In this document: piece after piece, positions 1 to 64,000 of the stretch
Position numbering within the stretch: position 1 is the stretch's first letter
How the letters are laid out: the number at the start of each line of letters is the position of its first letter
Assembly (NCBI GenBank): GCA_020055645.1
Contig: CM034546.1
Coordinates: 117,416,375-117,480,374 of the forward strand
DNA length: 64,000 bases
Source of the DNA: Tomocerus qinae
Lineage: Eukaryota > Arthropoda > Collembola > Entomobryomorpha > Tomoceridae
Direction of reading: 5' to 3'
Notes under the pieces: generated by a model
The model's input: the letters and a program-made list of their open reading frames with translations, nothing else
Database searches by the model: none
What the model was told of the DNA's origin: nothing
Position numbers and translations under genes: made by a program

Positions 1-1
1 G

Positions 2-3000
2 TCACGTGTAAACCTTCCGGTGATTAGGAACGAAAAGCAAGAGAAGAAACTATTGATAGCTGAAACCCGGCCTAGTAGCTGCAGTCGAATTTTCCGAAGC
101 CTTAACAAAGCTGTGCAAGCAGGCAGTTTCACGTCCCCCAGGAATGTCTTTTTCTTTGGCAGAGGTGGCGTTAAGAATCTAACTTGCGTCTATCGTTTCC
201 AAGGGGGGCCTAATGAGCGAGTGAAAATCACGATTAATAAAATTCTTCTCGAAGGAGGGTAAGAAAATCTCATTTGCAATTGTAATTGCCAACGTTTGCC
301 AATTTGCCATCAGTTTTATTTATGTGCGTCTCCACTTTTCACTAATTTTCGTGAAAAATGGTCGTCTTTTATAAACGGATATTTGAAATGACATCTTAAG
401 TTAGTAAAGGTCATAGTAGCAAGCCTTCTATAAAATATTCCTCTAGATCTTGCCTTTCACACTTCATGTTTCGATTAACATTGAATAATACACTATTGGA
501 CTACTAGGTAGAGAGAAAAGGTTATATTCCCGAATCCACTACCTATGTAAACATGGCTCCGATGTAGTTCAACACTTCTGTGAAACTACCAACAGTTGAA
601 GAATCCTGAAAAAGTTTCAATCAAAAGGAAGATTTTGCTATGTCTACATGATCATATCTGTTAGAGTGGCTATAGCCACTAGGAGCAAACGATAAAGGAA
701 GCCGAAGGCGGAATATAAGTTGAAAGGAAATTGAACTGAATTGTCTTGAGTGAAGTGAGGTCTTGAATCTTTCAATTTTTAATGAGACACGGCCAGGAAA
801 TGCGAGTAGTAAAACCCAAAGTACATTTTCTATTCCTTTTATTCCGTAGCTCTGTTCACACTTGCCTGGTGAGAACTGAGTAAAAGAACATGAACGTCAC
901 ACTCTACTACATTTCTATGAACTCTGCTGACTTCATTCTTCATGTACTGTATATCTTTGTAGACGACGAACTACAAAACACTTGGGTGTACAGTCACATT
1001 CTATTCTTCCGGAAGAATAACAGCTAGAAGATATACTCTATTCTAGTCTATTTGTTGAGTATCCCGGAGGAGAGAGTCACTTGGAAATAAGGGAATGCCT
1101 AAAATAACTTGTGCGAGAAAGAATCAAATTGTTATTACTGATCATGGTCTCCTGTTCTGACATTTCTTCTTCGCCGTGTATTCATTCGGAACTTCCAACG
1201 ACTTATTATCACTATCTAAATTGAACACTGTCAGTGTCAACTGCACAGTCAAGTAAAGCATAGAGGTAAGACGCTGTGACAGAATAAATGCACTAACTTA
1301 AGATAAAGTTGAAGAGTAGAAAGAACTTTTCAAATGTTTGGATAGTTAATATCAAGATAAAGGCATGCACTGCATTGTGTAACTCTTTCCAACTCCGATT
1401 CATCTGGAAACTTGCATGTCAAACCCGTTTATAGTGGTTTTCTTTGGAACACGTCAAAGCAAGTGAAAGAGAATTTTCGAACATAGGGCTACGTGCGTAT
1501 GCATTAAATTCTTGTTGATGTTGATGAAATTTCTGCGATATCGCCTTTTTCGCATCAACAAAGTTTACTAGAGCTTTCTTTGCCAATATTTCACGTTATT
1601 ACTAATTCATAATATTATGTAAATGCGATTTCATGAACATAGACTTCCCCAGTAGTAGCCGTTCAATTTCTAGGTAGCTATTTTTCTTAGGCAATTACTT
1701 ATGCTGTTAGGTTTTCTAATGTATTTCCCCTAACCCAGTGGGAGGAGGAAGTTTGTGTGTGGAGGAGATGCGCACCCTTATTTATGATATAGTAAATTCA
1801 ATGTTCACAATGTGTATTACTTTTCATGTAGCTACGTGTGGATGATAACCCGTAAATAAGTACGTGGACCCACAAAAAGATTGAGTTTGGCAGGAAACTG
1901 TAAATTCAATAGCTGGATCTTTTCAGCTCAAACGAAGCCTGCTATAGTTCGGTTAGCGTTAGTTAAGCTTAGTTGAGATCCCATCCACTGTAAATGGATA
2001 GTTGTAAAGGGAAGTAGAGTGGCTAAAAGATATTTGGAGAGCTGAGTGTACAGGCAAGTTAAGCTAAGCCCATCGAATCCAAGAGGATGTATGAGGAGAA
2101 GAGCTGATGAGATGTGAAGAAGAGCGGACTGTCTTGACTCGAGAATATTGGCGAGGCTCAACTGAAGAATAGACAGCCTCATTTATTATGGATAGTCAGA
2201 AACGACGCGGAAATAGACGGAATGAGCTCCAAGTGCGTGCAACCAGCTCCAGTTGGACTCAAGTAGTCTCTACTTACCTCACTTCTCAAACTCCCACCCA
2301 CGCACTCTTCTTTACATCTGCATTGCCACTCAGAGATGAACCTCCTCTCACATCTACTTCGACTACATCTTTCTTTCACTTCCGCTCACTTATTCACACG
2401 CTTCCGCATCCTTTCCTTCCGTCTTCATTCAATTCATCACTATTTCCTCGCCTGCAATTGCAGATTACGCTCTTTTCTTATCAAGCTTCATCTATTTACT
2501 ACTCCTTTACTCTAATCCAATTAAATAGTTCCTTACAAATTCAAACCTTCGCCAATTCCTGCATTAAAACGACAATATTGGTTTTATAACACTTCATTAA
2601 TTTATTTCACATTTAAAGTTAGGTCTCCTCTTGGCATCTAAGTCTATACTTTATAGTATTTTGTATTTGTCTGTATAAACTCAAAGCTTTACAATCGAAT
2701 ACAACATTTGCACTCCAAGGATTATAAGAATGATTCCATCAAACTTATCTAAACTTGATTTGATTTTGATAGGACGATTGGGTTCATTTTTTGTGTTGTG
2801 TATTGTAGATAGATGAATTGATTGCAATACAAATTAGTTGTCTCTTAGGCTCACATTCCGAAATAGATTGATGACACAACAATAACAGAATCGATTGACC
2901 TGGTTATCACTCTTCTATCATAAAACAGATAATAATATTATAATCATAAACAGTTCCAAAGTGAGTATTGGATTATTCCAATACCATGGACTATGACCCA

Positions 3001-6000
3001 CTATTTCATTTTTATTCATTCGTAATTAAGAAAATATAAACCACAATTCTGTTTGTTGAAGTCCTAGTTTGGAATTGATAGTCACAGTGTCATGATATTG
3101 CTTGTATTATAGAATGTTAAGATGAATTACCAGTTCTGGATAAAAATGTAGTTGTATTATATTCATTGGGTGAGATATAATTGATAACGTATATACTCCA
3201 TTTCATTTTCGTAGCATGACTTCGTGTTCCCAGTTCGTTATTTTGGTAATTACTACTAAAAGGAAGCTTATATCTCAGAAAAAAACTCTTTATGGTTTTT
3301 GGGATATAACTTATTGCTGTTTATTTATTGTAGACTTGGTCCACTACATATGTCAGCAATGCTTTACTCATTGTAGTTTATTTATTGTGGACTTGCTGCA
3401 CAACATATGTCAGAAATGCATGGTAATGGTGATGTATCTGGGAGAAATGCATAATCTTAATGGTACCTGAGTCAATTTAATAGGCTATATTTAATTTAGT
3501 ACGCAATAATTGAACAGAATTGTGTAATAAATATTATAGCGATAAAAAGGGCATTTGTACCTTTTGAAATGTATTGTAGTAAGGCTATGGCATAGGAAAC
3601 ATTAACGACTTGTCGTAAATTGGGTAGCGAAGTGAGCACTTAGGATTCTGAACTCGTGACAATGGTACAGGTTTCCTAAGTGAGAATAAATGGTCATCAG
3701 TTGAGTTCACATCATAGCGCTACCATTTGCTTTTAAGATCCATGGGCACTGAAGTTTTGTGGTCCTTGTTGATGACAGGAGGAGAAAACGATTTTCCTGA
3801 AAAGCCATAATGTTCTTAATAGTAGTTAGTGACTTATAATGGTAGTATAAGGAGAATAGAGACAAAATTATTTATATGGACGATGAATGTGGTAGTAGGA
3901 GCCAGGAAGTGAAACACTACAGACTATATAGGAAGTGTGTGTGTGTAGTGAACTATAGAAAATGATTTTCACGAATAGTAGGAAGTTGGTTGGTTGCGTG
4001 GTAAGCTGTGGAGAAAGAGTGTGTGAGCAGCAGCCGAGAAATCACAAAAGTTAACTTTTATATCAACAGGATCTTCTCCAATGCTTGTAATTAAATTATG
4101 ACTATGTGAGACTCTATAAGATCTCTTGTTCTCTTCCTATTCATATAATGCATAAGAATAGTTCAACATCCTGCACCATAATGCGTGAATATGTGTTCAT
4201 GTCACATACCAATTCTGAGAAAGTTATATTTACTCAAAAGTAATCAGAGCATGAATTTCTTATAGGGAAAAAATAGTGAGTGCAGCTGTCAGGAGTTAAT
4301 TAATAGGATCATTTCTATTTTCACTTGAATATCCTATTAGTTTGGAAAACAAAGCGTATGCAAAGCAAGTGTCAAAAATGTTAACTAAGACCATTTGTAA
4401 GAGACGAGGGCGAAATAGTACAGATCTTATTAGAAGACAAAGTTTATTAATGTGTAGTTGAATAATAGTTTTTAAGATTGTGAAACCTGAGACAGGTTTA
4501 TGACTATTTTTGAAGAATTTCATTCTACAAACCTTTGGTAGCCAATGGGAAAAGTTTTCTATACATAAAAATACATAAGTCAATGGAAACAGAGGGTGAA
4601 GTAGGTTGGAATTGTAATAAGTAACCGAAATAGTGTTTTAGTACATATGAAAAGTTATAGGATTTTGCTAGTTGTGTTGTCGCAATTTGGGCAGACATAG
4701 AGAGAGAACATTTAAGTGAGTTTCGAAAGTTGAAATATTTAGGGAGTCGCATATGGACTGAAAATATTATTTCGTACCTTCGGAAGTAGCCATTACAAGT
4801 AATTTTCCTTTAGTGCTTACTTGGAGTTAGTGTAAAACAAAGTCGGGTTTCGTTGTGGGAGTGGAGAAATAGAAGAGGTGCAGTGCAGTTAGTTTATGAT
4901 ACATGACTTTATTCTTGTCTACCTACATAGACACTCTAACTTTGCAAAAGTCATTTCGCCAACAATAAAACAGCAATAGGTAGTTCTAATGCGCTATAAC
5001 ATCAGTACCTCTTGGTGGAAAGACTTCTCCCTTCTTGTATCGACAAAGAATTTATCTGCAGTAACGAGTAACGACCTCAGCCCAACCTCCCTTTGCTAAC
5101 TGCTTTCTTCTTCTGTAGAAACATATTATTTTTTACATAACATAGTAAACATACATCTATGGGTGGCTGCTTCACTCTAACAACAGCACTCCTGGGGAAT
5201 TCCTATTATGAATGGTCCTGTGTCCTCCTATATTTTATATCGATGTAGTAATAAGTAATGTACGTTCTTTTATTGCTAGTAGGTATATCCGGAGATACTA
5301 TAAGCATCTCTCGTCAAGGTGCTCATATTTCTACTAGACTTTGGAATGAAGTTCATAATTCTTAGATGTAGAAGAGCACTTACTATGTACTATATATTTA
5401 TGTATGTACATTAGAAGAAGTAGAAAGTAGAATTCTCTAACTCAGTAGCAGTGTCGATTTTTCTCCGGTTTTATCTATTTGGTTGATTTCTTCCTTGGAT
5501 TGTACTACAGTCACTTTACCTTTTCGTTCTATCTATATATATAGTTAGAGCCAAGTCAAGACAAGTGCCAATACGAATACGTTTATCAAATCTCTCACGA
5601 AGAAAGCAAATTCATTTGTCTCGAAGATTTTTCCTTGGTTTAATCTTGGCAAGTGAAAGTAAGCTTAACTTACTCAACTCGTTTCATTTAATCGTATGAA
5701 TTTCTCTCTCCTCCTCCACAAATTCTTGTGTTTTTGAAATGTGAGTCAAAATAAGTCTGGCAGACGGTAGTTAATCCTTGTTATAGTACTTTAAGAAAAC
5801 GGCATGACATGGCATGAAATGGTCTCCAGCCAACAGAGTAAAGAATCTTTAGTGGAGCAACAGTAATATATATTGAAAAGACATTCACGTCAAGAGCAGA
5901 AGAAAACGATTAATCAAATCTTGTCAGATAGGTATGACGTGAAATTAAAAAGGATTTCGAACAGTAGTCGTTCCTGTTCGGAACTGCTACATTGACGATT

Positions 6001-9000
6001 GCATTGTACTCATAGAAAGATTCGACTTCCATGCAATGACTGAATGTCTTCACTAAACTAACTGAACGTAAGGTATACGTGTGTTTCTTCTTATTATCCG
6101 AGTGCGAGGACGTATGTGATGTACTACAATACACAATGGTAAATAGAACTAAAGGACTGGGTGAGGTTGTGTAACTTGGGATTTCTAAGTTCTACTTTCT
6201 CGTGGTCTCTTTCAAAGGAAAGCATAGCCCAGTATCTCCTCTGACGGATTTCACAGTGACTTGACTTGCATCCCTTTCACTCTTATACCATTCTCTTTCC
6301 CCGGAATCTAATCCGTGAACCCAATTTTAGCTGAGTTTTATTGTTATGTTATGATATATTGGATTCTCTGGGTTCAACTCGTCTCCACTCACTCTCCCAC
6401 TCCCGCACAAAGCAACTCTCTATTCACTCTCCTACCTATTCTCCTATTATCTCTACTCTCTACTACTACTACTACGTTGTATCTCTCTTGTGAAATACTT
6501 ATACACCAGTTTAACAGTACGAAAATATTTTTGTAGCAGTGGGTTTGAAAATGGCGAACATCTCTTTGTTCTCTGAAGAGCGTCTATCTCTGCAGTTGTA
6601 TTCTTGGGTTATTATTGCAATATATTAGGTCGTCGGATTGCTACTTTCTACTGGGATAATGTGTGAAAGTCTGTGTAGATGAAGGAGCTAAACAGACTCT
6701 GTAGTGAGTGAGTGCTTTTGAAATGCTGCTATTTATTGTGTATATTATTTTATTTGTCTGTGTGTGAACGGGATTTAGGTCTTGTCGCTCTGAGTCAGAG
6801 TCGAACACTGGAAGATCGATTTGCCGCAGTGGTGTGTCTGGTGGCAGCGGTGGTCGGCCAGGCAGTGGCGGAATGACGAATGATACGATAATGACAGAAG
6901 GACAGGTCCAACTATGGGAAATCCCTTGGAATGACAGCCGCATTTTGAGAGAGTGCTTCTGTGAACTTCCCAGTGGTCCCTTTACTCTGATTTCTACCTC
7001 TTCCGCACTAGATCTTGTTTTGGATATCACTGGAATGCAAGCTTTTCATGATCAAAATCACTTCACTTTTGAAGGAAGGTAAGTACTTCTACAAAGTTAC
7101 CCAAACTATTCTCTAGGTTATCTTTACTAATTCATTACTTGCATGTTTTCGGACCAGGTAAAATAATCTACCTTTTGAAAAAGAAAAACTATTTATTTCA
7201 AAAAGCCGGTCATTTATAATAGTATCGTATATAATAATATTATAGTATTAAATTTTTTTAGATATATCGGTTCCATGTTGATCTAAACTAAGAGATAGTA
7301 TTGAATCAGTATACTCAACCTTTCAATTCAACTAACAAGACGTTTTATAGAATACAATAGTGCTAGGGCTTTAAGGTACTTAAGGTAAATTGAAACCGCA
7401 GTGTGAAAATGTAATGTTATAAAAATTGTGGTTTCTGCTGTACAGCAGTTTCAACGAAATTGTTACAGATTCAGATGAGGTAGTTTAATTGCACGAATAG
7501 GAACCTAGTACATAGGTTACATTGAGTAAATTAGGTAAAATTAATTCGTATAAAATGATTTTAAGAAAAATCTTATATACTAATATTTCATAAGATAGCA
7601 TCCGTGAAATGATAGATTATGATGTGTTGGATAGATGAATGTTTGTGCGTGATAATTTAATATACATTAGAAATGTAAGCCCATAAAAGTGATGAAATCA
7701 TCACAGTGCAGTTAATGTAGTGCAGAATTAATCATTTTACCAATTCATTTTGTGTATGAAATGGTGCGTGTTGTCATTTGGTGTGATGTCAGGTCAGAAA
7801 GTCTGAAGTTGATGCATTTTGTGAAAAATATGATTAGATTTTTATTAGATTTGAAGGTATGATAGTAAAAACGATTGTGTGACTCTGTGTGACTAGGAGA
7901 ATGCACATTGAGTGAATTCTATATGTGTGAGTCTGAGTTAGCTGAACTGACAGGGTGTAATGGCTGAGTTTGCCCACACTGCAATCCTCATCCCTTACCG
8001 CCTTCCTACCACCTCACAACGAATCCTAATCCACAATTCCAAGAGTAACTGAAGTCAGTCTTCTCCAGCTCTCGAAACCTCACACATCCCTTTTCCTAAA
8101 CTTCCTAGTTGAACACGAGAACCTTCAGTCTAATAGAATAAACCCAGTATTCTTGTCCTTCAATCAATGTTCCACCTCGACAATTTATTCGCTCATCCCA
8201 TGTAGATCCTAGATTAGAGCATAGTGCATGAACTAGGAAGAGGCCAGAACTCGGAGTTATCCGGAAACCCCGACGCCCGGCTTTACAAGTGCTACCGAAA
8301 CCCGCACCTGCTCTATAGCTTAACAAGGATGGAAAGACGTATCGTTTCATTTTATTTTCGAATATTTTATGAATATATTTAAAGACACAAAGAGTAACTC
8401 GCTTCCGTTATAAGTCGTAGAATTATCAAATTCGATACGCATTCGGTTTCGTCAAAAGGTCAAAATAATGAGTAAAATTTATATGATAGTTGCTTTCGTT
8501 GTAAGTCGTAAAATTCACGATATTTATACGCATTCGGTTTGAGTAAAATTCTACACAGTTGCCAAACAATCAATTGTAAAAGAATAAAAGCGACAATTAT
8601 GATCATGGAAGGAAAAGAAATTCCTTTCGAGGTTATAAAGTACGCCAAGGTAAAAATATGAGGACTAGTACGAAAACAATGTTCTTATATTTAAGCCATG
8701 AATTTCTTGTAACGATAGAGATACTAACGGCAAGCAATTGAAATGTTAAAGTGTAGTAAAATAAAGCAACAAAAGTGGAAAAGGGAATAGGGATTTGAAG
8801 TGTTGAGGGAGGCTGCAGAGACTCACCATTGGCAAGTACGATAAATGATAAAAATTTGGTACACATTTATTACAATTAAGTAATTAATCTAAATTTCAAT
8901 TTTTTAAATTTTCAAAGTAACGAAACAACTGTTCTACTTCAACTTTCTTTTAATTTCAAATTCATTACAATAGAAATTACTAAAATCAAATTCTAAATAT

Positions 9001-12000
9001 TCGAATCAATAATTCATTCAGTAAAAGATACCAATTTATTCAAAATTGTTTTATTTACATTTAACTCTAATAGTGAATTAAAGTCAATTAAGTTAATGAA
9101 CAATGTTGTAAAACATTCGAAAATTCTTGTTTTAATGAAATTTTCATCTAAAGTACTATTTAAAAATAAATTGTACATAATGTATATCATTGTAGACAGT
9201 GACAGTGCGAACAAAGTAAGCCCGTCATAGAATTTCTCTTAGTAAGCAAAAGCCTATACGGCAGGAGGGTAAGAGAAATTAGAAAGATAAAAAGGAAAAT
9301 TCGGGTAGCTGTCCAGTCTAAGAAGTATACAACCATTAGTACTGCGTTTAAAAGTTGAGCGAGATAGCGCAATTTAAACGGCAGGAGGGTTGATACAATG
9401 TAAAAATTGTATATAATCAAGAAAGAAAAGGTATCGTTGAGGCGATACAGCTATAGTTTGCGAGGATGTTACTTGCGATTGAGCCGTAGAAGATACTACG
9501 GTCCAGAGAAACGTATTATACGCAAGTAAATAGCATGATATAGCACTGTAGTAGAAACTATAGTCAATAATGCACATGCAAATTATAGAAGATGGTTACC
9601 AATTGAAATTAGTATAGTTGCGATTATAACTAAAAGGTAACAAAAGATTATGAAGCTACCAGTAAGGCAGCCTTCAAGAGCTTAAACTCTTAGAGTATAG
9701 CATATAGAGAAATAGTTACGAGGATAATTCTGTAGTCGCGAATACATTGAATTTAGTAACTGGAGAAAAGCATGCAGAAAAGTAAGGACATAGTATAAGT
9801 ATCATTTAGAGTATTACTAGTAATAGGTATAACAATATCCGACTCGAAGGACCATTTAATATTGAAAAAAAGTCATGCAAATTAAATGAACTATTGTAGT
9901 TCCAGGACTTGATCACTCCAGGTACGAAGATAGAATACATTCAGAATAGTTACCAATATAAAAATTTATACATGACTAATGAAGTAAAACTCAAAATAAT
10001 ATTTAATACTAATATAAAAGCATAGCTATAGAAACACAGAAAAGACAAAAATTGAAATAAACGAATGTTAAAACTGGCAACAAAGCACAGTTAGGTCAAG
10101 TAAAAAGCAAAGATAGATAAAATAAAAATAGGCTTAGTCAGTCCGAGTACAGCAACCATCGAGAAATCATCTCTCTCTAGCGTAAAGGATCATTTTCTTC
10201 ATAGTGAACATCCAAGTTTTTTTTTCTCTGAACATCGAAACTGGTTACTAAGGTACGTAAAGAAAATTTCATTTATAGTGTAAATCATCAATGTTAGGAT
10301 ATTATTACTGAAAATAGCGAAATAGAAACAACAAGCATAAAATGATTACACTCCAAAAAGTTGAGTTAGTCCAGATATTTTCTTTTGAAATTAACAGCTA
10401 CAAAAATTAGATATTTTCAAAATTTAGTACATTCTTTAACAAAAATATAATATTATATATTAGATGAGTATCAAGTTACAAGTAGGATGCCCGCCAGTTA
10501 TCCATGAGATAGCGGATACGGCATGCGACCATGCATGGCATCCAACGCACCCAGCAGCGACAAAGTCATACGAGTGGTGGACTACCAAACTACTTCGATT
10601 CTTTTCGTCCCATGAGGTTTACTACATAGCCAGAGATGGCAGATCAATTAAACTGCGGTATGTCAACGAAGCAGAGCGTGACGAATTAAGAGGAGATCTT
10701 CATCGTTTGTATAAGGATATAGAGAACATCTAGTTGAAATAAACTAACATTTGGAACCACTATGTAAAGCGCAAATGGCATATGTCATTAATATCATAGC
10801 ATATCAACATCAAATAGTAGTATAGATTCATTAAGTAAGGTAGATAACCAGCATATAATAATGTTCATATATTGGAGAAAAAGCAAAAGTAGTACTCATT
10901 GAATAATTAAATAGAAAAATTCAGGACTGCAAAAAGGAATAGCTTGAAATGAAAATAATAAACATTATAAGGTTAACAGGAATATAGTAGGATCCTATAA
11001 CTTAAGTTAAACTTAACATTAAGCTGCATTATACCAAATTGTTCTATTACAAGCCTAGATAATGAAAGTAGTATGTTTCATCATTCAAGGGTCGCGAGTA
11101 GATACTTACGATCAATAATGATATTAATAGTCCATAGAGAGCGTATGAAGTCAGTACGGGATTTGTATATGTATGGAAGATGCCATACGTGTATGCAATA
11201 CCTTCGACCATAACGTAGATGAAATGTGGAGACCATCACTTACATGTAATAGAATGTGGAGACCATCAGTTACATGTAATAGAAATGTGGAGACCATCAC
11301 TTACATGTAATAGAAATGTGGAGACCATCTGTTACATAGAAAGAATTAGGGACACATTCAGTAACCACCACCCATTAAGACCATACCCGACATGCAACAA
11401 AAATTAGAACATATAGAATAACAATGGTACAATAGAGAATAACAGAAACAAACCCGAATGACATCAATGTAATGGACAAAACATAAATTGGAGAATTCCA
11501 TCCACCACATGCAGTTACAGTTGTCACATTCGGTTGGAGCTGTAAAGAAGTTTCTGTAACAAGACAATAATATTAAAACAACCACATAACAAGTAAAATG
11601 AAACAATGATTACACAATAATTAATTCAATAAACAAGTTTTATTTCAGGCTTCAAGACATCTATTGTGCACACCTTTGAGATGACGCTTTAAAGCATCCT
11701 TCCGCGAATAACATTTGTCACAAATAGGACAGGTAAACGTTATGCCAGTTGCAGCGTTCAAATCCTTTAATTTACACTGACTGCGTGTCTTCTTGTTACA
11801 AATGTGTCGACCTGTAAAGACATAAAGTAAATCAAAGAGAGATTAGGAAAATATTAAATGAGAGAGCGAGGGAACTACAATAAAAATCAATCAAAATTGA
11901 ACTCACCACAGCCGTCACAGCGATGACATTCCAATTCACATTTAGACTTTAATAGTCTAGCTCCAAGCTGGATGGTAGGGATCAACTTGACGGAATTAGT

Positions 12001-15000
12001 TCCAACATCTCCAACAGTAGCCATTACTTCGGCCGTCTTCACGAGACTCGATTCCTGGGGAGAAAGTTCAGACTCCTCCGTGCAACTACCAATAGCAATG
12101 CTACGAGATCCATCAACTCTGCTGGAAGAATAACGAGCAGGTCGAGCTCCCCAAAAAGCTTTGCCGGAATAGCGGGTATTACTGTGGCTATCCCCTTGTC
12201 GATTAGGGAACCCGGAAAAATATTCCTTCACAAACTCAGGGGGGGAAGCCAATTTCGGTCCTTTCGTGACGCGAATTTTTAAAAGATCTACAAATAATAA
12301 ATACCAATTTAAATAACAACATAATACCAATAAAGGATTAATTAAGTATTTGCTTTATTCACGTACCAGTATGCTGACGTAAATCTAGACGAGTCAATTT
12401 AACCTTCAATGTTTTTGAAGTTCCTAGTTTCTGCAGATAAAGGAATTCTTGACACCGAGCTACAACCAAAAAGAAGAAATCTTGAAGGAAGGATGTCAAT
12501 ATTAAAATAGGGTTTCAATGATGATGAAATCATATTTTAATAAACAATTACCATAAGACTCCAAGTATGAAGAGGAGACCGTGCCTCCATCAACATTGTC
12601 ATATAGGACAACCTGGGAGTAAGTCGCACCACAGTTGACGCAATAGCGGCCAGAGCGAGGGCGAATTGGCCGGCTGACACCACCTTCAATTCTCGGAGGC
12701 CCAAAGAGAAGAAAGGGAAGCGACGGAGCACATAGGAATAATTCCTTCCGAGTAAACTTTTCCATGACGGCGAAACAGGCGGAATGCATCAAGCACCGAC
12801 ACCCGTCCGGATGCACAACAAAAGATCCAACAGCGGAGCCAGGACGTTGGCACTCGACCACATGCTGAGGCCGTCGGCCACACACAAGTACGGGCGGCGG
12901 GTCCCGAACAGGTGCCAATTCCGAAATATCGACGGAACGGGACTTTTCCACTCGAAAATGACGAATTTCTGGCGGGTCGTCCACAACTTCAGAGGCAACA
13001 TCCTTCGCAGTAATGTGGGACATGTCTTTGGCCACGTAAAAACGACCGCGGACAGCTTTCAGAGTCATTTCACTCTACAAAAACCAAACCACGGTTTATG
13101 CATTTCAGCAAAGAAAACAAATATCGACTAAGGTAATTATAAAATCTTAATTAAAATGATAGGAAAAATTAAATGACTTACCAGATCAGACATCGGGATG
13201 ACGAATTCGATTCCACGGACACGGGTACACTTCGATATTCAAAAAAAAAAAAAATTCGGAGAGAAACAGAGTTTACCAACAATTCAACAAAGATACAAAC
13301 TTGGGATTTGAATTTCCCACCAACAGTCCAAGGATAGCAGATGTAGGAAAGCAGAGTTAAGACAGACTTAACATCGTCTACAAATACTGAGACTTCAACA
13401 ATTCTAGCTTATATACAATGTAAACATAGACTATAAAATCTCAAATATAAAATATGGGACAAACATTATAGATTCATAACAATGATTATGTAATAATGAA
13501 ATAGATAAAATGCAATACAAAAATATGGCAAAATAATTAATATCATTTATTCTAAAAGTATTATATAACAAACATTTGAATACCAATTTATAATATTAAA
13601 AATTATTCTATAAACTATGATATATTAAATAAGGCGAAATATAAATTATATGTAATAATTAAATAATATAACTATATCATTATCACAACAATTAAACTTT
13701 TCCAATATCATTATTATAATTTCTGTATTAGGTTATCATTAGTAAAGGAATTTTGGGACAGTGTAAAAGTAAGAGGGAATCTAATTCAAAAATTGGAATG
13801 TATAATATATTCAATAATAATTGTAACAACTTAATCATTATGAATCAATGTGAAATAATATTATAATTCCTAATCAAACCTTCCACACCCTTATTACCAC
13901 GGCAGGAGGATGTAATGGCTGAGTTTGCCCACACTGCAATCCTCATCCCTTACCGCCTTCCTACCACCTCACAACGAATCCTAATCCACAATTCCAAGAG
14001 CAACTGAAGTCAGTCTTCTCCAGCTCTCGAAACCTCACACATCCCTTTTCCTAAACTTCCTAGTTGAACACGAGAACCTTCAGTCTAATAGAATAAACCC
14101 AGTATTCTTGTCCTTCAATCAATGTTCCACCTCGACAATTTATTCGCTCATCCCATGTAGATCCTAGATTAGAGCATAGTGCATGAACTAGGAAGAGGCC
14201 AGAACTCGGAGTTATCCGGAAACCCCGACGCCCGGCTTTACAAGGGCTCGAGAGCAATTCCTCTTTTGCATGAGTAAGTTGGGCTTTGACAGAAAGGTGC
14301 AGACAAGAAAAGTTATTATGGAGACTTTGACTGATGTGATGGAATTTGACTTGCCTTTTCTTCCGACTAACAAGACTACAGTCAAAAGCCGACTCTGAAA
14401 GCCTGTCAGCACGAATGAAGCAAATAATCTTGGATTTATTTTTACTGCCTCGTAATATGTATGATGTAGCTGCACTGACTCCTATCGCACTCCCTCTTTT
14501 AATATCACTACTTCTACTAAACGCAATAAGATAAGATCTCCTTTGACGTGTGCGGTGTGCCTGAGCCAAACAGAAACAAAGGTAGCAACTTTTCATGGGT
14601 TTCATTTAATTATTTTTCTGGTTCCTACTACATACACTCTCTCGTATGTATCTGTGTAGATATATGTATGCATACGTGCATACTTTACTTTCTTGCTGAG
14701 TTGCCCAAAGTTTCTTGTGGGATTTCTAGGTATTTGATGTTGAGAGTTCATAGGAGTGTTGAATCGGACAGAAGAAGAAAAAGGTAAACTAAATATACAG
14801 TTGCCAAGTTTTATTCTCCGTCCTGATAAATATATAGCTTCTGTATTTATGTACCCTAAAGTTAAATGTACTGTTTCAAGGCGATTGTTTGCACTGTATA
14901 AGTGAGAGCGAGGATTTCATAGATTTCAATTATGCACTTTCGTGTTCAACTCCTGTGGCAGATCTATATATTTATATACATACTATAACTCTGTATATAG

Positions 15001-18000
15001 TTATTGCATAGTTACATGGACGGAGAACAAAAAACTTCCTCTTACCACCATGCCACTTCTGAAGTGTCACTTTAGTGCATACTTATAACAAACTAGCATC
15101 TCGACAGATAAAACTTGGGTACGGAACCAACCAAGTGCGTTTTTTAAAAAGCCTGCTATATTGCTCTGAATATCAATAGGACTTTTATGTTCCCGACTTG
15201 AATTCCCTAACAATAAGCCAGAAAATGGAGTTTCTCAATCTAATTTCCCATGTGTCACAATATATTGAACAACTTTCGAACTATTTTTACCACTACCTAC
15301 TAACTCTTGACAGCTACATAGTCATTTTCATCTTTTCACTATTTAAAAACTGCTTAAATCTAGTTTGATAAGATGCATAACTATCGCTCGAAATATTAAT
15401 ATTTGCAACATAGATAACACCCTAAGTTATAAGAAGCGTTGATGCAAAATGCAATATGAACAAAACTGGGTTAACGTACCACACAGGATGAGAATCGTAA
15501 TTTTTAATAAAATTCCCGATTCGAAAAAGTTATTTTTCATAGGGATGAAACATTCAAAGCAACTTTTTTTAGCCCAAAACATTTCTTAACTTTTCTAACA
15601 TTTTACCACCTATTCATATGTGAATGATTATATTGTAATTGCAATACTTTGCAATAAGTGGAATTATTTAGACACGAAAATGTTGCTTAGAAAATGAAAC
15701 TTGATTATTTTTTGAAGAAAATTGATCAATTTTAGTTCACTGCTTGATTGTGAGGGTTACAATCAATATTTTTGATCTATGAAAGCCCTTATGAAATGAC
15801 ATCAGGAAAAAGTAATACTACATCGTGACATTCTTTGTCTTCAGGATTTCAATTAATGATTGTAATTAACGAAGGTCTGTTGTTTGTGAAGACTACATTG
15901 TGGACTACAGACTATTGTGGAGTCGCCTGACGTCAAATCTTTCCCTTTGATGAGTTCTGCGGAATGAAATATCAACTCTTCTGCAGAATGAAATGATTCA
16001 TAGCCATGGCGTTGCAAAACCAATTAAAATGACTAAGAGTAGGACATTTCTTGTTTCTCTGCGTTTCTTTCTACTTTAAAGGTGTAAATGTTTTCAGGTT
16101 TTATAGATTCTTGTATTCACTTTATGTTTTGGAAGCTCATTCAATTTCCAGTACTTTTCTCCACTATCTTTAGACGCGTGTTTTGAGTGTGAATAGAATA
16201 CCAGAGCAGATGGTATAAAATTGTGGATATTACATTACTAGTACTGACATTTTCAGCAGGTGACTTTGCTTCTCCATTGTAGTATTTTATTTGTTGTCTA
16301 GTTGAATGGGCTACAGTGGACAATGGAAATCAAATTACTAACCGTTGGAATTCGTTGCTCGGTTCTAAATTGCTTTTGCGTGGTTTCTCATGATCTTCAT
16401 GTTTATAAAATGCTACGATTTTATTCTATGTCATTTCATAAGAATTTTCAATTCATGTAGGTTATTTGATTGAATACAAAACAACCCACTTTAGATTGAT
16501 AAGTAGGTCACCCTAATAAGAATTTTAAACAAATGTGGTAGAAATGTTGAACTGTTTGTTCATTTAATATTGCCGCAGGAAAATTAGGTCCAGTAGGCTC
16601 TAAATGGCAACTGTTTTTGAATGATAAGGTTTAATATTCATTTGATAATGTGACAAAGCCATAGATAATAAAATTTAGTTTTGCATAATGCATTTGAAAA
16701 TAGAATTTTGCATAAGTGACAGAACTTGTAGTTCTATTTGTTCAAACCTTCTCCGTTGACTCTTAGTTCAAGGAAAATCTTTTTTCTTTGTATAACTGTT
16801 TTTACAGTAAAACAAGTCGTGCTTTAGTAGAATAAATCTGGTTTACCATTTGGAAATTGATGTAAGATTGGATGAAAGACAAATGTCTTGTGTAGTAAGC
16901 TGTTTCTTTGCAGTAGTAGTAGAGCATAGAAAATGGAGAGAGGAAGAGCTTAGGAATTAAAAGATGTGGGACTTAAATGTGTAAAGTTTTAATATAGTTG
17001 AGAAGGAGAGAGAGAGATGAGTAGGGAAGGAGAGATAAGAGTCCATAGTTGAATGATTGAGTGCTTGGAAGGTTAATCTTCTTATGTCTTCCAGCTTTCT
17101 TCCACATCACATCAGATTTCACTCGGATGCCCTTCTTCAACCATTTGCCTTTCCTTTGTATCTCTTCCACTCTTCAGCTAACCAATTTAAACGAGTAGCT
17201 TCGCCCTGAATAAATGAATGTGCCTAGATGAGGACCTACTTCATTTCTATACCTCCTCAACCAGTCTTTTAGTTAAACTTAGGCCAGCTGCGATAAGACT
17301 CCTAATAAATTTCATTGTGAATGAGTTAACTCTCTTTCCTACTGAGAATACAATGCTCAGACTATTTTAGCTCTTCAGGCAAACAAAATGAATCAATTTC
17401 TCTCTCAGTATGTCTGTCTGCTAATGCGTGAGTGGAATATACCCTCGCGTAACTAATTTTCTGTGTGATTCTTGATAGACAACGAGTGTTATTATATCTC
17501 TCCTTTTCCAAATCGTTTTCTCTATTATTTATTTATTTATTATTTTATCTTGAAACGACGCGAGTTTTGGTTTCTGAAAATAATATTATTTATTTATTAG
17601 TAATGAAGGTTTGTAGGTTCAAGAGTGTCACAGTATTGCTGTAAGTAAATAGTAAATAAGTCTATACCCTTGACAGTGAAAATGGCATGGACTTAATAAT
17701 GAGGAAGCTGCATAGAATAGGAGTTGATAAAGACCTTTATCTTTTGAGGCAAGAGTTGTTGAGAATAAAAATTTATTGCTAGTATCGCTGATCACATCAT
17801 ATTTTGATAAAATAAGCCAGAAAATTGAAATGTCATTGGTGGCGTAAGAAAATGTTTCATCTCGTGTTAGATTTATATTAGTAGTGTAACATTGACAGTC
17901 AGTAGTACGAAAGGATGATTCAAGTTGGTCCCAATCCCTGTATAGTTGTAAGTTTGACATTTACTCTAATACCTTTTCTCTGTGTTTCAGATATGAATTT

Positions 18001-19020
18001 GTCAAGCAACCGGATTGTGGTCGACCACAAAGACTTCGAGCCCCAAGTGGGCAGTTCACAATGAAAATCCCAGAAAAAGCTCCTTACTCAAGTTGTGAGC
18101 ATTTTCCGTGGCAAATCGACCCGACGAGTCCATCTCACTATGTCTTTCTCACAATCCCTGGTCGCACTATTAAAAAATTCGATAGTAAATCATCTAAATC
18201 AAAGGGCCAACAGGCGCAGTCAGTGACGTCAGCTGGAGGTCAGTGCACATCAACGAGGAACCGTATTCTGGTGTACAGTGGAGGCCACAAAAGTAAATTG
18301 CTTCAAATCATCTGTCCGGAAGACACGTCTTCGGCCACTTCCCGTGTCGAAATCTTCAGTGAAGGCTGGCACAATGAACAATTTCCGAATTTCGTGGAGA
18401 ATCCCGACTTGAGCATGCTGAATCTTCCAGTAACAAATCAACTGCTGCTTGAGCTGGTCTCCCGGGGCACGGGCAGTGCCGGGGAGTACGAAGTAAAGTG
18501 GCTCCAGATTTCAAGGAAAGATCAGCCTTTGCCTCTGCACTACAATCTCGGGATAACGATGGGCGGAGGTCCTGGGTCGAGTGGGACAGGTGGATTGGAC
18601 GCCGATGGGAAATCCACGGACGACTCTTCCTCATCTGATTCTCAGTCTGGCGCCTCGTCTTCCTCTTCAGTCGTGTCTTCCTCCTCCATGTCAGACGAAT
18701 TAGAGGAGGATGCCTGCTTCAAATTCAAATGTCCCGAGTTGGATGCTTGTATTAGTCCTACGTTATTTTGTGATGGGATCCCGCACTGTCCGTCTGGGCA
18801 TGATGAGGCAGACTGCGAGTATTTCCCCATTCCAAAGACTTATTTGATTATAGCTGGAGCTTCGGTGGGAGTGATTTTGGTGCTGAGTTGTTGTTTTGCC
18901 TGTGTGATTTGTAAGAAGAGGCGGGAGGCCCGGGAGAAGTTGCTTATGAACTCGAGAACACCTACGGAGGAGATGTTTTTCGGGACGGGCAGCAGTAGTC
19001 ATAGGGAAATCGTTTGCTGA
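2..19020 (+). CDS. CUB/CUB/LDLa single-pass membrane protein, SOL-1/Neto-like (5' end outside window)
   Basis: Three exons join in one frame: up to 258, 6779-7078 and 17991-19020, both introns phase 2 with GT-AG ends (GG|GTAAGA, AG|GTAAGT). The 5' end is missing; the first exon stays open to the window edge. The first CUB domain spans all three exons (TCVYRFQG near 205-230, CFCELPSGPFTL near 6955-6990, FEGRYEFVKQPDCG across the last junction). A second CUB-like domain covers about 18000-18520, then a Ser-rich linker (18600-18700), an LDLa module with six Cys (18712-18816), one membrane span (about 18839-18910) and a short basic cytosolic tail ending at TGA 19018-19020. CUB-CUB-LDLa-TM is the architecture of Neto and SOL-1/SOL-2 type glutamate-receptor auxiliary proteins, so I infer a type I cell-surface accessory protein. 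The exact family member is uncertain. The second intron carries a whole LTR element. Confidence 0.85.
259..6778 (+). other. Intron 1 of the CUB/LDLa gene
   Basis: The donor GTAAGA is at 259 and the acceptor TTTAG ends at 6778. I see no coding exon inside. A pyrimidine-rich stretch at 2230-2560 is open for 133 codons but is low complexity. A diverged 57-bp tandem duplication lies at 3318-3419 (shared core GTTTATTTATTGT and ACATATGTCAG), and a short CTA/ACT microsatellite is near 6450-6475. Confidence 0.7.
3318..3419. repeat. Two-copy tandem duplication, period about 57 bp
   Basis: Copies start near 3318 and 3375. Both contain GTTTATTTATTGT, GACTTG and ACATATGTCAG in the same order with a few substitutions. 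Confidence 0.75.
7956..8287 (+). repeat. Left (5') LTR of the non-autonomous element
   Basis: This copy is 332 bp, from TGTAATGGCTGAG to GGCTTTACA, and matches 13911-14242 with one visible substitution. It is preceded by the AGGG target duplication. Confidence 0.9.
8401..8540. repeat. Diverged direct repeat in the element's leader
   Basis: About 49 bp recurs at 8401-8449 and 8492-8540. Both copies share GTAAGTCGTA near their start, an AATT/AAATT stretch, and ATACGCATTCGGTTT at the end. It is non-coding and its role is unknown. Confidence 0.7.
8599..10733 (+). CDS. Candidate two-exon small protein of the LTR element (function unknown)
   Basis: The supported part is a 90-codon frame at 10464-10733. 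It encodes an 89-residue protein starting MSIKLQVGCPP, with His/Trp-containing HAWHPTHPAATKSYEWW and an acidic/basic C-terminus ending YKDIENI. It is clearly less AT-rich than its flanks, which suggests coding selection. The ATG directly follows a splice-acceptor-like TATATTAG (10456-10463). A possible first exon is ATG 8599 to AAG 8649 (17 codons, donor AAG|GTAAAA); it is phase 0 and would join in frame. The join is inference, and 10464 may simply be the start. I recognise no domain. Its position after the left LTR and its orientation are what a short gag-like or accessory frame would have, but I see no Gag motif. Confidence 0.4.
9259..9389 (+). repeat. Two internal copies of the polypurine-tract motif
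   Basis: CGGCAGGAGGG occurs at 9259-9269 and 9379-9389. The same core, CGGCAGGAGGA, lies directly against the right LTR at 13900-13910. Three copies of an 10-bp identical core in one element suggest internal priming or recombination sites. Confidence 0.6.
11221..11337 (+). repeat. Tandem repeat, four units of about 30-31 bp
   Basis: The unit AATGTGGAGACCATCACTTA followed by CATGTAATAGA is repeated four times with a few substitutions; the last unit degenerates after GTTACATAGA. It lies between the small plus-strand frame and the 3' end of the antisense gene, inside the LTR element. Confidence 0.85.
11639..11644 (-). terminator. Poly(A) signal of the antisense zinc-finger gene
   Basis: AATAAA on the minus strand follows the TGA stop (11645-11647) without a gap, reading TGAAATAAA. 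It supports a real 3' end for the minus-strand gene inside the LTR element. Confidence 0.7.
11645..13193 (-). CDS. Five-exon C2H2 zinc-finger protein, 391 aa, antisense cargo of the LTR element
   Basis: Exons on the minus strand are 13193-13182, 13074-12552, 12459-12367, 12287-11907 and 11811-11645. All introns are GT-AG and short (73-107 nt), with phases 0,1,1,1, giving one uninterrupted frame of 391 residues. The C-terminal exon encodes a canonical C2H2 finger (C364, C367, H380, H385; CPICDKCYSRKDALKRHLKG core). Just before it is a Cys/His cluster, CHRCDGCGRHIC...C349, formed across the last splice junction. Earlier parts have further Cys groups (CGRRPQHVVEC, CRCLMHSAC, CVNCGATY) but no domain I can name. 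The exons are markedly richer in GC than the introns. A TATA/initiator lies 195 bp upstream and AATAAA follows the stop. A DNA-binding role is inferred from the finger alone. Introns survive because the gene is antisense to the element's own transcript. Confidence 0.8.
13385..13415 (-). promoter_or_regulatory. Core promoter (TATA + initiator) of the antisense zinc-finger gene
   Basis: On the minus strand TATATAAG lies at 13415-13408 and TCTCAGTATT, containing the arthropod-type initiator TCAGT, at 13392-13383. The predicted start A is 13388, 27 bp after the TATA start. This leaves a 5' UTR of about 195 nt before the ATG at 13193. Confidence 0.55.
13900..13910 (+). promoter_or_regulatory. Polypurine tract of the non-autonomous LTR element
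   Basis: CGGCAGGAGGA immediately precedes TGTAATGG of the right LTR. A purine tract there is the plus-strand DNA primer in LTR retroelements and fixes the element's orientation as plus. Confidence 0.65.
13911..14242 (+). repeat. Right (3') LTR of the non-autonomous element
   Basis: This is a 332-bp copy of 7956-8287, ending TTTACA and followed by the AGGG target duplication at 14243-14246. Confidence 0.9.
14247..17990 (+). other. Remainder of intron 2 of the CUB/LDLa gene
   Basis: This is host intron after the LTR element, ending in the acceptor CTGTGTTTCAG at 17990. It is AT-rich and I see no supported exon or repeat. Confidence 0.7.
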
Positions 19021-22000
19021 CAATCACAGCCCCATTCGGAACAGTATGTTGAAGTTGATAGAGTCACCAGCGTCTGATGCACGATACGTTTAGCTAGAAG
19101 CTACAATATCACTAACTAAACTTAATCATAAGATGCATCTTTAGAAGCATGTTGTTGTAAGTCTAATTTATGCTGTCAGTGTTACTACACTTAGGTATCT
19201 ACTTGCTGGAACACGCTCTAACCGAGAACAATAATACACACATACTACTTACCTATATACAGACCTAGATATATTGTGATAGTGAGCAAATCATTATCAT
19301 CAAATCAAAGAAAATAATATCTGTACTGATCTAGGTAGGTAGCAGAGTCAAAGCCAAAGTTTTCAGTTCATGAGTATAATTATCTGATGTAAATGTTGTA
19401 GGTACCTACTACTATATAATTACAGGAGACGCACAATTAGTAGACAATGAATGTCGTCGTGTTCTATGTATCATCTTCCTTTCCCCAATTTAAATCTTCC
19501 TTATTGATTTTCTTGAAATACTATTTATAATATTTTATGAAGGAGAATCTACAATGGCTCCCCTTTAATATGTATTTTTCTATATGGATCCACTTTGCCG
19601 TACGTAATAAGAAGAGCAGCTCAACACTAATGATGAGAAATGTCTTTGAACGACTATTATTAACGCCTGTAACTACTCTATTGTTATTATTTAACACATT
19701 TTAGAGAAAACGACGCGTTAGAAAATGCTTTAATTCTTTAGTGCACACAGTCTACCCAATTATCATTGTGCTAGAATAATAATGCACGCTCTACGTCCAG
19801 ATCTCTCCCTATTTCAGAATAGAACATGGGCATAACGTTTAATTTTATGCACGTACGCTAGTGTTGGAACTATCTTTGGCTATCTTTTACTTTATGCAAC
19901 AGAAGTAGTACATCTCTAGCATTACATAGGATAGAAGAGCCTGCAATGTAAAAGGAGCTTATGTTTTCTATACGCAAGTGATCAGTTGCACCTGCTACCT
20001 GGCCAAATTGCTCTTTTGTAGACACAAATGGGTTATGAGCTGCTTCTTTACGACAGAGTTAGTTCTGTGTAGTGTAATGTAATGTGATAGGCTCGTATCT
20101 GTAACATGGGATAACAATGTACATAATACTACTCTATTGTATCGTTGGTGAGGACTAATGCTGGAATCGACTCGACTCACAATCAGCCAGTACAAAAGCC
20201 CATTCATGAACAAAAGTACATAACGGAGAGAGAGAGAGAAGATTATTATTATTATTACGTACTATTAGAGCTATTAGTATTACCATTAGAGGAAGCTTCA
20301 GATTTAGATAATAACTAAGCTTCTGCTTTTCACCAATTCCCCACACACATACGTAGAACAAGAGTAGACTTTTGACACTATAAACTATACACCTCACTGA
20401 TCTTAATAGTAATGGAGGTAGTAGTATTAGTAGTGTCTGAATATTAACCCGCCTCTCTTTCTCTCTGTTATGTATATCAGATAGTACATATAACACGTGT
20501 GTGTAGTGTGTAACTAGCTGTACACTGTGTGCACTTTCCTTCAGGCCGCTAATACGAACTCTCCGACAGCCCATTAGGAGAATCTCCTGGGAAAGTGGCC
20601 AATTTGTCGGAGAGTGTACTTATATGAGGTATTTCGTAGAGCTACTACGGAAAATAGGGTTTAGTTTTCCGGCCAACCTGCCCAACTTTTCATACTTACT
20701 TAGCAAATAGTACTATCCGCATTTAAAACTTAGTTGAGTTATAGTAGTCAGTTGTTGGGGTGGCTTTAGATGTGTGGCTAGGTGCGTTTAGCTTATAGTT
20801 AGTTCAGTTGGAGTTCTTTATTAAATAAATTGCAGCTTTGAGTCTTGAAGAGCTCTTGGTTTACGAAGTTCCACTTTTATTCTTGCATTGGATTTTGTTT
20901 AGTCGCATCCAGAATATTTAAGAGTTATCTTAGATGTAGCATTTCTTATTATTAGGAGTCATAACTCTGTTAACTTCAGGTGCTTTTGCAATGAATGTAT
21001 ATGGAAGGTATGGGAATTCACAGTGAATCTGCTGACGGACAGATTTCCTCTAGTTAAAAGAGTAGGACTGCACACACTACACTTGCGGCCAATTTAGACT
21101 TACATTAACTGCTCTTTAGTTTCTTTGAGGTTTCCTACATTGTAGTACTATACAGAAACAAAGTTCAATCCACATGAGAGTTCACTGTCATTCAGCAACT
21201 AAGTAAGAAGGGTTCTATCTAATAAACTTTATTAACCGACTAATGTGCACCAGCTATTTATAATTTATACCCAAACTTTCTTTCTTTCCAACTTTTTCAT
21301 AGGTAGCTATCTCTTTCCATTATAGTACTATACTAGCTCTAAGGATTCCACTCGTGACCCATTAAGACAGTCTAAACTGAAATAGTTAGCCGTGAGACTG
21401 AAATCCATTCTACTCTGTTAACTTAAGTAAATGCTAAGATCCTTTCAAACAAAACCCATTCCCCTCAAATGTGCACATTGTTTAATTAACTGCAAATTGA
21501 AAAATTGGACCTCATATGAATACAACTTTATTAAAACTGTTGGACAGATTTCGTAGCTAAGTAGGATTTTCCAAATCTCAAATATTACCCAACTTGGGTA
21601 AACAAAGATGAAATGGCAAAGGTTAGCATTACTATACATGTGATAGAAAAATGAATAACGATAGAGCTCAGTGGTGCATATTCCATTACAGAAATCCCAT
21701 TACTCGTCGATATGGCCTTTACAAAATACGCCGTCTTTACGTACCGATAAATCTCTACATTGATGGCTCTTCAACTACCTTATGTAATGCTAACTTTGCA
21801 GATTCTCTTCACTTTTTCTCCTCGAGCTGTAACTATAGCCATTTTCTAAAGAAAATTGAAATTCTCAAAGTCCCATGTTACATTATACGTGCAATATTGT
21901 GAAAACTGATCCTTTTCAAATACATAATAGAAATCTTAAACATAAAACACTCGGTGATATTTTTTTGTTTTTTACAATCAAAAATTAATTGTTTCTTTAC

Positions 22001-25000
22001 TACTTTTTAATTCGTTGAGGAATGTAGAGAGGAAGGAAAAACGGTTTGGTGCTAGAAGATGACTAGCATAATGTACATAAATAGTACGTAAACACAATTG
22101 AAACGGTGAACAAAGCATAAACGGATTCTTCGACAACATTTCAATTCAACATACTGGGAAGATTGGGGTGGGATGAACATATATTATAGTGTAGATTTAG
22201 CTTGTAGATCTTTTTATTACTACACTGATCTGAGTATACGTAAAATGCATACAATCTTTTCAACTTGTATGCAGTTCTAATCAATAGGATTTATGCTAAC
22301 AGAATTTATGATAATAAATAGATACATTTATGGTTCATAATAGTACAATCGTAATTTTAGAAGTACTATGTAAGTTATGTAGCTATTTAATATAGTACAT
22401 TATTTACAATGTTCGATGGAGAAGGTTGTTTGTTTGGGATACTTACAGCTAGATACATAAATGTAATTTGACTGCCATTATAAGCCTGTACTTTTGGCAA
22501 TAATTGCATGATTTTTGTGAAAATATCAACCATGCAACAACGCTAACTACTTATTTTGTAATTAACCATTTGGTGCTTTTAGAAGTGTTAATCATATTAT
22601 TATGAAGATGTTACTATATTGAACGTACAGGTACGGTTGTTAATGCTGGTACAACAAACTATGTGCTAAACCGTGTGCAATTGTGACAAATGCGTTTTTA
22701 TTATCGACGTATGTGTAAATATGTTTTGTGACTCTGTTGAGTATAAACAATACTGGTAAGCCTTTTAAAGGTCCATATCTACAGTTATTGTATTAAAATA
22801 CATATTATGTACATGTACAACTTGTACAGCAAATATACAAACTTTTGTGTACAGACTTTGTTAACGCTAGTCTTAAAATTAAATACATCAATTAACAGCT
22901 ACTAAAATTAGTCAAAAAGTAAGGACAGAAAAATACAGTAGGCAGCCTTACCAAGTGGAATTCTGGTAACTATAATAAATACATTTCATATGATATCCAT
23001 CTCCTAATTTAACTAATTACCAAGTAATTAAGCGTAAAGTATAACAAAATTACGTTCAATAATACCATAAATTGAGTGATTGAGTGCATTAGTCTAAATA
23101 TACATGATTATTATTATGGTCATATTTATTGTGACTATTGTAATATAGCAGTGTAATATTATATGCTTACTAATAGGTAAGTAAGTATATAAAAACGATG
23201 TACAATAAGGTACTTACCTACATACATTTATTTAAATAAATTAATGAATCTGTAAATATTAAGCAGCCTGTAATAATTACGTCTTGTACTACTACCTATA
23301 ATACACTATCAGATCAAGCCAGGATACTAACAGTTAGCAGGGAACTTGAAACTCAAAACTGCCACAATTAAACTTCCAATTTGTTATCAAAATATTAAAT
23401 CATTATTCAGTAAAGAATTGAATACAAATAGTCTGATTCACAATTTTTTTCATTCATTGTTTTTATTTGCATACCAAAGTTATCAAACTATAGCTGATAT
23501 AGATTTTTCATCAATATAAAGAATTGTGTTAACCAATTACTGTTTCAAAACTAATGTAGGACAAAAACTTGCTTAGAATTGTGGAGAAAATGCATTGCAT
23601 ACAAACCTTTCTTAGTGGCGAACATTTGATGACGTAAGGAATAAGCTAGAGTTCGATTTGTTGAGATTGCTTGTGTAGGATTAAAATAATTTGGGTTGAT
23701 TTTGTTTGGTATGCAGTCGGTAATGCCAGAGTAAGTAGTTCAGTGCACTTTATTTGAGTCTAGAGGGGGCCAGGCCGGAGAAAGCAGCCCACTGATTTAC
23801 AAAGAAACGCTGATTCCGGTTACAACTTACAAGGACAAATGTTTGCACTCTCAATTCCTTTGCCAACTAAGTCAACAAAATATCTCAAGTCACCAGTAGA
23901 GCTTCCTTTCTCTTGTATGCACTTATTTTCTCTAATGGAAACTGCCGTTTGCATATGTCTTTCTCAACTATTCGATTGTCAACGCCAATTTATCCATTGT
24001 ATTTCCCACTCTTAAAGTACCTATAACAACTTCTAAGGAGAATTAGTAAATTATAAGTGTACATATAGTACGGTGAAAATGACGGCGCATACTGTGCATC
24101 CCAGATTACTTATAACTTGTATTATACCATGAATTCCCTCTTTACGTCTTATTTCAATGATTACTCCATATCTCTCACCACGCAGAAAATCTTGATTAGC
24201 TCTGAAGGATCTAATGCAAATGACGGGAAATTGCTGTAGCGTAACTCATCTATACTATTGTTCATTTTTTTTACATACAATATTTATTAATCAATAATAT
24301 CTTACTATCATTATACTATCATTAATATGCCCAAGCATAATCCATCTGTATGAATAGTGAATCATTTATTATTTCCTACTAATATTTAGGCAATCGCCTT
24401 CATAGTTATGTGCATACTTTTCAAAAAATCTTTTATTTATAAATTAGCAATTTACCATGCAGAAAATCTAGCTCTCAAGGATCCAATACAAATGACGGGA
24501 AACTGCTGTAACGCAACTCATCTATTCAGTTTTTCCACGTACGATATTTATTAATCAACATACCATTATTGCTGCAATATTCGGAAAAATTGGATCATCT
24601 ATTAAAAATACTGAAACATTTAGTATTTTCTACTAATATTTAGGCAATCGACATAGTAATATGCATACTTTAAAAAAATCTTTTACCTATCGTTATAAAT
24701 AATTAGCAATCTACCATCTGTTTTAGTTTGTTACTTACTTGTACAACCTTATGCCCTTTGTGGTTTCGAATAGTGTAGCGAAAAGAAGTAGATTTGTAGC
24801 TGATATTATCAAGATAGTAAAATGTGTGCAGAATTAAGGTATGTTGTGGTTAAATATTGACGGGATTGGGTGGCATTTGGTTAGAAGTGATGGAGTAAGC
24901 CCTAATTGCATTTACACGACAGGACAGAGCCACGAATGTGACGCCCTAGAGATGAATAATAGTAGTTAAAATGATGTGCATATGTAGTAGGTATAGTAAA

Positions 25001-28000
25001 TGGGAGATAGTTTGAGTTGCATTAAAGTTGGTAATGATGAATGTGGTTGTGCCTTGTGTGTCGAAGTAGTAAAATGTCGTGGAGAAGTGTGAATCACATC
25101 TGTAACGGAAACAAGTATGGTTTTATAGTTACTTACCTCTGACACTTGGTGTAGTTATAGGTATATTGATAAAGTGGGAATGGGTTAGATTTATTTGAAA
25201 ATGGCAAGTTACAATTTGAGAGAGTGATAGAAGTTAGCTGTATTTGAAGTATCAGTCTTATTATTATTATATGCAGAGCGAGCGCGTGTATTGAGATAAG
25301 TGAGCAGAGTTGAATGTTTTGACAGGCAGTTCAGTTGGCTAGTGTAAGAGTGTACTCTAGGTATTATATGGAACATGAAACCGAATAGATAATCCGGGTT
25401 TTGCCCGTTGCCACTACACGAAGTCTTGTCAGCCATTTGCGTCACGTCACATGTGGATTATGTCTTTGTGAGGGGAAAGTAGCTACTGGCAAGAGGAGGG
25501 AAGGAAGACACTGTAACTCGGTAAGTGGGAAGGGAAATTGAAGTAAAGTTGTCTTTAGTTAAAGACCTGGTTATAGAGATATGCATACTAGTCTGGATGG
25601 TTTCCTGCACCTGCGATGCACTGAATGCTCTAATAAGATGGGCCTGTGATTCAATAAATTACCAAATCCGCTTTTCAACTTACGAGACTGAATGCGAGTT
25701 GAATGTAGTCACATTAAAGTGAAAGACAAGAAAGAAGAACCCGTCACGACCAAACCAAGTCAAACCAATTCAATACAGTCCACCATTCCACCAGGAGCAA
25801 CCTACTTCTCTCTCTCTCTCTCTACTAAGTAGCAAAATGCTAAAAACCTCTTTAACTCCAGAGAACAAATTCCTACTTACTTAAGCTCTCGGCCTTCAGT
25901 TTTAGCTCGCCTTTCCTCTTAAGCCTCGACTTTCACTATTAATAACATCTCTACTCAACCTTCGATGTGCATACAATGTACACGTATGTCATATTACTAT
26001 AGAAAGTAAGGACGGAGTAACGAATTGAACAGTACTTATCCCTCCTAGTACTCAGTAGTGGCTGCTGAGGAGAAGAAGACTCTTGAGTTCACTCTCCTGT
26101 AGTCAAGAAAGAGATTCCTGCATTGAAACTATCGATCGACTTGATTTCTTCTTTGTTAGTGCGGAGACCCTCTCTCTCTTACTCCTCGACTTTTATTTTT
26201 CGATACTTCGTGTCCGCTCTCTCATAAGAGAACTTAACTCGGCCGTCAGCACAGCATCATCACAAAAATGCTACAAACTTGTAATATTATGAGATAGAGT
26301 TTACTTGGCACGACTACTCGCACTTGCATTACTTCCCAATTGGTCAGCTCTCCCCACCTTACTTTTAGTTACCTAACATTATTCTCTAGTACTCATTCTC
26401 ACTCAGCAGTCTCCGTCAAACACGCCAACTACTTTCTCTACCCTCTTACTGTTATGCCCCAATCTTACTAATGATAAGCTGGGGTAACATAACACCTTAC
26501 ACTACCTAAATTAAACCCAACTTCACTTATTACACCATATACACTCTGACTAGAGCATAGCCTTTAGAAACTCCAAAGAAAATGAAACTAACATCTCTAC
26601 ATTACATAAATTCATTTATTTGACAGATATTTCATCGACTCCTTCATGTCGAAGGCATCAAAAAGTAGGGCGTCTAACAAATACAATCTCCAACTTCATT
26701 CCATCTCATTTCTACTTTACAACTTTCTATACCAAGTCATCATTTTCAAAATCATTGCCAATTTTTTTGGTAGTCATATTTTATGTACTACTTTAAGTCT
26801 AGCAACTCTGTAGTACTGTACTAAAACGCAGTGAGCTATGCTCTCAACAATTAAGATTGTTTGAAAATTACCAGTAAATGTGTCAATGTACAGTATGCAT
26901 AGATATTCTAAGAAATTTTGAGTTGCTTTGCTGCGTTTTCTATTTCTGAGATTTAATTTTAATCCGCAACTATTCGAACGTAATGAAGAAAACGTCTATG
27001 AGTGAGTCTATGAGCGTATATTGTACCATGAATCTGAGTATATATTGTTGATATTAAAAGTTTAGGTTTAGATTTTCACGATATAGCATCATAATCCACC
27101 ATACTATTTATAGATAGAACATGGAATTGAGGTATAAATGTAGAATTGGTAATTATCATTTGTTGAGGAAGTTGGCGGAGTAAATTTTGGCACAAGTTTA
27201 CACTTGGTATGAAAATCTGTGTTGTTACATTTCGTACTCATTTGGAATCTGGAGCAATTTAAATAACTGGGAAATACGTTGTAATTATAAAGGCTTCATA
27301 TCGTAGCGTAAAGGTAAGTAGGTATGAGAGCATTTGTGTTTTTATTCAGTACGAGTAGGAGCATAGGCGTGTACTGATGCGTGGCTGAAATTATAAAAGT
27401 AGTCGAGAGTAGAGTCCATAGGTTCCAGGTTGATGCTCACATTTCCACCACCAGCCAATTTGAATGCAAAGCTCCCATTACGCTAATGAATCGGAACGAC
27501 AACGAAATCCATTGCTGCGAGTGGAAGAGAAGCAATGGCAAATTTTGTGGTTGTGGCACTTTCAGCACTACTCACTAAAATTGGGTCGGTTCCTTTGCCA
27601 TTGCCCAAGTCTACATTAGGAAATTCTTATACTTACCAGCAGAATTATGTTGTAAACTCTGATGTATAGGGGACAAGATTGAAAAATCGGCTACTATTTG
27701 GAAAACACTTTTAGGTAAGATAATAATGCTCTCATTATTATTCAAAATTTAGGTGCAATCACATTACGCCTTTTCCCGTGGAGTCAAGAAAGTAATTTAA
27801 TCTGGAAAATATGCTATTTTGAGTAAGGATAACCCAAACCACATTCTTATGAGTAAAAAGTGCATGCAGAATAGGTTTCCATTAACTGATTGCGTTTGGG
27901 TCATACCCATACGAAACCATACGAATACCAATCAAGGAGATGACTATATGCAAGACAGTGATCATGAATTTCATCCTTCACTGTCCACTTGATGTTAGCT

Positions 28001-28419
28001 ATAAAATGCAATAATTTTCCTGATCAACTGTGACATTCATTGCATTAGAAATTTTATATGGGGATATTTGCACGTGCATCCGTACTACTTTCACTACTTG
28101 CTTTAACTTTTATCTGGTCAAGGGAAAGGTTGTTTTTAACATGCAAAATTAACTTTCACCTAAAACGATGTTCGAGACATTGATATGGCAGTGTGTTAGT
28201 AGTTCATGTCAAAATATATGTTTGTAGAACGGATATTTACTGAATTGAATAAGTTATTGTCATAAAAGTGCAATCTGAAGCACCTGCACTGAAACGGAGA
28301 AAATTTAGTATAAATAGACATTTCCAATCCAAAGGGTAACAGTTGTTTGAAATCTTCATTTCTTTCACTGAGAGCTTCTCCGATAGTCTTCACCTTATTA
28401 AAAACTGTGAAACAGTAAA
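19021..28419. other. 9.4 kb without a supportable gene (includes 3' UTR of the CUB/LDLa gene)
   Basis: The frames here are short, AT-rich and lack splice-consistent partners or recognisable motifs. The first part is presumably the 3' UTR of the CUB/LDLa gene; an AATAAA is at 20824. Simple repeats occur (GA and ATT runs at 20226-20260, TC run near 25808-25825). A diverged tandem duplication is annotated separately. Confidence 0.6.
24178..24716. repeat. Diverged tandem duplication, two units of about 270 bp
   Basis: Units start near 24178 and 24453. Shared blocks in order: CAGAAAATCT, AAATGACGGGAAA, GCTGTA-CG-AACTCATCTAT, ATATTTATTAATCAA, CTACTAATATTTAGGCAATCG, and a closing ATTAGCAAT-TACCAT. 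The copies differ by substitutions and indels, so this is an old duplication. No coding potential is seen. Confidence 0.75.
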
Positions 28420-29168
28420 ATGATGAGTGTCAATTTCAAGAGTTCGGTATTTCTTTTGATTTTATTACAACTTTTACTTCTCAATTTCGCATTTGTACAA
28501 TCCAGAGTACTAGAAACCAAAGATAGTAATGCTTACTATACGAAATGGAAAGTAAATTCCACAAATTTATATCTGGACACGGCAATTGCAGTGGACACCA
28601 ATAGAACAGAAATACCTTCAGCTAGAACCCACGAGGACTCCTATTTGATGTTAAGTAGATCCTCAATTAACAAGAAAGTTCAAGAAAATCAATTTCCGCA
28701 TCCAACACTCGAGGTTGAAATGGGTTACTGGAATGTAAGCGAATCTCAATCGAAAGTGGACAGGTAATTCTCAGACAATTTAACAAATATTTTAATATCA
28801 AGTGTATTGAAATTTTGCATTCAATGTACAGAACACAGAATAATGGATTATTTAGCAACATCACGGAGGAAGGCAACATTCCCTCAACAGGCAAATCAAT
28901 GGACACATCTCAGAAATCCTACCGGACTGTCAATGCAGCACTGAGAAATGGAGATTCGTGGCCATGGGGGAAATCTGAACGAAAGCGAACGCATAATGAA
29001 GATAATGAAGAAGAAGACAACAATAATGTATCGACTAGGATGCGGATGGGACATGAAGACCACGTTGCAAATAGTGCTCATTTCATCTGTAAAGACCATA
29101 TACCGCGGTTGACTGTTTTATTGTCACTCTTCATAACCATATTCTATTTTCAATGCACGAATAAATAG
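28420..29168 (+). CDS. Small secreted or membrane-anchored N-glycosylated protein, 226 aa, unknown
   Basis: Exons are 28420-28763 and 28832-29168, with a 68-nt GT-AG intron in phase 2 (ACAG|GTAATT ... TGTACAG|AACACAG). The ATG has an A-rich upstream context; a second Met follows directly. Residues 1-27 form a strong signal peptide (FLLILLQLLLLNFAF core). The mature part is polar, with five N-glycosylation sequons (NST, NRT, NVS, NIT, NVS), a stretch rich in Glu/Asp/Asn near the C-terminus and a hydrophobic segment ending at residue 226 (LTVLLSLFITIFYF), which may be a membrane anchor or GPI signal. AATAAA overlaps the stop codon (29160-29165). I recognise no family. The next gene downstream has the same two-exon layout and strand. 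Confidence 0.65.
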
Positions 29169-30388
29169 ATCTGTAAATATGTTATTGATTGATTGATCAA
29201 AATGATATTGAAATCTTTGGCTTGAGTTGTGGAATATAGATTACTATAATATGTGTATGAAGTAAATTGAAATGATCAGTAAATGATGAGATGAGAGTAT
29301 GAGTAAATTGTAATCAGTACACAGGACACAGAATGCACACACGCTAAGCATATACAAACTTAGACAGTACGCTGATAATTTGAATCATGTTTTAAAATAC
29401 CATCAGGTCTTATTCATATCTATCTATCTATCTATAGGTTTAAATCTTGTTAAGAAGAAACGTAAACGTAAAATAAAATTTTGATAAAGGAAATATTTAG
29501 CTATACTATGGAGTGTTAACTATCAAAATGCAAATTCGTGACGTTATAATAGAAAAAACCCGAAAATTTGACTTCTGTGCCGACCGGTGCCTGTACACAG
29601 ATTTATCATAGGTATCGACACAGCACACATAATTCACGGGCACTATGTCTGCCCATGCAACTCTTTGAAAAGAGTGTAACATGAGCCGATCAGTTAAGCT
29701 TCCTGTTATGTCATAGTCTAACATTTTATTTGACTGGATTTATTACACTTGGCGAAATGTAGTGAAATGAAATGCAGATATGAATCATCAGATAGTTATA
29801 CCAAGTCAGCATTAAGAAATATATTAGTCACAAAACAAAGCTGTAATATAGTACTACCTATTAACATCCTACTATTCGTTTGACATATTGAATTCAGCAA
29901 GTGTAAATGTATTACTGGTTGTATTATACTTCATACCAAGCAAATAAGTGGGATATCACATTTCTAATACTGTCATAGAGTTATGTATCAATATTATTTA
30001 TTTATATGGAAGGGTTAGTTATTTATTTATATAGAAGGGTTAGTTACAAGTTACAGCTCATTGTCTATATGATATATAATGTACAATTGATGTTTGTGGA
30101 ATGCAGTCAGTATTCCTAGAAGACTAGCAAAAGTAGAATGTTATATAGTTAAGCAGTTTTGTAACAAGCCCATTTTGAAGTGTAGATTTTAATAGAGCTC
30201 TAAATTGTGTAAGTTAATTGAATCAGCTGCATACAGTCTAATCTAAAATAGAAATCGAATTTATTAATTGTTGTCCGTAAATACTAACAATAAGTTCAAT
30301 TTGACTAGTAGGGAATAGAATAGGTAACTAAACCACAGATTTCTCCAATTTCCAATTCTTTCTACACCATCACTAAAAAGCAGTAAAC
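29169..30388. other. Intergenic, 1.2 kb
   Basis: AT-rich DNA with a short CTAT microsatellite (about 29420-29437) and a 25-bp tandem duplication at 29996-30050 (TTATTTATATGGAAGGGTTAG then TTATTTATATAGAAGGGTTAG, copies split here by one base change). No gene is seen. Confidence 0.6.
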
Positions 30389-31091
30389 ATGACAAATAGC
30401 AAGAAAATCTTGAGAGAAGGAAGATGTTTAGGGATACTACTAATACTATTAATCACAACGGGCTGTGAGGAAATCTCATCTGAGACATCAGTTTCAATTC
30501 AAGACCTTATTGATGACACAACTGTGAACATTGCCCAAGTGGTAAATGAAACTGTAGAACCAAATTCAAACTCAAATGACACCGAAGGGTAAGTTATCAT
30601 TCCCCAAATATACTTGTACAATTATAAGATAAATTCACGACTCGAAATCCACAGCTAGTGTTAGAAGTTGAGTTTATACGCTTGCAATTCCCATTTCGTT
30701 CGCATTATAAAGTTGTCATGTCATATAGAAAGATTGATCACTTATACTCCTGCGTTACTTACCTACGTATAGATTGGTTCCTGAAATTGGGAAAACTGAC
30801 TCTGATGATACTTTTCTACGATACACTGCATATGTCATAGGATGGATTTTTCCAGTAATCTTGGTTTTCGTTGCGGCGGCGATATTATTCTGTTTCTTGA
30901 CAGCTGCTGCTTCAATGGTCTATTGGATTTATAAAGGAAGTCGCCGCCTAGTCCGGAAATGCTTTTGTAGTAAAGAGGTTCATCTCTCACACTCTGTTCA
31001 TGACCTCAAATGTGATATTAAAGTAACTAAATATAATGATATTGTAAGATTAGTAAATAGCCGGGATGAGATCGTTTATGCCCCAAACTAA
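30389..31091 (+). CDS. Small single-pass membrane protein, 172 aa, C-terminus now encoded by a Gypsy LTR
   Basis: Exons are 30389-30588 and 30773-31091, with a 184-nt phase-2 GT-AG intron. Residues 12-26 are a signal-like hydrophobic stretch (CLGILLILLITTGC). A Thr/Asn/Glu-rich ectodomain with sequons (NET, NDT) follows, then a membrane span at about residues 88-117 (WIFPVILVFVAAAILFCFL) and a basic/Cys juxtamembrane tail (YKGSRRLVRKCFC). The reading frame enters the left end of the Gypsy LTR at 31043, so the last 15 residues (158-172) and the TAA stop come from the transposon. On the far side of the insertion the same frame would have stopped after one more codon (GAA then TGA after 40293). 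The product would differ mainly in tail length, but the 3' UTR is now 9.2 kb away. Function unknown. Confidence 0.65.
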
Positions 31092-31679
31092 ATGCCACCA
31101 GTAGATGCACCTGAGTCTCCGTGATTCTCCGATGAAGATATCAGATTTCTATCTACTAATCACACATCATACACGATATCAGTTTAAGTTCAATATACAC
31201 ATTTAATATAGCCCACACGTCAATGAATCACATCATATTGAACCGGCAAGATAGGTATAGGTACATAAATGTTAGCCCCCCCAATCAAAATATATAATAA
31301 TAATAACATAGATCAAATCATGAATTAATTATGCATTTTACTTACGCTACCCAAAACCAAAATAACGTCGACAGAAGGTCAAGTCCAAAGGAGGCGAGAG
31401 AGTGGCTATTGCGTCGTCATTGGCAGTCGTTGTCAGTCAATTCCACTTCCGGAGCACAGGGCAGGAGAACACTACAAGTGAACGGCAAGACTTCTCCGAA
31501 CGTAATAGCGGCGTTAGCGAAGCTCACGTCGTATTCAAGGAAAAATGAAGGAGCCGGACAGAGAAGACGGAATGGACGGACTGACGCAGACGCAACAGCT
31601 ATACTCTCAACCTCCGTACATTTAATCTCTACACGCACAGCCTACTACTACTAATACAAATACTCCCTATATACTGTCA
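31043..31679 (-). repeat. 3' LTR (element orientation) of the Gypsy element
   Basis: This is a 637-bp copy of 39653-40289 with no difference that I can find. Its first bases in plus orientation are translated as the tail of the interrupted host gene. Confidence 0.95.
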
Positions 31680-31712
31680 TCCCCATAAATTTCCTAAAAC
31701 GCCCACGTTTTC

Positions 31713-32381
31713 TTAATTACGACGATATGGGCAATCGTAACGATGATTTCGGGATATCCCAGGATGATTTTCGAATCCACACCAACGACACTTGACTGGT
31801 GGAGGTTCGACATCCAACTCAGCATTGCATCGGGAAGCTGAGTGACCAAAGCATTTGCACCGAAAACATTGTAGTGTGCCATCGTTGCGTCTGAACTTAT
31901 TAGTAAGTCGTCGTGGGTCACTTCTTGGCGCAGGTGGATGAACTGTTGGAGTCGGAGCCTTGGTTGGTAAATCAACTTGAGGGCGACGGGCTACGTACGA
32001 AATAGGACTCCGTTTACGCTTCATCTCAGTGGTATCTGTAACAGCGTCGTTCTCCTCATGATGAACGACTTGATTGGGTTCTGCGGCGTTAACAATTACG
32101 TCATCGACAGCTTGCGGAGTATGAGCGGCGTTAGAGGCGTCGTCATGTTCCTCCGGAGTGTCGTTGAGTAAAGCGTCGTCAATTGCGTCGGAACCAGTGC
32201 AATCCATAATTTCGTCATCATCCGAGTCAGCAAGTAGCATATCCTCATCGACAATAGGTTGCGCGGCATAATCAAGAGCCTCGTCCAGGATATGTTCTGG
32301 ATTTTCCCCTTGTGAAAGCAACGTCATCAATTCGCTTTCACTCATCGTGACACCGCGACTCGTATTGCAGCTGTATAACAC
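31713..32381 (-). CDS. Gypsy ORF3: acidic protein with C-terminal CCHC knuckles, in the env position
   Basis: The frame encodes 222 residues from the first Met. The N-terminal half is strongly acidic (runs such as DSDDDE). A Pro/Thr-rich middle follows, and the C-terminus has Cys/His groups CFRCKCFGHSASRC and CRWCGFENH...HRYDC, two zinc-knuckle-like units. No signal peptide, furin site or membrane span is present, so it is not an envelope protein. A strong splice acceptor on the minus strand (pyrimidine tract then GTTGTAG, ending at 32391) lies nine bases before the Met. This suggests expression from a spliced subgenomic RNA, as env is in errantiviruses. A nucleic-acid-binding role is inferred from the knuckles. 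Confidence 0.75.
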   Translation of the reverse strand: MLYSCNTSRGVTMSESELMTLLSQGENPEHILDEALDYAAQPIVDEDMLLADSDDDEIMDCTGSDAIDDALLNDTPEEHDDASNAAHTPQAVDDVIVNAAEPNQVVHHEENDAVTDTTEMKRKRSPISYVARRPQVDLPTKAPTPTVHPPAPRSDPRRLTNKFRRNDGTLQCFRCKCFGHSASRCNAELDVEPPPVKCRWCGFENHPGISRNHRYDCPYRRN

Positions 32382-32389
32382 AATATCGT

Positions 32390-32410
32390 CCTACAACAGA
32401 AAAAATTGAA
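32390..32410 (-). other. Predicted splice acceptor for Gypsy ORF3
   Basis: On the minus strand a T-rich tract is followed by TTCTGTTGTAG|GACGAT, with the exon beginning at 32390. It fits a consensus 3' splice site and lies just before ORF3. Confidence 0.5.
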
Positions 32411-32646
32411 CGACAATAATTAGAACAATATATTTACAAATGCAAAATATTTTTAATAATAAATTGTAACCAGGAACCATTTAACGAGGTGCACATTTCA
32501 GTGATGGCCCGCTGATTTGAAATGAAATCCTAACCATACTGAACTACTATTACCACAACCAAAAAAGAATTATACGAAGTAAATAGGTACTATTACATCA
32601 AAATTATATTCTTGTACCTTCAAAACTTATAGGGAAAAATATTAAT

Positions 32647-34602
32647 TTAAATATTATGAACTACTGAATTAAATGACTGTATAAGGGCCATCACCATTTC
32701 CTGCTTGCTCTGGGCTGCGTCTAATATACAATGTGCACCTCTACTCGTAGAAGCTGCACTTTTAGTTTTACCACCACTAGAACCTCTTGTGGACTTTCCA
32801 CGTGTGGTACTTGATTTGGCTGTAGGGGCCTTAGATCCTCGTTTCGACATGTAGTCGTAAACGTTATTGCCAAAGCGATCCGGCTGGCCTTTTGTCCTCT
32901 TACTAGCACGCGAGAAGGTGGCGTCGGAGGTAGTCGAGGTGCCTGCCTCCTCCGGCTGATTCTGACTCACACTTTCCTCCGTTTCCTCTGGGATAAATGA
33001 ATCCGGAGCGTCGGAGTCTTCGTGAACAGTTTCGTCTACATCTGGGTTACCGTCGTCATCGTTCTCACCCAACGTCATCGGTATAGCTGGCACATTGTGA
33101 GGAGTGGATCCTCTCCGAGCTGGTGCCGTTAGCAGACGTGAGTGGTTCAAAAAGTCGTCGTCATTGGGCGGCGTCTGAAAACTCGTATTAGAACTAGAGA
33201 ATATAGTTGTATTATCAGAAATACCAGTTTTAACCGGAGCGTTAATTTCTACCGTGTCGCAAGAGACAATAAAAGACGGATCCGATATTGTCCAATCTTG
33301 GTCGACAACGGAGCTAGGGACGTCATGAGCCTCGTACTCTAGAAATTCTTCTACATCGGGACTGTATTCGTCATAGTAAGGCTCCAAGTGCCTTATATTT
33401 TCATTGCGTCTAAAGCCTTTCTTTGCGTCACGTAAATCTTCAATTATGTAATAAATGGGTCCAACCTGCTGAATAACTTTAAACGGGCCTTTCCAATGAA
33501 CCAAAAATTTAGTTGTTTTACCGACTAATCTAGCGAAACTCGCTAGTAGTACTTTGTCACCTGGTTTATAGTTTACCACGGGATGATGAGCATCCCACTT
33601 TACCTTACGTAAATTCTGAAGTAAAATGGTTTTATCTCTAGCTTTTACTCTGGCATCCTTTAATCGCATATTAGCTTCTTCAGGCGCGTGTAAATAATGA
33701 ATTAAAATAGGGTACTTAATGTCACAAGGTAAAGTTGGTTCTCTACCATAAAGTAAGTAGTATGGGGTGTAACCTGTTTCAGAATGCGTCGTAATATTTA
33801 TTGACCATTGTACCCGATACAATGTGTGATCCCAATTATTGTGATTATCATTAACGCGCTTTTTAACGATGCTTTTAAGCGTACCATTTACTCTTTCACA
33901 TACAGCATTTGTAGTGTGATTATAAGGCGTCGATTTCGTCAAGGTAATGTGGTATTCGTTACAAAAGTCAGTGAACTCTTGCGACGTAAAATGAGTTCCA
34001 CAGTCAACTAAAATTTCTTTAGGACATGCAAAGTTAAATATTAGACCACTTTTGATAGCAGCTATGGCACATCCAGATGTAATATTTTTTACTGCTCGTA
34101 AAATAACAAATCTAGTCAAATGATCGATAATTACAATAATGTAATTATTTCTACTAGGAAAGCTTGTCTTAAAAGGACCTATGAAGTCAATACCTACTCT
34201 GTCCCATGGTTCTATTGGCGGCGGTATTGGTAGCAAAGGACCTGGCCTTGCTTTATGTCGTCTATTATGCATTTGGCATACTTGACAACCTAGAATATAC
34301 TTACGTGTGTCTCGGTACATACCCGGCCAGAAATATCTGGATTTCAAAAGATGATAAACTTTATGCAAGCCAAGGTGGCCAGCAGTGGAAATATGAATAT
34401 TATCCAGAATTTCTTTCTTCATGCCTCTAGGTATCACTGTAAGCCAAAGTTTAGAATCCTCGTCATTACTAGCTTTATATAATATGCCATCTTCTATCTT
34501 ATACATTACATATTTAGGATCAAGAAAATTAGTAGCATTTAACTCAAATGCTTCTATCGCGTCAAAAATGTCGACCAGCTTGGGGTCATTGCGCTGTAAA
34601 AC
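32647..34602 (-). CDS. pol: Gypsy integrase region of Pol (separate frame)
   Basis: The frame is open from 34602, with the first Met at 34506. It shows the integrase zinc-binding region (AGHLGLHKVYHLL ... CQVCQMHN), the catalytic core with GIDFIGPF, DCGTHFTS and NAVCERVNG carrying the D,D,E residues, and a C-terminal domain with KFLVHWKGPFKVI. A long Ser/Thr-rich acidic extension ending near 32650 follows. The upstream part continues the linker after RNase H and overlaps the protease-RT-RNase H frame by about 49 nt (34602-34554), so it would be made by a -1 shift or is split by a one-base deletion. All catalytic motifs look intact. Integrase would insert the cDNA into host chromatin. Confidence 0.88.
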   Translation of the reverse strand, partial: VLQRNDPKLVDIFDAIEAFELNATNFLDPKYVMYKIEDGILYKASNDEDSKLWLTVIPRGMKKEILDNIHISTAGHLGLHKVYHLLKSRYFWPGMYRDTRKYILGCQVCQMHNRRHKARPGPLLPIPPPIEPWDRVGIDFIGPFKTSFPSRNNYIIVIIDHLTRFVILRAVKNITSGCAIAAIKSGLIFNFACPKEILVDCGTHFTSQEFTDFCNEYHITLTKSTPYNHTTNAVCERVNGTLKSIVKKRVNDNHNNWDHTLYRVQWSINITTHSETGYTPYYLLYGREPTLPCDIKYPILIHYLHAPEEANMRLKDARVKARDKTILLQNLRKVKWDAHHPVVNYKPGDKVLLASFARLVGKTTKFLVHWKGPFKVIQQVGPIYYIIEDLRDAKKGFRRNENIRHLEPYYDEYSPDVEEFLEYEAHDVPSSVVDQDWTISDPSFIVSCDTVEINAPVKTGISDNTTIFSSSNTSFQTPPNDDDFLNHSRLLTAPARRGSTPHNVPAIPMTLGENDDDGNPDVDETVHEDSDAPDSFIPEETEESVSQNQPEEAGTSTTSDATFSRASKRTKGQPDRFGNNVYDYMSKRGSKAPTAKSSTTRGKSTRGSSGGKTKSAASTSRGAHCILDAAQSKQEMVMALIQSFNSVVHNI

Positions 34603-37556
34603 TCAAATTCTTTATCAGTCTCTAAAGAAAATAATCTATCGTCATATTGTAAATGTTCGGCGTCACTTAGTGCTGGCGGCGGATTCACGGGATTTCGTGA
34701 CAAAGCATCGACGTTACTATGCTTCCTACCGGACTTATAGACAATGTTAAATTTAAATGGAGATAATTGTGAAGCCCAACGTGCTAATTTACCCTGTGGG
34801 TTCTTCATTTCAAGTAGCTGGCACAAAGAGCAGTGATCGGTTACGACCGTAAATATTTTACCATGAACGTAAGGACGGAATGTTTCTACAGCGTACAGAA
34901 TGCCAAGACATTCTAGTTCGGTTGCGCTATAATTACGTTCGTAAGGCAAAAGTGCTCGAGATGAATACGCAACTACCTTCCACTCTCCCTCGTCTTCAGC
35001 TCTTTGCTCTAAAGTGCATCCAAGCCCAATATGACTAGCATCTGTGTAAATTCGAGTTTCAGCGTCGTCTCTCGGAAATGCCATGACAGGAGCGGAAGTT
35101 AAAGCTTCCTTTAATTTTTCAAACGCAGTTTGTTGTTCGTCACCCCACTCGAATTTAACGTTTTTACCCGTTAATTTCGTTAGAGGTCTAGCAATATGCG
35201 TAAAATTACGTATAAATCTGCGGTAATAACCTGCTAAATATACGAACTGTCTTACTTCCTTCACAGTTGTTGGAGCTTTGTACTCCCGGACACATTTAAC
35301 TGTGTCTGGATTTAGCGATATTCCTTCAGATGACACAATGTGACCTAGGTACAAAATCTTATCATCAGCTACAGTGCATTTTTTAGGTTTTAATCTTAAA
35401 CCTGCTTTGTCCAGTGCCTGAAACACGGACTCGACATGTCCGAGATGAGAATCGAATTGTTTACTATGCACTATAATATCATCCAAGTACCCTAGAGCCA
35501 CTGTCCATTTAAGTCCTCCTAATACAGCATCAATCAATCGCTGAAAAGTTTGCGCAGCATTGCACAAACCAAAGCTCATGTAATTAAATTGGTACAAACC
35601 GTCAGGCGTTACAAAAGCTGTCTTTTCTTTATCCTGCTGCCTCATAGGTACCTGGTGATAAGCATTTTCACAATCAAAGATCGAAAAATACTTACAACCA
35701 GCAAAACGATCGAGTGCGTCATCCATACGTGGAAGAGGATAGTTGTCTTTACGTGTTACCTTATTAATAGCACGATAATCAATACAGAATCTTTTAGTAT
35801 TATCCTTCTTATCTATAAGCACGACTGGTGAAGACCATGGTGAATCACTATGGCTAATAATTCCTTTCCGTAACATGTCCTCTGTCTGCCTGTTAATTTC
35901 TCTCCTTTCCTCGTATGATACTCGATATGGCTTTTGTTTTATAGGTGCGGCGTCACCTGTTTCTATGCGATGTTCGACGTAATCACATCTACCAACTTCC
36001 TTTCCATCACCTCCGAATAAAGATGCGTATTTTATAAGTAAATTCATTACTTCTGTTTTCATCGCGTCGTCAAGTTTACTACCTATAGAGATTTTAGAAA
36101 TAAATTCATTCAATTGAGGACTTAACGAATTCATGAAATTGACATCGTTGAGTAAAGACTCAACGGGTTCGTAAGAAGATTTCTTGCTTCGTAATTCTTC
36201 ATCGACTTCATCTAGATTACATAAAATCTGTTCGTTATTAAAACTCTCATAGGTACCTAGAACTGTATTTAAGTATAGCCGTAATGGTCGGCTGGATAAA
36301 TTCAACAAAATTGTATGACCAATTCCTTCTGTAATAGAAAGTAATGTATGTCCAACTCCAACCTTCTTGGAGTATTCTAATTGTGACCTGGGCTTAACTA
36401 AAATGTCACCATTACATTTACTATCTGTCTTTACAGGAACTCTGAGAGCGTAACCTGGCTTTATGCATACTGACTTAGCTAATCGAATTTTATTCAGAGC
36501 GTAATTTACCATTTCTGATGGTTCAGTAGAAGGACTACTGCTTTCATATGAGTTAGGAACTGAAAAATCCAACTCTGCATATTCGGTAGGAGCAAAAGAA
36601 GAGCCATGTTCGGTTACATTAGTGTCATTGTTCGATAGCGGCGTAGGTGCAAATATTAATGAGGCTTCTCTATCAGCATAAGAGCCTGGTGCGTCGTTAT
36701 TCAAATCGATGCCGTAAACTAGCATCTCATTAGAACATTCGACGAGTACGTCGTAAACCTGCAAAAAATCTAATCCAAGAACAATGTCATTAGTCAAATT
36801 ACTGATTACATTGAACTCGTAAAGTATGGGTCTATTATTATCAACGGCGACAATCATCTCAACCTTAGCTTTCACTAAATTAACATTATCACTATGGATT
36901 GATAATTTTAAGCTAAAAGGTTCAATATTAGTAACTTTATGTACATAATATTTAAATCTACTATCTTTTCTCAGAAAATTGAAAAGACGTTCATTGACCG
37001 CAGTCATGGAAGCGCCGGTATCAGCAATAGCCTTAAGTTGCTTATTACCGATTGCTACTTTGCAAACCAATGGATGGTTGCATTTGAGAATGCTCCTGTA
37101 ACGAGCAGGAAATAAGCCAAGCTTAGTTTCCGTGAAGATTGTGGGTGTCCGCCCCACTGGACTATCTACATGAACTAACTTACAACAATTATCAACTTTA
37201 GGTTCTATTTTAGATCTAGTGACGATGTCCTTTACTGCAGTAAGTACAACGTCTTTAGCGGCATTAGCATCAAGAGGCGACTGTTCACCTTTAGGATCAA
37301 TTTTACTAACTACGTAATTAACATTCTTGCTTCTGACTACAGAAGTAGCAGAGCCTTGAATCTTTAATGAGCTATTATCTACTTTACAACTAGGGGCATT
37401 CAACTTCCCCATAAATTTAGATTTAAATCTATTAGTATTACGTACGACTAATCCCCCATACTTATTATATCTAAACCTACGATGTATTTTATTCCCAGCA
37501 AAAAGTTTTAACAAATTATTTAAATTCCAAACACCGATTACGTCGTTATTATTCAT
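34554..37556 (-). CDS. pol: Gypsy Pol: protease, reverse transcriptase, RNase H
   Basis: The frame has 1000 codons. The ATG overlaps the gag stop as ATGA (37556-37553), a layout that allows coupled re-initiation. The aspartic protease motif DTGAS is at about 37010-37024 with the flap-side GLDFL further on. Reverse transcriptase motifs include SPWSSPVVLI, CIDYRAIN and the catalytic YLDD (35489-35478). RNase H follows with YTDASHIGLG and the TDHCSL block. The N-terminal approximately 150 residues before protease are basic and of unknown role. The frame stops at TAG 34556-34554, just after RNase H; integrase continues in the -1 frame. With identical LTRs this copy is probably a recent product of an active source. 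Confidence 0.92.
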   Translation of the reverse strand: MNNNDVIGVWNLNNLLKLFAGNKIHRRFRYNKYGGLVVRNTNRFKSKFMGKLNAPSCKVDNSSLKIQGSATSVVRSKNVNYVVSKIDPKGEQSPLDANAAKDVVLTAVKDIVTRSKIEPKVDNCCKLVHVDSPVGRTPTIFTETKLGLFPARYRSILKCNHPLVCKVAIGNKQLKAIADTGASMTAVNERLFNFLRKDSRFKYYVHKVTNIEPFSLKLSIHSDNVNLVKAKVEMIVAVDNNRPILYEFNVISNLTNDIVLGLDFLQVYDVLVECSNEMLVYGIDLNNDAPGSYADREASLIFAPTPLSNNDTNVTEHGSSFAPTEYAELDFSVPNSYESSSPSTEPSEMVNYALNKIRLAKSVCIKPGYALRVPVKTDSKCNGDILVKPRSQLEYSKKVGVGHTLLSITEGIGHTILLNLSSRPLRLYLNTVLGTYESFNNEQILCNLDEVDEELRSKKSSYEPVESLLNDVNFMNSLSPQLNEFISKISIGSKLDDAMKTEVMNLLIKYASLFGGDGKEVGRCDYVEHRIETGDAAPIKQKPYRVSYEERREINRQTEDMLRKGIISHSDSPWSSPVVLIDKKDNTKRFCIDYRAINKVTRKDNYPLPRMDDALDRFAGCKYFSIFDCENAYHQVPMRQQDKEKTAFVTPDGLYQFNYMSFGLCNAAQTFQRLIDAVLGGLKWTVALGYLDDIIVHSKQFDSHLGHVESVFQALDKAGLRLKPKKCTVADDKILYLGHIVSSEGISLNPDTVKCVREYKAPTTVKEVRQFVYLAGYYRRFIRNFTHIARPLTKLTGKNVKFEWGDEQQTAFEKLKEALTSAPVMAFPRDDAETRIYTDASHIGLGCTLEQRAEDEGEWKVVAYSSRALLPYERNYSATELECLGILYAVETFRPYVHGKIFTVVTDHCSLCQLLEMKNPQGKLARWASQLSPFKFNIVYKSGRKHSNVDALSRNPVNPPPALSDAEHLQYDDRLFSLETDKEFEFYSAMTPSWSTFLTR

Positions 37557-38593
37557 GCATTTTGGGAGTTTCCCTGATTCCTATTAGCGTCATTTGCATT
37601 TGCACTATTGTTAGGACCAACGACATTGTTAGCCGCGCGTTCGTAATAAGGAGGGTTGCCTGCTAAGCGATCTCTGCAATGTAATTTTACATGCCCAGCC
37701 TTATTACAGTGGTCACAGATAGGACGGCCATCGGCAGTACGATGATAGCGACCAAAAAGAACATCATTACCATTATTTGTGACATTAGGTACATTATTAT
37801 TACGAGCCACGTAATTACGAGCGACGTAATTTCTATTACCTCCTGTTCCACGCACATTATTATAATTACGATTATTATAACGTGGAGCAGGACCAGCAGC
37901 AGCACCCATCATAGTTGGTGTAGCATAGGTTGACGGGGATGGAGAGTTCATGGCCTTAGTGCTTTGCTTATTGTCAACCTTCTGTGCCACACAAGTCTCA
38001 GCTATCTTACGTAAAATAGATAGAAATTCCAGACACGTCCTGATAGTTTGAGGTGCCAATGTTAATTGTAGCTTATTAGGTAGACCCTGCAATAGCTGCC
38101 TGACCTTTTCCTCCTCTGACATATTTGCATTAAGTAAAGCTAGAATTTTCATTTTACTAGTTACGTAAGTCTGAGCGTCGTCACCTATTTCAAATTTGAG
38201 TGCTTTATTTTGGGCCCTATAATTTGCCTTCTGGTTGGTGTGGTCAAAAAATTGTACAAAATTAGCTCTTGTATCTTGCCAAATATCGTCAAAGTTAGGG
38301 TCAGCTGCCTGCATTTGTTGGTTAACTACTGGCCACACGGATGACCAATATGCTTTTGCGTCGTCATCTAACACTCTATCGAGGTTAGTCAGTAGCCATT
38401 GATTGTTCAAATGCATATAATTTAAGTCAGCTTCATGCCTAACCAGAAATTCTTGCACACTAGACTTGCCGTCATAGTGGCGTAATTGTGCAATGGCTTC
38501 ATTCTGCACGAGTCGCCTTTCGTTGATGTTCTGGGCTCGTAATGCAATAAGCTCAGCTTGGAGGTCATTTACTTGAGCCTCTAAATCCTCCAT
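37553..38593 (-). CDS. gag: Gypsy Gag with N-terminal coiled coil and CCHC knuckle
   Basis: 346 residues. Residues 1-35 (MEDLEAQVNDLQAELIALRA) are heptad-like and probably form a coiled coil. The middle has the gypsy Gag (retrotransposon capsid) pattern, with YWSSVWPVV, FVQFFDHTN and the LLQGLPNKL segment. An Asn/Arg/Gly-rich region precedes a single CCHC zinc knuckle, CDHCNKAGHVKLHC (about 37717-37676), used in RNA binding. The stop codon overlaps the pol ATG by one base pair step (ATGA). It forms the particle in which reverse transcription takes place. Confidence 0.88.
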   Translation of the reverse strand: MEDLEAQVNDLQAELIALRAQNINERRLVQNEAIAQLRHYDGKSSVQEFLVRHEADLNYMHLNNQWLLTNLDRVLDDDAKAYWSSVWPVVNQQMQAADPNFDDIWQDTRANFVQFFDHTNQKANYRAQNKALKFEIGDDAQTYVTSKMKILALLNANMSEEEKVRQLLQGLPNKLQLTLAPQTIRTCLEFLSILRKIAETCVAQKVDNKQSTKAMNSPSPSTYATPTMMGAAAGPAPRYNNRNYNNVRGTGGNRNYVARNYVARNNNVPNVTNNGNDVLFGRYHRTADGRPICDHCNKAGHVKLHCRDRLAGNPPYYERAANNVVGPNNSANANDANRNQGNSQNA

Positions 38594-38723
38594 TTTGAAA
38601 TATTTTTACAAAATGTCGAGTGGCAGTACAAAATAATAATTACCCTGGCCAAAGGTTGACGTAAGACGAGTCTTACCGGAATGTCAACAGGCTAATGTGT
38701 AAGGACACAACAGGGTAGTCGGG

Positions 38724-39242
38724 TCAAAAGAAAATTTTCCTCACTATTATGTCAACGTAAATTATGAATGACTCGCAAGTTCGTTCTACATGAGCGACAA
38801 AAGTTGACAGTGAGTCAGAGTTAGGGTCAATCGAAGATGCCACGTAAGTCGGAGATAAATGAGCCAGAACAATAGTTACGTCGAAATTATGCATGAACTG
38901 TTCGTTAGAAAAATTAAGACGCAAAAACATATGGATCTACAATGTAGTAGTAGCAACAAAAATATTAGGGCGCTTGAAAGACAAATTACTTCTGGAAAAT
39001 AGATCGTCAAAAATACTGCACATTAGTTCGACCACAGACTCAACTTTTTTAGCATCGTTAATAGGCCCAATTGAAATAGCTAAATTCTCTTCCTGTCCTG
39101 TAATTTCTAATTGAGTCACTAACAAACCTAATAAGGCTACACGAATATGTCCAATAATTTTATCTCGCGTTAGTTCAATTGCGGCGTAATCCTCAACGTT
39201 AATATGAATTACTACTTTTACTATACGTGGTAGCATTTTCAA
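38724..39242 (-). CDS. Possible upstream frame (ORF0) in the Gypsy leader, interrupted by one TAG
   Basis: From ATG 39242 the frame runs 101 codons to a TAG (38937-38939) and then continues open in the same frame for about 70 more codons to 38724, with a new Met three codons after the TAG. The predicted sequence (VVIHINVEDYAAIELTRD near the start) has no motif I recognise. It lies between the 5' LTR and gag, where Gypsy elements usually have only a leader. It may be two small proteins, a readthrough frame or chance. Confidence is low. Confidence 0.3.
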
Positions 39243-39652
39243 AACAAAATTACTAATAGCGGCGTAAAGAATTTTGAACTCATGAACAAAATAAAAAATA
39301 AAAATTTTTGGGATAGCGTCGTAACAAAGTAATGGAATTTCGAGACGTGATTGGAATTAATCATCTCTATTTTTCAAAAAAAAAAAAATTAATATCAGAA
39401 TAATCAGATCATACTATATTACTTCGAAACAAAATTAGCTAGGGACTGTAGTTCAAAGGTTGAGCAACTCGCTTGACAACAGAAAGGCACTAGAGAAAGG
39501 ACGGCGGCGTAATTTTGGGCATAGGTTCGGGGTCATTTCACTACACCAAAAAATGATGAGATTAACTGCTTACCTTAATTCCCTGTTCAGTAGTCATTCC
39601 CGGATATTTTTCGTGTCGTTTCCAGAACTAGAGGGAACTACCCCTTGCATCT

Positions 39653-40289
39653 TGTAAGATTAGTAAATAGCCGGGATGAGATCGTTTATGCCCCAAACTA
39701 AATGCCACCAGTAGATGCACCTGAGTCTCCGTGATTCTCCGATGAAGATATCAGATTTCTATCTACTAATCACACATCATACACGATATCAGTTTAAGTT
39801 CAATATACACATTTAATATAGCCCACACGTCAATGAATCACATCATATTGAACCGGCAAGATAGGTATAGGTACATAAATGTTAGCCCCCCCAATCAAAA
39901 TATATAATAATAATAACATAGATCAAATCATGAATTAATTATGCATTTTACTTACGCTACCCAAAACCAAAATAACGTCGACAGAAGGTCAAGTCCAAAG
40001 GAGGCGAGAGAGTGGCTATTGCGTCGTCATTGGCAGTCGTTGTCAGTCAATTCCACTTCCGGAGCACAGGGCAGGAGAACACTACAAGTGAACGGCAAGA
40101 CTTCTCCGAACGTAATAGCGGCGTTAGCGAAGCTCACGTCGTATTCAAGGAAAAATGAAGGAGCCGGACAGAGAAGACGGAATGGACGGACTGACGCAGA
40201 CGCAACAGCTATACTCTCAACCTCCGTACATTTAATCTCTACACGCACAGCCTACTACTACTAATACAAATACTCCCTATATACTGTCA
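39653..40289 (-). repeat. 5' LTR (element orientation) of the Gypsy element
   Basis: This is a 637-bp copy of 31043-31679, seen as identical, and followed on the plus strand by the ATAT target duplication (40290-40293). The 107-codon plus-strand frame inside each LTR is antisense and duplicated with it; I do not treat it as a gene. Confidence 0.95.
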
Positions 40290-40293
40290 ATAT

Positions 40294-40904
40294 AGAATGA
40301 TTTGGAAAACTCTCCAAGCTCCTTTGATGGCAATTGGATTCTGAGGGAGGCTTCAAGTATGAAACCATATTGAACAGATTAAACGAATTCAGGCCTTTGA
40401 AGTTAAGTGTTATGATTAAGACTGCCACATTAAATTAAACTACTACTACATCCTACTACTAGCATAACTATGCTCCAACAAATCTCGAAATATATTCATA
40501 GGTAATCCCAGGTGCAGGATTATATTCTAAAGCCAAAAACGTTTTTATGAAAGGAGATTGATTTAAAGCTGAATTTCAATTAACTGAACAAGCAATTTTG
40601 CCAACTCAGTGATTTATGAATACAAATTATTTGGTAAGGATTGATGATATCAATGTCCACCCTAAGCCAATCCACATTATTGAGATTGTAAAGAATACAT
40701 ACAAAGAACTAAATTGTGCGAATACAATAATAAATATTTTATATTCAGTGTTCTATAGGTATTATTGACAATTCTGTACATGCTTTAATAGTCATAGATA
40801 GTCTATTAGAAATAGGTAATTAATTATTTTGTTCGTATTAATCACAGTGACCTACTTTTGAAAAGTCGTATCTCCGTTTTACATAAACTATTCCATGGAA
40901 ATTA
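40294..40904. other. Displaced 3' flank of the interrupted membrane-protein gene
   Basis: Host sequence resumes after the Gypsy element. It should contain the original 3' UTR of the gene at 30389; AATAAA at 40729-40734 on the plus strand is a plausible original poly(A) signal. It ends at the stop codon of the convergent channel gene. No separate gene is seen. Confidence 0.55.
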
Positions 40905-43900
40905 TTAATAGCGGAGTCCGTGTTTTGTGATGACGACTTCAGAGGCAGCTTGAGCTCTTTCCAACTTTTTCTTGTCAATGAACAACCTTATTGTGAAGAA
41001 GTAAATGACTTCCACTAAACTTAGCAAACTAAATCCCATACAGAGTCCCATTACTCCACCGAGATTCGCTGAAAATCAAAATACATTATATTTGCAGACA
41101 ATAATGTAACATTTTCAGTTATTAATAGTTAAATAGTTTTTATACGTACAAACGAAATCTTCCCAAGTGAACAACTCATCACGTTTGTATTGCAAAATGG
41201 AGGATTCTCGGAAAAAGATTCTAAGAACACTGATTGATCCACTACAAAATACAGAATAAAATATAATATATATTCTTGAAAATCAAATCTAGTTTTATAA
41301 ATATTGAATAGTAATATTATTATCTAATGATTGACGGTTAATATAGTGAAGGAATTTCTTGTGTACCTGACGTAATTAATATCATTTAGGTATACATGTC
41401 CGTCTTGTATGGCTTCCCTCAGCATTTTAGTTTGATTTGGTTCTGGCTGATTTGGAAAGTCAGCGGCTGTGACGAAGACATTGTAGAATGTTTCATTACA
41501 AGCCTAAAAAGTAATTCATTTTCATATTTTTGGTAATTGGATCACGGAAGGTTTCTTGCCAGTGATTGTAATTAATGATAATATTTGACAGATTGTTAAC
41601 ATACCGGAAGGCAAAATTGAGCGCAGCTTTTATCTTGTACCATATCTTTCTTGGTTTTGAACTTGAAAGGGTTATTCTCTGTAGGGTGACACGAAATAAA
41701 TTATAAAGTCAGTAATTGCATACTAATTAGATATCTCTGGGTGGTAAAAGTTTGTTTATGGTAATAATATGTTAATTTTATTGGTTCATTACTGTCTCTA
41801 TCCATCATTACAGTTGGTAGCGTTTTCTTCTGAATAGCATCTGCAATCAAATCAAATAATTACTTTAGTGGTAATTGAAATGATAATGCGTAATTGTATA
41901 CCAAAAATTCAATAGATTGTTACCTATAGCTGGTTTAACGCACTGTAGATATTTTTGGAGTCCGCATACAGAATAGTTTCCTAAATAAAACGTTAAATCT
42001 ACAATGAACCAGAAATGAAAAGCAATATAACAATGTGGATTGTATTTAATATAGTACCTGGTGCAAAATAAGTTACACACTCGCACTCTTGATTTACAAA
42101 TTCCGTTTCGCATTCGACAACACAAGCAGAGCGACTGTATTCTTTGTAGAATTTTAATGGAAACTCATCAGGGAAGAAGCATCCTCTTGTTAAAGACGAA
42201 AATCCTCTGAGAACTTCTCTACTAAAAGTGTCCGTAGCTGTCACTCCAATTTGAGTCTCCTGTCCAGGACCAACTATATATCCTCTTTCAGCTACTGCCG
42301 GGAAATCATCTCCATTATGAACAAAAACCTACGAAAGTCATTAAAGAATCAGAAAAATGATTTACGATATTGTTTTAACAGGAATATCAAGTTACCCTCA
42401 ATCCTTTGAAGGAGTCAGTAGGAACTTCACCGCATCTTAAAGTGTCCAGCATGAGAGTGAGTCCACGACTCCTTCCGGCCCCAGCTACTTTCAAAGGAAA
42501 AAGTTCTGCAAAAATATTTGTTGGAGCTTGAGTGGTTACCGGTGGCTTTCCCATCATACAAGATTTAGGATCGTCTCGACATTTCTGAATGTATTTGCAT
42601 ATTCCAGGGAAAAGATCATCGTCAAATTCTCTGACACAGGAAAAGGAATCTACTGGAGCCGTGCTGTTCATCTCATCAGTTTCACTCGGAGCGGAATTGG
42701 ATGCCCTGAACTTGTCAGTGTAGTCCCAAACAGCTTTTTGCAAGTAATCATATTCTGCTTCCTGTAAAGTTACCTCTTCGTCGTGTTTCCTGTCCCCGAG
42801 AAAATTGCCTTTATTGAAATGTCTTACTCTCAAAGAAACTATTGTATCAAATATAATTCACTCTGCACAAAAAATCGAGCTTACGCTGTTCTTCTCTGCC
42901 TTTTCGACTCTACTGCATTGAAAGTACAACAGTAACCAGAATCAGTCAGAACCAATCGAAACAAAGACTTACAATGCACCCGCTGACTATTCCAAGTGCA
43001 CCGGAGGAGGTAATCTACAATCATATTCACATTATAATAGCACTTAACACAGAAAATTATAATCACGAGTTAATTTAAAAACCTGAGCATTTTGGGGCGA
43101 CTAGTCGCAAATATTTTAAAGCCTCTTCGGGTTTAAGTTGTACTCTTTCAGCATTTGTATGGTCATTATTTCTCGAGTCTGGATCAACTAAAATTGCGAT
43201 TATGGTTTTCATCTGCGATAGTGTGTAACTAAATACAAGATACGGAGAGATTTAATAGATAAATCAATCTGAAAAGATTATGGACATTAAATCTGTATTG
43301 GATTTTAATACTTGAATCTGCATCCTTGAATTATTAATTTTTCCGGGACTGCCTTATTTACCGTACAAATTGTCACTGAAAAATTTTATCAGAAGGAAAA
43401 AAAACAATTGTTTAATCTGTAATTAGCCTTAAAAGTATTTAAAATGGAGAATCATAAAATTGAATTGCGTTCTTAGTTATAAAAAATAAAAATGTGAAAA
43501 CCTGCTGGAAATATAATATTGGATACTGGGAAGTTAGTTGACGAAACGGATGTAATCACAGGATTTCTTTCCCATTTTGTCCAGATTGACCTCATCATAT
43601 AAGCAGCCGATATCATACCAAAAAGACACCAACATCCCCAAAATATTCTGCAAAAATATTTACAAGACAATTTTATCAGGTTCTGCCATAATGTAAATAC
43701 ATTACAACGTAAGATTCAAGATTCTCATACATACCTTTCAATGATCCACCGTTTATCTTCCGTGATATATTGAAATCCATGCATAGATGTGGCATGGCAG
43801 TACAATTTGAATTGTTTTTTAACGCTAACACTATCATCTTCAATTTCAACCTGTTTGTTAAGAGCTTCCAAGTTTTCCACACTCTTTGTTTTTCTAAATC

Positions 43901-44252
43901 TAAGTTTTCCAGTCAATCGCGGAGGTTGGAATCGACTCATTCTATTTTTAATTTCTTGATATTCTTCCAGTTGAGGAAATGAGCTTCTAAATGGATCTTT
44001 TGAAGCTTTTAATGCCCAAGCTGCATTTTGGCGATCTTGTTCAGAGTCAGAGGGATTACGAATTCCACTTCCCAGCATAGCCACTCCAACTTTCTTTCTC
44101 AGACTTTTGAAAGTGTTGACTACTTTTGCTATTTGAAAGATACTACCTATAGACTTAATTCTGTCGTTGGGATTCATTTGAGAGTTGAGAACTTTTGACG
44201 TGAACGTGAAATGAAAATATTCTAAAGTAATCCGAGTGTGATGTGTAAGCAT
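40905..44252 (-). CDS. Pickpocket-like DEG/ENaC sodium channel subunit, 759 aa, complete
   Basis: Thirteen exons, all GT-AG: 44252-43735, 43647-43502, 43375-43312, 43228-43083, 43014-42885, 42828-42396, 42328-42058, 41980-41924, 41840-41793, 41678-41605, 41503-41367, 41241-41150, 41068-40905. They give one frame of 759 residues. TM1 is at about 174-195 and is followed by WTKWERNPVI and FPAVTIC, family hallmarks. The extracellular Cys pattern includes CTWN, LTDSGYCCTFN (about 314-324), YSRSACVVECET and CECVTYFAP. TM2 is near 707-735 with the selectivity-filter triplet GFS (717-719) within GVMGLCMGFSLLSLVEVIYFF. A GATAAAAG box lies upstream of the first Met; Met26 (44177) is an alternative start. 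Such channels are trimeric amiloride-type Na+ channels in sensory, osmoregulatory or epithelial cells. The long exon 6 adds an acidic Ser/Thr-rich ectodomain segment. Confidence 0.93.
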
Positions 44253-44294
44253 AGGACGTCAGACTTGAACTCTAGAAGTGACCGACATAGGAGT

Positions 44295-44302
44295 CTTTTA
44301 TC
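44295..44302 (-). promoter_or_regulatory. Possible TATA box of the pickpocket-like gene
   Basis: GATAAAAG on the minus strand lies 43 bp before the ATG at 44252, a usual TATA-to-start distance if the 5' UTR is about 15-20 nt. It is weak evidence in AT-rich DNA. Confidence 0.3.
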
Positions 44303-45658
44303 AATCCCGAGCAAAGGTATATCGGAAGCTATTAGATGCATTTTTCAAGAGTTTTCTCCTGTCCCTTGCTTCCAAATTTCCGGTCTGGAGACAGTGACAC
44401 AGGTATTGGGCGATTAGTCGGAATTCTCAGCATAGTCTGTGTATACAAACACTTATTGCAAATCCATATGACGCGTGGTTATATATCTAACAGACATAGA
44501 CAAACATTCTTAGTTTAATCCTCTTAGTCTACTTGTGACCTAATAGAATTCCTTACAATAAGGAGACTGGGGCATTGATTGGGTGAATCAGCTCACATAC
44601 AACCGAAATAAACCTTATTGAACATATTTTCAGGGAATAGCCTTTTCTGATGTCAATTTTCTTCAAATGCTATTTCAACTAATACTTTTACTTTATTTTC
44701 TGGGTCGCGACCTGATATTTAATACGACCACAAAATGGCTTATTTCTTTTAGTGCTAAGGTGAAGCGGTCAAATAATGATCCAGTTTTTTGACGTTCTGT
44801 GTGACCAAATATCTAGTTCAGGTTGACATTAAATGAGATGTTTGCAATGGTCGCAAGGTCTAGAAACATAATATGGCATTATTAAATGATACTCACAGCT
44901 GTAGATTCACCGAGACTGCTCATCTATATGTTATATATATTCATGTGTCTCTTTATATAGATTATGACACTGAATGTAGGTTTTTCTCGCCTTACACCCG
45001 AAATCCCCAAAATATGACCATTCGAATGTTCTTTATAGACTTACTACAATTTTGCTGGTGCTAAATGCACTCAGAAAGTTTCAGGGCATTTAGAATATGT
45101 GCCTTAATTAGAATATAGTTTTGTAAAATTTATCTTAAGATTGGAATCATTAAGATTATTATTGTAGCATATTATCCTGAACTAACAATCACTCGTAGTT
45201 CATGGATTTTTCAGATTAAATATCATACAGATATCTAAAAGCAAATAAATATACATACAGGCCCGTCAGACTGATGGAGCTAGAACATAGTCAGACACCA
45301 CTATCACTTATCATATCCATCCTTCATCCGAATTCTTTGAAATGTGATTACGAAATATATTTTTGTGACATCCGAGAGAGAACAGGAGGTTTAATACTCG
45401 TATCGTCAGTTTTGTCATGTTAATAAAGTTATCATACCAAACATGATATTATACACACATACTGACAGATGTAGTTTAGATCTAGATTATCGCCGAGATA
45501 AACCGAGAAATATTGACTTAACCCAATTCAACGTTTTTCATGTATCGCCTTCGCCGTGACAATTTTCTTTTAATATTATTACATTTTATTAGTTACAGAC
45601 TGCAGATAAGAAATGTTGATTAAGCTTTCATAGCATAGTATGGGGTTGGTTATGTAAG
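44303..45658. other. Intergenic, 1.35 kb
   Basis: It lies between the divergent channel gene and the small secreted-protein gene, so it probably holds both promoters. I see no supported coding exon. Confidence 0.55.
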
Positions 45659-45666
45659 TATAAATA
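45659..45666 (+). promoter_or_regulatory. TATA box of the small secreted-protein gene
   Basis: TATAAATA lies 59 bp upstream of the ATG at 45725. The sequence TTTCAGAGTC (45692-45701) is a possible initiator, though the spacing of about 37 bp is a little long. Confidence 0.5.
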
Positions 45667-45724
45667 CAAAATGATTTTGTTTGGAATGACATTTCAGAGT
45701 CACAAACCTTAGTAGTTTTGTAAA

Positions 45725-46078
45725 ATGAAAATCTTAGTACGTAAAGCTCTTGTAGTTATTTCAGTAATTTTTCTTCTGTTTGGTTTTTGTAAGCCGAATC
45801 CAGCACTGACGCAGTCATTTAAGTCTGCTAAGTAAGCTCTTTTTTATTTTTACTTTTTATGTCACCAAAAGAATAAAATTGAATCACAAGTACTAGTAAT
45901 ACTTTGAATTAATTTCAGGGCTTCTACTGCAAATCGAAGAAATGGAATCAATGAAGATTTTCCTACATCAGAAACTATAACATTTATTCCATCTCGTCGT
46001 CCTCCCACTATATCTCCACCGAGACAACGCACTGACGACAGTAGCTACTACGGTTTGTACCGGCTTGATTTTATTTAA
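45725..46078 (+). CDS. Small secreted protein, 88 aa, prepropeptide-like
   Basis: Exons are 45725-45831 and 45919-46078, with an 87-nt phase-2 GT-AG intron (AA|GTAAGC ... TTTCAG|GG). Residues 1-22 are a signal peptide (ALVVISVIFLLFGFC). The mature part has two dibasic Arg-Arg sites (42-43 and 62-63) that would release a peptide of 18 residues (44-61) and a C-terminal peptide starting PPTISPP and ending GLYRLDFI. There is no C-terminal amidation Gly before a basic site and no Cys beyond the signal region. A peptide hormone or neuropeptide precursor is possible, but I recognise no family. The layout resembles the other small two-exon genes in the window. Confidence 0.55.
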
Positions 46079-48622
46079 ATATTTACACCCCGCATTGCAC
46101 AAATTAGATACAAAAATAATACACAACCAATCCCAATTAGGTGATAACAAACTGTAAATTGCTAGGAAGAAAGAGAATCTACTAATCCATTTCAGTCCAT
46201 TTGAAAAATTTATTTTACGCATAAACGCATGATTTGTATTACACTAATAAGCTATACTATAATTAACAGGGGCCAACATTCTCTTGCTATTTTTGATGGG
46301 ATGACATACTGTCTTCAGTTTCCTGTTGTAAATCCGACAGTCGAAGTAGGACTCTCATCTGTTACTGGCTTTCTTCATATAATGCTCTTCCAATACAGAA
46401 GTAAAGCATAAGATATACCGGACAGTTTACTTACAAATTCAGTTCCAACAATTTTATTATCGTAAGAAATTATTGCTTCCCTTGTAAGTGACAAGTTGTA
46501 ACGTTAACTTGTAACGTCCACAAGTTGTATTTTATTACAATTTGTGACAAAGTAAATCAATAACAAAATTCAATTATAAATAGTCAGTCTCCTTTTATAA
46601 TTTAATGCGAAGAAAATAAAAATAGTTCAATATAAAATGTAGGTAGGTGAATTGAATTGTGTCCATGTTAAAAATCATGATTTCTAAATTGGAATATCTG
46701 TCTACAAATTCCTATCAAATGAAATTTGACTTATGCTACCTAATATTTACAATAGTCATACAAAATAATTTGGTTAATTGACTGTTATGGTGTTTAGAAA
46801 ATATCCATGGCTAATCCTGAAAAGTTCCATTGAAAATTAAATGCATGAGGCATATAACATCGAATAGAGGAATTTGCAACTTTGCACAAGCATAATAATT
46901 AAATCTAAAAACAGCGAATAAGTGCGTTATACCGAGTTTCGATGAAGATAATGTAAACATGGGTACCTATAACCAAACAGTAAGTATAAGCAAAAAACTG
47001 GTTCCATTAGTCATTCATGTCCTGCTCTACTTTAACAAGTGTATCTTGGGTATTTATATTGCCCACATGCCTGCTCTTTGTGTATGAGATGATCTGGTCA
47101 AAGATGATGAGTTGCTTCTTATTGTTATAATATTTCACTGCAAGTAGATTGATAGGTATACTATCTCATTGTCCGGCAATAAAAGCCAAACTTGTCTCAT
47201 TTATTGAGTCATCACTGGTTTATAGCTCAAAAATACTTTTCGTTTTTTGAGTAAATCCTGTCCACATTTTTGAATGATGATTTGTTCATGCAGGTACAAG
47301 ACACAAAGGTTAAAGGTATGTGTCCTTATGTTACATTATGTAACAAAACTTGAAAACAAAGAGTATCAAATAACAATTACACCTGCGCGTATTCACAGGG
47401 TCGTGCATAGTTCTTCCATGCTTTATTATATAAAACTGCTGAATTATTTTTTGCCAACTATTTTGCAACAGCCAGCAGCTTTCAGTCAAGTCTTTCATTT
47501 GGTAAAAATCAAACAAGTTTAAAAGTTGTCATACATATGGCAGTTTCTTAATTAGTAGTTACAATGTTTTCTGGCGAGTTGTCTATAGAAGCTGGATGTC
47601 ATAAAATTAATGGTAATTATGCATCGAGAAAATCAAATCTAGCTGAAGTGCATTACTTGAGAAGAGATAGAAATTGTGGCTTCAACTAAATGACTATATA
47701 TTCAGTTATTGGCAATGTTTAACGTGGAAATACTAGTATGCTATAATTTATAAGACACTTTAGTGATTACATCAATATAGGTAAACTAATTGTTAATGGC
47801 ACAAATGGTTATGGATCTCCCAGTACATTATAATATGCTTTGTGCGAAAATGTTTACGTCAGCCAAGGTAAGGTGAACAATTGATAATGGTGTTAGTGTA
47901 ATGTATGTTAGGTAGTAGCGAATATTCTCTCACAAACAAACTAAATATAATATAATTCTAGTTCCACTACTCACGATATGTGAAAAGGGTACAACTTTAC
48001 ATTTACTCGTCAAGCAAGAGTACTTACTTATATTTATACCATTACCCCTATATAATATATAACAATACATGTGATGTCTATCAATCTAAACTTTAGTAAC
48101 TAAAACAAAAGCTATAGCCATAAAATACCTTATATGCATTTATAAATAATTACTTATGTAATAAAAGGTTTATCAAATGTTTCAATCTACTTTTTTTGCC
48201 TTGGCTTCCATCTAAGTATAAGTTGATACCTATACATGTATATCTATAAACGCTGCTGCTTTTATGCATATACTTAATATGATTACCTATATACCTACTT
48301 GGAGTTAGCAACTTAGTCTGGACAAGAATGCAGGAGAATATACCACCCATCAACAACGGCATGATAGAAATCTTATGTAACAGTCAGTGAATTCAGTGAT
48401 AACAATATTTAACATTTTAATTTTACCCTATACCTATATAGACACTCATCAGTTCCAGTTTTCTTTGCCAGTGCACTGGCAATGAAAACCACTGCAGTGA
48501 TGTCTACTATAATATAGTAGTGGTCACAGCCTGAAGACTTTAGGTGTAAGTAATAGCGATTATATTTTATTATTCTGCATTGATTCACCAAACGAAACTT
48601 GAAACTAAAATTTAGGAACATG
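46079..48622. other. Intergenic, 2.5 kb
   Basis: AT-rich. It contains an imperfect inverted repeat at 46491-46512 (ACAAGTT ... AACTTGT) within a cluster of ACAAGTTGTA-like words, and AATAAA at 46615-46620. No gene is supported. Confidence 0.55.
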
Positions 48623-48627
48623 ATGAC

Positions 48628-49356
48628 TGGAAAGAAGTGTATTGTATTTTGTGGATTCAATAAGCTTTTGTGTGTGATTGAACTCTTACGACCTTTTTAA
48701 CTTTAAATTCATTCCCTATTTTTACTAATTAGTATTTGACTAAGAATGTAAATCCAATTCATGCTAAGATTAAGTTTAACTTATATATTTGACCGTAAGT
48801 TGACGCATTATCTTTGTTCTAGTATATGACTTTTGCTTTATGTTATCTATTCTCTTGTGTAATTACCTTAAATTATGCACACATATGTAAATCTCCTAGA
48901 TTTCATCATCTTTTTGTCCGGTCAGTGCTCTAACTAATTATAATTGTTCTAGAACTTACCTTTCACTTCCTGAGAAATGTATTCTATTGGCTAGCTACTT
49001 TTGACCTCTGTTAACTAAAAACCTATAAATATAAGTAACTGACTTGTATACTCCAGTGCCTGTGCAACCGCTATGTAAGACGAAACTCTGCTCGACTAGC
49101 AATAGAAACCGAACTTAGAGCACAACCTTTCTGTTTGACTAAGTCATTTATTTCTATTCATAAAGTCATTTTAGTCTTTGTCTTTTTTCCAAGCACAGCA
49201 CTCCTCGACGTAGAGACCGCATAATCTCACATTTTACCAATTACCTGACTTGCTTTAATTTATTTTATTTAGAAATAATTGCACATCCACAACTAATTTA
49301 TCCATACACACACATCCCAACACCTTCTTTAATCCACGCTTCAGCCCTCTTCTCCA
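48628..49356 (+). repeat. 5' LTR of the Bel-Pao element
   Basis: The LTR spans TGGAAAGAAGTG to CTTCTCCA. It matches 54781-55509 apart from about ten differences near its start. Confidence 0.93.
49024..49058 (+). promoter_or_regulatory. Core promoter inside the Bel-Pao 5' LTR
   Basis: TATAAATA (49024-49031) is followed after a normal distance by an initiator-like CTCCAGTGCC; the predicted start A is 49055. The same pair is present in the 3' LTR (TATAAATA at 55177). Confidence 0.5.
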
Positions 49357-49374
49357 TGGTCCTTCGAGCCGGAT
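49357..49374 (+). promoter_or_regulatory. Primer-binding site of the Bel-Pao element
   Basis: TGGTCCTTCGAGCCGGAT starts immediately after the LTR's terminal CA. TGG is the complement of a tRNA CCA end. I do not assign the tRNA species. Confidence 0.7.
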
Positions 49375-49590
49375 GCAAGACTATAATCAGATTTGCAACC
49401 TAAAACTACCGGGAAACTGATCTGGATTTAGGAAGAAAAACCAATTGCCCTACAGTAAGCTGCGGACTGCAAATCCCGAAGAGTCAACACTGTGGTTCTC
49501 TTTGCCTGGAATTCTTCCCTGCCTGAAACTAGCGGAATTTGGTAACGAAAATCTTTAACGAAAAAATATTTTACTATCAAATCATTTATT

Positions 49591-50346
49591 ATGGATAAAC
49601 TAGAACGCAAAAGATCTGCACTCAAGGGAAGAGTAACGACCATCAAGACTGCCTTTGATGTCCATGCTACTTCTCCTTTGACGGAAATCAAGACAAAAAA
49701 TCTGTTGGTAAGAGTAGAAAAATGCATTGAAGAAAACAATCAAATTTATGAAAAAATTATTGACCTTTGTGCAAGCTCTGCCGACCTACCACCTCACGAA
49801 GTCCTTTACGAAGCTGAAGATTTACGACTTCAACCAATGAAGGATTCTCTGATGGAGATTTTGAGGTCATTTTCCTCAACCGCAACCACTTCGACGTCCA
49901 CACCGCAAGACATTCGCCTACCTCGGTTGGAATTGCCATCCTTTAGCGGCCATCGTTTAGACTGGCTTTCCTTCCACGACTTGTTTCGGGCAGCCGTTCA
50001 CAACAACAATCAGCTGAGCGGGGCTCAAAAACTCCAATATCTACGTACGTCCGTCAAAGGAGAAGCTGCTACTCTGATTCAAGCATTTACTCTCACAGAC
50101 GACAACTACGATGAAGCTTGGAAGACTCTAGAAGCCCGATACCAGGACAAGAGAGAACTCGTCAATCAGCATTTTGACCGACTACTTTCTATTCCCAACC
50201 TGCAAATGGAAAATCCAACGGTACTCCAGAAAATGTTCGACCGCGCCAAGGAATGCTTCCGTGCAGTGGAGATTTTGACTGTCCCCAAGGAAAAGGCATA
50301 CGAGCTCATCATCATCCATCTAATGGCAAAAAAAGTTGGATCCTGA
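49591..50346 (+). CDS. gag: Bel-Pao Gag (N-terminal part of the gag-pol protein)
   Basis: 251 codons from ATG 49591 to TGA 50344-50346. The N-terminus has charged helical sequence; the conserved part begins LPRLELPSFSGHRLDWLSF and continues through KLQYLRTSVKGEA, the signature of the DUF1759-type Gag of Bel-Pao elements. The frame ends abruptly just after a run of seven A (50328-50334), while the expected continuation is intact in the +1 frame. In most Bel-Pao elements Gag and Pol are one frame, so the break is probably a one-base insertion in the homopolymer. Confidence 0.88.
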   Translation: MDKLERKRSALKGRVTTIKTAFDVHATSPLTEIKTKNLLVRVEKCIEENNQIYEKIIDLCASSADLPPHEVLYEAEDLRLQPMKDSLMEILRSFSSTATTSTSTPQDIRLPRLELPSFSGHRLDWLSFHDLFRAAVHNNNQLSGAQKLQYLRTSVKGEAATLIQAFTLTDDNYDEAWKTLEARYQDKRELVNQHFDRLLSIPNLQMENPTVLQKMFDRAKECFRAVEILTVPKEKAYELIIIHLMAKKVGS

Positions 50347-53300
50347 ATCTCGTCTCCAGTGGGAAAGGGCCCTAAAGAAAAATTCACTTCCGTCTTTCCA
50401 AGAATTTTGCGACTTCGGAGACCAACAAGCTCGCGTGACTGCAGCGGCACGATCTACTTCTACGACCAAAAAGGCAAACGAAAATTCCAAACAAGGAGCA
50501 GTTATCCACCACGGATCAATTAAACCGTCCTCGTCTACATCCTGTAAGTCTAATTGTCCATTATGTAATGAAGAACATTTATTATATCAATGCAGAAAAT
50601 TTAAGACGATGACCGTAGACGAGAGATGGACGTTTGTCAGAGGCAAGCAATTATGCTACAATTGTCTGTCTGCTAAACATCGTTCCGATTCCTGTAAAAG
50701 CTGTCACTGCAAAAATTGCGAAAAGTATCACCATTCACTACTGCACAAGGAGTATAAACCGAAGCCGTCTGCTTCAACACAGCCCCCACCCGAGGAACCT
50801 TCTAACACACTCTTCGTCACTCACAATCGTACGAAAGGACTACTTTCGACTGCTCTCATTAGAATTCGAGGATATTCTGGTGAATTTCAACTCTGCCGAG
50901 CTCTTCTCGACAACGGCTCAGAATCTAGCTTCGTCACAAGCAGCTGTGCCACTCGATTGGGACTCCGTCGAACGAAGGTGCAAGTTCCACTATGTGGTCT
51001 CGCTGGCGCCGATGCTGGCACATCAAAAGAACTAGTGGAGCTGGCCTTCTCATCATGTCATGGGTTTGATCCAATTTTTAAGGTTAATGCGTTAATTCTG
51101 AAAAATATTACCAGAGATCTCCCAACGGCTCCTTTAATTTCGTCTTCGTGGAAGCATTTAAAGGGCTTGACACTAGCAGATCCGCACTTTGATGACCAAT
51201 TGAAAATTGATGTCCTTCTTGGAGCTGATATTTTCTACACCTTGATGGAAGCTGACAAGATTACTGGCCCGCCTGGAACACCAATTGCGATTAAGACGGC
51301 TCTTGGGTGGATTCTCGGTGGAAATCTTGGAAGCCCCGCATCTGAAAATCCTTCCTCATCGTTCATGGTACAATGCGACACAGACTCAACGATCAGGAAA
51401 TTCTGGGAACTGGAGGAAGTTCCAAGAAAGAAATTCTTAACCATTGAGGAGAAGTCGTGTGAAGACCACTTCGCCTCCACCCACTCTCGTGACAATAACG
51501 GCCGATTTATTGTACGACTGCCTATGAAGAAGAACGTCAACCAATTGGGCGAATCCAGAGAAATTGCTGTCAGGCGCCTGAAATCTGGTGAACGTAAGAA
51601 CTTTGCTGACCCCATGCGGCAGAAAACTTACAACGACGTTATGGAGGAATACCTGCAACTTGGCCATATGGAGATCGTCCCTGCTACTGAACTTCAGAAC
51701 AAACCGCACTACTACATGCCGCACCATGCCGTGGAAAATCTGGCGAGCTCTACAACTCCTTTCCGGGTCGTGTTCGATGCCTCCGCCACAACGTCCTCCG
51801 GCACTTCCTTGAATCACAATCTGATGGTGGGTCCCAAACTTCAAGATGATCTGGTGTCCATCCTCATTCGCTTTAGGAATAACAAGATTGCTATTACCGC
51901 TGACATCCCCAAGATGTACCGCCAAATCAAGGTCGACCAAGCAGATGTCGATTTGCAGCGTATCGTGTGGCGGAGGAATCCCATGGAGCCCGTTCGTGAC
52001 TACCGACTACTCACAGCCACCTTTGGTACAGCCTCAGCATCTTACTTGGCCATTCGGAGTCTCCAACAGTTAGCTACGAGTGAAGAGAGGAATTTTCCGG
52101 AAGCTGCAGCCTGCATCCAGCGTGACTTCTACGTGGACGACTTGATGTCCGGGGCGGCGTCCGACGAAGAGGCTCTCAAATTGCAAGATGACTTGATGGA
52201 GCTATTATCCCATGGCTGCATGTCTCTCAGGAAATGGTCATCCAATTCCGCTCTTTTGATGTCTACACTACCTCCAGAATTGAGGGAAACCGACACTCCT
52301 CTTACGATTGAAGAAGATACCAGTGTCAAGACTCTTGGCTTGCAGTGGCATTCGGCGGCTGACTATTTCTCCTTTCGTGTGGCACTCTCTTCGACACCTT
52401 CACACACAAAGAGGACTGTCTTATCTGAAATTGCGAAGGTTTTCGACCCCCTAGGCTGGTTGTCTCCTGTCACCATCACCGCTAAAATTTTCATGCAGCG
52501 TATGTGGAAGGAGGACCTCGGCTGGGATCAAGAGCTGCCTTCAACTCTACAAGAAGATTGGTTAAGGTACAGAAATAAAATACCACTTATTCAAAGTCTA
52601 AAGATACCAAGATTCATTAATCAAGAAAAACCTATTCTACAACAATTGCACGGTTTCTGCGATGCGTCGGAGGCTGCGTTTGCTGCGGTTGTTTTTCTCC
52701 GTTCTGTTAACAGGGAAGGAGAAATTGTCGTACGGATGGTTGCAGCCAAAAGTAAAGTCGCCCCAGTCAAACAGGTCACACTTCCTCGGCTCGAGTTATG
52801 CGGTGCTGTCTTGCTGGTGCGTCTGATTCAATGTGTAAAGGAAGCTCTTCACATTTCACCGGATGGGATCTTTGGATGGACGGATTCTACAATCGTCCTG
52901 TCTTGGCTCGCCTCTCCACCACATCGATGGAAGACATTTGTTGCCAACCGGGTGTCTGAGATACAGGAAGCTATACCCTATGATGACTGGCGACACGTAA
53001 GATCCGAAGAAAATCCTGCTGACTGCGCGTCGAGAGGAATTTCTCACACTGCCCTGGCTGATCAAGACATTTGGTGGCAGGGACCGAACTGGCTTTCTAC
53101 TCATGAGCTTCCATTCTCAACTCTATCCTCCGACTCAACTGGGATTCCACTGGAAGAGAAAACTACAGCCAAGGTTCTCCACGTAGCTGAAGATGACTCT
53201 TTACTATTTCGCTACTCCGATTTATCCAAACTGCTTCGAATTACTTCCTACTGTCAGAGAGCTATCGACTGGATGAGGAGAAGACGAGGTCCAGCAGCAC

Positions 53301-54700
53301 GGCAATCCTCTCTCATGTCAACGACTGTGACCGCTGGAGAGATTGATCGTGCACTGATGACCTGGGTGAAAATCGTTCAACATTCAGAATTTCCAGAAGA
53401 TATCCGCTCTCTACAAAAGAAAAATTGTATTCCTGCCAGCAGCCGACTACTCAGACTCAGCGTATTCCTAGATGAGGACGGCATCCTTCGTGTTGGTGGG
53501 CGACTACGTAATGCAGACATTCTTGATGGAGCAAAACATCAAATTGTTCTACCCAAGAAACACCACTTGACTGACTTGATCATCTCACACCAACACAAGA
53601 CAGATCTCCACACCGGACCACAAGCACTTCTGGCTTCCCTACAGCAGAAGTACTGGATTCTCGCTGGCCGAGATGTGGTACGTCATTTTGTCAGAAAATG
53701 TGTCAAATGTTGCAGATTCCGTGCCCAGTGTGCACAGCAGAAGATGGGCGACTTACCAGCCGCAAGAATTACTCCGGCTTCACCTTTTCAGAGAACAGGC
53801 GTCGACTATGCGGGTCCCTACACTCTCACTGCAAGAAAAGGAAGAGGTCAACGTTCCTTCAAATCCTACATCGCCTTATTTGTCTGCCTGGTAACTCGAG
53901 CCATCCATCTGGAGCTGGTGTCAGATCTTACCACGGAAGCCTTTCTCGCATCTCTTCGTCGCTTCATAGCAAGGCGGGGAAAACCTACAGACATCTTCAG
54001 TGACTGCGGCACTAATTTCATCGGAGCAAAGAAGATTTTAGATGACTACCATACCTTTTTGACATCCTCGGCACATAACACTCAACTGAAGGAAGTTTTA
54101 GCCAATGATCACATCACCTGGCACTTTTCTCCACCCTCAGGACCGACATTCGGAGGTCTATGGGAGTCTGGTGTTAAGTCGATGAAGTATCATCTCCAGC
54201 GAGTGGTGGGAGCGGCTATTCTAACCACGGAGGAGATGACGACTCTCTTGGCTCAAGTAGAAGCTGTACTAAACTCAAGACCCATCACTGAACTCTCCTC
54301 CGATCCATCGGATTTGCAGCCACTTACCCCGGGACATTTCCTCATCGGCAGACCTCTGACGGCACTTGGGGAACCTGACTTGACACACCTCAAGGAAGGA
54401 CATCTCTCTCGGTGGCAGCGTGTACAACATATGTTCCAGCACTTTTGGAGACGGTGGTCAACTGAGTATCTCAATCGACTCCAACAACGAAACAAATGGC
54501 AAACGGGACATATCAACGTCGACATTGGAAGTTTAGTGCTCGTTAAGGACGACAATTTACCTCCGGCACAATGGAGTCTTGGACGGGTAATTTCTACGTT
54601 TCCTGGACAAGATAATCTTGTACGAGTTGTAATGGTAAAAACAGCCACATCTGAATTAAAACGCCCCATTACCAAACTTTGTATCTTACCTATTCCATAG
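50336..54700 (+). CDS. pol: Bel-Pao Pol: zinc knuckles, protease, RT, RNase H, integrase
   Basis: About 1454 codons open from 50336 (no ATG needed if fused to Gag) to TAG 54698-54700. In order: Cys/His clusters (CPLCNEEHLLYQC, CYNCLSAKHRSDSC, CHCKNCEKYHH; about 50550-50740), aspartic protease with LLDNGSE (near 50900, D-N-G in place of the usual D-S/T-G), reverse transcriptase with catalytic YVDD (52130-52141), RNase H starting GFCDASEAAFAAVVF (near 52650), integrase zinc-binding region (CVKCCRFRAQC) and core with GVDYAGPY, SDCGTNFIGA and GGLWESGVK carrying D,D,E, then a C-terminal domain with GSLVLVKDDNLPPAQW typical of Pao integrases. Apart from the shifted start the frame is intact, so the copy is nearly functional. 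Confidence 0.93.
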   Translation: MDPESRLQWERALKKNSLPSFQEFCDFGDQQARVTAAARSTSTTKKANENSKQGAVIHHGSIKPSSSTSCKSNCPLCNEEHLLYQCRKFKTMTVDERWTFVRGKQLCYNCLSAKHRSDSCKSCHCKNCEKYHHSLLHKEYKPKPSASTQPPPEEPSNTLFVTHNRTKGLLSTALIRIRGYSGEFQLCRALLDNGSESSFVTSSCATRLGLRRTKVQVPLCGLAGADAGTSKELVELAFSSCHGFDPIFKVNALILKNITRDLPTAPLISSSWKHLKGLTLADPHFDDQLKIDVLLGADIFYTLMEADKITGPPGTPIAIKTALGWILGGNLGSPASENPSSSFMVQCDTDSTIRKFWELEEVPRKKFLTIEEKSCEDHFASTHSRDNNGRFIVRLPMKKNVNQLGESREIAVRRLKSGERKNFADPMRQKTYNDVMEEYLQLGHMEIVPATELQNKPHYYMPHHAVENLASSTTPFRVVFDASATTSSGTSLNHNLMVGPKLQDDLVSILIRFRNNKIAITADIPKMYRQIKVDQADVDLQRIVWRRNPMEPVRDYRLLTATFGTASASYLAIRSLQQLATSEERNFPEAAACIQRDFYVDDLMSGAASDEEALKLQDDLMELLSHGCMSLRKWSSNSALLMSTLPPELRETDTPLTIEEDTSVKTLGLQWHSAADYFSFRVALSSTPSHTKRTVLSEIAKVFDPLGWLSPVTITAKIFMQRMWKEDLGWDQELPSTLQEDWLRYRNKIPLIQSLKIPRFINQEKPILQQLHGFCDASEAAFAAVVFLRSVNREGEIVVRMVAAKSKVAPVKQVTLPRLELCGAVLLVRLIQCVKEALHISPDGIFGWTDSTIVLSWLASPPHRWKTFVANRVSEIQEAIPYDDWRHVRSEENPADCASRGISHTALADQDIWWQGPNWLSTHELPFSTLSSDSTGIPLEEKTTAKVLHVAEDDSLLFRYSDLSKLLRITSYCQRAIDWMRRRRGPAARQSSLMSTTVTAGEIDRALMTWVKIVQHSEFPEDIRSLQKKNCIPASSRLLRLSVFLDEDGILRVGGRLRNADILDGAKHQIVLPKKHHLTDLIISHQHKTDLHTGPQALLASLQQKYWILAGRDVVRHFVRKCVKCCRFRAQCAQQKMGDLPAARITPASPFQRTGVDYAGPYTLTARKGRGQRSFKSYIALFVCLVTRAIHLELVSDLTTEAFLASLRRFIARRGKPTDIFSDCGTNFIGAKKILDDYHTFLTSSAHNTQLKEVLANDHITWHFSPPSGPTFGGLWESGVKSMKYHLQRVVGAAILTTEEMTTLLAQVEAVLNSRPITELSSDPSDLQPLTPGHFLIGRPLTALGEPDLTHLKEGHLSRWQRVQHMFQHFWRRWSTEYLNRLQQRNKWQTGHINVDIGSLVLVKDDNLPPAQWSLGRVISTFPGQDNLVRVVMVKTATSELKRPITKLCILPIP

Positions 54701-54767
54701 CTATGATTTATATTTCATGATGTATTATATTCATTTTCTATTTAATCATTTTGAAATCAGTGATTCC

Positions 54768-54780
54768 AAGGCGGGGAATA
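54768..54780 (+). promoter_or_regulatory. Polypurine tract of the Bel-Pao element
   Basis: AAGGCGGGGAATA lies directly before the 3' LTR. It would prime plus-strand DNA synthesis. Confidence 0.6.
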
Positions 54781-55509
54781 TGGAAAGAAGTGTATTGTAT
54801 TTTGTGGATTCAATAAGCTTTTGTGTGTGATTGAACTCTTACGACCTTTTTTAACTTGAAACTCATTCCCTATTTTACTAATCATTATTTGACTAAGAAT
54901 GTAAATCTAATTCATGCTAAGATTAAGTATAACTTATATGTTTGACCGTAAGTTGACGCATTATCTTTGTTCTAGTGTATGACTTTTGCTTTATGTTATC
55001 TATTCTCTTGTGTAATTACCTTAAATTATGCACACATATGTAAATCTCCTAGATTTCATCATCTTTTTGTCCGGTCAGTGCTCTAACTAATTATAATTGT
55101 TCTAGAACTTACCTTTCACTTCCTGAGAAATGTATTCTATTGGCTAGCTACTTTTGACCTCTGTTAACTAAAAACCTATAAATATAAGTAACTGACTTGT
55201 ATACTCCAGTGCCTGTGCAACCGCTATGTAAGACGAAACTCTGCTCGACTAGCAATAGAAACCGAACTTAGAGCACAACCTTTCTGTTTGACTAAGTCAT
55301 TTATTTCTATTCATAAAGTCATTTTAGTCTTTGTCTTTTTTCCAAGCACAGCACTCCTCGACGTAGAGACCGCATAATCTCACATTTTACCAATTACCTG
55401 ACTTGCTTTAATTTATTTTATTTAGAAATAATTGCACATCCACAACTAATTTATCCATACACACACATCCCAACACCTTCTTTAATCCACGCTTCAGCCC
55501 TCTTCTCCA
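54781..55509 (+). repeat. 3' LTR of the Bel-Pao element
   Basis: 729 bp, followed by the ATGAC target duplication (55510-55514). Confidence 0.93.
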
Positions 55510-55514
55510 ATGAC

Positions 55515-56176
55515 TATACTTAGATGGCTATCTTATTCTAAAATTGAGGATGTTCTTTAGTGCAGATTGAGTTAAACAGGTAAGACAATTTTTGCTTGTG
55601 GATTAGTCCAGAGGCAGTAAGTCGAACGTGAGTCATGAGACGACTAACCTATCCTACGTAATAGTAGAGGGACATCTTATTCTGAAGCAGGTACACACAA
55701 CAGGTATTTTACTTGCCATTTCATTGTATTTTGCGCTAGTTAGTCTGAAAACCAGTCGTGCATTCCCTGTCTATGTAACTTCCATTCTGAGAAATGTAAT
55801 GTTGTCGCAATTACCCAAACTGCCCACTACTTTATTGGCTGCTTCCTTTATCTTACCACTCACTAGTTTTATATATACATAGACAGCGGTTATATGTAGG
55901 TTACCTGGAAATCGCGATACATCTGTGTACAGTATTCAGTACATGGAATCGTCATCCCTTTCATAACTCTGTATATCAAACTACTTAAGACAATTTTCCC
56001 ATTTCTGTAGACATTCTCTTTTGTATCAGCTAGCTATTCACAGGTCTCTGTTCGTAGAAAGTAACTTGATTGATAAACTGGTGATGGTGTTGTGAGAGGT
56101 GATTGTTTACTATATTTTTCCATGCAGGTATACTACTTTGTTGTCACAAACAAAGCTCACACACAGTGAGAGTAGT
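55515..56176. other. Upstream region of the SLC6 gene, 0.66 kb
   Basis: No coding exon is supported; the 84-codon frame at 55628 lacks an ATG and ends in hydrophobic low-complexity sequence. It probably contains the promoter of the transporter gene. Confidence 0.5.
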
Positions 56177-56181
56177 TCAGT
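56177..56181 (+). promoter_or_regulatory. Possible initiator of the SLC6 gene
   Basis: TCAGT, the arthropod initiator core, lies 38 bp upstream of the ATG at 56215. No clear TATA box precedes it. Confidence 0.3.
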
Positions 56182-56214
56182 TCTTCTAAGACTCTCTAAT
56201 AATAAATAATTACA

Positions 56215-59200
56215 ATGTTGAGGCATCCAAACGGTAATGAAACCGAATCTCAACCAGATAATAATAACACTCAATCTGATGGAGTTATTAATAAAGCATT
56301 CCAAGAAGATGATTTGCATACGCAAAATGGACACCCGAAAAATCAGAGCGAACCCAAAGTAAGTTTTTTCTATTGCAAATAAAATATGATTCTAAAAATT
56401 ATTTAATTACAATTAATTACATAATTAAAATCAACATTATTCTTAGCAAGAAGATGTGGAGCAGCAGGCTTCAGAACCAGAAAGACAAGTTTGGCAAAAT
56501 CCTATCGAGTTTTTATTTAGCTGCATATCGCTTTCTGTTGGTTTAGGAAACATTTGGAGGTAATTTTATGAGATAATTTGCTTTACAATAAGAAATTCCC
56601 ATTTATTATTTACCTGCATTTAATTAATGGTTTAAATTCTTATTTTTCTAGATTTCCTTACACAGCGTATCAGAATGGCGGAGGGGCGTTTATTATTCCA
56701 TATATTATCGTTCTATTTTTGATAGGAAAACCACTCTATTATTTAGAATTGGCAGTAGGACAATTTTCATCCTACGGCCAAGTGAAGGTGTGGAAAATGT
56801 CACCATTTTTTAAAGGCGTTGGATATGGATCACTGTTTGGAGGCTGTTGTGTTTTATCATACTACTGTGCTCTTATGGCCCTAACAGTATTTTACATGAT
56901 CGCTTCTTTCAATTCAGTTCTTCCCTGGTCACAATGCGATGAAAATTGGGAAAATGTGACATGCAATGAAAATAAAACGCAGGCTACTGGATTTTATGAA
57001 AATACAAGTCTTCCACAGTTGTACTTTGAGTATGTGGCTAGTCCTCTAAGCTATATTGAATCATTGTAACTTATTTGCATGCATTAGTGTTAGTGCCATT
57101 GTCATATATAGTTGCAGATTTTTTATACTTATGAGTGCATGTAGCAATGTAAGCGTAGTAATGAACATGATTTCATTGAACAGGAAAGAAGTTTTGAAGC
57201 AAAAACATGACATTGACGATGGAATTGGGTATCCAGATTGGAGACTCTCGCTTTGTCTCTTATTCTCTTGGGCGATAATTTTCTTGTCGGTTTTTCGTGG
57301 AGTGAAAAGTAGTGGAAAAGTCGCATATTTCACAGCTCTTTTTCCATACGTTGTACTTATTATTTTATTAGTAAGAGGGGCTACTCTCCCGGGTGCTACA
57401 GACGGAATTTTTTACTTTTTAAATCCTCAGTGGGAAAAATTATTGGACCCAAATGTAAGATTTTTTCTCATATTACGATACAATTATGTAATCTGTATTA
57501 GCGCTAGTATTCTAGAATTGAATAATATTTTATGAACTAGCTATACATGCTTACTGTTACATTTAAATACTGTGTCCACGTTAATATGATTTACTTATAT
57601 GTAACTAGGTTTGGTTTGCTGCAGTCAGCCAATGTTTCTTCTCCCTAACTGTTGGGTTTGGACCAATTATCATGTTTTCATCACATAATGATTTTAGACA
57701 CAATGTCTACAGGTAATTCTGGTTAAATTTACACATGTGCATGGGATTATTGTAATAATTGCCAATTAAATGTAATTCTGAATAATATTTAATTTTTTAC
57801 TTTTCATTGTTCATTTTAGAGACGCTATGATTATATCTGGTAAGTTTTTATAATACATTACATTAAACTACAGATTCGAGATTGATGATGCAGAATGTAT
57901 CAACTACTTTTAAGCATTTGAGTTGAGTTATTCTTACTTTTTCCTCTCTAGTTATGGATACAGCAACATCAATCCTTTCCGGAATAACAGTATTTTCTAT
58001 TCTTGGTAACCTTGCTTATGAATTACAGGTGAGGAAGTTACTTTATTTCATATCAATACTAATCTTATTTTATAACTCATGCAAATTCTCATGGATATCT
58101 CTTTGACTGATACAGGTTCCTATTTCCAAGGTTGCTTCCGGAGGTACGACTTTATCTTGAACTACTTCTGTCGATAATCCTTTGACTATGCTTTAAGATT
58201 TCAAATTGTATGTATACACTTAGTTAATTGTCTGTATTTCTTTTATTTAAGGACCTAATTTGGCATTCGTATCGTATCCAGATGCAATCACAAAATTTGA
58301 ATACATTCCTCAGGTATGTTATTTTATGCATAGACTTCATCTGATGAGACTTTATGCAAATAATAAGTATCTGTTTTAATGAATTGTAGTTTTTCTCTGT
58401 GATGTTCTTCTTAATGCTTTTCACATTGGGAATTGGAAGTGCAACGTCCTTAGCTAAAGCTGTGATTACAGTTATCTCCGACAAGTACACTCAACTTAAG
58501 GAAGGCAAAATAGCACTTGTAGTCTCTATAATTGGTTTTCTTTCTGGATTAGTATATTTAACTCCTGGGGGATTCTGGATCTTCAATCTTGTTGATCATT
58601 TCGGAGGAGATTTTGTAGTAAGTTCTTTTAACTGTCAAAATAAAATAGGAAGCATAATATTTTACTCATATTTATGTAAACAGATAAATCTTAATCTTAC
58701 CTAATATTCTTGATGTTTATAAAGATTTATGCGATGGCCCTTCTGGAAGTAATTGGCATCTCTTGGGGATATGGAGTTAACAATGTGTGCAGAGATATAC
58801 AATTTATGCTGAATAGAAACGTTAGCTTTTACTGGAAATTCTGCTGGGGCTATATCATACCCATTGGACTCTCTGTTATCTTGGCCTACAGAATTGTTAA
58901 TGAAGAAGCTTTACAATTTGACGGGAAAGATTATCCATTCATAGCCATTGGTAAAAAATAAAAACAGATTATATATTTTATTTAATACCATAAATTGATA
59001 GATCATAATGGAAGAGTAGCGTCTAGTAAATGTAAAAATCAATATAAAAAATTAATTAACTTTTCTATTATTTACCTTTACAGTATGTGGCTGGACAATA
59101 GCAGGATTTGCTATTGCCTTCATACCCCTGATAGCTATTCACTCCATTTGGAAAACAGAAGGCAAAAATTTTTGGGAAGTGAGTAAACAATTACTATACT

Positions 59201-59453
59201 AATATAATATGCCAAAATGACAAATACCTATAATTAAAATTATTATTCTTATGCATATACTAATCATTTTGATTCTGTAAACTAGAAAATAGTGCGATCT
59301 TTTAAACCGAGAGAAGATTGGGGACCTTTACTCTCCAAAAATAGAGACGAGTGGAAGGAACATATCAAAAATCCAAATCCACCAAGCAAAATGGACATGG
59401 GTGTTTTACGTATAACAAAATTTAAAAACCACAACGGTGAAGTATATACGTGA
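56215..59453 (+). CDS. SLC6 sodium-dependent nutrient amino acid transporter, 637 aa, complete
   Basis: Thirteen GT-AG exons: 56215-56358, 56447-56559, 56652-57029, 57184-57454, 57609-57712, 57820-57839, 57952-58028, 58116-58143, 58252-58313, 58390-58617, 58725-58950, 59084-59178, 59286-59453. All phases agree. The N-terminal tail is Asn/Gln-rich. The first membrane helix has the SLC6 signature [20 protein letters not shown] (split over exons 2 and 3), then [16 protein letters not shown]. The second extracellular loop has a Cys pair and sequons NVT, NKT and [14 protein letters not shown] and [13 protein letters not shown] fit the insect NAAT (nutrient amino acid transporter) branch. Twelve membrane helices are expected at the plasma membrane, coupling Na+ to uptake of neutral amino acids; substrate choice cannot be read here. 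Two exons are only 20 and 28 nt. AATAAA is at 60027. Confidence 0.95.
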
Positions 59454-60504
59454 TGTTAAGTGGCGTTCAATTGGCAAAATGTACTGTTTAAAAATTTATG
59501 TCTGTTACGTTATTCCTATTACGGCTCTTTACTGAAATGAGCCTGAGAACTTTTAGCTTTGATAGTCATGTAAGAGGTTTGCTTTTACAGTTTGTGAGTA
59601 TGAAGATTAGATAGGTAGCTTTTGTACCTACATATTATAACGACACTTTGTATTTGCATGAAGATTCAATTTACATAATTTTTACATTTGTTCTTCCGTT
59701 ATTGTAACAAGACTCCCTATAATTCCATATGTACTCATTAAGTCTATTTTTATATAAGATAGGATATAATGCTTAAAATAGCTAATAAGTGTGTGAATGT
59801 TTTAAAGTTTATAAGAAAGGAAAACTGAATCTGTTACAGATAAGTGATATATACATGCATTGAACCCAAGAGAAGAAAATTAATGGTTATTTTTAGTTTT
59901 TACTTGTTTTCTCCGGTTCGCTAATTGTTATTGTCTTGTTTGCGCTTTGGGATGTCTGTTCTATTCGTGTTTATCTCCGGAATTTATGAATATACTCATA
60001 TGATATTATTATTATAGGTATATAAAAATAAATGCAATGCAAAGCTATATTATATGTTTGTCATGTAGTTAAATGCACACGCTAGTAAGACAAGGAAAAC
60101 ATTATACGATCTTTACGAGCAGGAGGTAAATCCCTACTTAAATTACTTATTTAATATCTCGATTTATGGATTGTGCCACACGCAAGGAGATTGCATGGCA
60201 CATCCTAATAACTTACGAATTCATTTATATAGCAATGACGATTACTATTCCAATTTAATCTCTACTAACACACTAAAGTCACTTTGAAGATGAGCTTCTT
60301 AAATATTCACTGTCGTCAGACGGACTTTTTGTGCAGGTAATTATTACCACCTTTGCTTCTTTCCATTATGATTATGACTTTTAGTGTTGCATATTTCTCT
60401 AAAGGAATCACCCAAAATGTCAGTAGTGCAGTGCAGTATGAAGTGATTTAATTTAGTTTTAATTTTATAAATATCTGCCAAAAGTACATTCTAGTTCTAA
60501 AAAA
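59454..60504. other. 3' UTR of the SLC6 gene and intergenic DNA
   Basis: The UTR probably ends after AATAAA at 60027-60032. TATAAATA at 60466-60473 could serve the next gene, but it lies only 32 bp before its ATG. No other gene is seen. Confidence 0.5.
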
Positions 60505-61018
60505 ATGAATTTTTCTAAATTATTTTTTAATTCTTTAATATTCAAATTGAATCCTTTTATTTCTGGAATAATTCTATTGCTTGAATTATTGAAACATGGA
60601 CGATCAGATGGAATTTCTCCTTCGTTGCAACACTGGAGTCTTGTTCCAAGTCAATTTGAGTCTCGAATCACTCAAAGGTTATCTTATCTCTTGAATTAAC
60701 TTACTGTTTGAGATATCTGAATATAAATCCAATTGCATTTAATACTTGACCGTAGTAAATATGTAAATGTCAATTTTTTTCAGTGAGTATGCTCAAGTGA
60801 TGGGATTTGGCTCCAATGTGCATGAGAATTTCTACTGGGAGAATGGACTTTCAGACCTTTCTACGATTCTATTGATAGTAATAGTTGTAATTATACTCAC
60901 CTTCAGCATACCAACTGTTATATATTTTTTATTTCTTATCGTGTGTGAATTAGTAAACTATCAAAGTAGACGATCCTATCAAGAATGTACTCTAGACGAA
61001 ACTATCATTTGTGCATGA
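60505..61018 (+). CDS. Small membrane protein, 135 aa, unknown
   Basis: Exons are 60505-60677 and 60784-61018, with a 106-nt phase-2 intron (AAAG|GTTATC ... TTTTTCAG|TGAG). The N-terminus is hydrophobic (IFKLNPFISGIILLLELL) and may be a signal anchor or signal peptide. A short polar part (HENFYWENGLSD) precedes one long hydrophobic span at about residues 83-112 (ILLIVIVVIILTFSIPTVIY). The tail is short, with VNYQSRRSYQEC near the membrane, and ends TIICA. AATAAA follows at 61077. The layout (two exons, phase-2 intron, membrane span followed by Arg-Arg and Cys) resembles the gene at 30389. I recognise no family. Confidence 0.5.
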
Positions 61019-61076
61019 GAACATGCACTAGATGCATTAGTACAGTGTGTCCACACTATAGTAATTACAATCAATT

Positions 61077-61082
61077 AATAAA
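61077..61082 (+). terminator. Poly(A) signal of the 135-aa membrane protein gene
   Basis: AATAAA lies 59 bp downstream of the TGA at 61016-61018. Confidence 0.5.
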
Positions 61083-62376
61083 CATTTTTTGGTACAGTTT
61101 TCTGAGTTTATCTATTAAATCAATTGTAATTTATTGTAATATACACAAGGGTAAACCCTGAAAACGCATTCTCTACCAATTGCTCCACATTTTTTAATAG
61201 AAAATGGACATTACGTCATCTTACGTCATAGATTTTCTTCGCGCAATTCCTAAGCCAAGCCTACTACTCGGCTACGGCACATACAGATTGAATGGACATT
61301 TTTGATACGATCATAAACGATGAGATTGATGTTATTGATGTATTCCATATTGCCTATTCGTGAACCTACTTATGACTTACTAGTTGAATCCTAGCACATA
61401 AAGTGTGCTAGAAAATGTTGAAATTAGTAAATTTCTAGCCACTGCGCATTGGCCCGAATTTCATAGACCGTTGATTGGACTCAGTACTGATAGTCTATAA
61501 ATACAAAATATTACCCTTACTCATTAGTTACAAAATATTACGGACAAACATACAAACCTTAATACAAGAATGGTGAAAGAATTCCATGCGCATGTCCCAC
61601 TTTAGGTATAAAAGATTATGTTTATGTAGAGTAAAGATGAGTGTACTAATACTAGCTCGAATTTTTGAGTAATTTAATTCGACAAAGTTTTAAGACATAA
61701 CAATCAGTATCTATTAACAAATATGATTTAGCGATAATTAATATTGACCTTTATTATTACAAATGACATTTAATAAATAAATAACAACATTCTTTACAAT
61801 ATTATGTGTCTACATTGCAATCATTTTTATCAGAGATATTGTTAATTTCTAATGCAATCTGTCTCATTAAGTCGCACATACATATCTTCCTGAGTAATGT
61901 GCGATTTAATCTTGTGCAATATTATTGTCATTAAGATAGTGATTTGTTTTGTAGATTGAAATTCTCACATTCTTACCTATTGTTAACTGACCTTTGTACT
62001 ATTTAACGTGCAGTACTATCTTTTGCTAATAAAGTACTAATTTTTATTACTAAATACCTTGCACTTCACACTCAAAAACGAAGTGGTAACTACAATAGAT
62101 GATTTTCTCCATTGCTAATAAGGAATTGTAACTTAATATTCGGTGCAAGTCACAAGCTGAATTTTTGCCAAGCCATAACGCATAAATTATGTCTTGTTAA
62201 TCTTTTGAAATGTACAACTGCCTTAAGCAAGTGTATAAATAGCTTATAAGTATGCTCAAATTATGATCTATTATTTATTTATTTAAATTTAAATACATAC
62301 ACCTGCTATAAATAATGCACGTACGGGCACAAAAATAGGTAGTTGGGGAAGAAATAATTATTTCACGAACATGCTG
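61083..62376. other. Intergenic, 1.3 kb
   Basis: AT-rich DNA with no supported gene or element. Confidence 0.5.
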
Positions 62377-62408
62377 TATATAACCACAACTAGCCAAACG
62401 TATTCAGT
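62377..62408 (+). promoter_or_regulatory. TATA and initiator upstream of the 74-aa membrane protein gene
   Basis: TATATAA (62377-62383) and TTCAGTG (initiator, predicted start A 62406) are 29 bp apart, the standard distance. The 5' UTR to the ATG at 62677 would be about 270 nt. Confidence 0.45.
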
Positions 62409-62676
62409 GAAGTATAGTACAGATAATAAATATACAACAATAAATAATTCATTTCTATTGCCATCACTTAAATTACAATTTCAAGGATGAACTCCTTCAC
62501 CCTTCTTCTCCGTCTGTCTGAACATTATCTACTTCAATTTGCTTACTCGAACAACTAAAAATTAGAGTTAGTCTTTCAGTTCATCTCTACTGGAAAAACG
62601 AACTCGTAAATCTTCAACTGCTTTTGAAAGCATCTGTTTCAAGCTTTCCGTTTTTGTTTTCTTCAAACATATAAAA

Positions 62677-62975
62677 ATGGATCCTGAAGACGCGTTTTTA
62701 GTATTGGGAGAGGAGGACCAAGAAAAGTACAGTTTGTTGGAAACAAATAATACAAAATATGCAATTGCGCTACTATTACTTTTTTGTGCTGTCATGTTTA
62801 TGGTAGCTGCCAAAGTTATTTACATAAATTGGAGAAGATTGGATCGACAGTCTGATGAGTGTAATATCCAATATCAAGGTAATCAGAAAATAATTCACAA
62901 ATGGTTTTCAATTATTTAAAAACCTACATTAAACTGTCTTTGTCTTTTTCAGGACTAGAGGAAGTGTCCCACTAA
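62677..62975 (+). CDS. Tiny single-pass membrane protein, 74 aa, unknown
   Basis: Exons are 62677-62878 and 62953-62975, with a 74-nt phase-1 intron (CAAG|GTAATC ... TTTTTCAG|GACTAG). The N-terminus is acidic (MDPEDAFLVLGEEDQEKYSLLE) without a signal peptide. One membrane span covers about residues 28-48 (YAIALLLLFCAVMFMVAA) and is followed by a basic segment (NWRRLDRQSDEC); the tail ends LEEVSH. The second exon encodes only six whole residues. The topology could be type II or III. AATAAA at 63321 is a possible distal poly(A) signal. No known family is recognised; the single-exon reading would end in a different 80-residue frame through the intron. Confidence 0.5.
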
Positions 62976-64000
62976 TTCGAGATTTTAAACGTTATTTTAT
63001 ACTACGCTGTAAATATTTAGAGCTGTTACGATATCCATTTTTATAACTTTTGCAACTCATATGATTATGAACTAACTAGAAACATATTTATTTATTGCCC
63101 AGTGAATTATTCAAAATCATACGTGCAGGTGGAGATAAAATAACTCTCCGCTTTCATGATTTGAAATGACAGAAATTAACAAGGGGCAATAGACTAGATA
63201 TGCAAAAGTTATTTTTCTACTGAATTACTATTCATTTCACTAGCAAAAAATGATTGCAATATGGAATGGTGTTTCAGCGCTTCCATTTACATACGTATAC
63301 ATAATACATTGTGTCTGTCAAATAAACTTTTACTTAGAAACAGAGTGGAGACATTTCAAAGTTCATGTCATTTTAGTCATAATTAATTTAGCAATCTCTT
63401 CTTGGGATCCTTTCACGGAACATTAAATCTTGTTACGAGGAGCTGCAAGTCAGAAGTACCTTATTCATTTGCAGATGCGATTATTTTTTCTTAGTACTCA
63501 ACACACTCTGCACTTGAAGATTCAAGACGTATACATTAACCATGTATTTACATAATTCCTGCAGTATAAATATTCTACATATAGTAGAGTGCAATTGAGT
63601 TACGTCCTTTCATTTGAGTCTACTACTGATATCACCTTCTGTTTAATAACACTGTTGCTAGTAAAAACAATGGATTGATGTAATTAATGGCTATGTAAAA
63701 TTATCATGAGTGTTATCATCTACTAGTTATTGCGCAACAGTGACACAACTACTAAAGTGCTACTTATTTTGTAATATTATATGCAATCAATAAAACTATT
63801 GTGACAAAATAGAATCAATAAACTCCCAGTTCATTGTTAATAAAAATAGTTATGCATCATTACGTAATGATTTAATTTGGTATTAAAAAATAGCAAAAGT
63901 ATGTCCTGTACGTTGGTTTAGAATAAGGAAAATGATTTAAAAGTGATTTAGGCTGTTATGATGATATGGAAAAGAATGAATATTTATCAGAGCGATATTG
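62976..64000. other. 3' flank, no gene seen
   Basis: AT-rich to the window end. AATAAA at 63321-63326 is the only landmark. Confidence 0.5.

Follow-up and report, generated by a model that had tools for sequence, protein, structure and literature searches.

A gag- and pol-less LTR retroelement family in Tomocerus qinae with a conserved antisense gene and a small sense ORF

Non-autonomous, stripped-down retroelements are expected to lose coding capacity and normally keep no working genes, and LARDs are defined by their non-coding interiors. The closest described systems each share part of the layout reported below. LARDs such as the honey bee set have LTRs, a primer site, a polypurine tract (PPT) and a multi-kilobase interior without gag or pol (PMC4028053). 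The Retand Ty3/Gypsy elements of plants, described with gag-pol and in some cases as non-autonomous, have tandem repeats and, after the coding region but ahead of the 3′ LTR, an antisense ORF with a proposed DNA-binding product, TRP28; the words ‘intron’ and ‘zinc finger’ do not occur in the text of that paper (PMC11963269). In Drosophila, MDG1-group Gypsy elements combine gag and pol with accessory sORFs, including a transmembrane sORF2, and the passages of that preprint make no mention of an antisense gene (PMC11952523). Finally, Helenus and the TRIMs of animals have 4-bp duplications, a PPT and a primer-binding site (PBS) akin to that of Gypsy, with a tRNA-like sequence in the Helenus LTRs; TRIMs stay below 1 kb and have no genes for mobilisation proteins (PMC10886601). 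Among the titles and abstract openings listed in searches of open-licence PMC papers, none pointed to an LTR element of insects or other animals in which an intron-containing gene lies antisense.

Here we describe W, a complete LTR element at positions 7956-14242 of the window, by which we mean the whole 64,000-nucleotide stretch of Tomocerus qinae DNA that was analysed. Like LARDs, W lacks gag and pol; in contrast to the LARD definition, an interior without conserved coding capacity, it carries two protein genes under purifying selection, one of them antisense and predicted to be spliced. It shares an antisense gene and tandem repeats with Retand, but it has no Retand-lineage pol, and its antisense gene matches C2H2-type Pfam models only, with no match to TRP28. 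Its small sense-strand ORF recalls the accessory ORFs of the MDG1 group, but the 89-aa product, unlike the transmembrane sORF2, lacks any strongly hydrophobic segment, its highest Kyte-Doolittle mean over 19 residues being 0.65. The 4-bp duplications, PBS and PPT are as in Helenus and TRIMs, from which W differs in its 5.6-kb interior and two genes.

Anatomy and copies of the element

W has the parts of an LTR retrotransposon: direct TG..CA LTRs, a target-site duplication, a PBS and a PPT (Table 1). Its LTRs (332 bp each, TGTAA...TTACA) are identical at 331 of 332 positions, which bears out the original prediction that the element moved recently. The prediction that it lacks gag and pol also stands: a Pfam scan (E<=0.1) of the six frames of 8288-13910 found no gag, reverse transcriptase or integrase in the interior, while the same library did detect the Pao element of the window by its Pao domains and the Gypsy element by reverse transcriptase and RNase H. 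The scan of the W interior yielded only C2H2-type models and a single DUF3876 match (E 0.0067) that falls below the DUF3876 cut-off, and an Rfam scan of the window gave no match.

The PBS of copy A is TGGTGCCGAAACCCG, which we take to be the complement of the 3′ end of tRNA-Phe; against that complement the PBS is exact over 15 nt in A, has one mismatch in B and C, and two in W. A genome search with the LTR-PBS junction pattern returned 29 matches, and the reversed control returned none. No autonomous partner with the same LTR or junction was recognised in the genome LTR and junction searches.

The W family in this genome consists of four LTR pairs, three solo LTRs and one degraded copy. Every one of seven insertions has its own perfect 4-bp duplication (AGGG, ATCT, ATCT, ATAT, ATCT, CGGT, GTTT), and the LTR pairs differ at 1 of 332 positions in W and at 0 of 363 in each of A, B and C. 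The original prediction had named its own test beforehand, further copies at different loci that share the LTRs and the antisense gene and have their own duplications, and several such copies exist. W, A and B align over the whole interior, none of them with gag or pol; their LTR-interior junctions are the same, and the PPT is found in all three and absent from C. An 8.4-kb insert in copy C was considered as a source of gag and pol and rejected, as its ORFs look by eye like a DNA-transposon protein.

Table 1. Positions of the features of W (window coordinates) and of the further copies of its family
Feature	Position	Strand	Remarks
Target-site duplication AGGG	left 7952-7955, right 14243-14246	.	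other copies have their own 4-bp duplications
5′ LTR	7956..8287	+	332 bp, TGTAATGG...CTTTACA; alignment of 11 family LTRs
TTCAGTCTAAT then AATAAA, inside 5′ LTR	8124-8142	+	
Primer-binding site TGCTACCGAAACCCG	8290..8304	+	starts 2 nt past 5′ LTR
First internal PPT-like motif GGCAGGAGG	9260..9268	+	conserved in A, B
Second internal PPT-like motif GGCAGGAGG	9380..9388	+	conserved in A, B
Probable intron of sense transcript	10253..10463	+	AAG/GTACGT ... TTAG/ATG; both sites kept in A, B
Sense ORF, 89 codons, without known domain	10464..10733	+	open in all 6 copies found in the genome
Tandem repeats, unit ~31 bp	11221..11337	+	A and B hold more units
AATAAA poly(A) signal	11639..11644	-	immediately past antisense gene stop codon
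Antisense exon 5, C2H2 finger and stop	11811-11645	-	
Antisense exon 4	12287-11907	-	
Antisense exon 3	12459-12367	-	
Antisense exon 2, Cys/His-rich domain	13074-12552	-	weak likeness to PHD fingers
Antisense exon 1, start codon	13193-13182	-	
Candidate core promoter of antisense gene	13386..13415	-	TATATAA 13415-13409; TCAGT initiator 13390-13386
Polypurine tract (PPT) GGCAGGAGGA	13901..13910	+	abuts 3′ LTR; conserved in A, B
3′ LTR	13911..14242	+	1 base apart from 5′ LTR
LTR pairs	W, window; A, C1:56.66M; B, C1:2.29M; C, C1:47.3M		
Copy D	C3:28.85M		carries antisense gene sequence

Two genes and a second LTR family

The predicted five-exon frame on the minus strand was recovered in full, with 391 codons plus stop, GT-AG boundaries at all introns, and a single C2H2 finger at aa 362-385 of the protein (Pfam E 3.5e-6). 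For the domain in exon 2, compared with PHD fingers and their C4HC3 zinc ligands, the best match among PDB profiles is JARID1A (E 0.014), with one JARID1A ligand position unmatched, and the Pfam PHD_5 model reaches E 0.043 in only one of six members; Pfam found nothing on the element proteins beyond the matches given. Of the upstream motifs, which we presume to be a TATA box and an initiator, the initiator is identical in A and B, and the TATA motif is identical in A and one base off in B. The best of 5.8 billion proteins was an unrelated C2H2 protein (E 2.7), giving no relative of the antisense protein, and viral contigs (searched with the protein and the LTR pattern) and plasmids gave no match; both results carry little weight, as the insect content of these collections was uncontrolled and the window’s own genome was possibly excluded.

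Most of the antisense gene is present in three further copies (A, B and D), and all splice sites are kept in W, A, B and D. Over the whole frame, omega (NG86) is 0.17-0.22 in all six pairs, with 95% upper bounds of at most 0.32, and dS among W, A and B is 0.26-0.58; by these values the gene is under purifying selection. Taken alone, the longest open run (190 codons) is only mildly unusual, since 8 of 1000 Markov interiors and 10 of 1000 shuffled locally have one as long, and the 89 codons of the sense ORF are not unusual for its region (142 and 136 of 1000); it is because the frames are conserved in other copies, not because of their length, that a chance origin is excluded.

Among the five W-family copies with sequence of the gene, the frame is open throughout in W alone, the other four being broken or mostly deleted. 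In A and B, exon 4 is frameshifted by one base at the same run of C, and A additionally lacks 66 nt of that exon. The frame of D is interrupted by a stop in exon 3 and by a gap of 2 nt in exon 5. In C, exons 1-3 and most of exon 4 are gone, and since the PPT is also missing, this deletion may postdate insertion. The LTR pairs of A and B are identical, so a broken gene has probably not kept elements from moving, and such copies speak against a need for the antisense gene in cis.

The sense ORF had been overlooked in the original prediction. It probably follows an intron, giving a putative spliced sense mRNA. Its omega is 0.13-0.27 in the 11 of 15 copy pairs with dS above 0.2; for A-B and A-C (0.54 and 0.50) the intervals extend above 1 and constraint is not significant, and B-C and D1-D2 have zero synonymous changes. 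Structure prediction for the product gave a mean pLDDT of 47 and was set aside.

A homologue of the antisense gene occurs in a second family, E (elements L055 and L056), whose LTRs cannot be aligned with those of the W family beyond 16 nt. L055 is 7.1 kb long, with 403-bp LTRs (4 mismatches within the pair) and an AGAT duplication, and in E, too, the gene lies antisense to the element’s own PBS and PPT. The E and W genes are 30-36% identical in the large exon, with a local alignment score of 262 against 62 for the best of 500 shuffles; in L055 the gene is open over 365 codons and has three introns at matching positions and in the same phase as in W. Between L055 and L056, omega is 0.32 (0.19-0.51) for this gene and 0.21 (0.08-0.49) for the E sense ORF. 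Exon 4 of L056 differs from that of L055 by 56 nt, no multiple of three, and one of the two E genes is open as read. Outside the W family, exon 2 matches occur in four places only, two of them fragments, although at least 12 LTR-paired E elements were found with 40 of 66 candidates scored. The sense ORFs of W (89 aa) and E (100 aa) look alike by eye, but we claim no homology, with no BLASTP hit and a probability of 0.8% in profile comparison. The LTR at one odd PBS match, C1:23.25M, shares 81% identity with the E LTR.

Origin of the layout and a proposed cycle

W probably represents a non-autonomous, LARD-like family of LTR retroelements in which both genes belong to the element. An assembly artefact, or a pair of solo LTRs around an unrelated gene, can hardly account for it: the inner flanks AGTG and AGGA are near matches to the outer duplication AGGG, but the LTR-interior junctions recur in A and B, and the other copies refute this reading. 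The original prediction had called the antisense gene mobilised cargo, and its compact, intron-bearing form, complete with promoter-like motifs and a poly(A) signal, would fit a gene of the host that a LARD had picked up a single time and since carried passively. We consider this very improbable, and the cargo claim is not upheld: a homologue with matching introns sits antisense in a second LTR family, and a search of the source genome with the antisense protein gave 22 matches, all within W-family or family E elements (91 of 91 candidates scored), with no host copy outside elements. Because a second, non-alignable LTR family shares the layout, the gene seems to have belonged to the lineage for a long time and not to be recent cargo.

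We give little credence, if slightly more, to the idea that the protein serves the host, for instance as a repressor of elements, with selection acting on the host. Its zinc-binding domains would suit such a role, as would the tolerance of broken copies, which suggests a product working in trans, but the constraint is found between young copies at scattered loci and not at one fixed locus. Also unlikely, though it deserves more weight than these, is that W and E are deletion derivatives of autonomous Gypsy-like elements in which pol is followed by an antisense gene and then the 3′ LTR, selection having acted mostly in the autonomous ancestors. The antisense gene does lie near the 3′ LTR with tandem repeats nearby, as described for Retand (PMC11963269), and shortening is common in family E, where 11 of the 12 pairs listed measure 4.9-5.3 kb and L055, which has the gene, reaches 7.1 kb. 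Against this, W, A and B align over the whole interior without gag or pol while their genes differ by a dS of 0.26-0.58, and therefore the layout is older than their split; moreover, L055 has no ORF of pol length among its ORFs of at least 90 codons, judged by length in the part read (all but 499 bases of the interior).

We therefore return to the reading of a non-autonomous family with two genes of its own. On the plus strand the order is LTR, primer site, a long non-coding stretch, the 89-codon sense ORF, tandem repeats, PPT and LTR, and the 3′ half contains the five exons of the antisense gene, which ends in a poly(A) signal and has a TATA/initiator-like promoter of its own close to the 3′ LTR. 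Genomic RNA driven by the LTR would be packaged and then copied from a primer resembling tRNA-Phe, and copying and integration would be carried out in trans, as the original prediction proposed, by the enzymes of another, autonomous element, most likely Ty3/Gypsy-like, judged by the 4-bp duplications. The antisense gene runs against the PBS-to-PPT polarity, in agreement with the original explanation of how its introns persist: they would survive each cycle because the gene is present in the genomic RNA only as its complement, in which its splice signals are not read. The product of the predicted splicing combines a Cys/His-rich, possibly PHD-like domain with a C2H2 finger; it would most likely be nuclear, act on the element’s transcription or chromatin, and could be supplied in trans.

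With two genes kept in the absence of gag and pol, one can ask directly which functions a retroelement requires beyond its helper; the layout also shows how genes with introns can, in a simple way, travel on elements that pass through reverse transcription. More tentatively, at a confidence a little short of even, we suggest a distinct LTR lineage without gag or pol that has kept a fixed programme of two genes through long divergence and in two or more LTR families, one for a micro-protein from a spliced sense transcript, the other for a chromatin-type protein, placed antisense and retaining its introns. If true, this would be a genetic satellite of other retroelements with regulators of its own, comparable to satellite viruses, in which antisense placement serves to keep introns through reverse transcription.

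Anatomy and mobility of the W family

The window element, W, has two LTRs of 332 bp with a single difference between the pair, and its principal features are tabulated below. A Pfam scan of all six frames found no retroviral domains in the interior of W; applied to the two other LTR elements of the window, the same scan recovered RT in the Gypsy one and Pao domains in the Pao one. The product of the antisense gene contains one C2H2 finger, and in the putative promoter the distance from the first T of TATATAA to the A of TCAGT is 27 bases. A conserved AG acceptor lies immediately 5′ of the sense ORF, and there is a conserved donor at 10253.

Features of the window element W
Feature	Position	Strand	Description
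Whole element	7956-14242		AGGG duplication at ends
Primer-binding site (PBS)	starts 2 nt interior to 5′ LTR
PPT	adjoins 3′ LTR		GGCAGGAGGA
Antisense gene		minus	five exons, GT-AG introns, 391 codons
Promoter-like motifs of antisense gene	upstream of gene	minus	TATATAA and TCAGT initiator
AATAAA of antisense gene	directly after stop codon	minus
Sense ORF	10464-10733	plus	89 codons

Searching the 334-Mb source genome with the W LTR identified 12 places (12 of 12 candidates scored), comprising four pairs, three single LTRs and one fragment. The LTR pairs of copies A, B and C (C1:56.66M, C1:2.29M and C1:47.3M) are identical across 363 bp, and a perfect 4-bp duplication flanks every one of the seven LTR-bounded insertions, which shows insertion by an integrase-type reaction. 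No second LTR lies within roughly 7 kb on either side of the single LTRs, and duplications directly adjoin their ends; they are therefore solo LTRs. The W family is a mobile family. The window LTRs lack ~30 bp at 8134-8135 (5′ LTR), just 5′ of AATAAA, that are present in all six other LTR types aligned (A, B, C and the three solo LTRs).

An 8.4-kb insert lies close to the 5′ end of copy C, from which exons 1-3, the PPT and most of exon 4 are missing; long ORFs in this insert (L015/L016, G000:C1:47.3M) resemble a DNA-transposon protein, by eye only. Copy D (L053/L054, G000:C3:28.85M) is degraded and partly inverted, with two partial copies lying head-to-head and an 840-bp inverted repeat that is 99% identical and includes two sense ORFs one residue apart.

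W, A and B can be aligned along their entire interiors, with differences in 10-11% of ungapped columns between W and either A or B and in 7% between A and B. These are young insertions (the LTR pairs of A, B and W are 99.7-100% identical) with interiors 7-11% apart, so either several diverged source lineages coexist or the sources lie outside the assembly. Divergence is mosaic along 8288-13910: A and B agree at 94-100% in almost the entire 5′ part, B and W agree at 97-99% at the 3′ end, and divergence reaches 31% elsewhere. Among W-family copies, dS of the gene is 0.26-0.64, above the 0.11-0.19 seen in the introns. These patterns would be compatible with recombination during reverse transcription.

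Selection on both genes and a second family with the same plan

Both W-family genes are kept by selection. Every splice site is retained in the four copies that have most of the antisense gene (W, A, B and D), and its omega, calculated with a purpose-written Nei-Gojobori script after removal of codons with gaps or stops, is 0.17-0.22 in all six pairs of these copies, with 95% bootstrap upper bounds ≤0.32. The sense ORF is open in six of six copies. Of its 15 pairs, 11 have dS >0.2, and in these omega is 0.13-0.27. The A-B and A-C values (0.54 and 0.50) have wide intervals and are uninformative, and B-C and the two D copies show zero synonymous changes. Because W, A and B share an alignable interior, the state without gag/pol is older than their split, and the measured selection therefore acted on the gag/pol-less form.

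A search with the W protein found two further loci on C3 (30-34% identity), L055 and L056, which belong to a diverged LTR family, E. L055 is a 7.1-kb LTR element that has a primer site, a PPT and an AGAT duplication. Its LTRs are 403 bp long, differ from each other at 4 sites and show no alignment to those of the window beyond 16 nt around TTCAGTCTAAT. The gene of L055 is antisense to the element's own PBS-PPT polarity and open across 365 codons. By alignment, its three introns correspond in place to introns 2-4 of the window gene, and the phases agree as well; its last exon again contains a C2H2-type motif, by eye. The W and E proteins score 262 against a maximum of 62 in 500 shuffles; the last exon alone scores 65 against a maximum of 49 in 1000, and the exon 3 score is attained in 0 of 1000. 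A sense ORF of 100 codons occupies the comparable place in L055, although sequence comparison did not demonstrate kinship with the W-family sense ORF. Between L055 and L056, omega is 0.32 (0.19-0.51) for the gene and 0.21 (0.08-0.49) for the sense ORF. Family E shares the plan of the W family.

Family E is the commoner, with at least 12 LTR pairs among the 40 candidates scored of 66, 11 of the 12 being 4.9-5.3 kb. The search for exon 2 (14 of 14 candidates scored) had no matches outside the W family other than L055, L056 and two fragments. Most E copies thus seem to have lost the gene; the 1.8 kb examined of one 5-kb copy is colinear with the non-coding part of L055.

An alignment of six exon-2 sequences drawn from the two families has six Cys and two His in common to every member. 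The exon-2 profile gave weak PDB matches (best JARID1A, E 0.014), 9 of 11 of which we take to be PHD-finger proteins, and Pfam PHD_5 scored 0.043 in one of the six members; exon 2 may thus encode a PHD-like zinc domain.

Place among LTR elements and rival readings

We think it probable that the W family is a LARD-like family without gag/pol, with both genes belonging to the element. W has the anatomy that defines a LARD. LARD interiors are expected to be non-coding, and that of W is not. In the parts of the descriptions available to us, plant Retand elements have antisense ORFs 5′ of the 3′ LTR, as W does, but also gag-pol (PMC11963269), and MDG1 elements share with W a small accessory ORF in the sense direction, again with gag-pol, which W lacks (PMC11952523). 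Among the papers listed in literature searches, judged by title and start of abstract, there was no animal LTR element with an antisense intron-containing gene.

Several results count against this reading. The antisense gene is open only in W, of five W-family copies, and in L055, of the two E copies read. A and B share an exon 4 frameshift despite their identical LTR pairs, which makes it probable that elements moved with the gene already broken, although the frameshift lies in a C run and could be an assembly error. A 56-nt difference in exon 4 leaves L056 out of frame relative to L055, making the reading as a whole slightly less likely. By length alone, the sense ORF does not stand out from chance expectation. 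As the gene is broken in most copies, its product is likely supplied in trans; its selective upkeep is then puzzling. No autonomous partner was recognised among genome matches to the LTR or the LTR-PBS junction, which is absence of evidence only.

The window holds two other LTR elements. A Gypsy-type element (31039-40289, minus) is bounded by 641-bp LTRs with 99.8% identity and contains long ORFs of gag-like and pol type, with RT and RNase H; its LTRs have zero BLAST similarity to those of W. A Pao/BEL element (48628-55509, plus) has LTRs of ~730 bp, 98.6% identical, and a pol-type ORF of 1458 codons; its 5′ LTR is followed by a stretch that presumably fits a tRNA-Tyr primer site. The presence of these Gypsy and Pao elements is consistent with a possible insect host.

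Primer site and proposed mechanism

The LTR-PBS junction pattern has 29 genome matches and none in a reversed control. Their coordinates place 4 at W-family 5′ ends, 12 next to a listed E LTR and 5 at 3.5-6.3 kb from a listed E-type LTR match; 7 belong to E elements, where they mark a further PBS-like stretch 76-77 bp past the primer site (for example, G000:C1:40778555 and 40778632), and the one new match is, on partial reading, an E subfamily. In some copies (A, C1:73.8M and C1:89.1M) the PBS reads TGGTGCCGAAACCC, which we take to be the complement of the tRNA-Phe 3′ end.

The genomic RNA would be transcribed from the LTR, with tRNA-Phe probably priming reverse transcription and another element's proteins packaging and copying the RNA. 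Antisense placement, intron conservation and selection on both genes are evident in the copies. On well-established principles, splicing of a minus-strand mRNA cannot excise sequence from the plus-strand genomic RNA, and the introns survive because the gene is antisense. The antisense gene would be transcribed from its own promoter and its transcript spliced, and the product may have a nuclear role in regulating the element.
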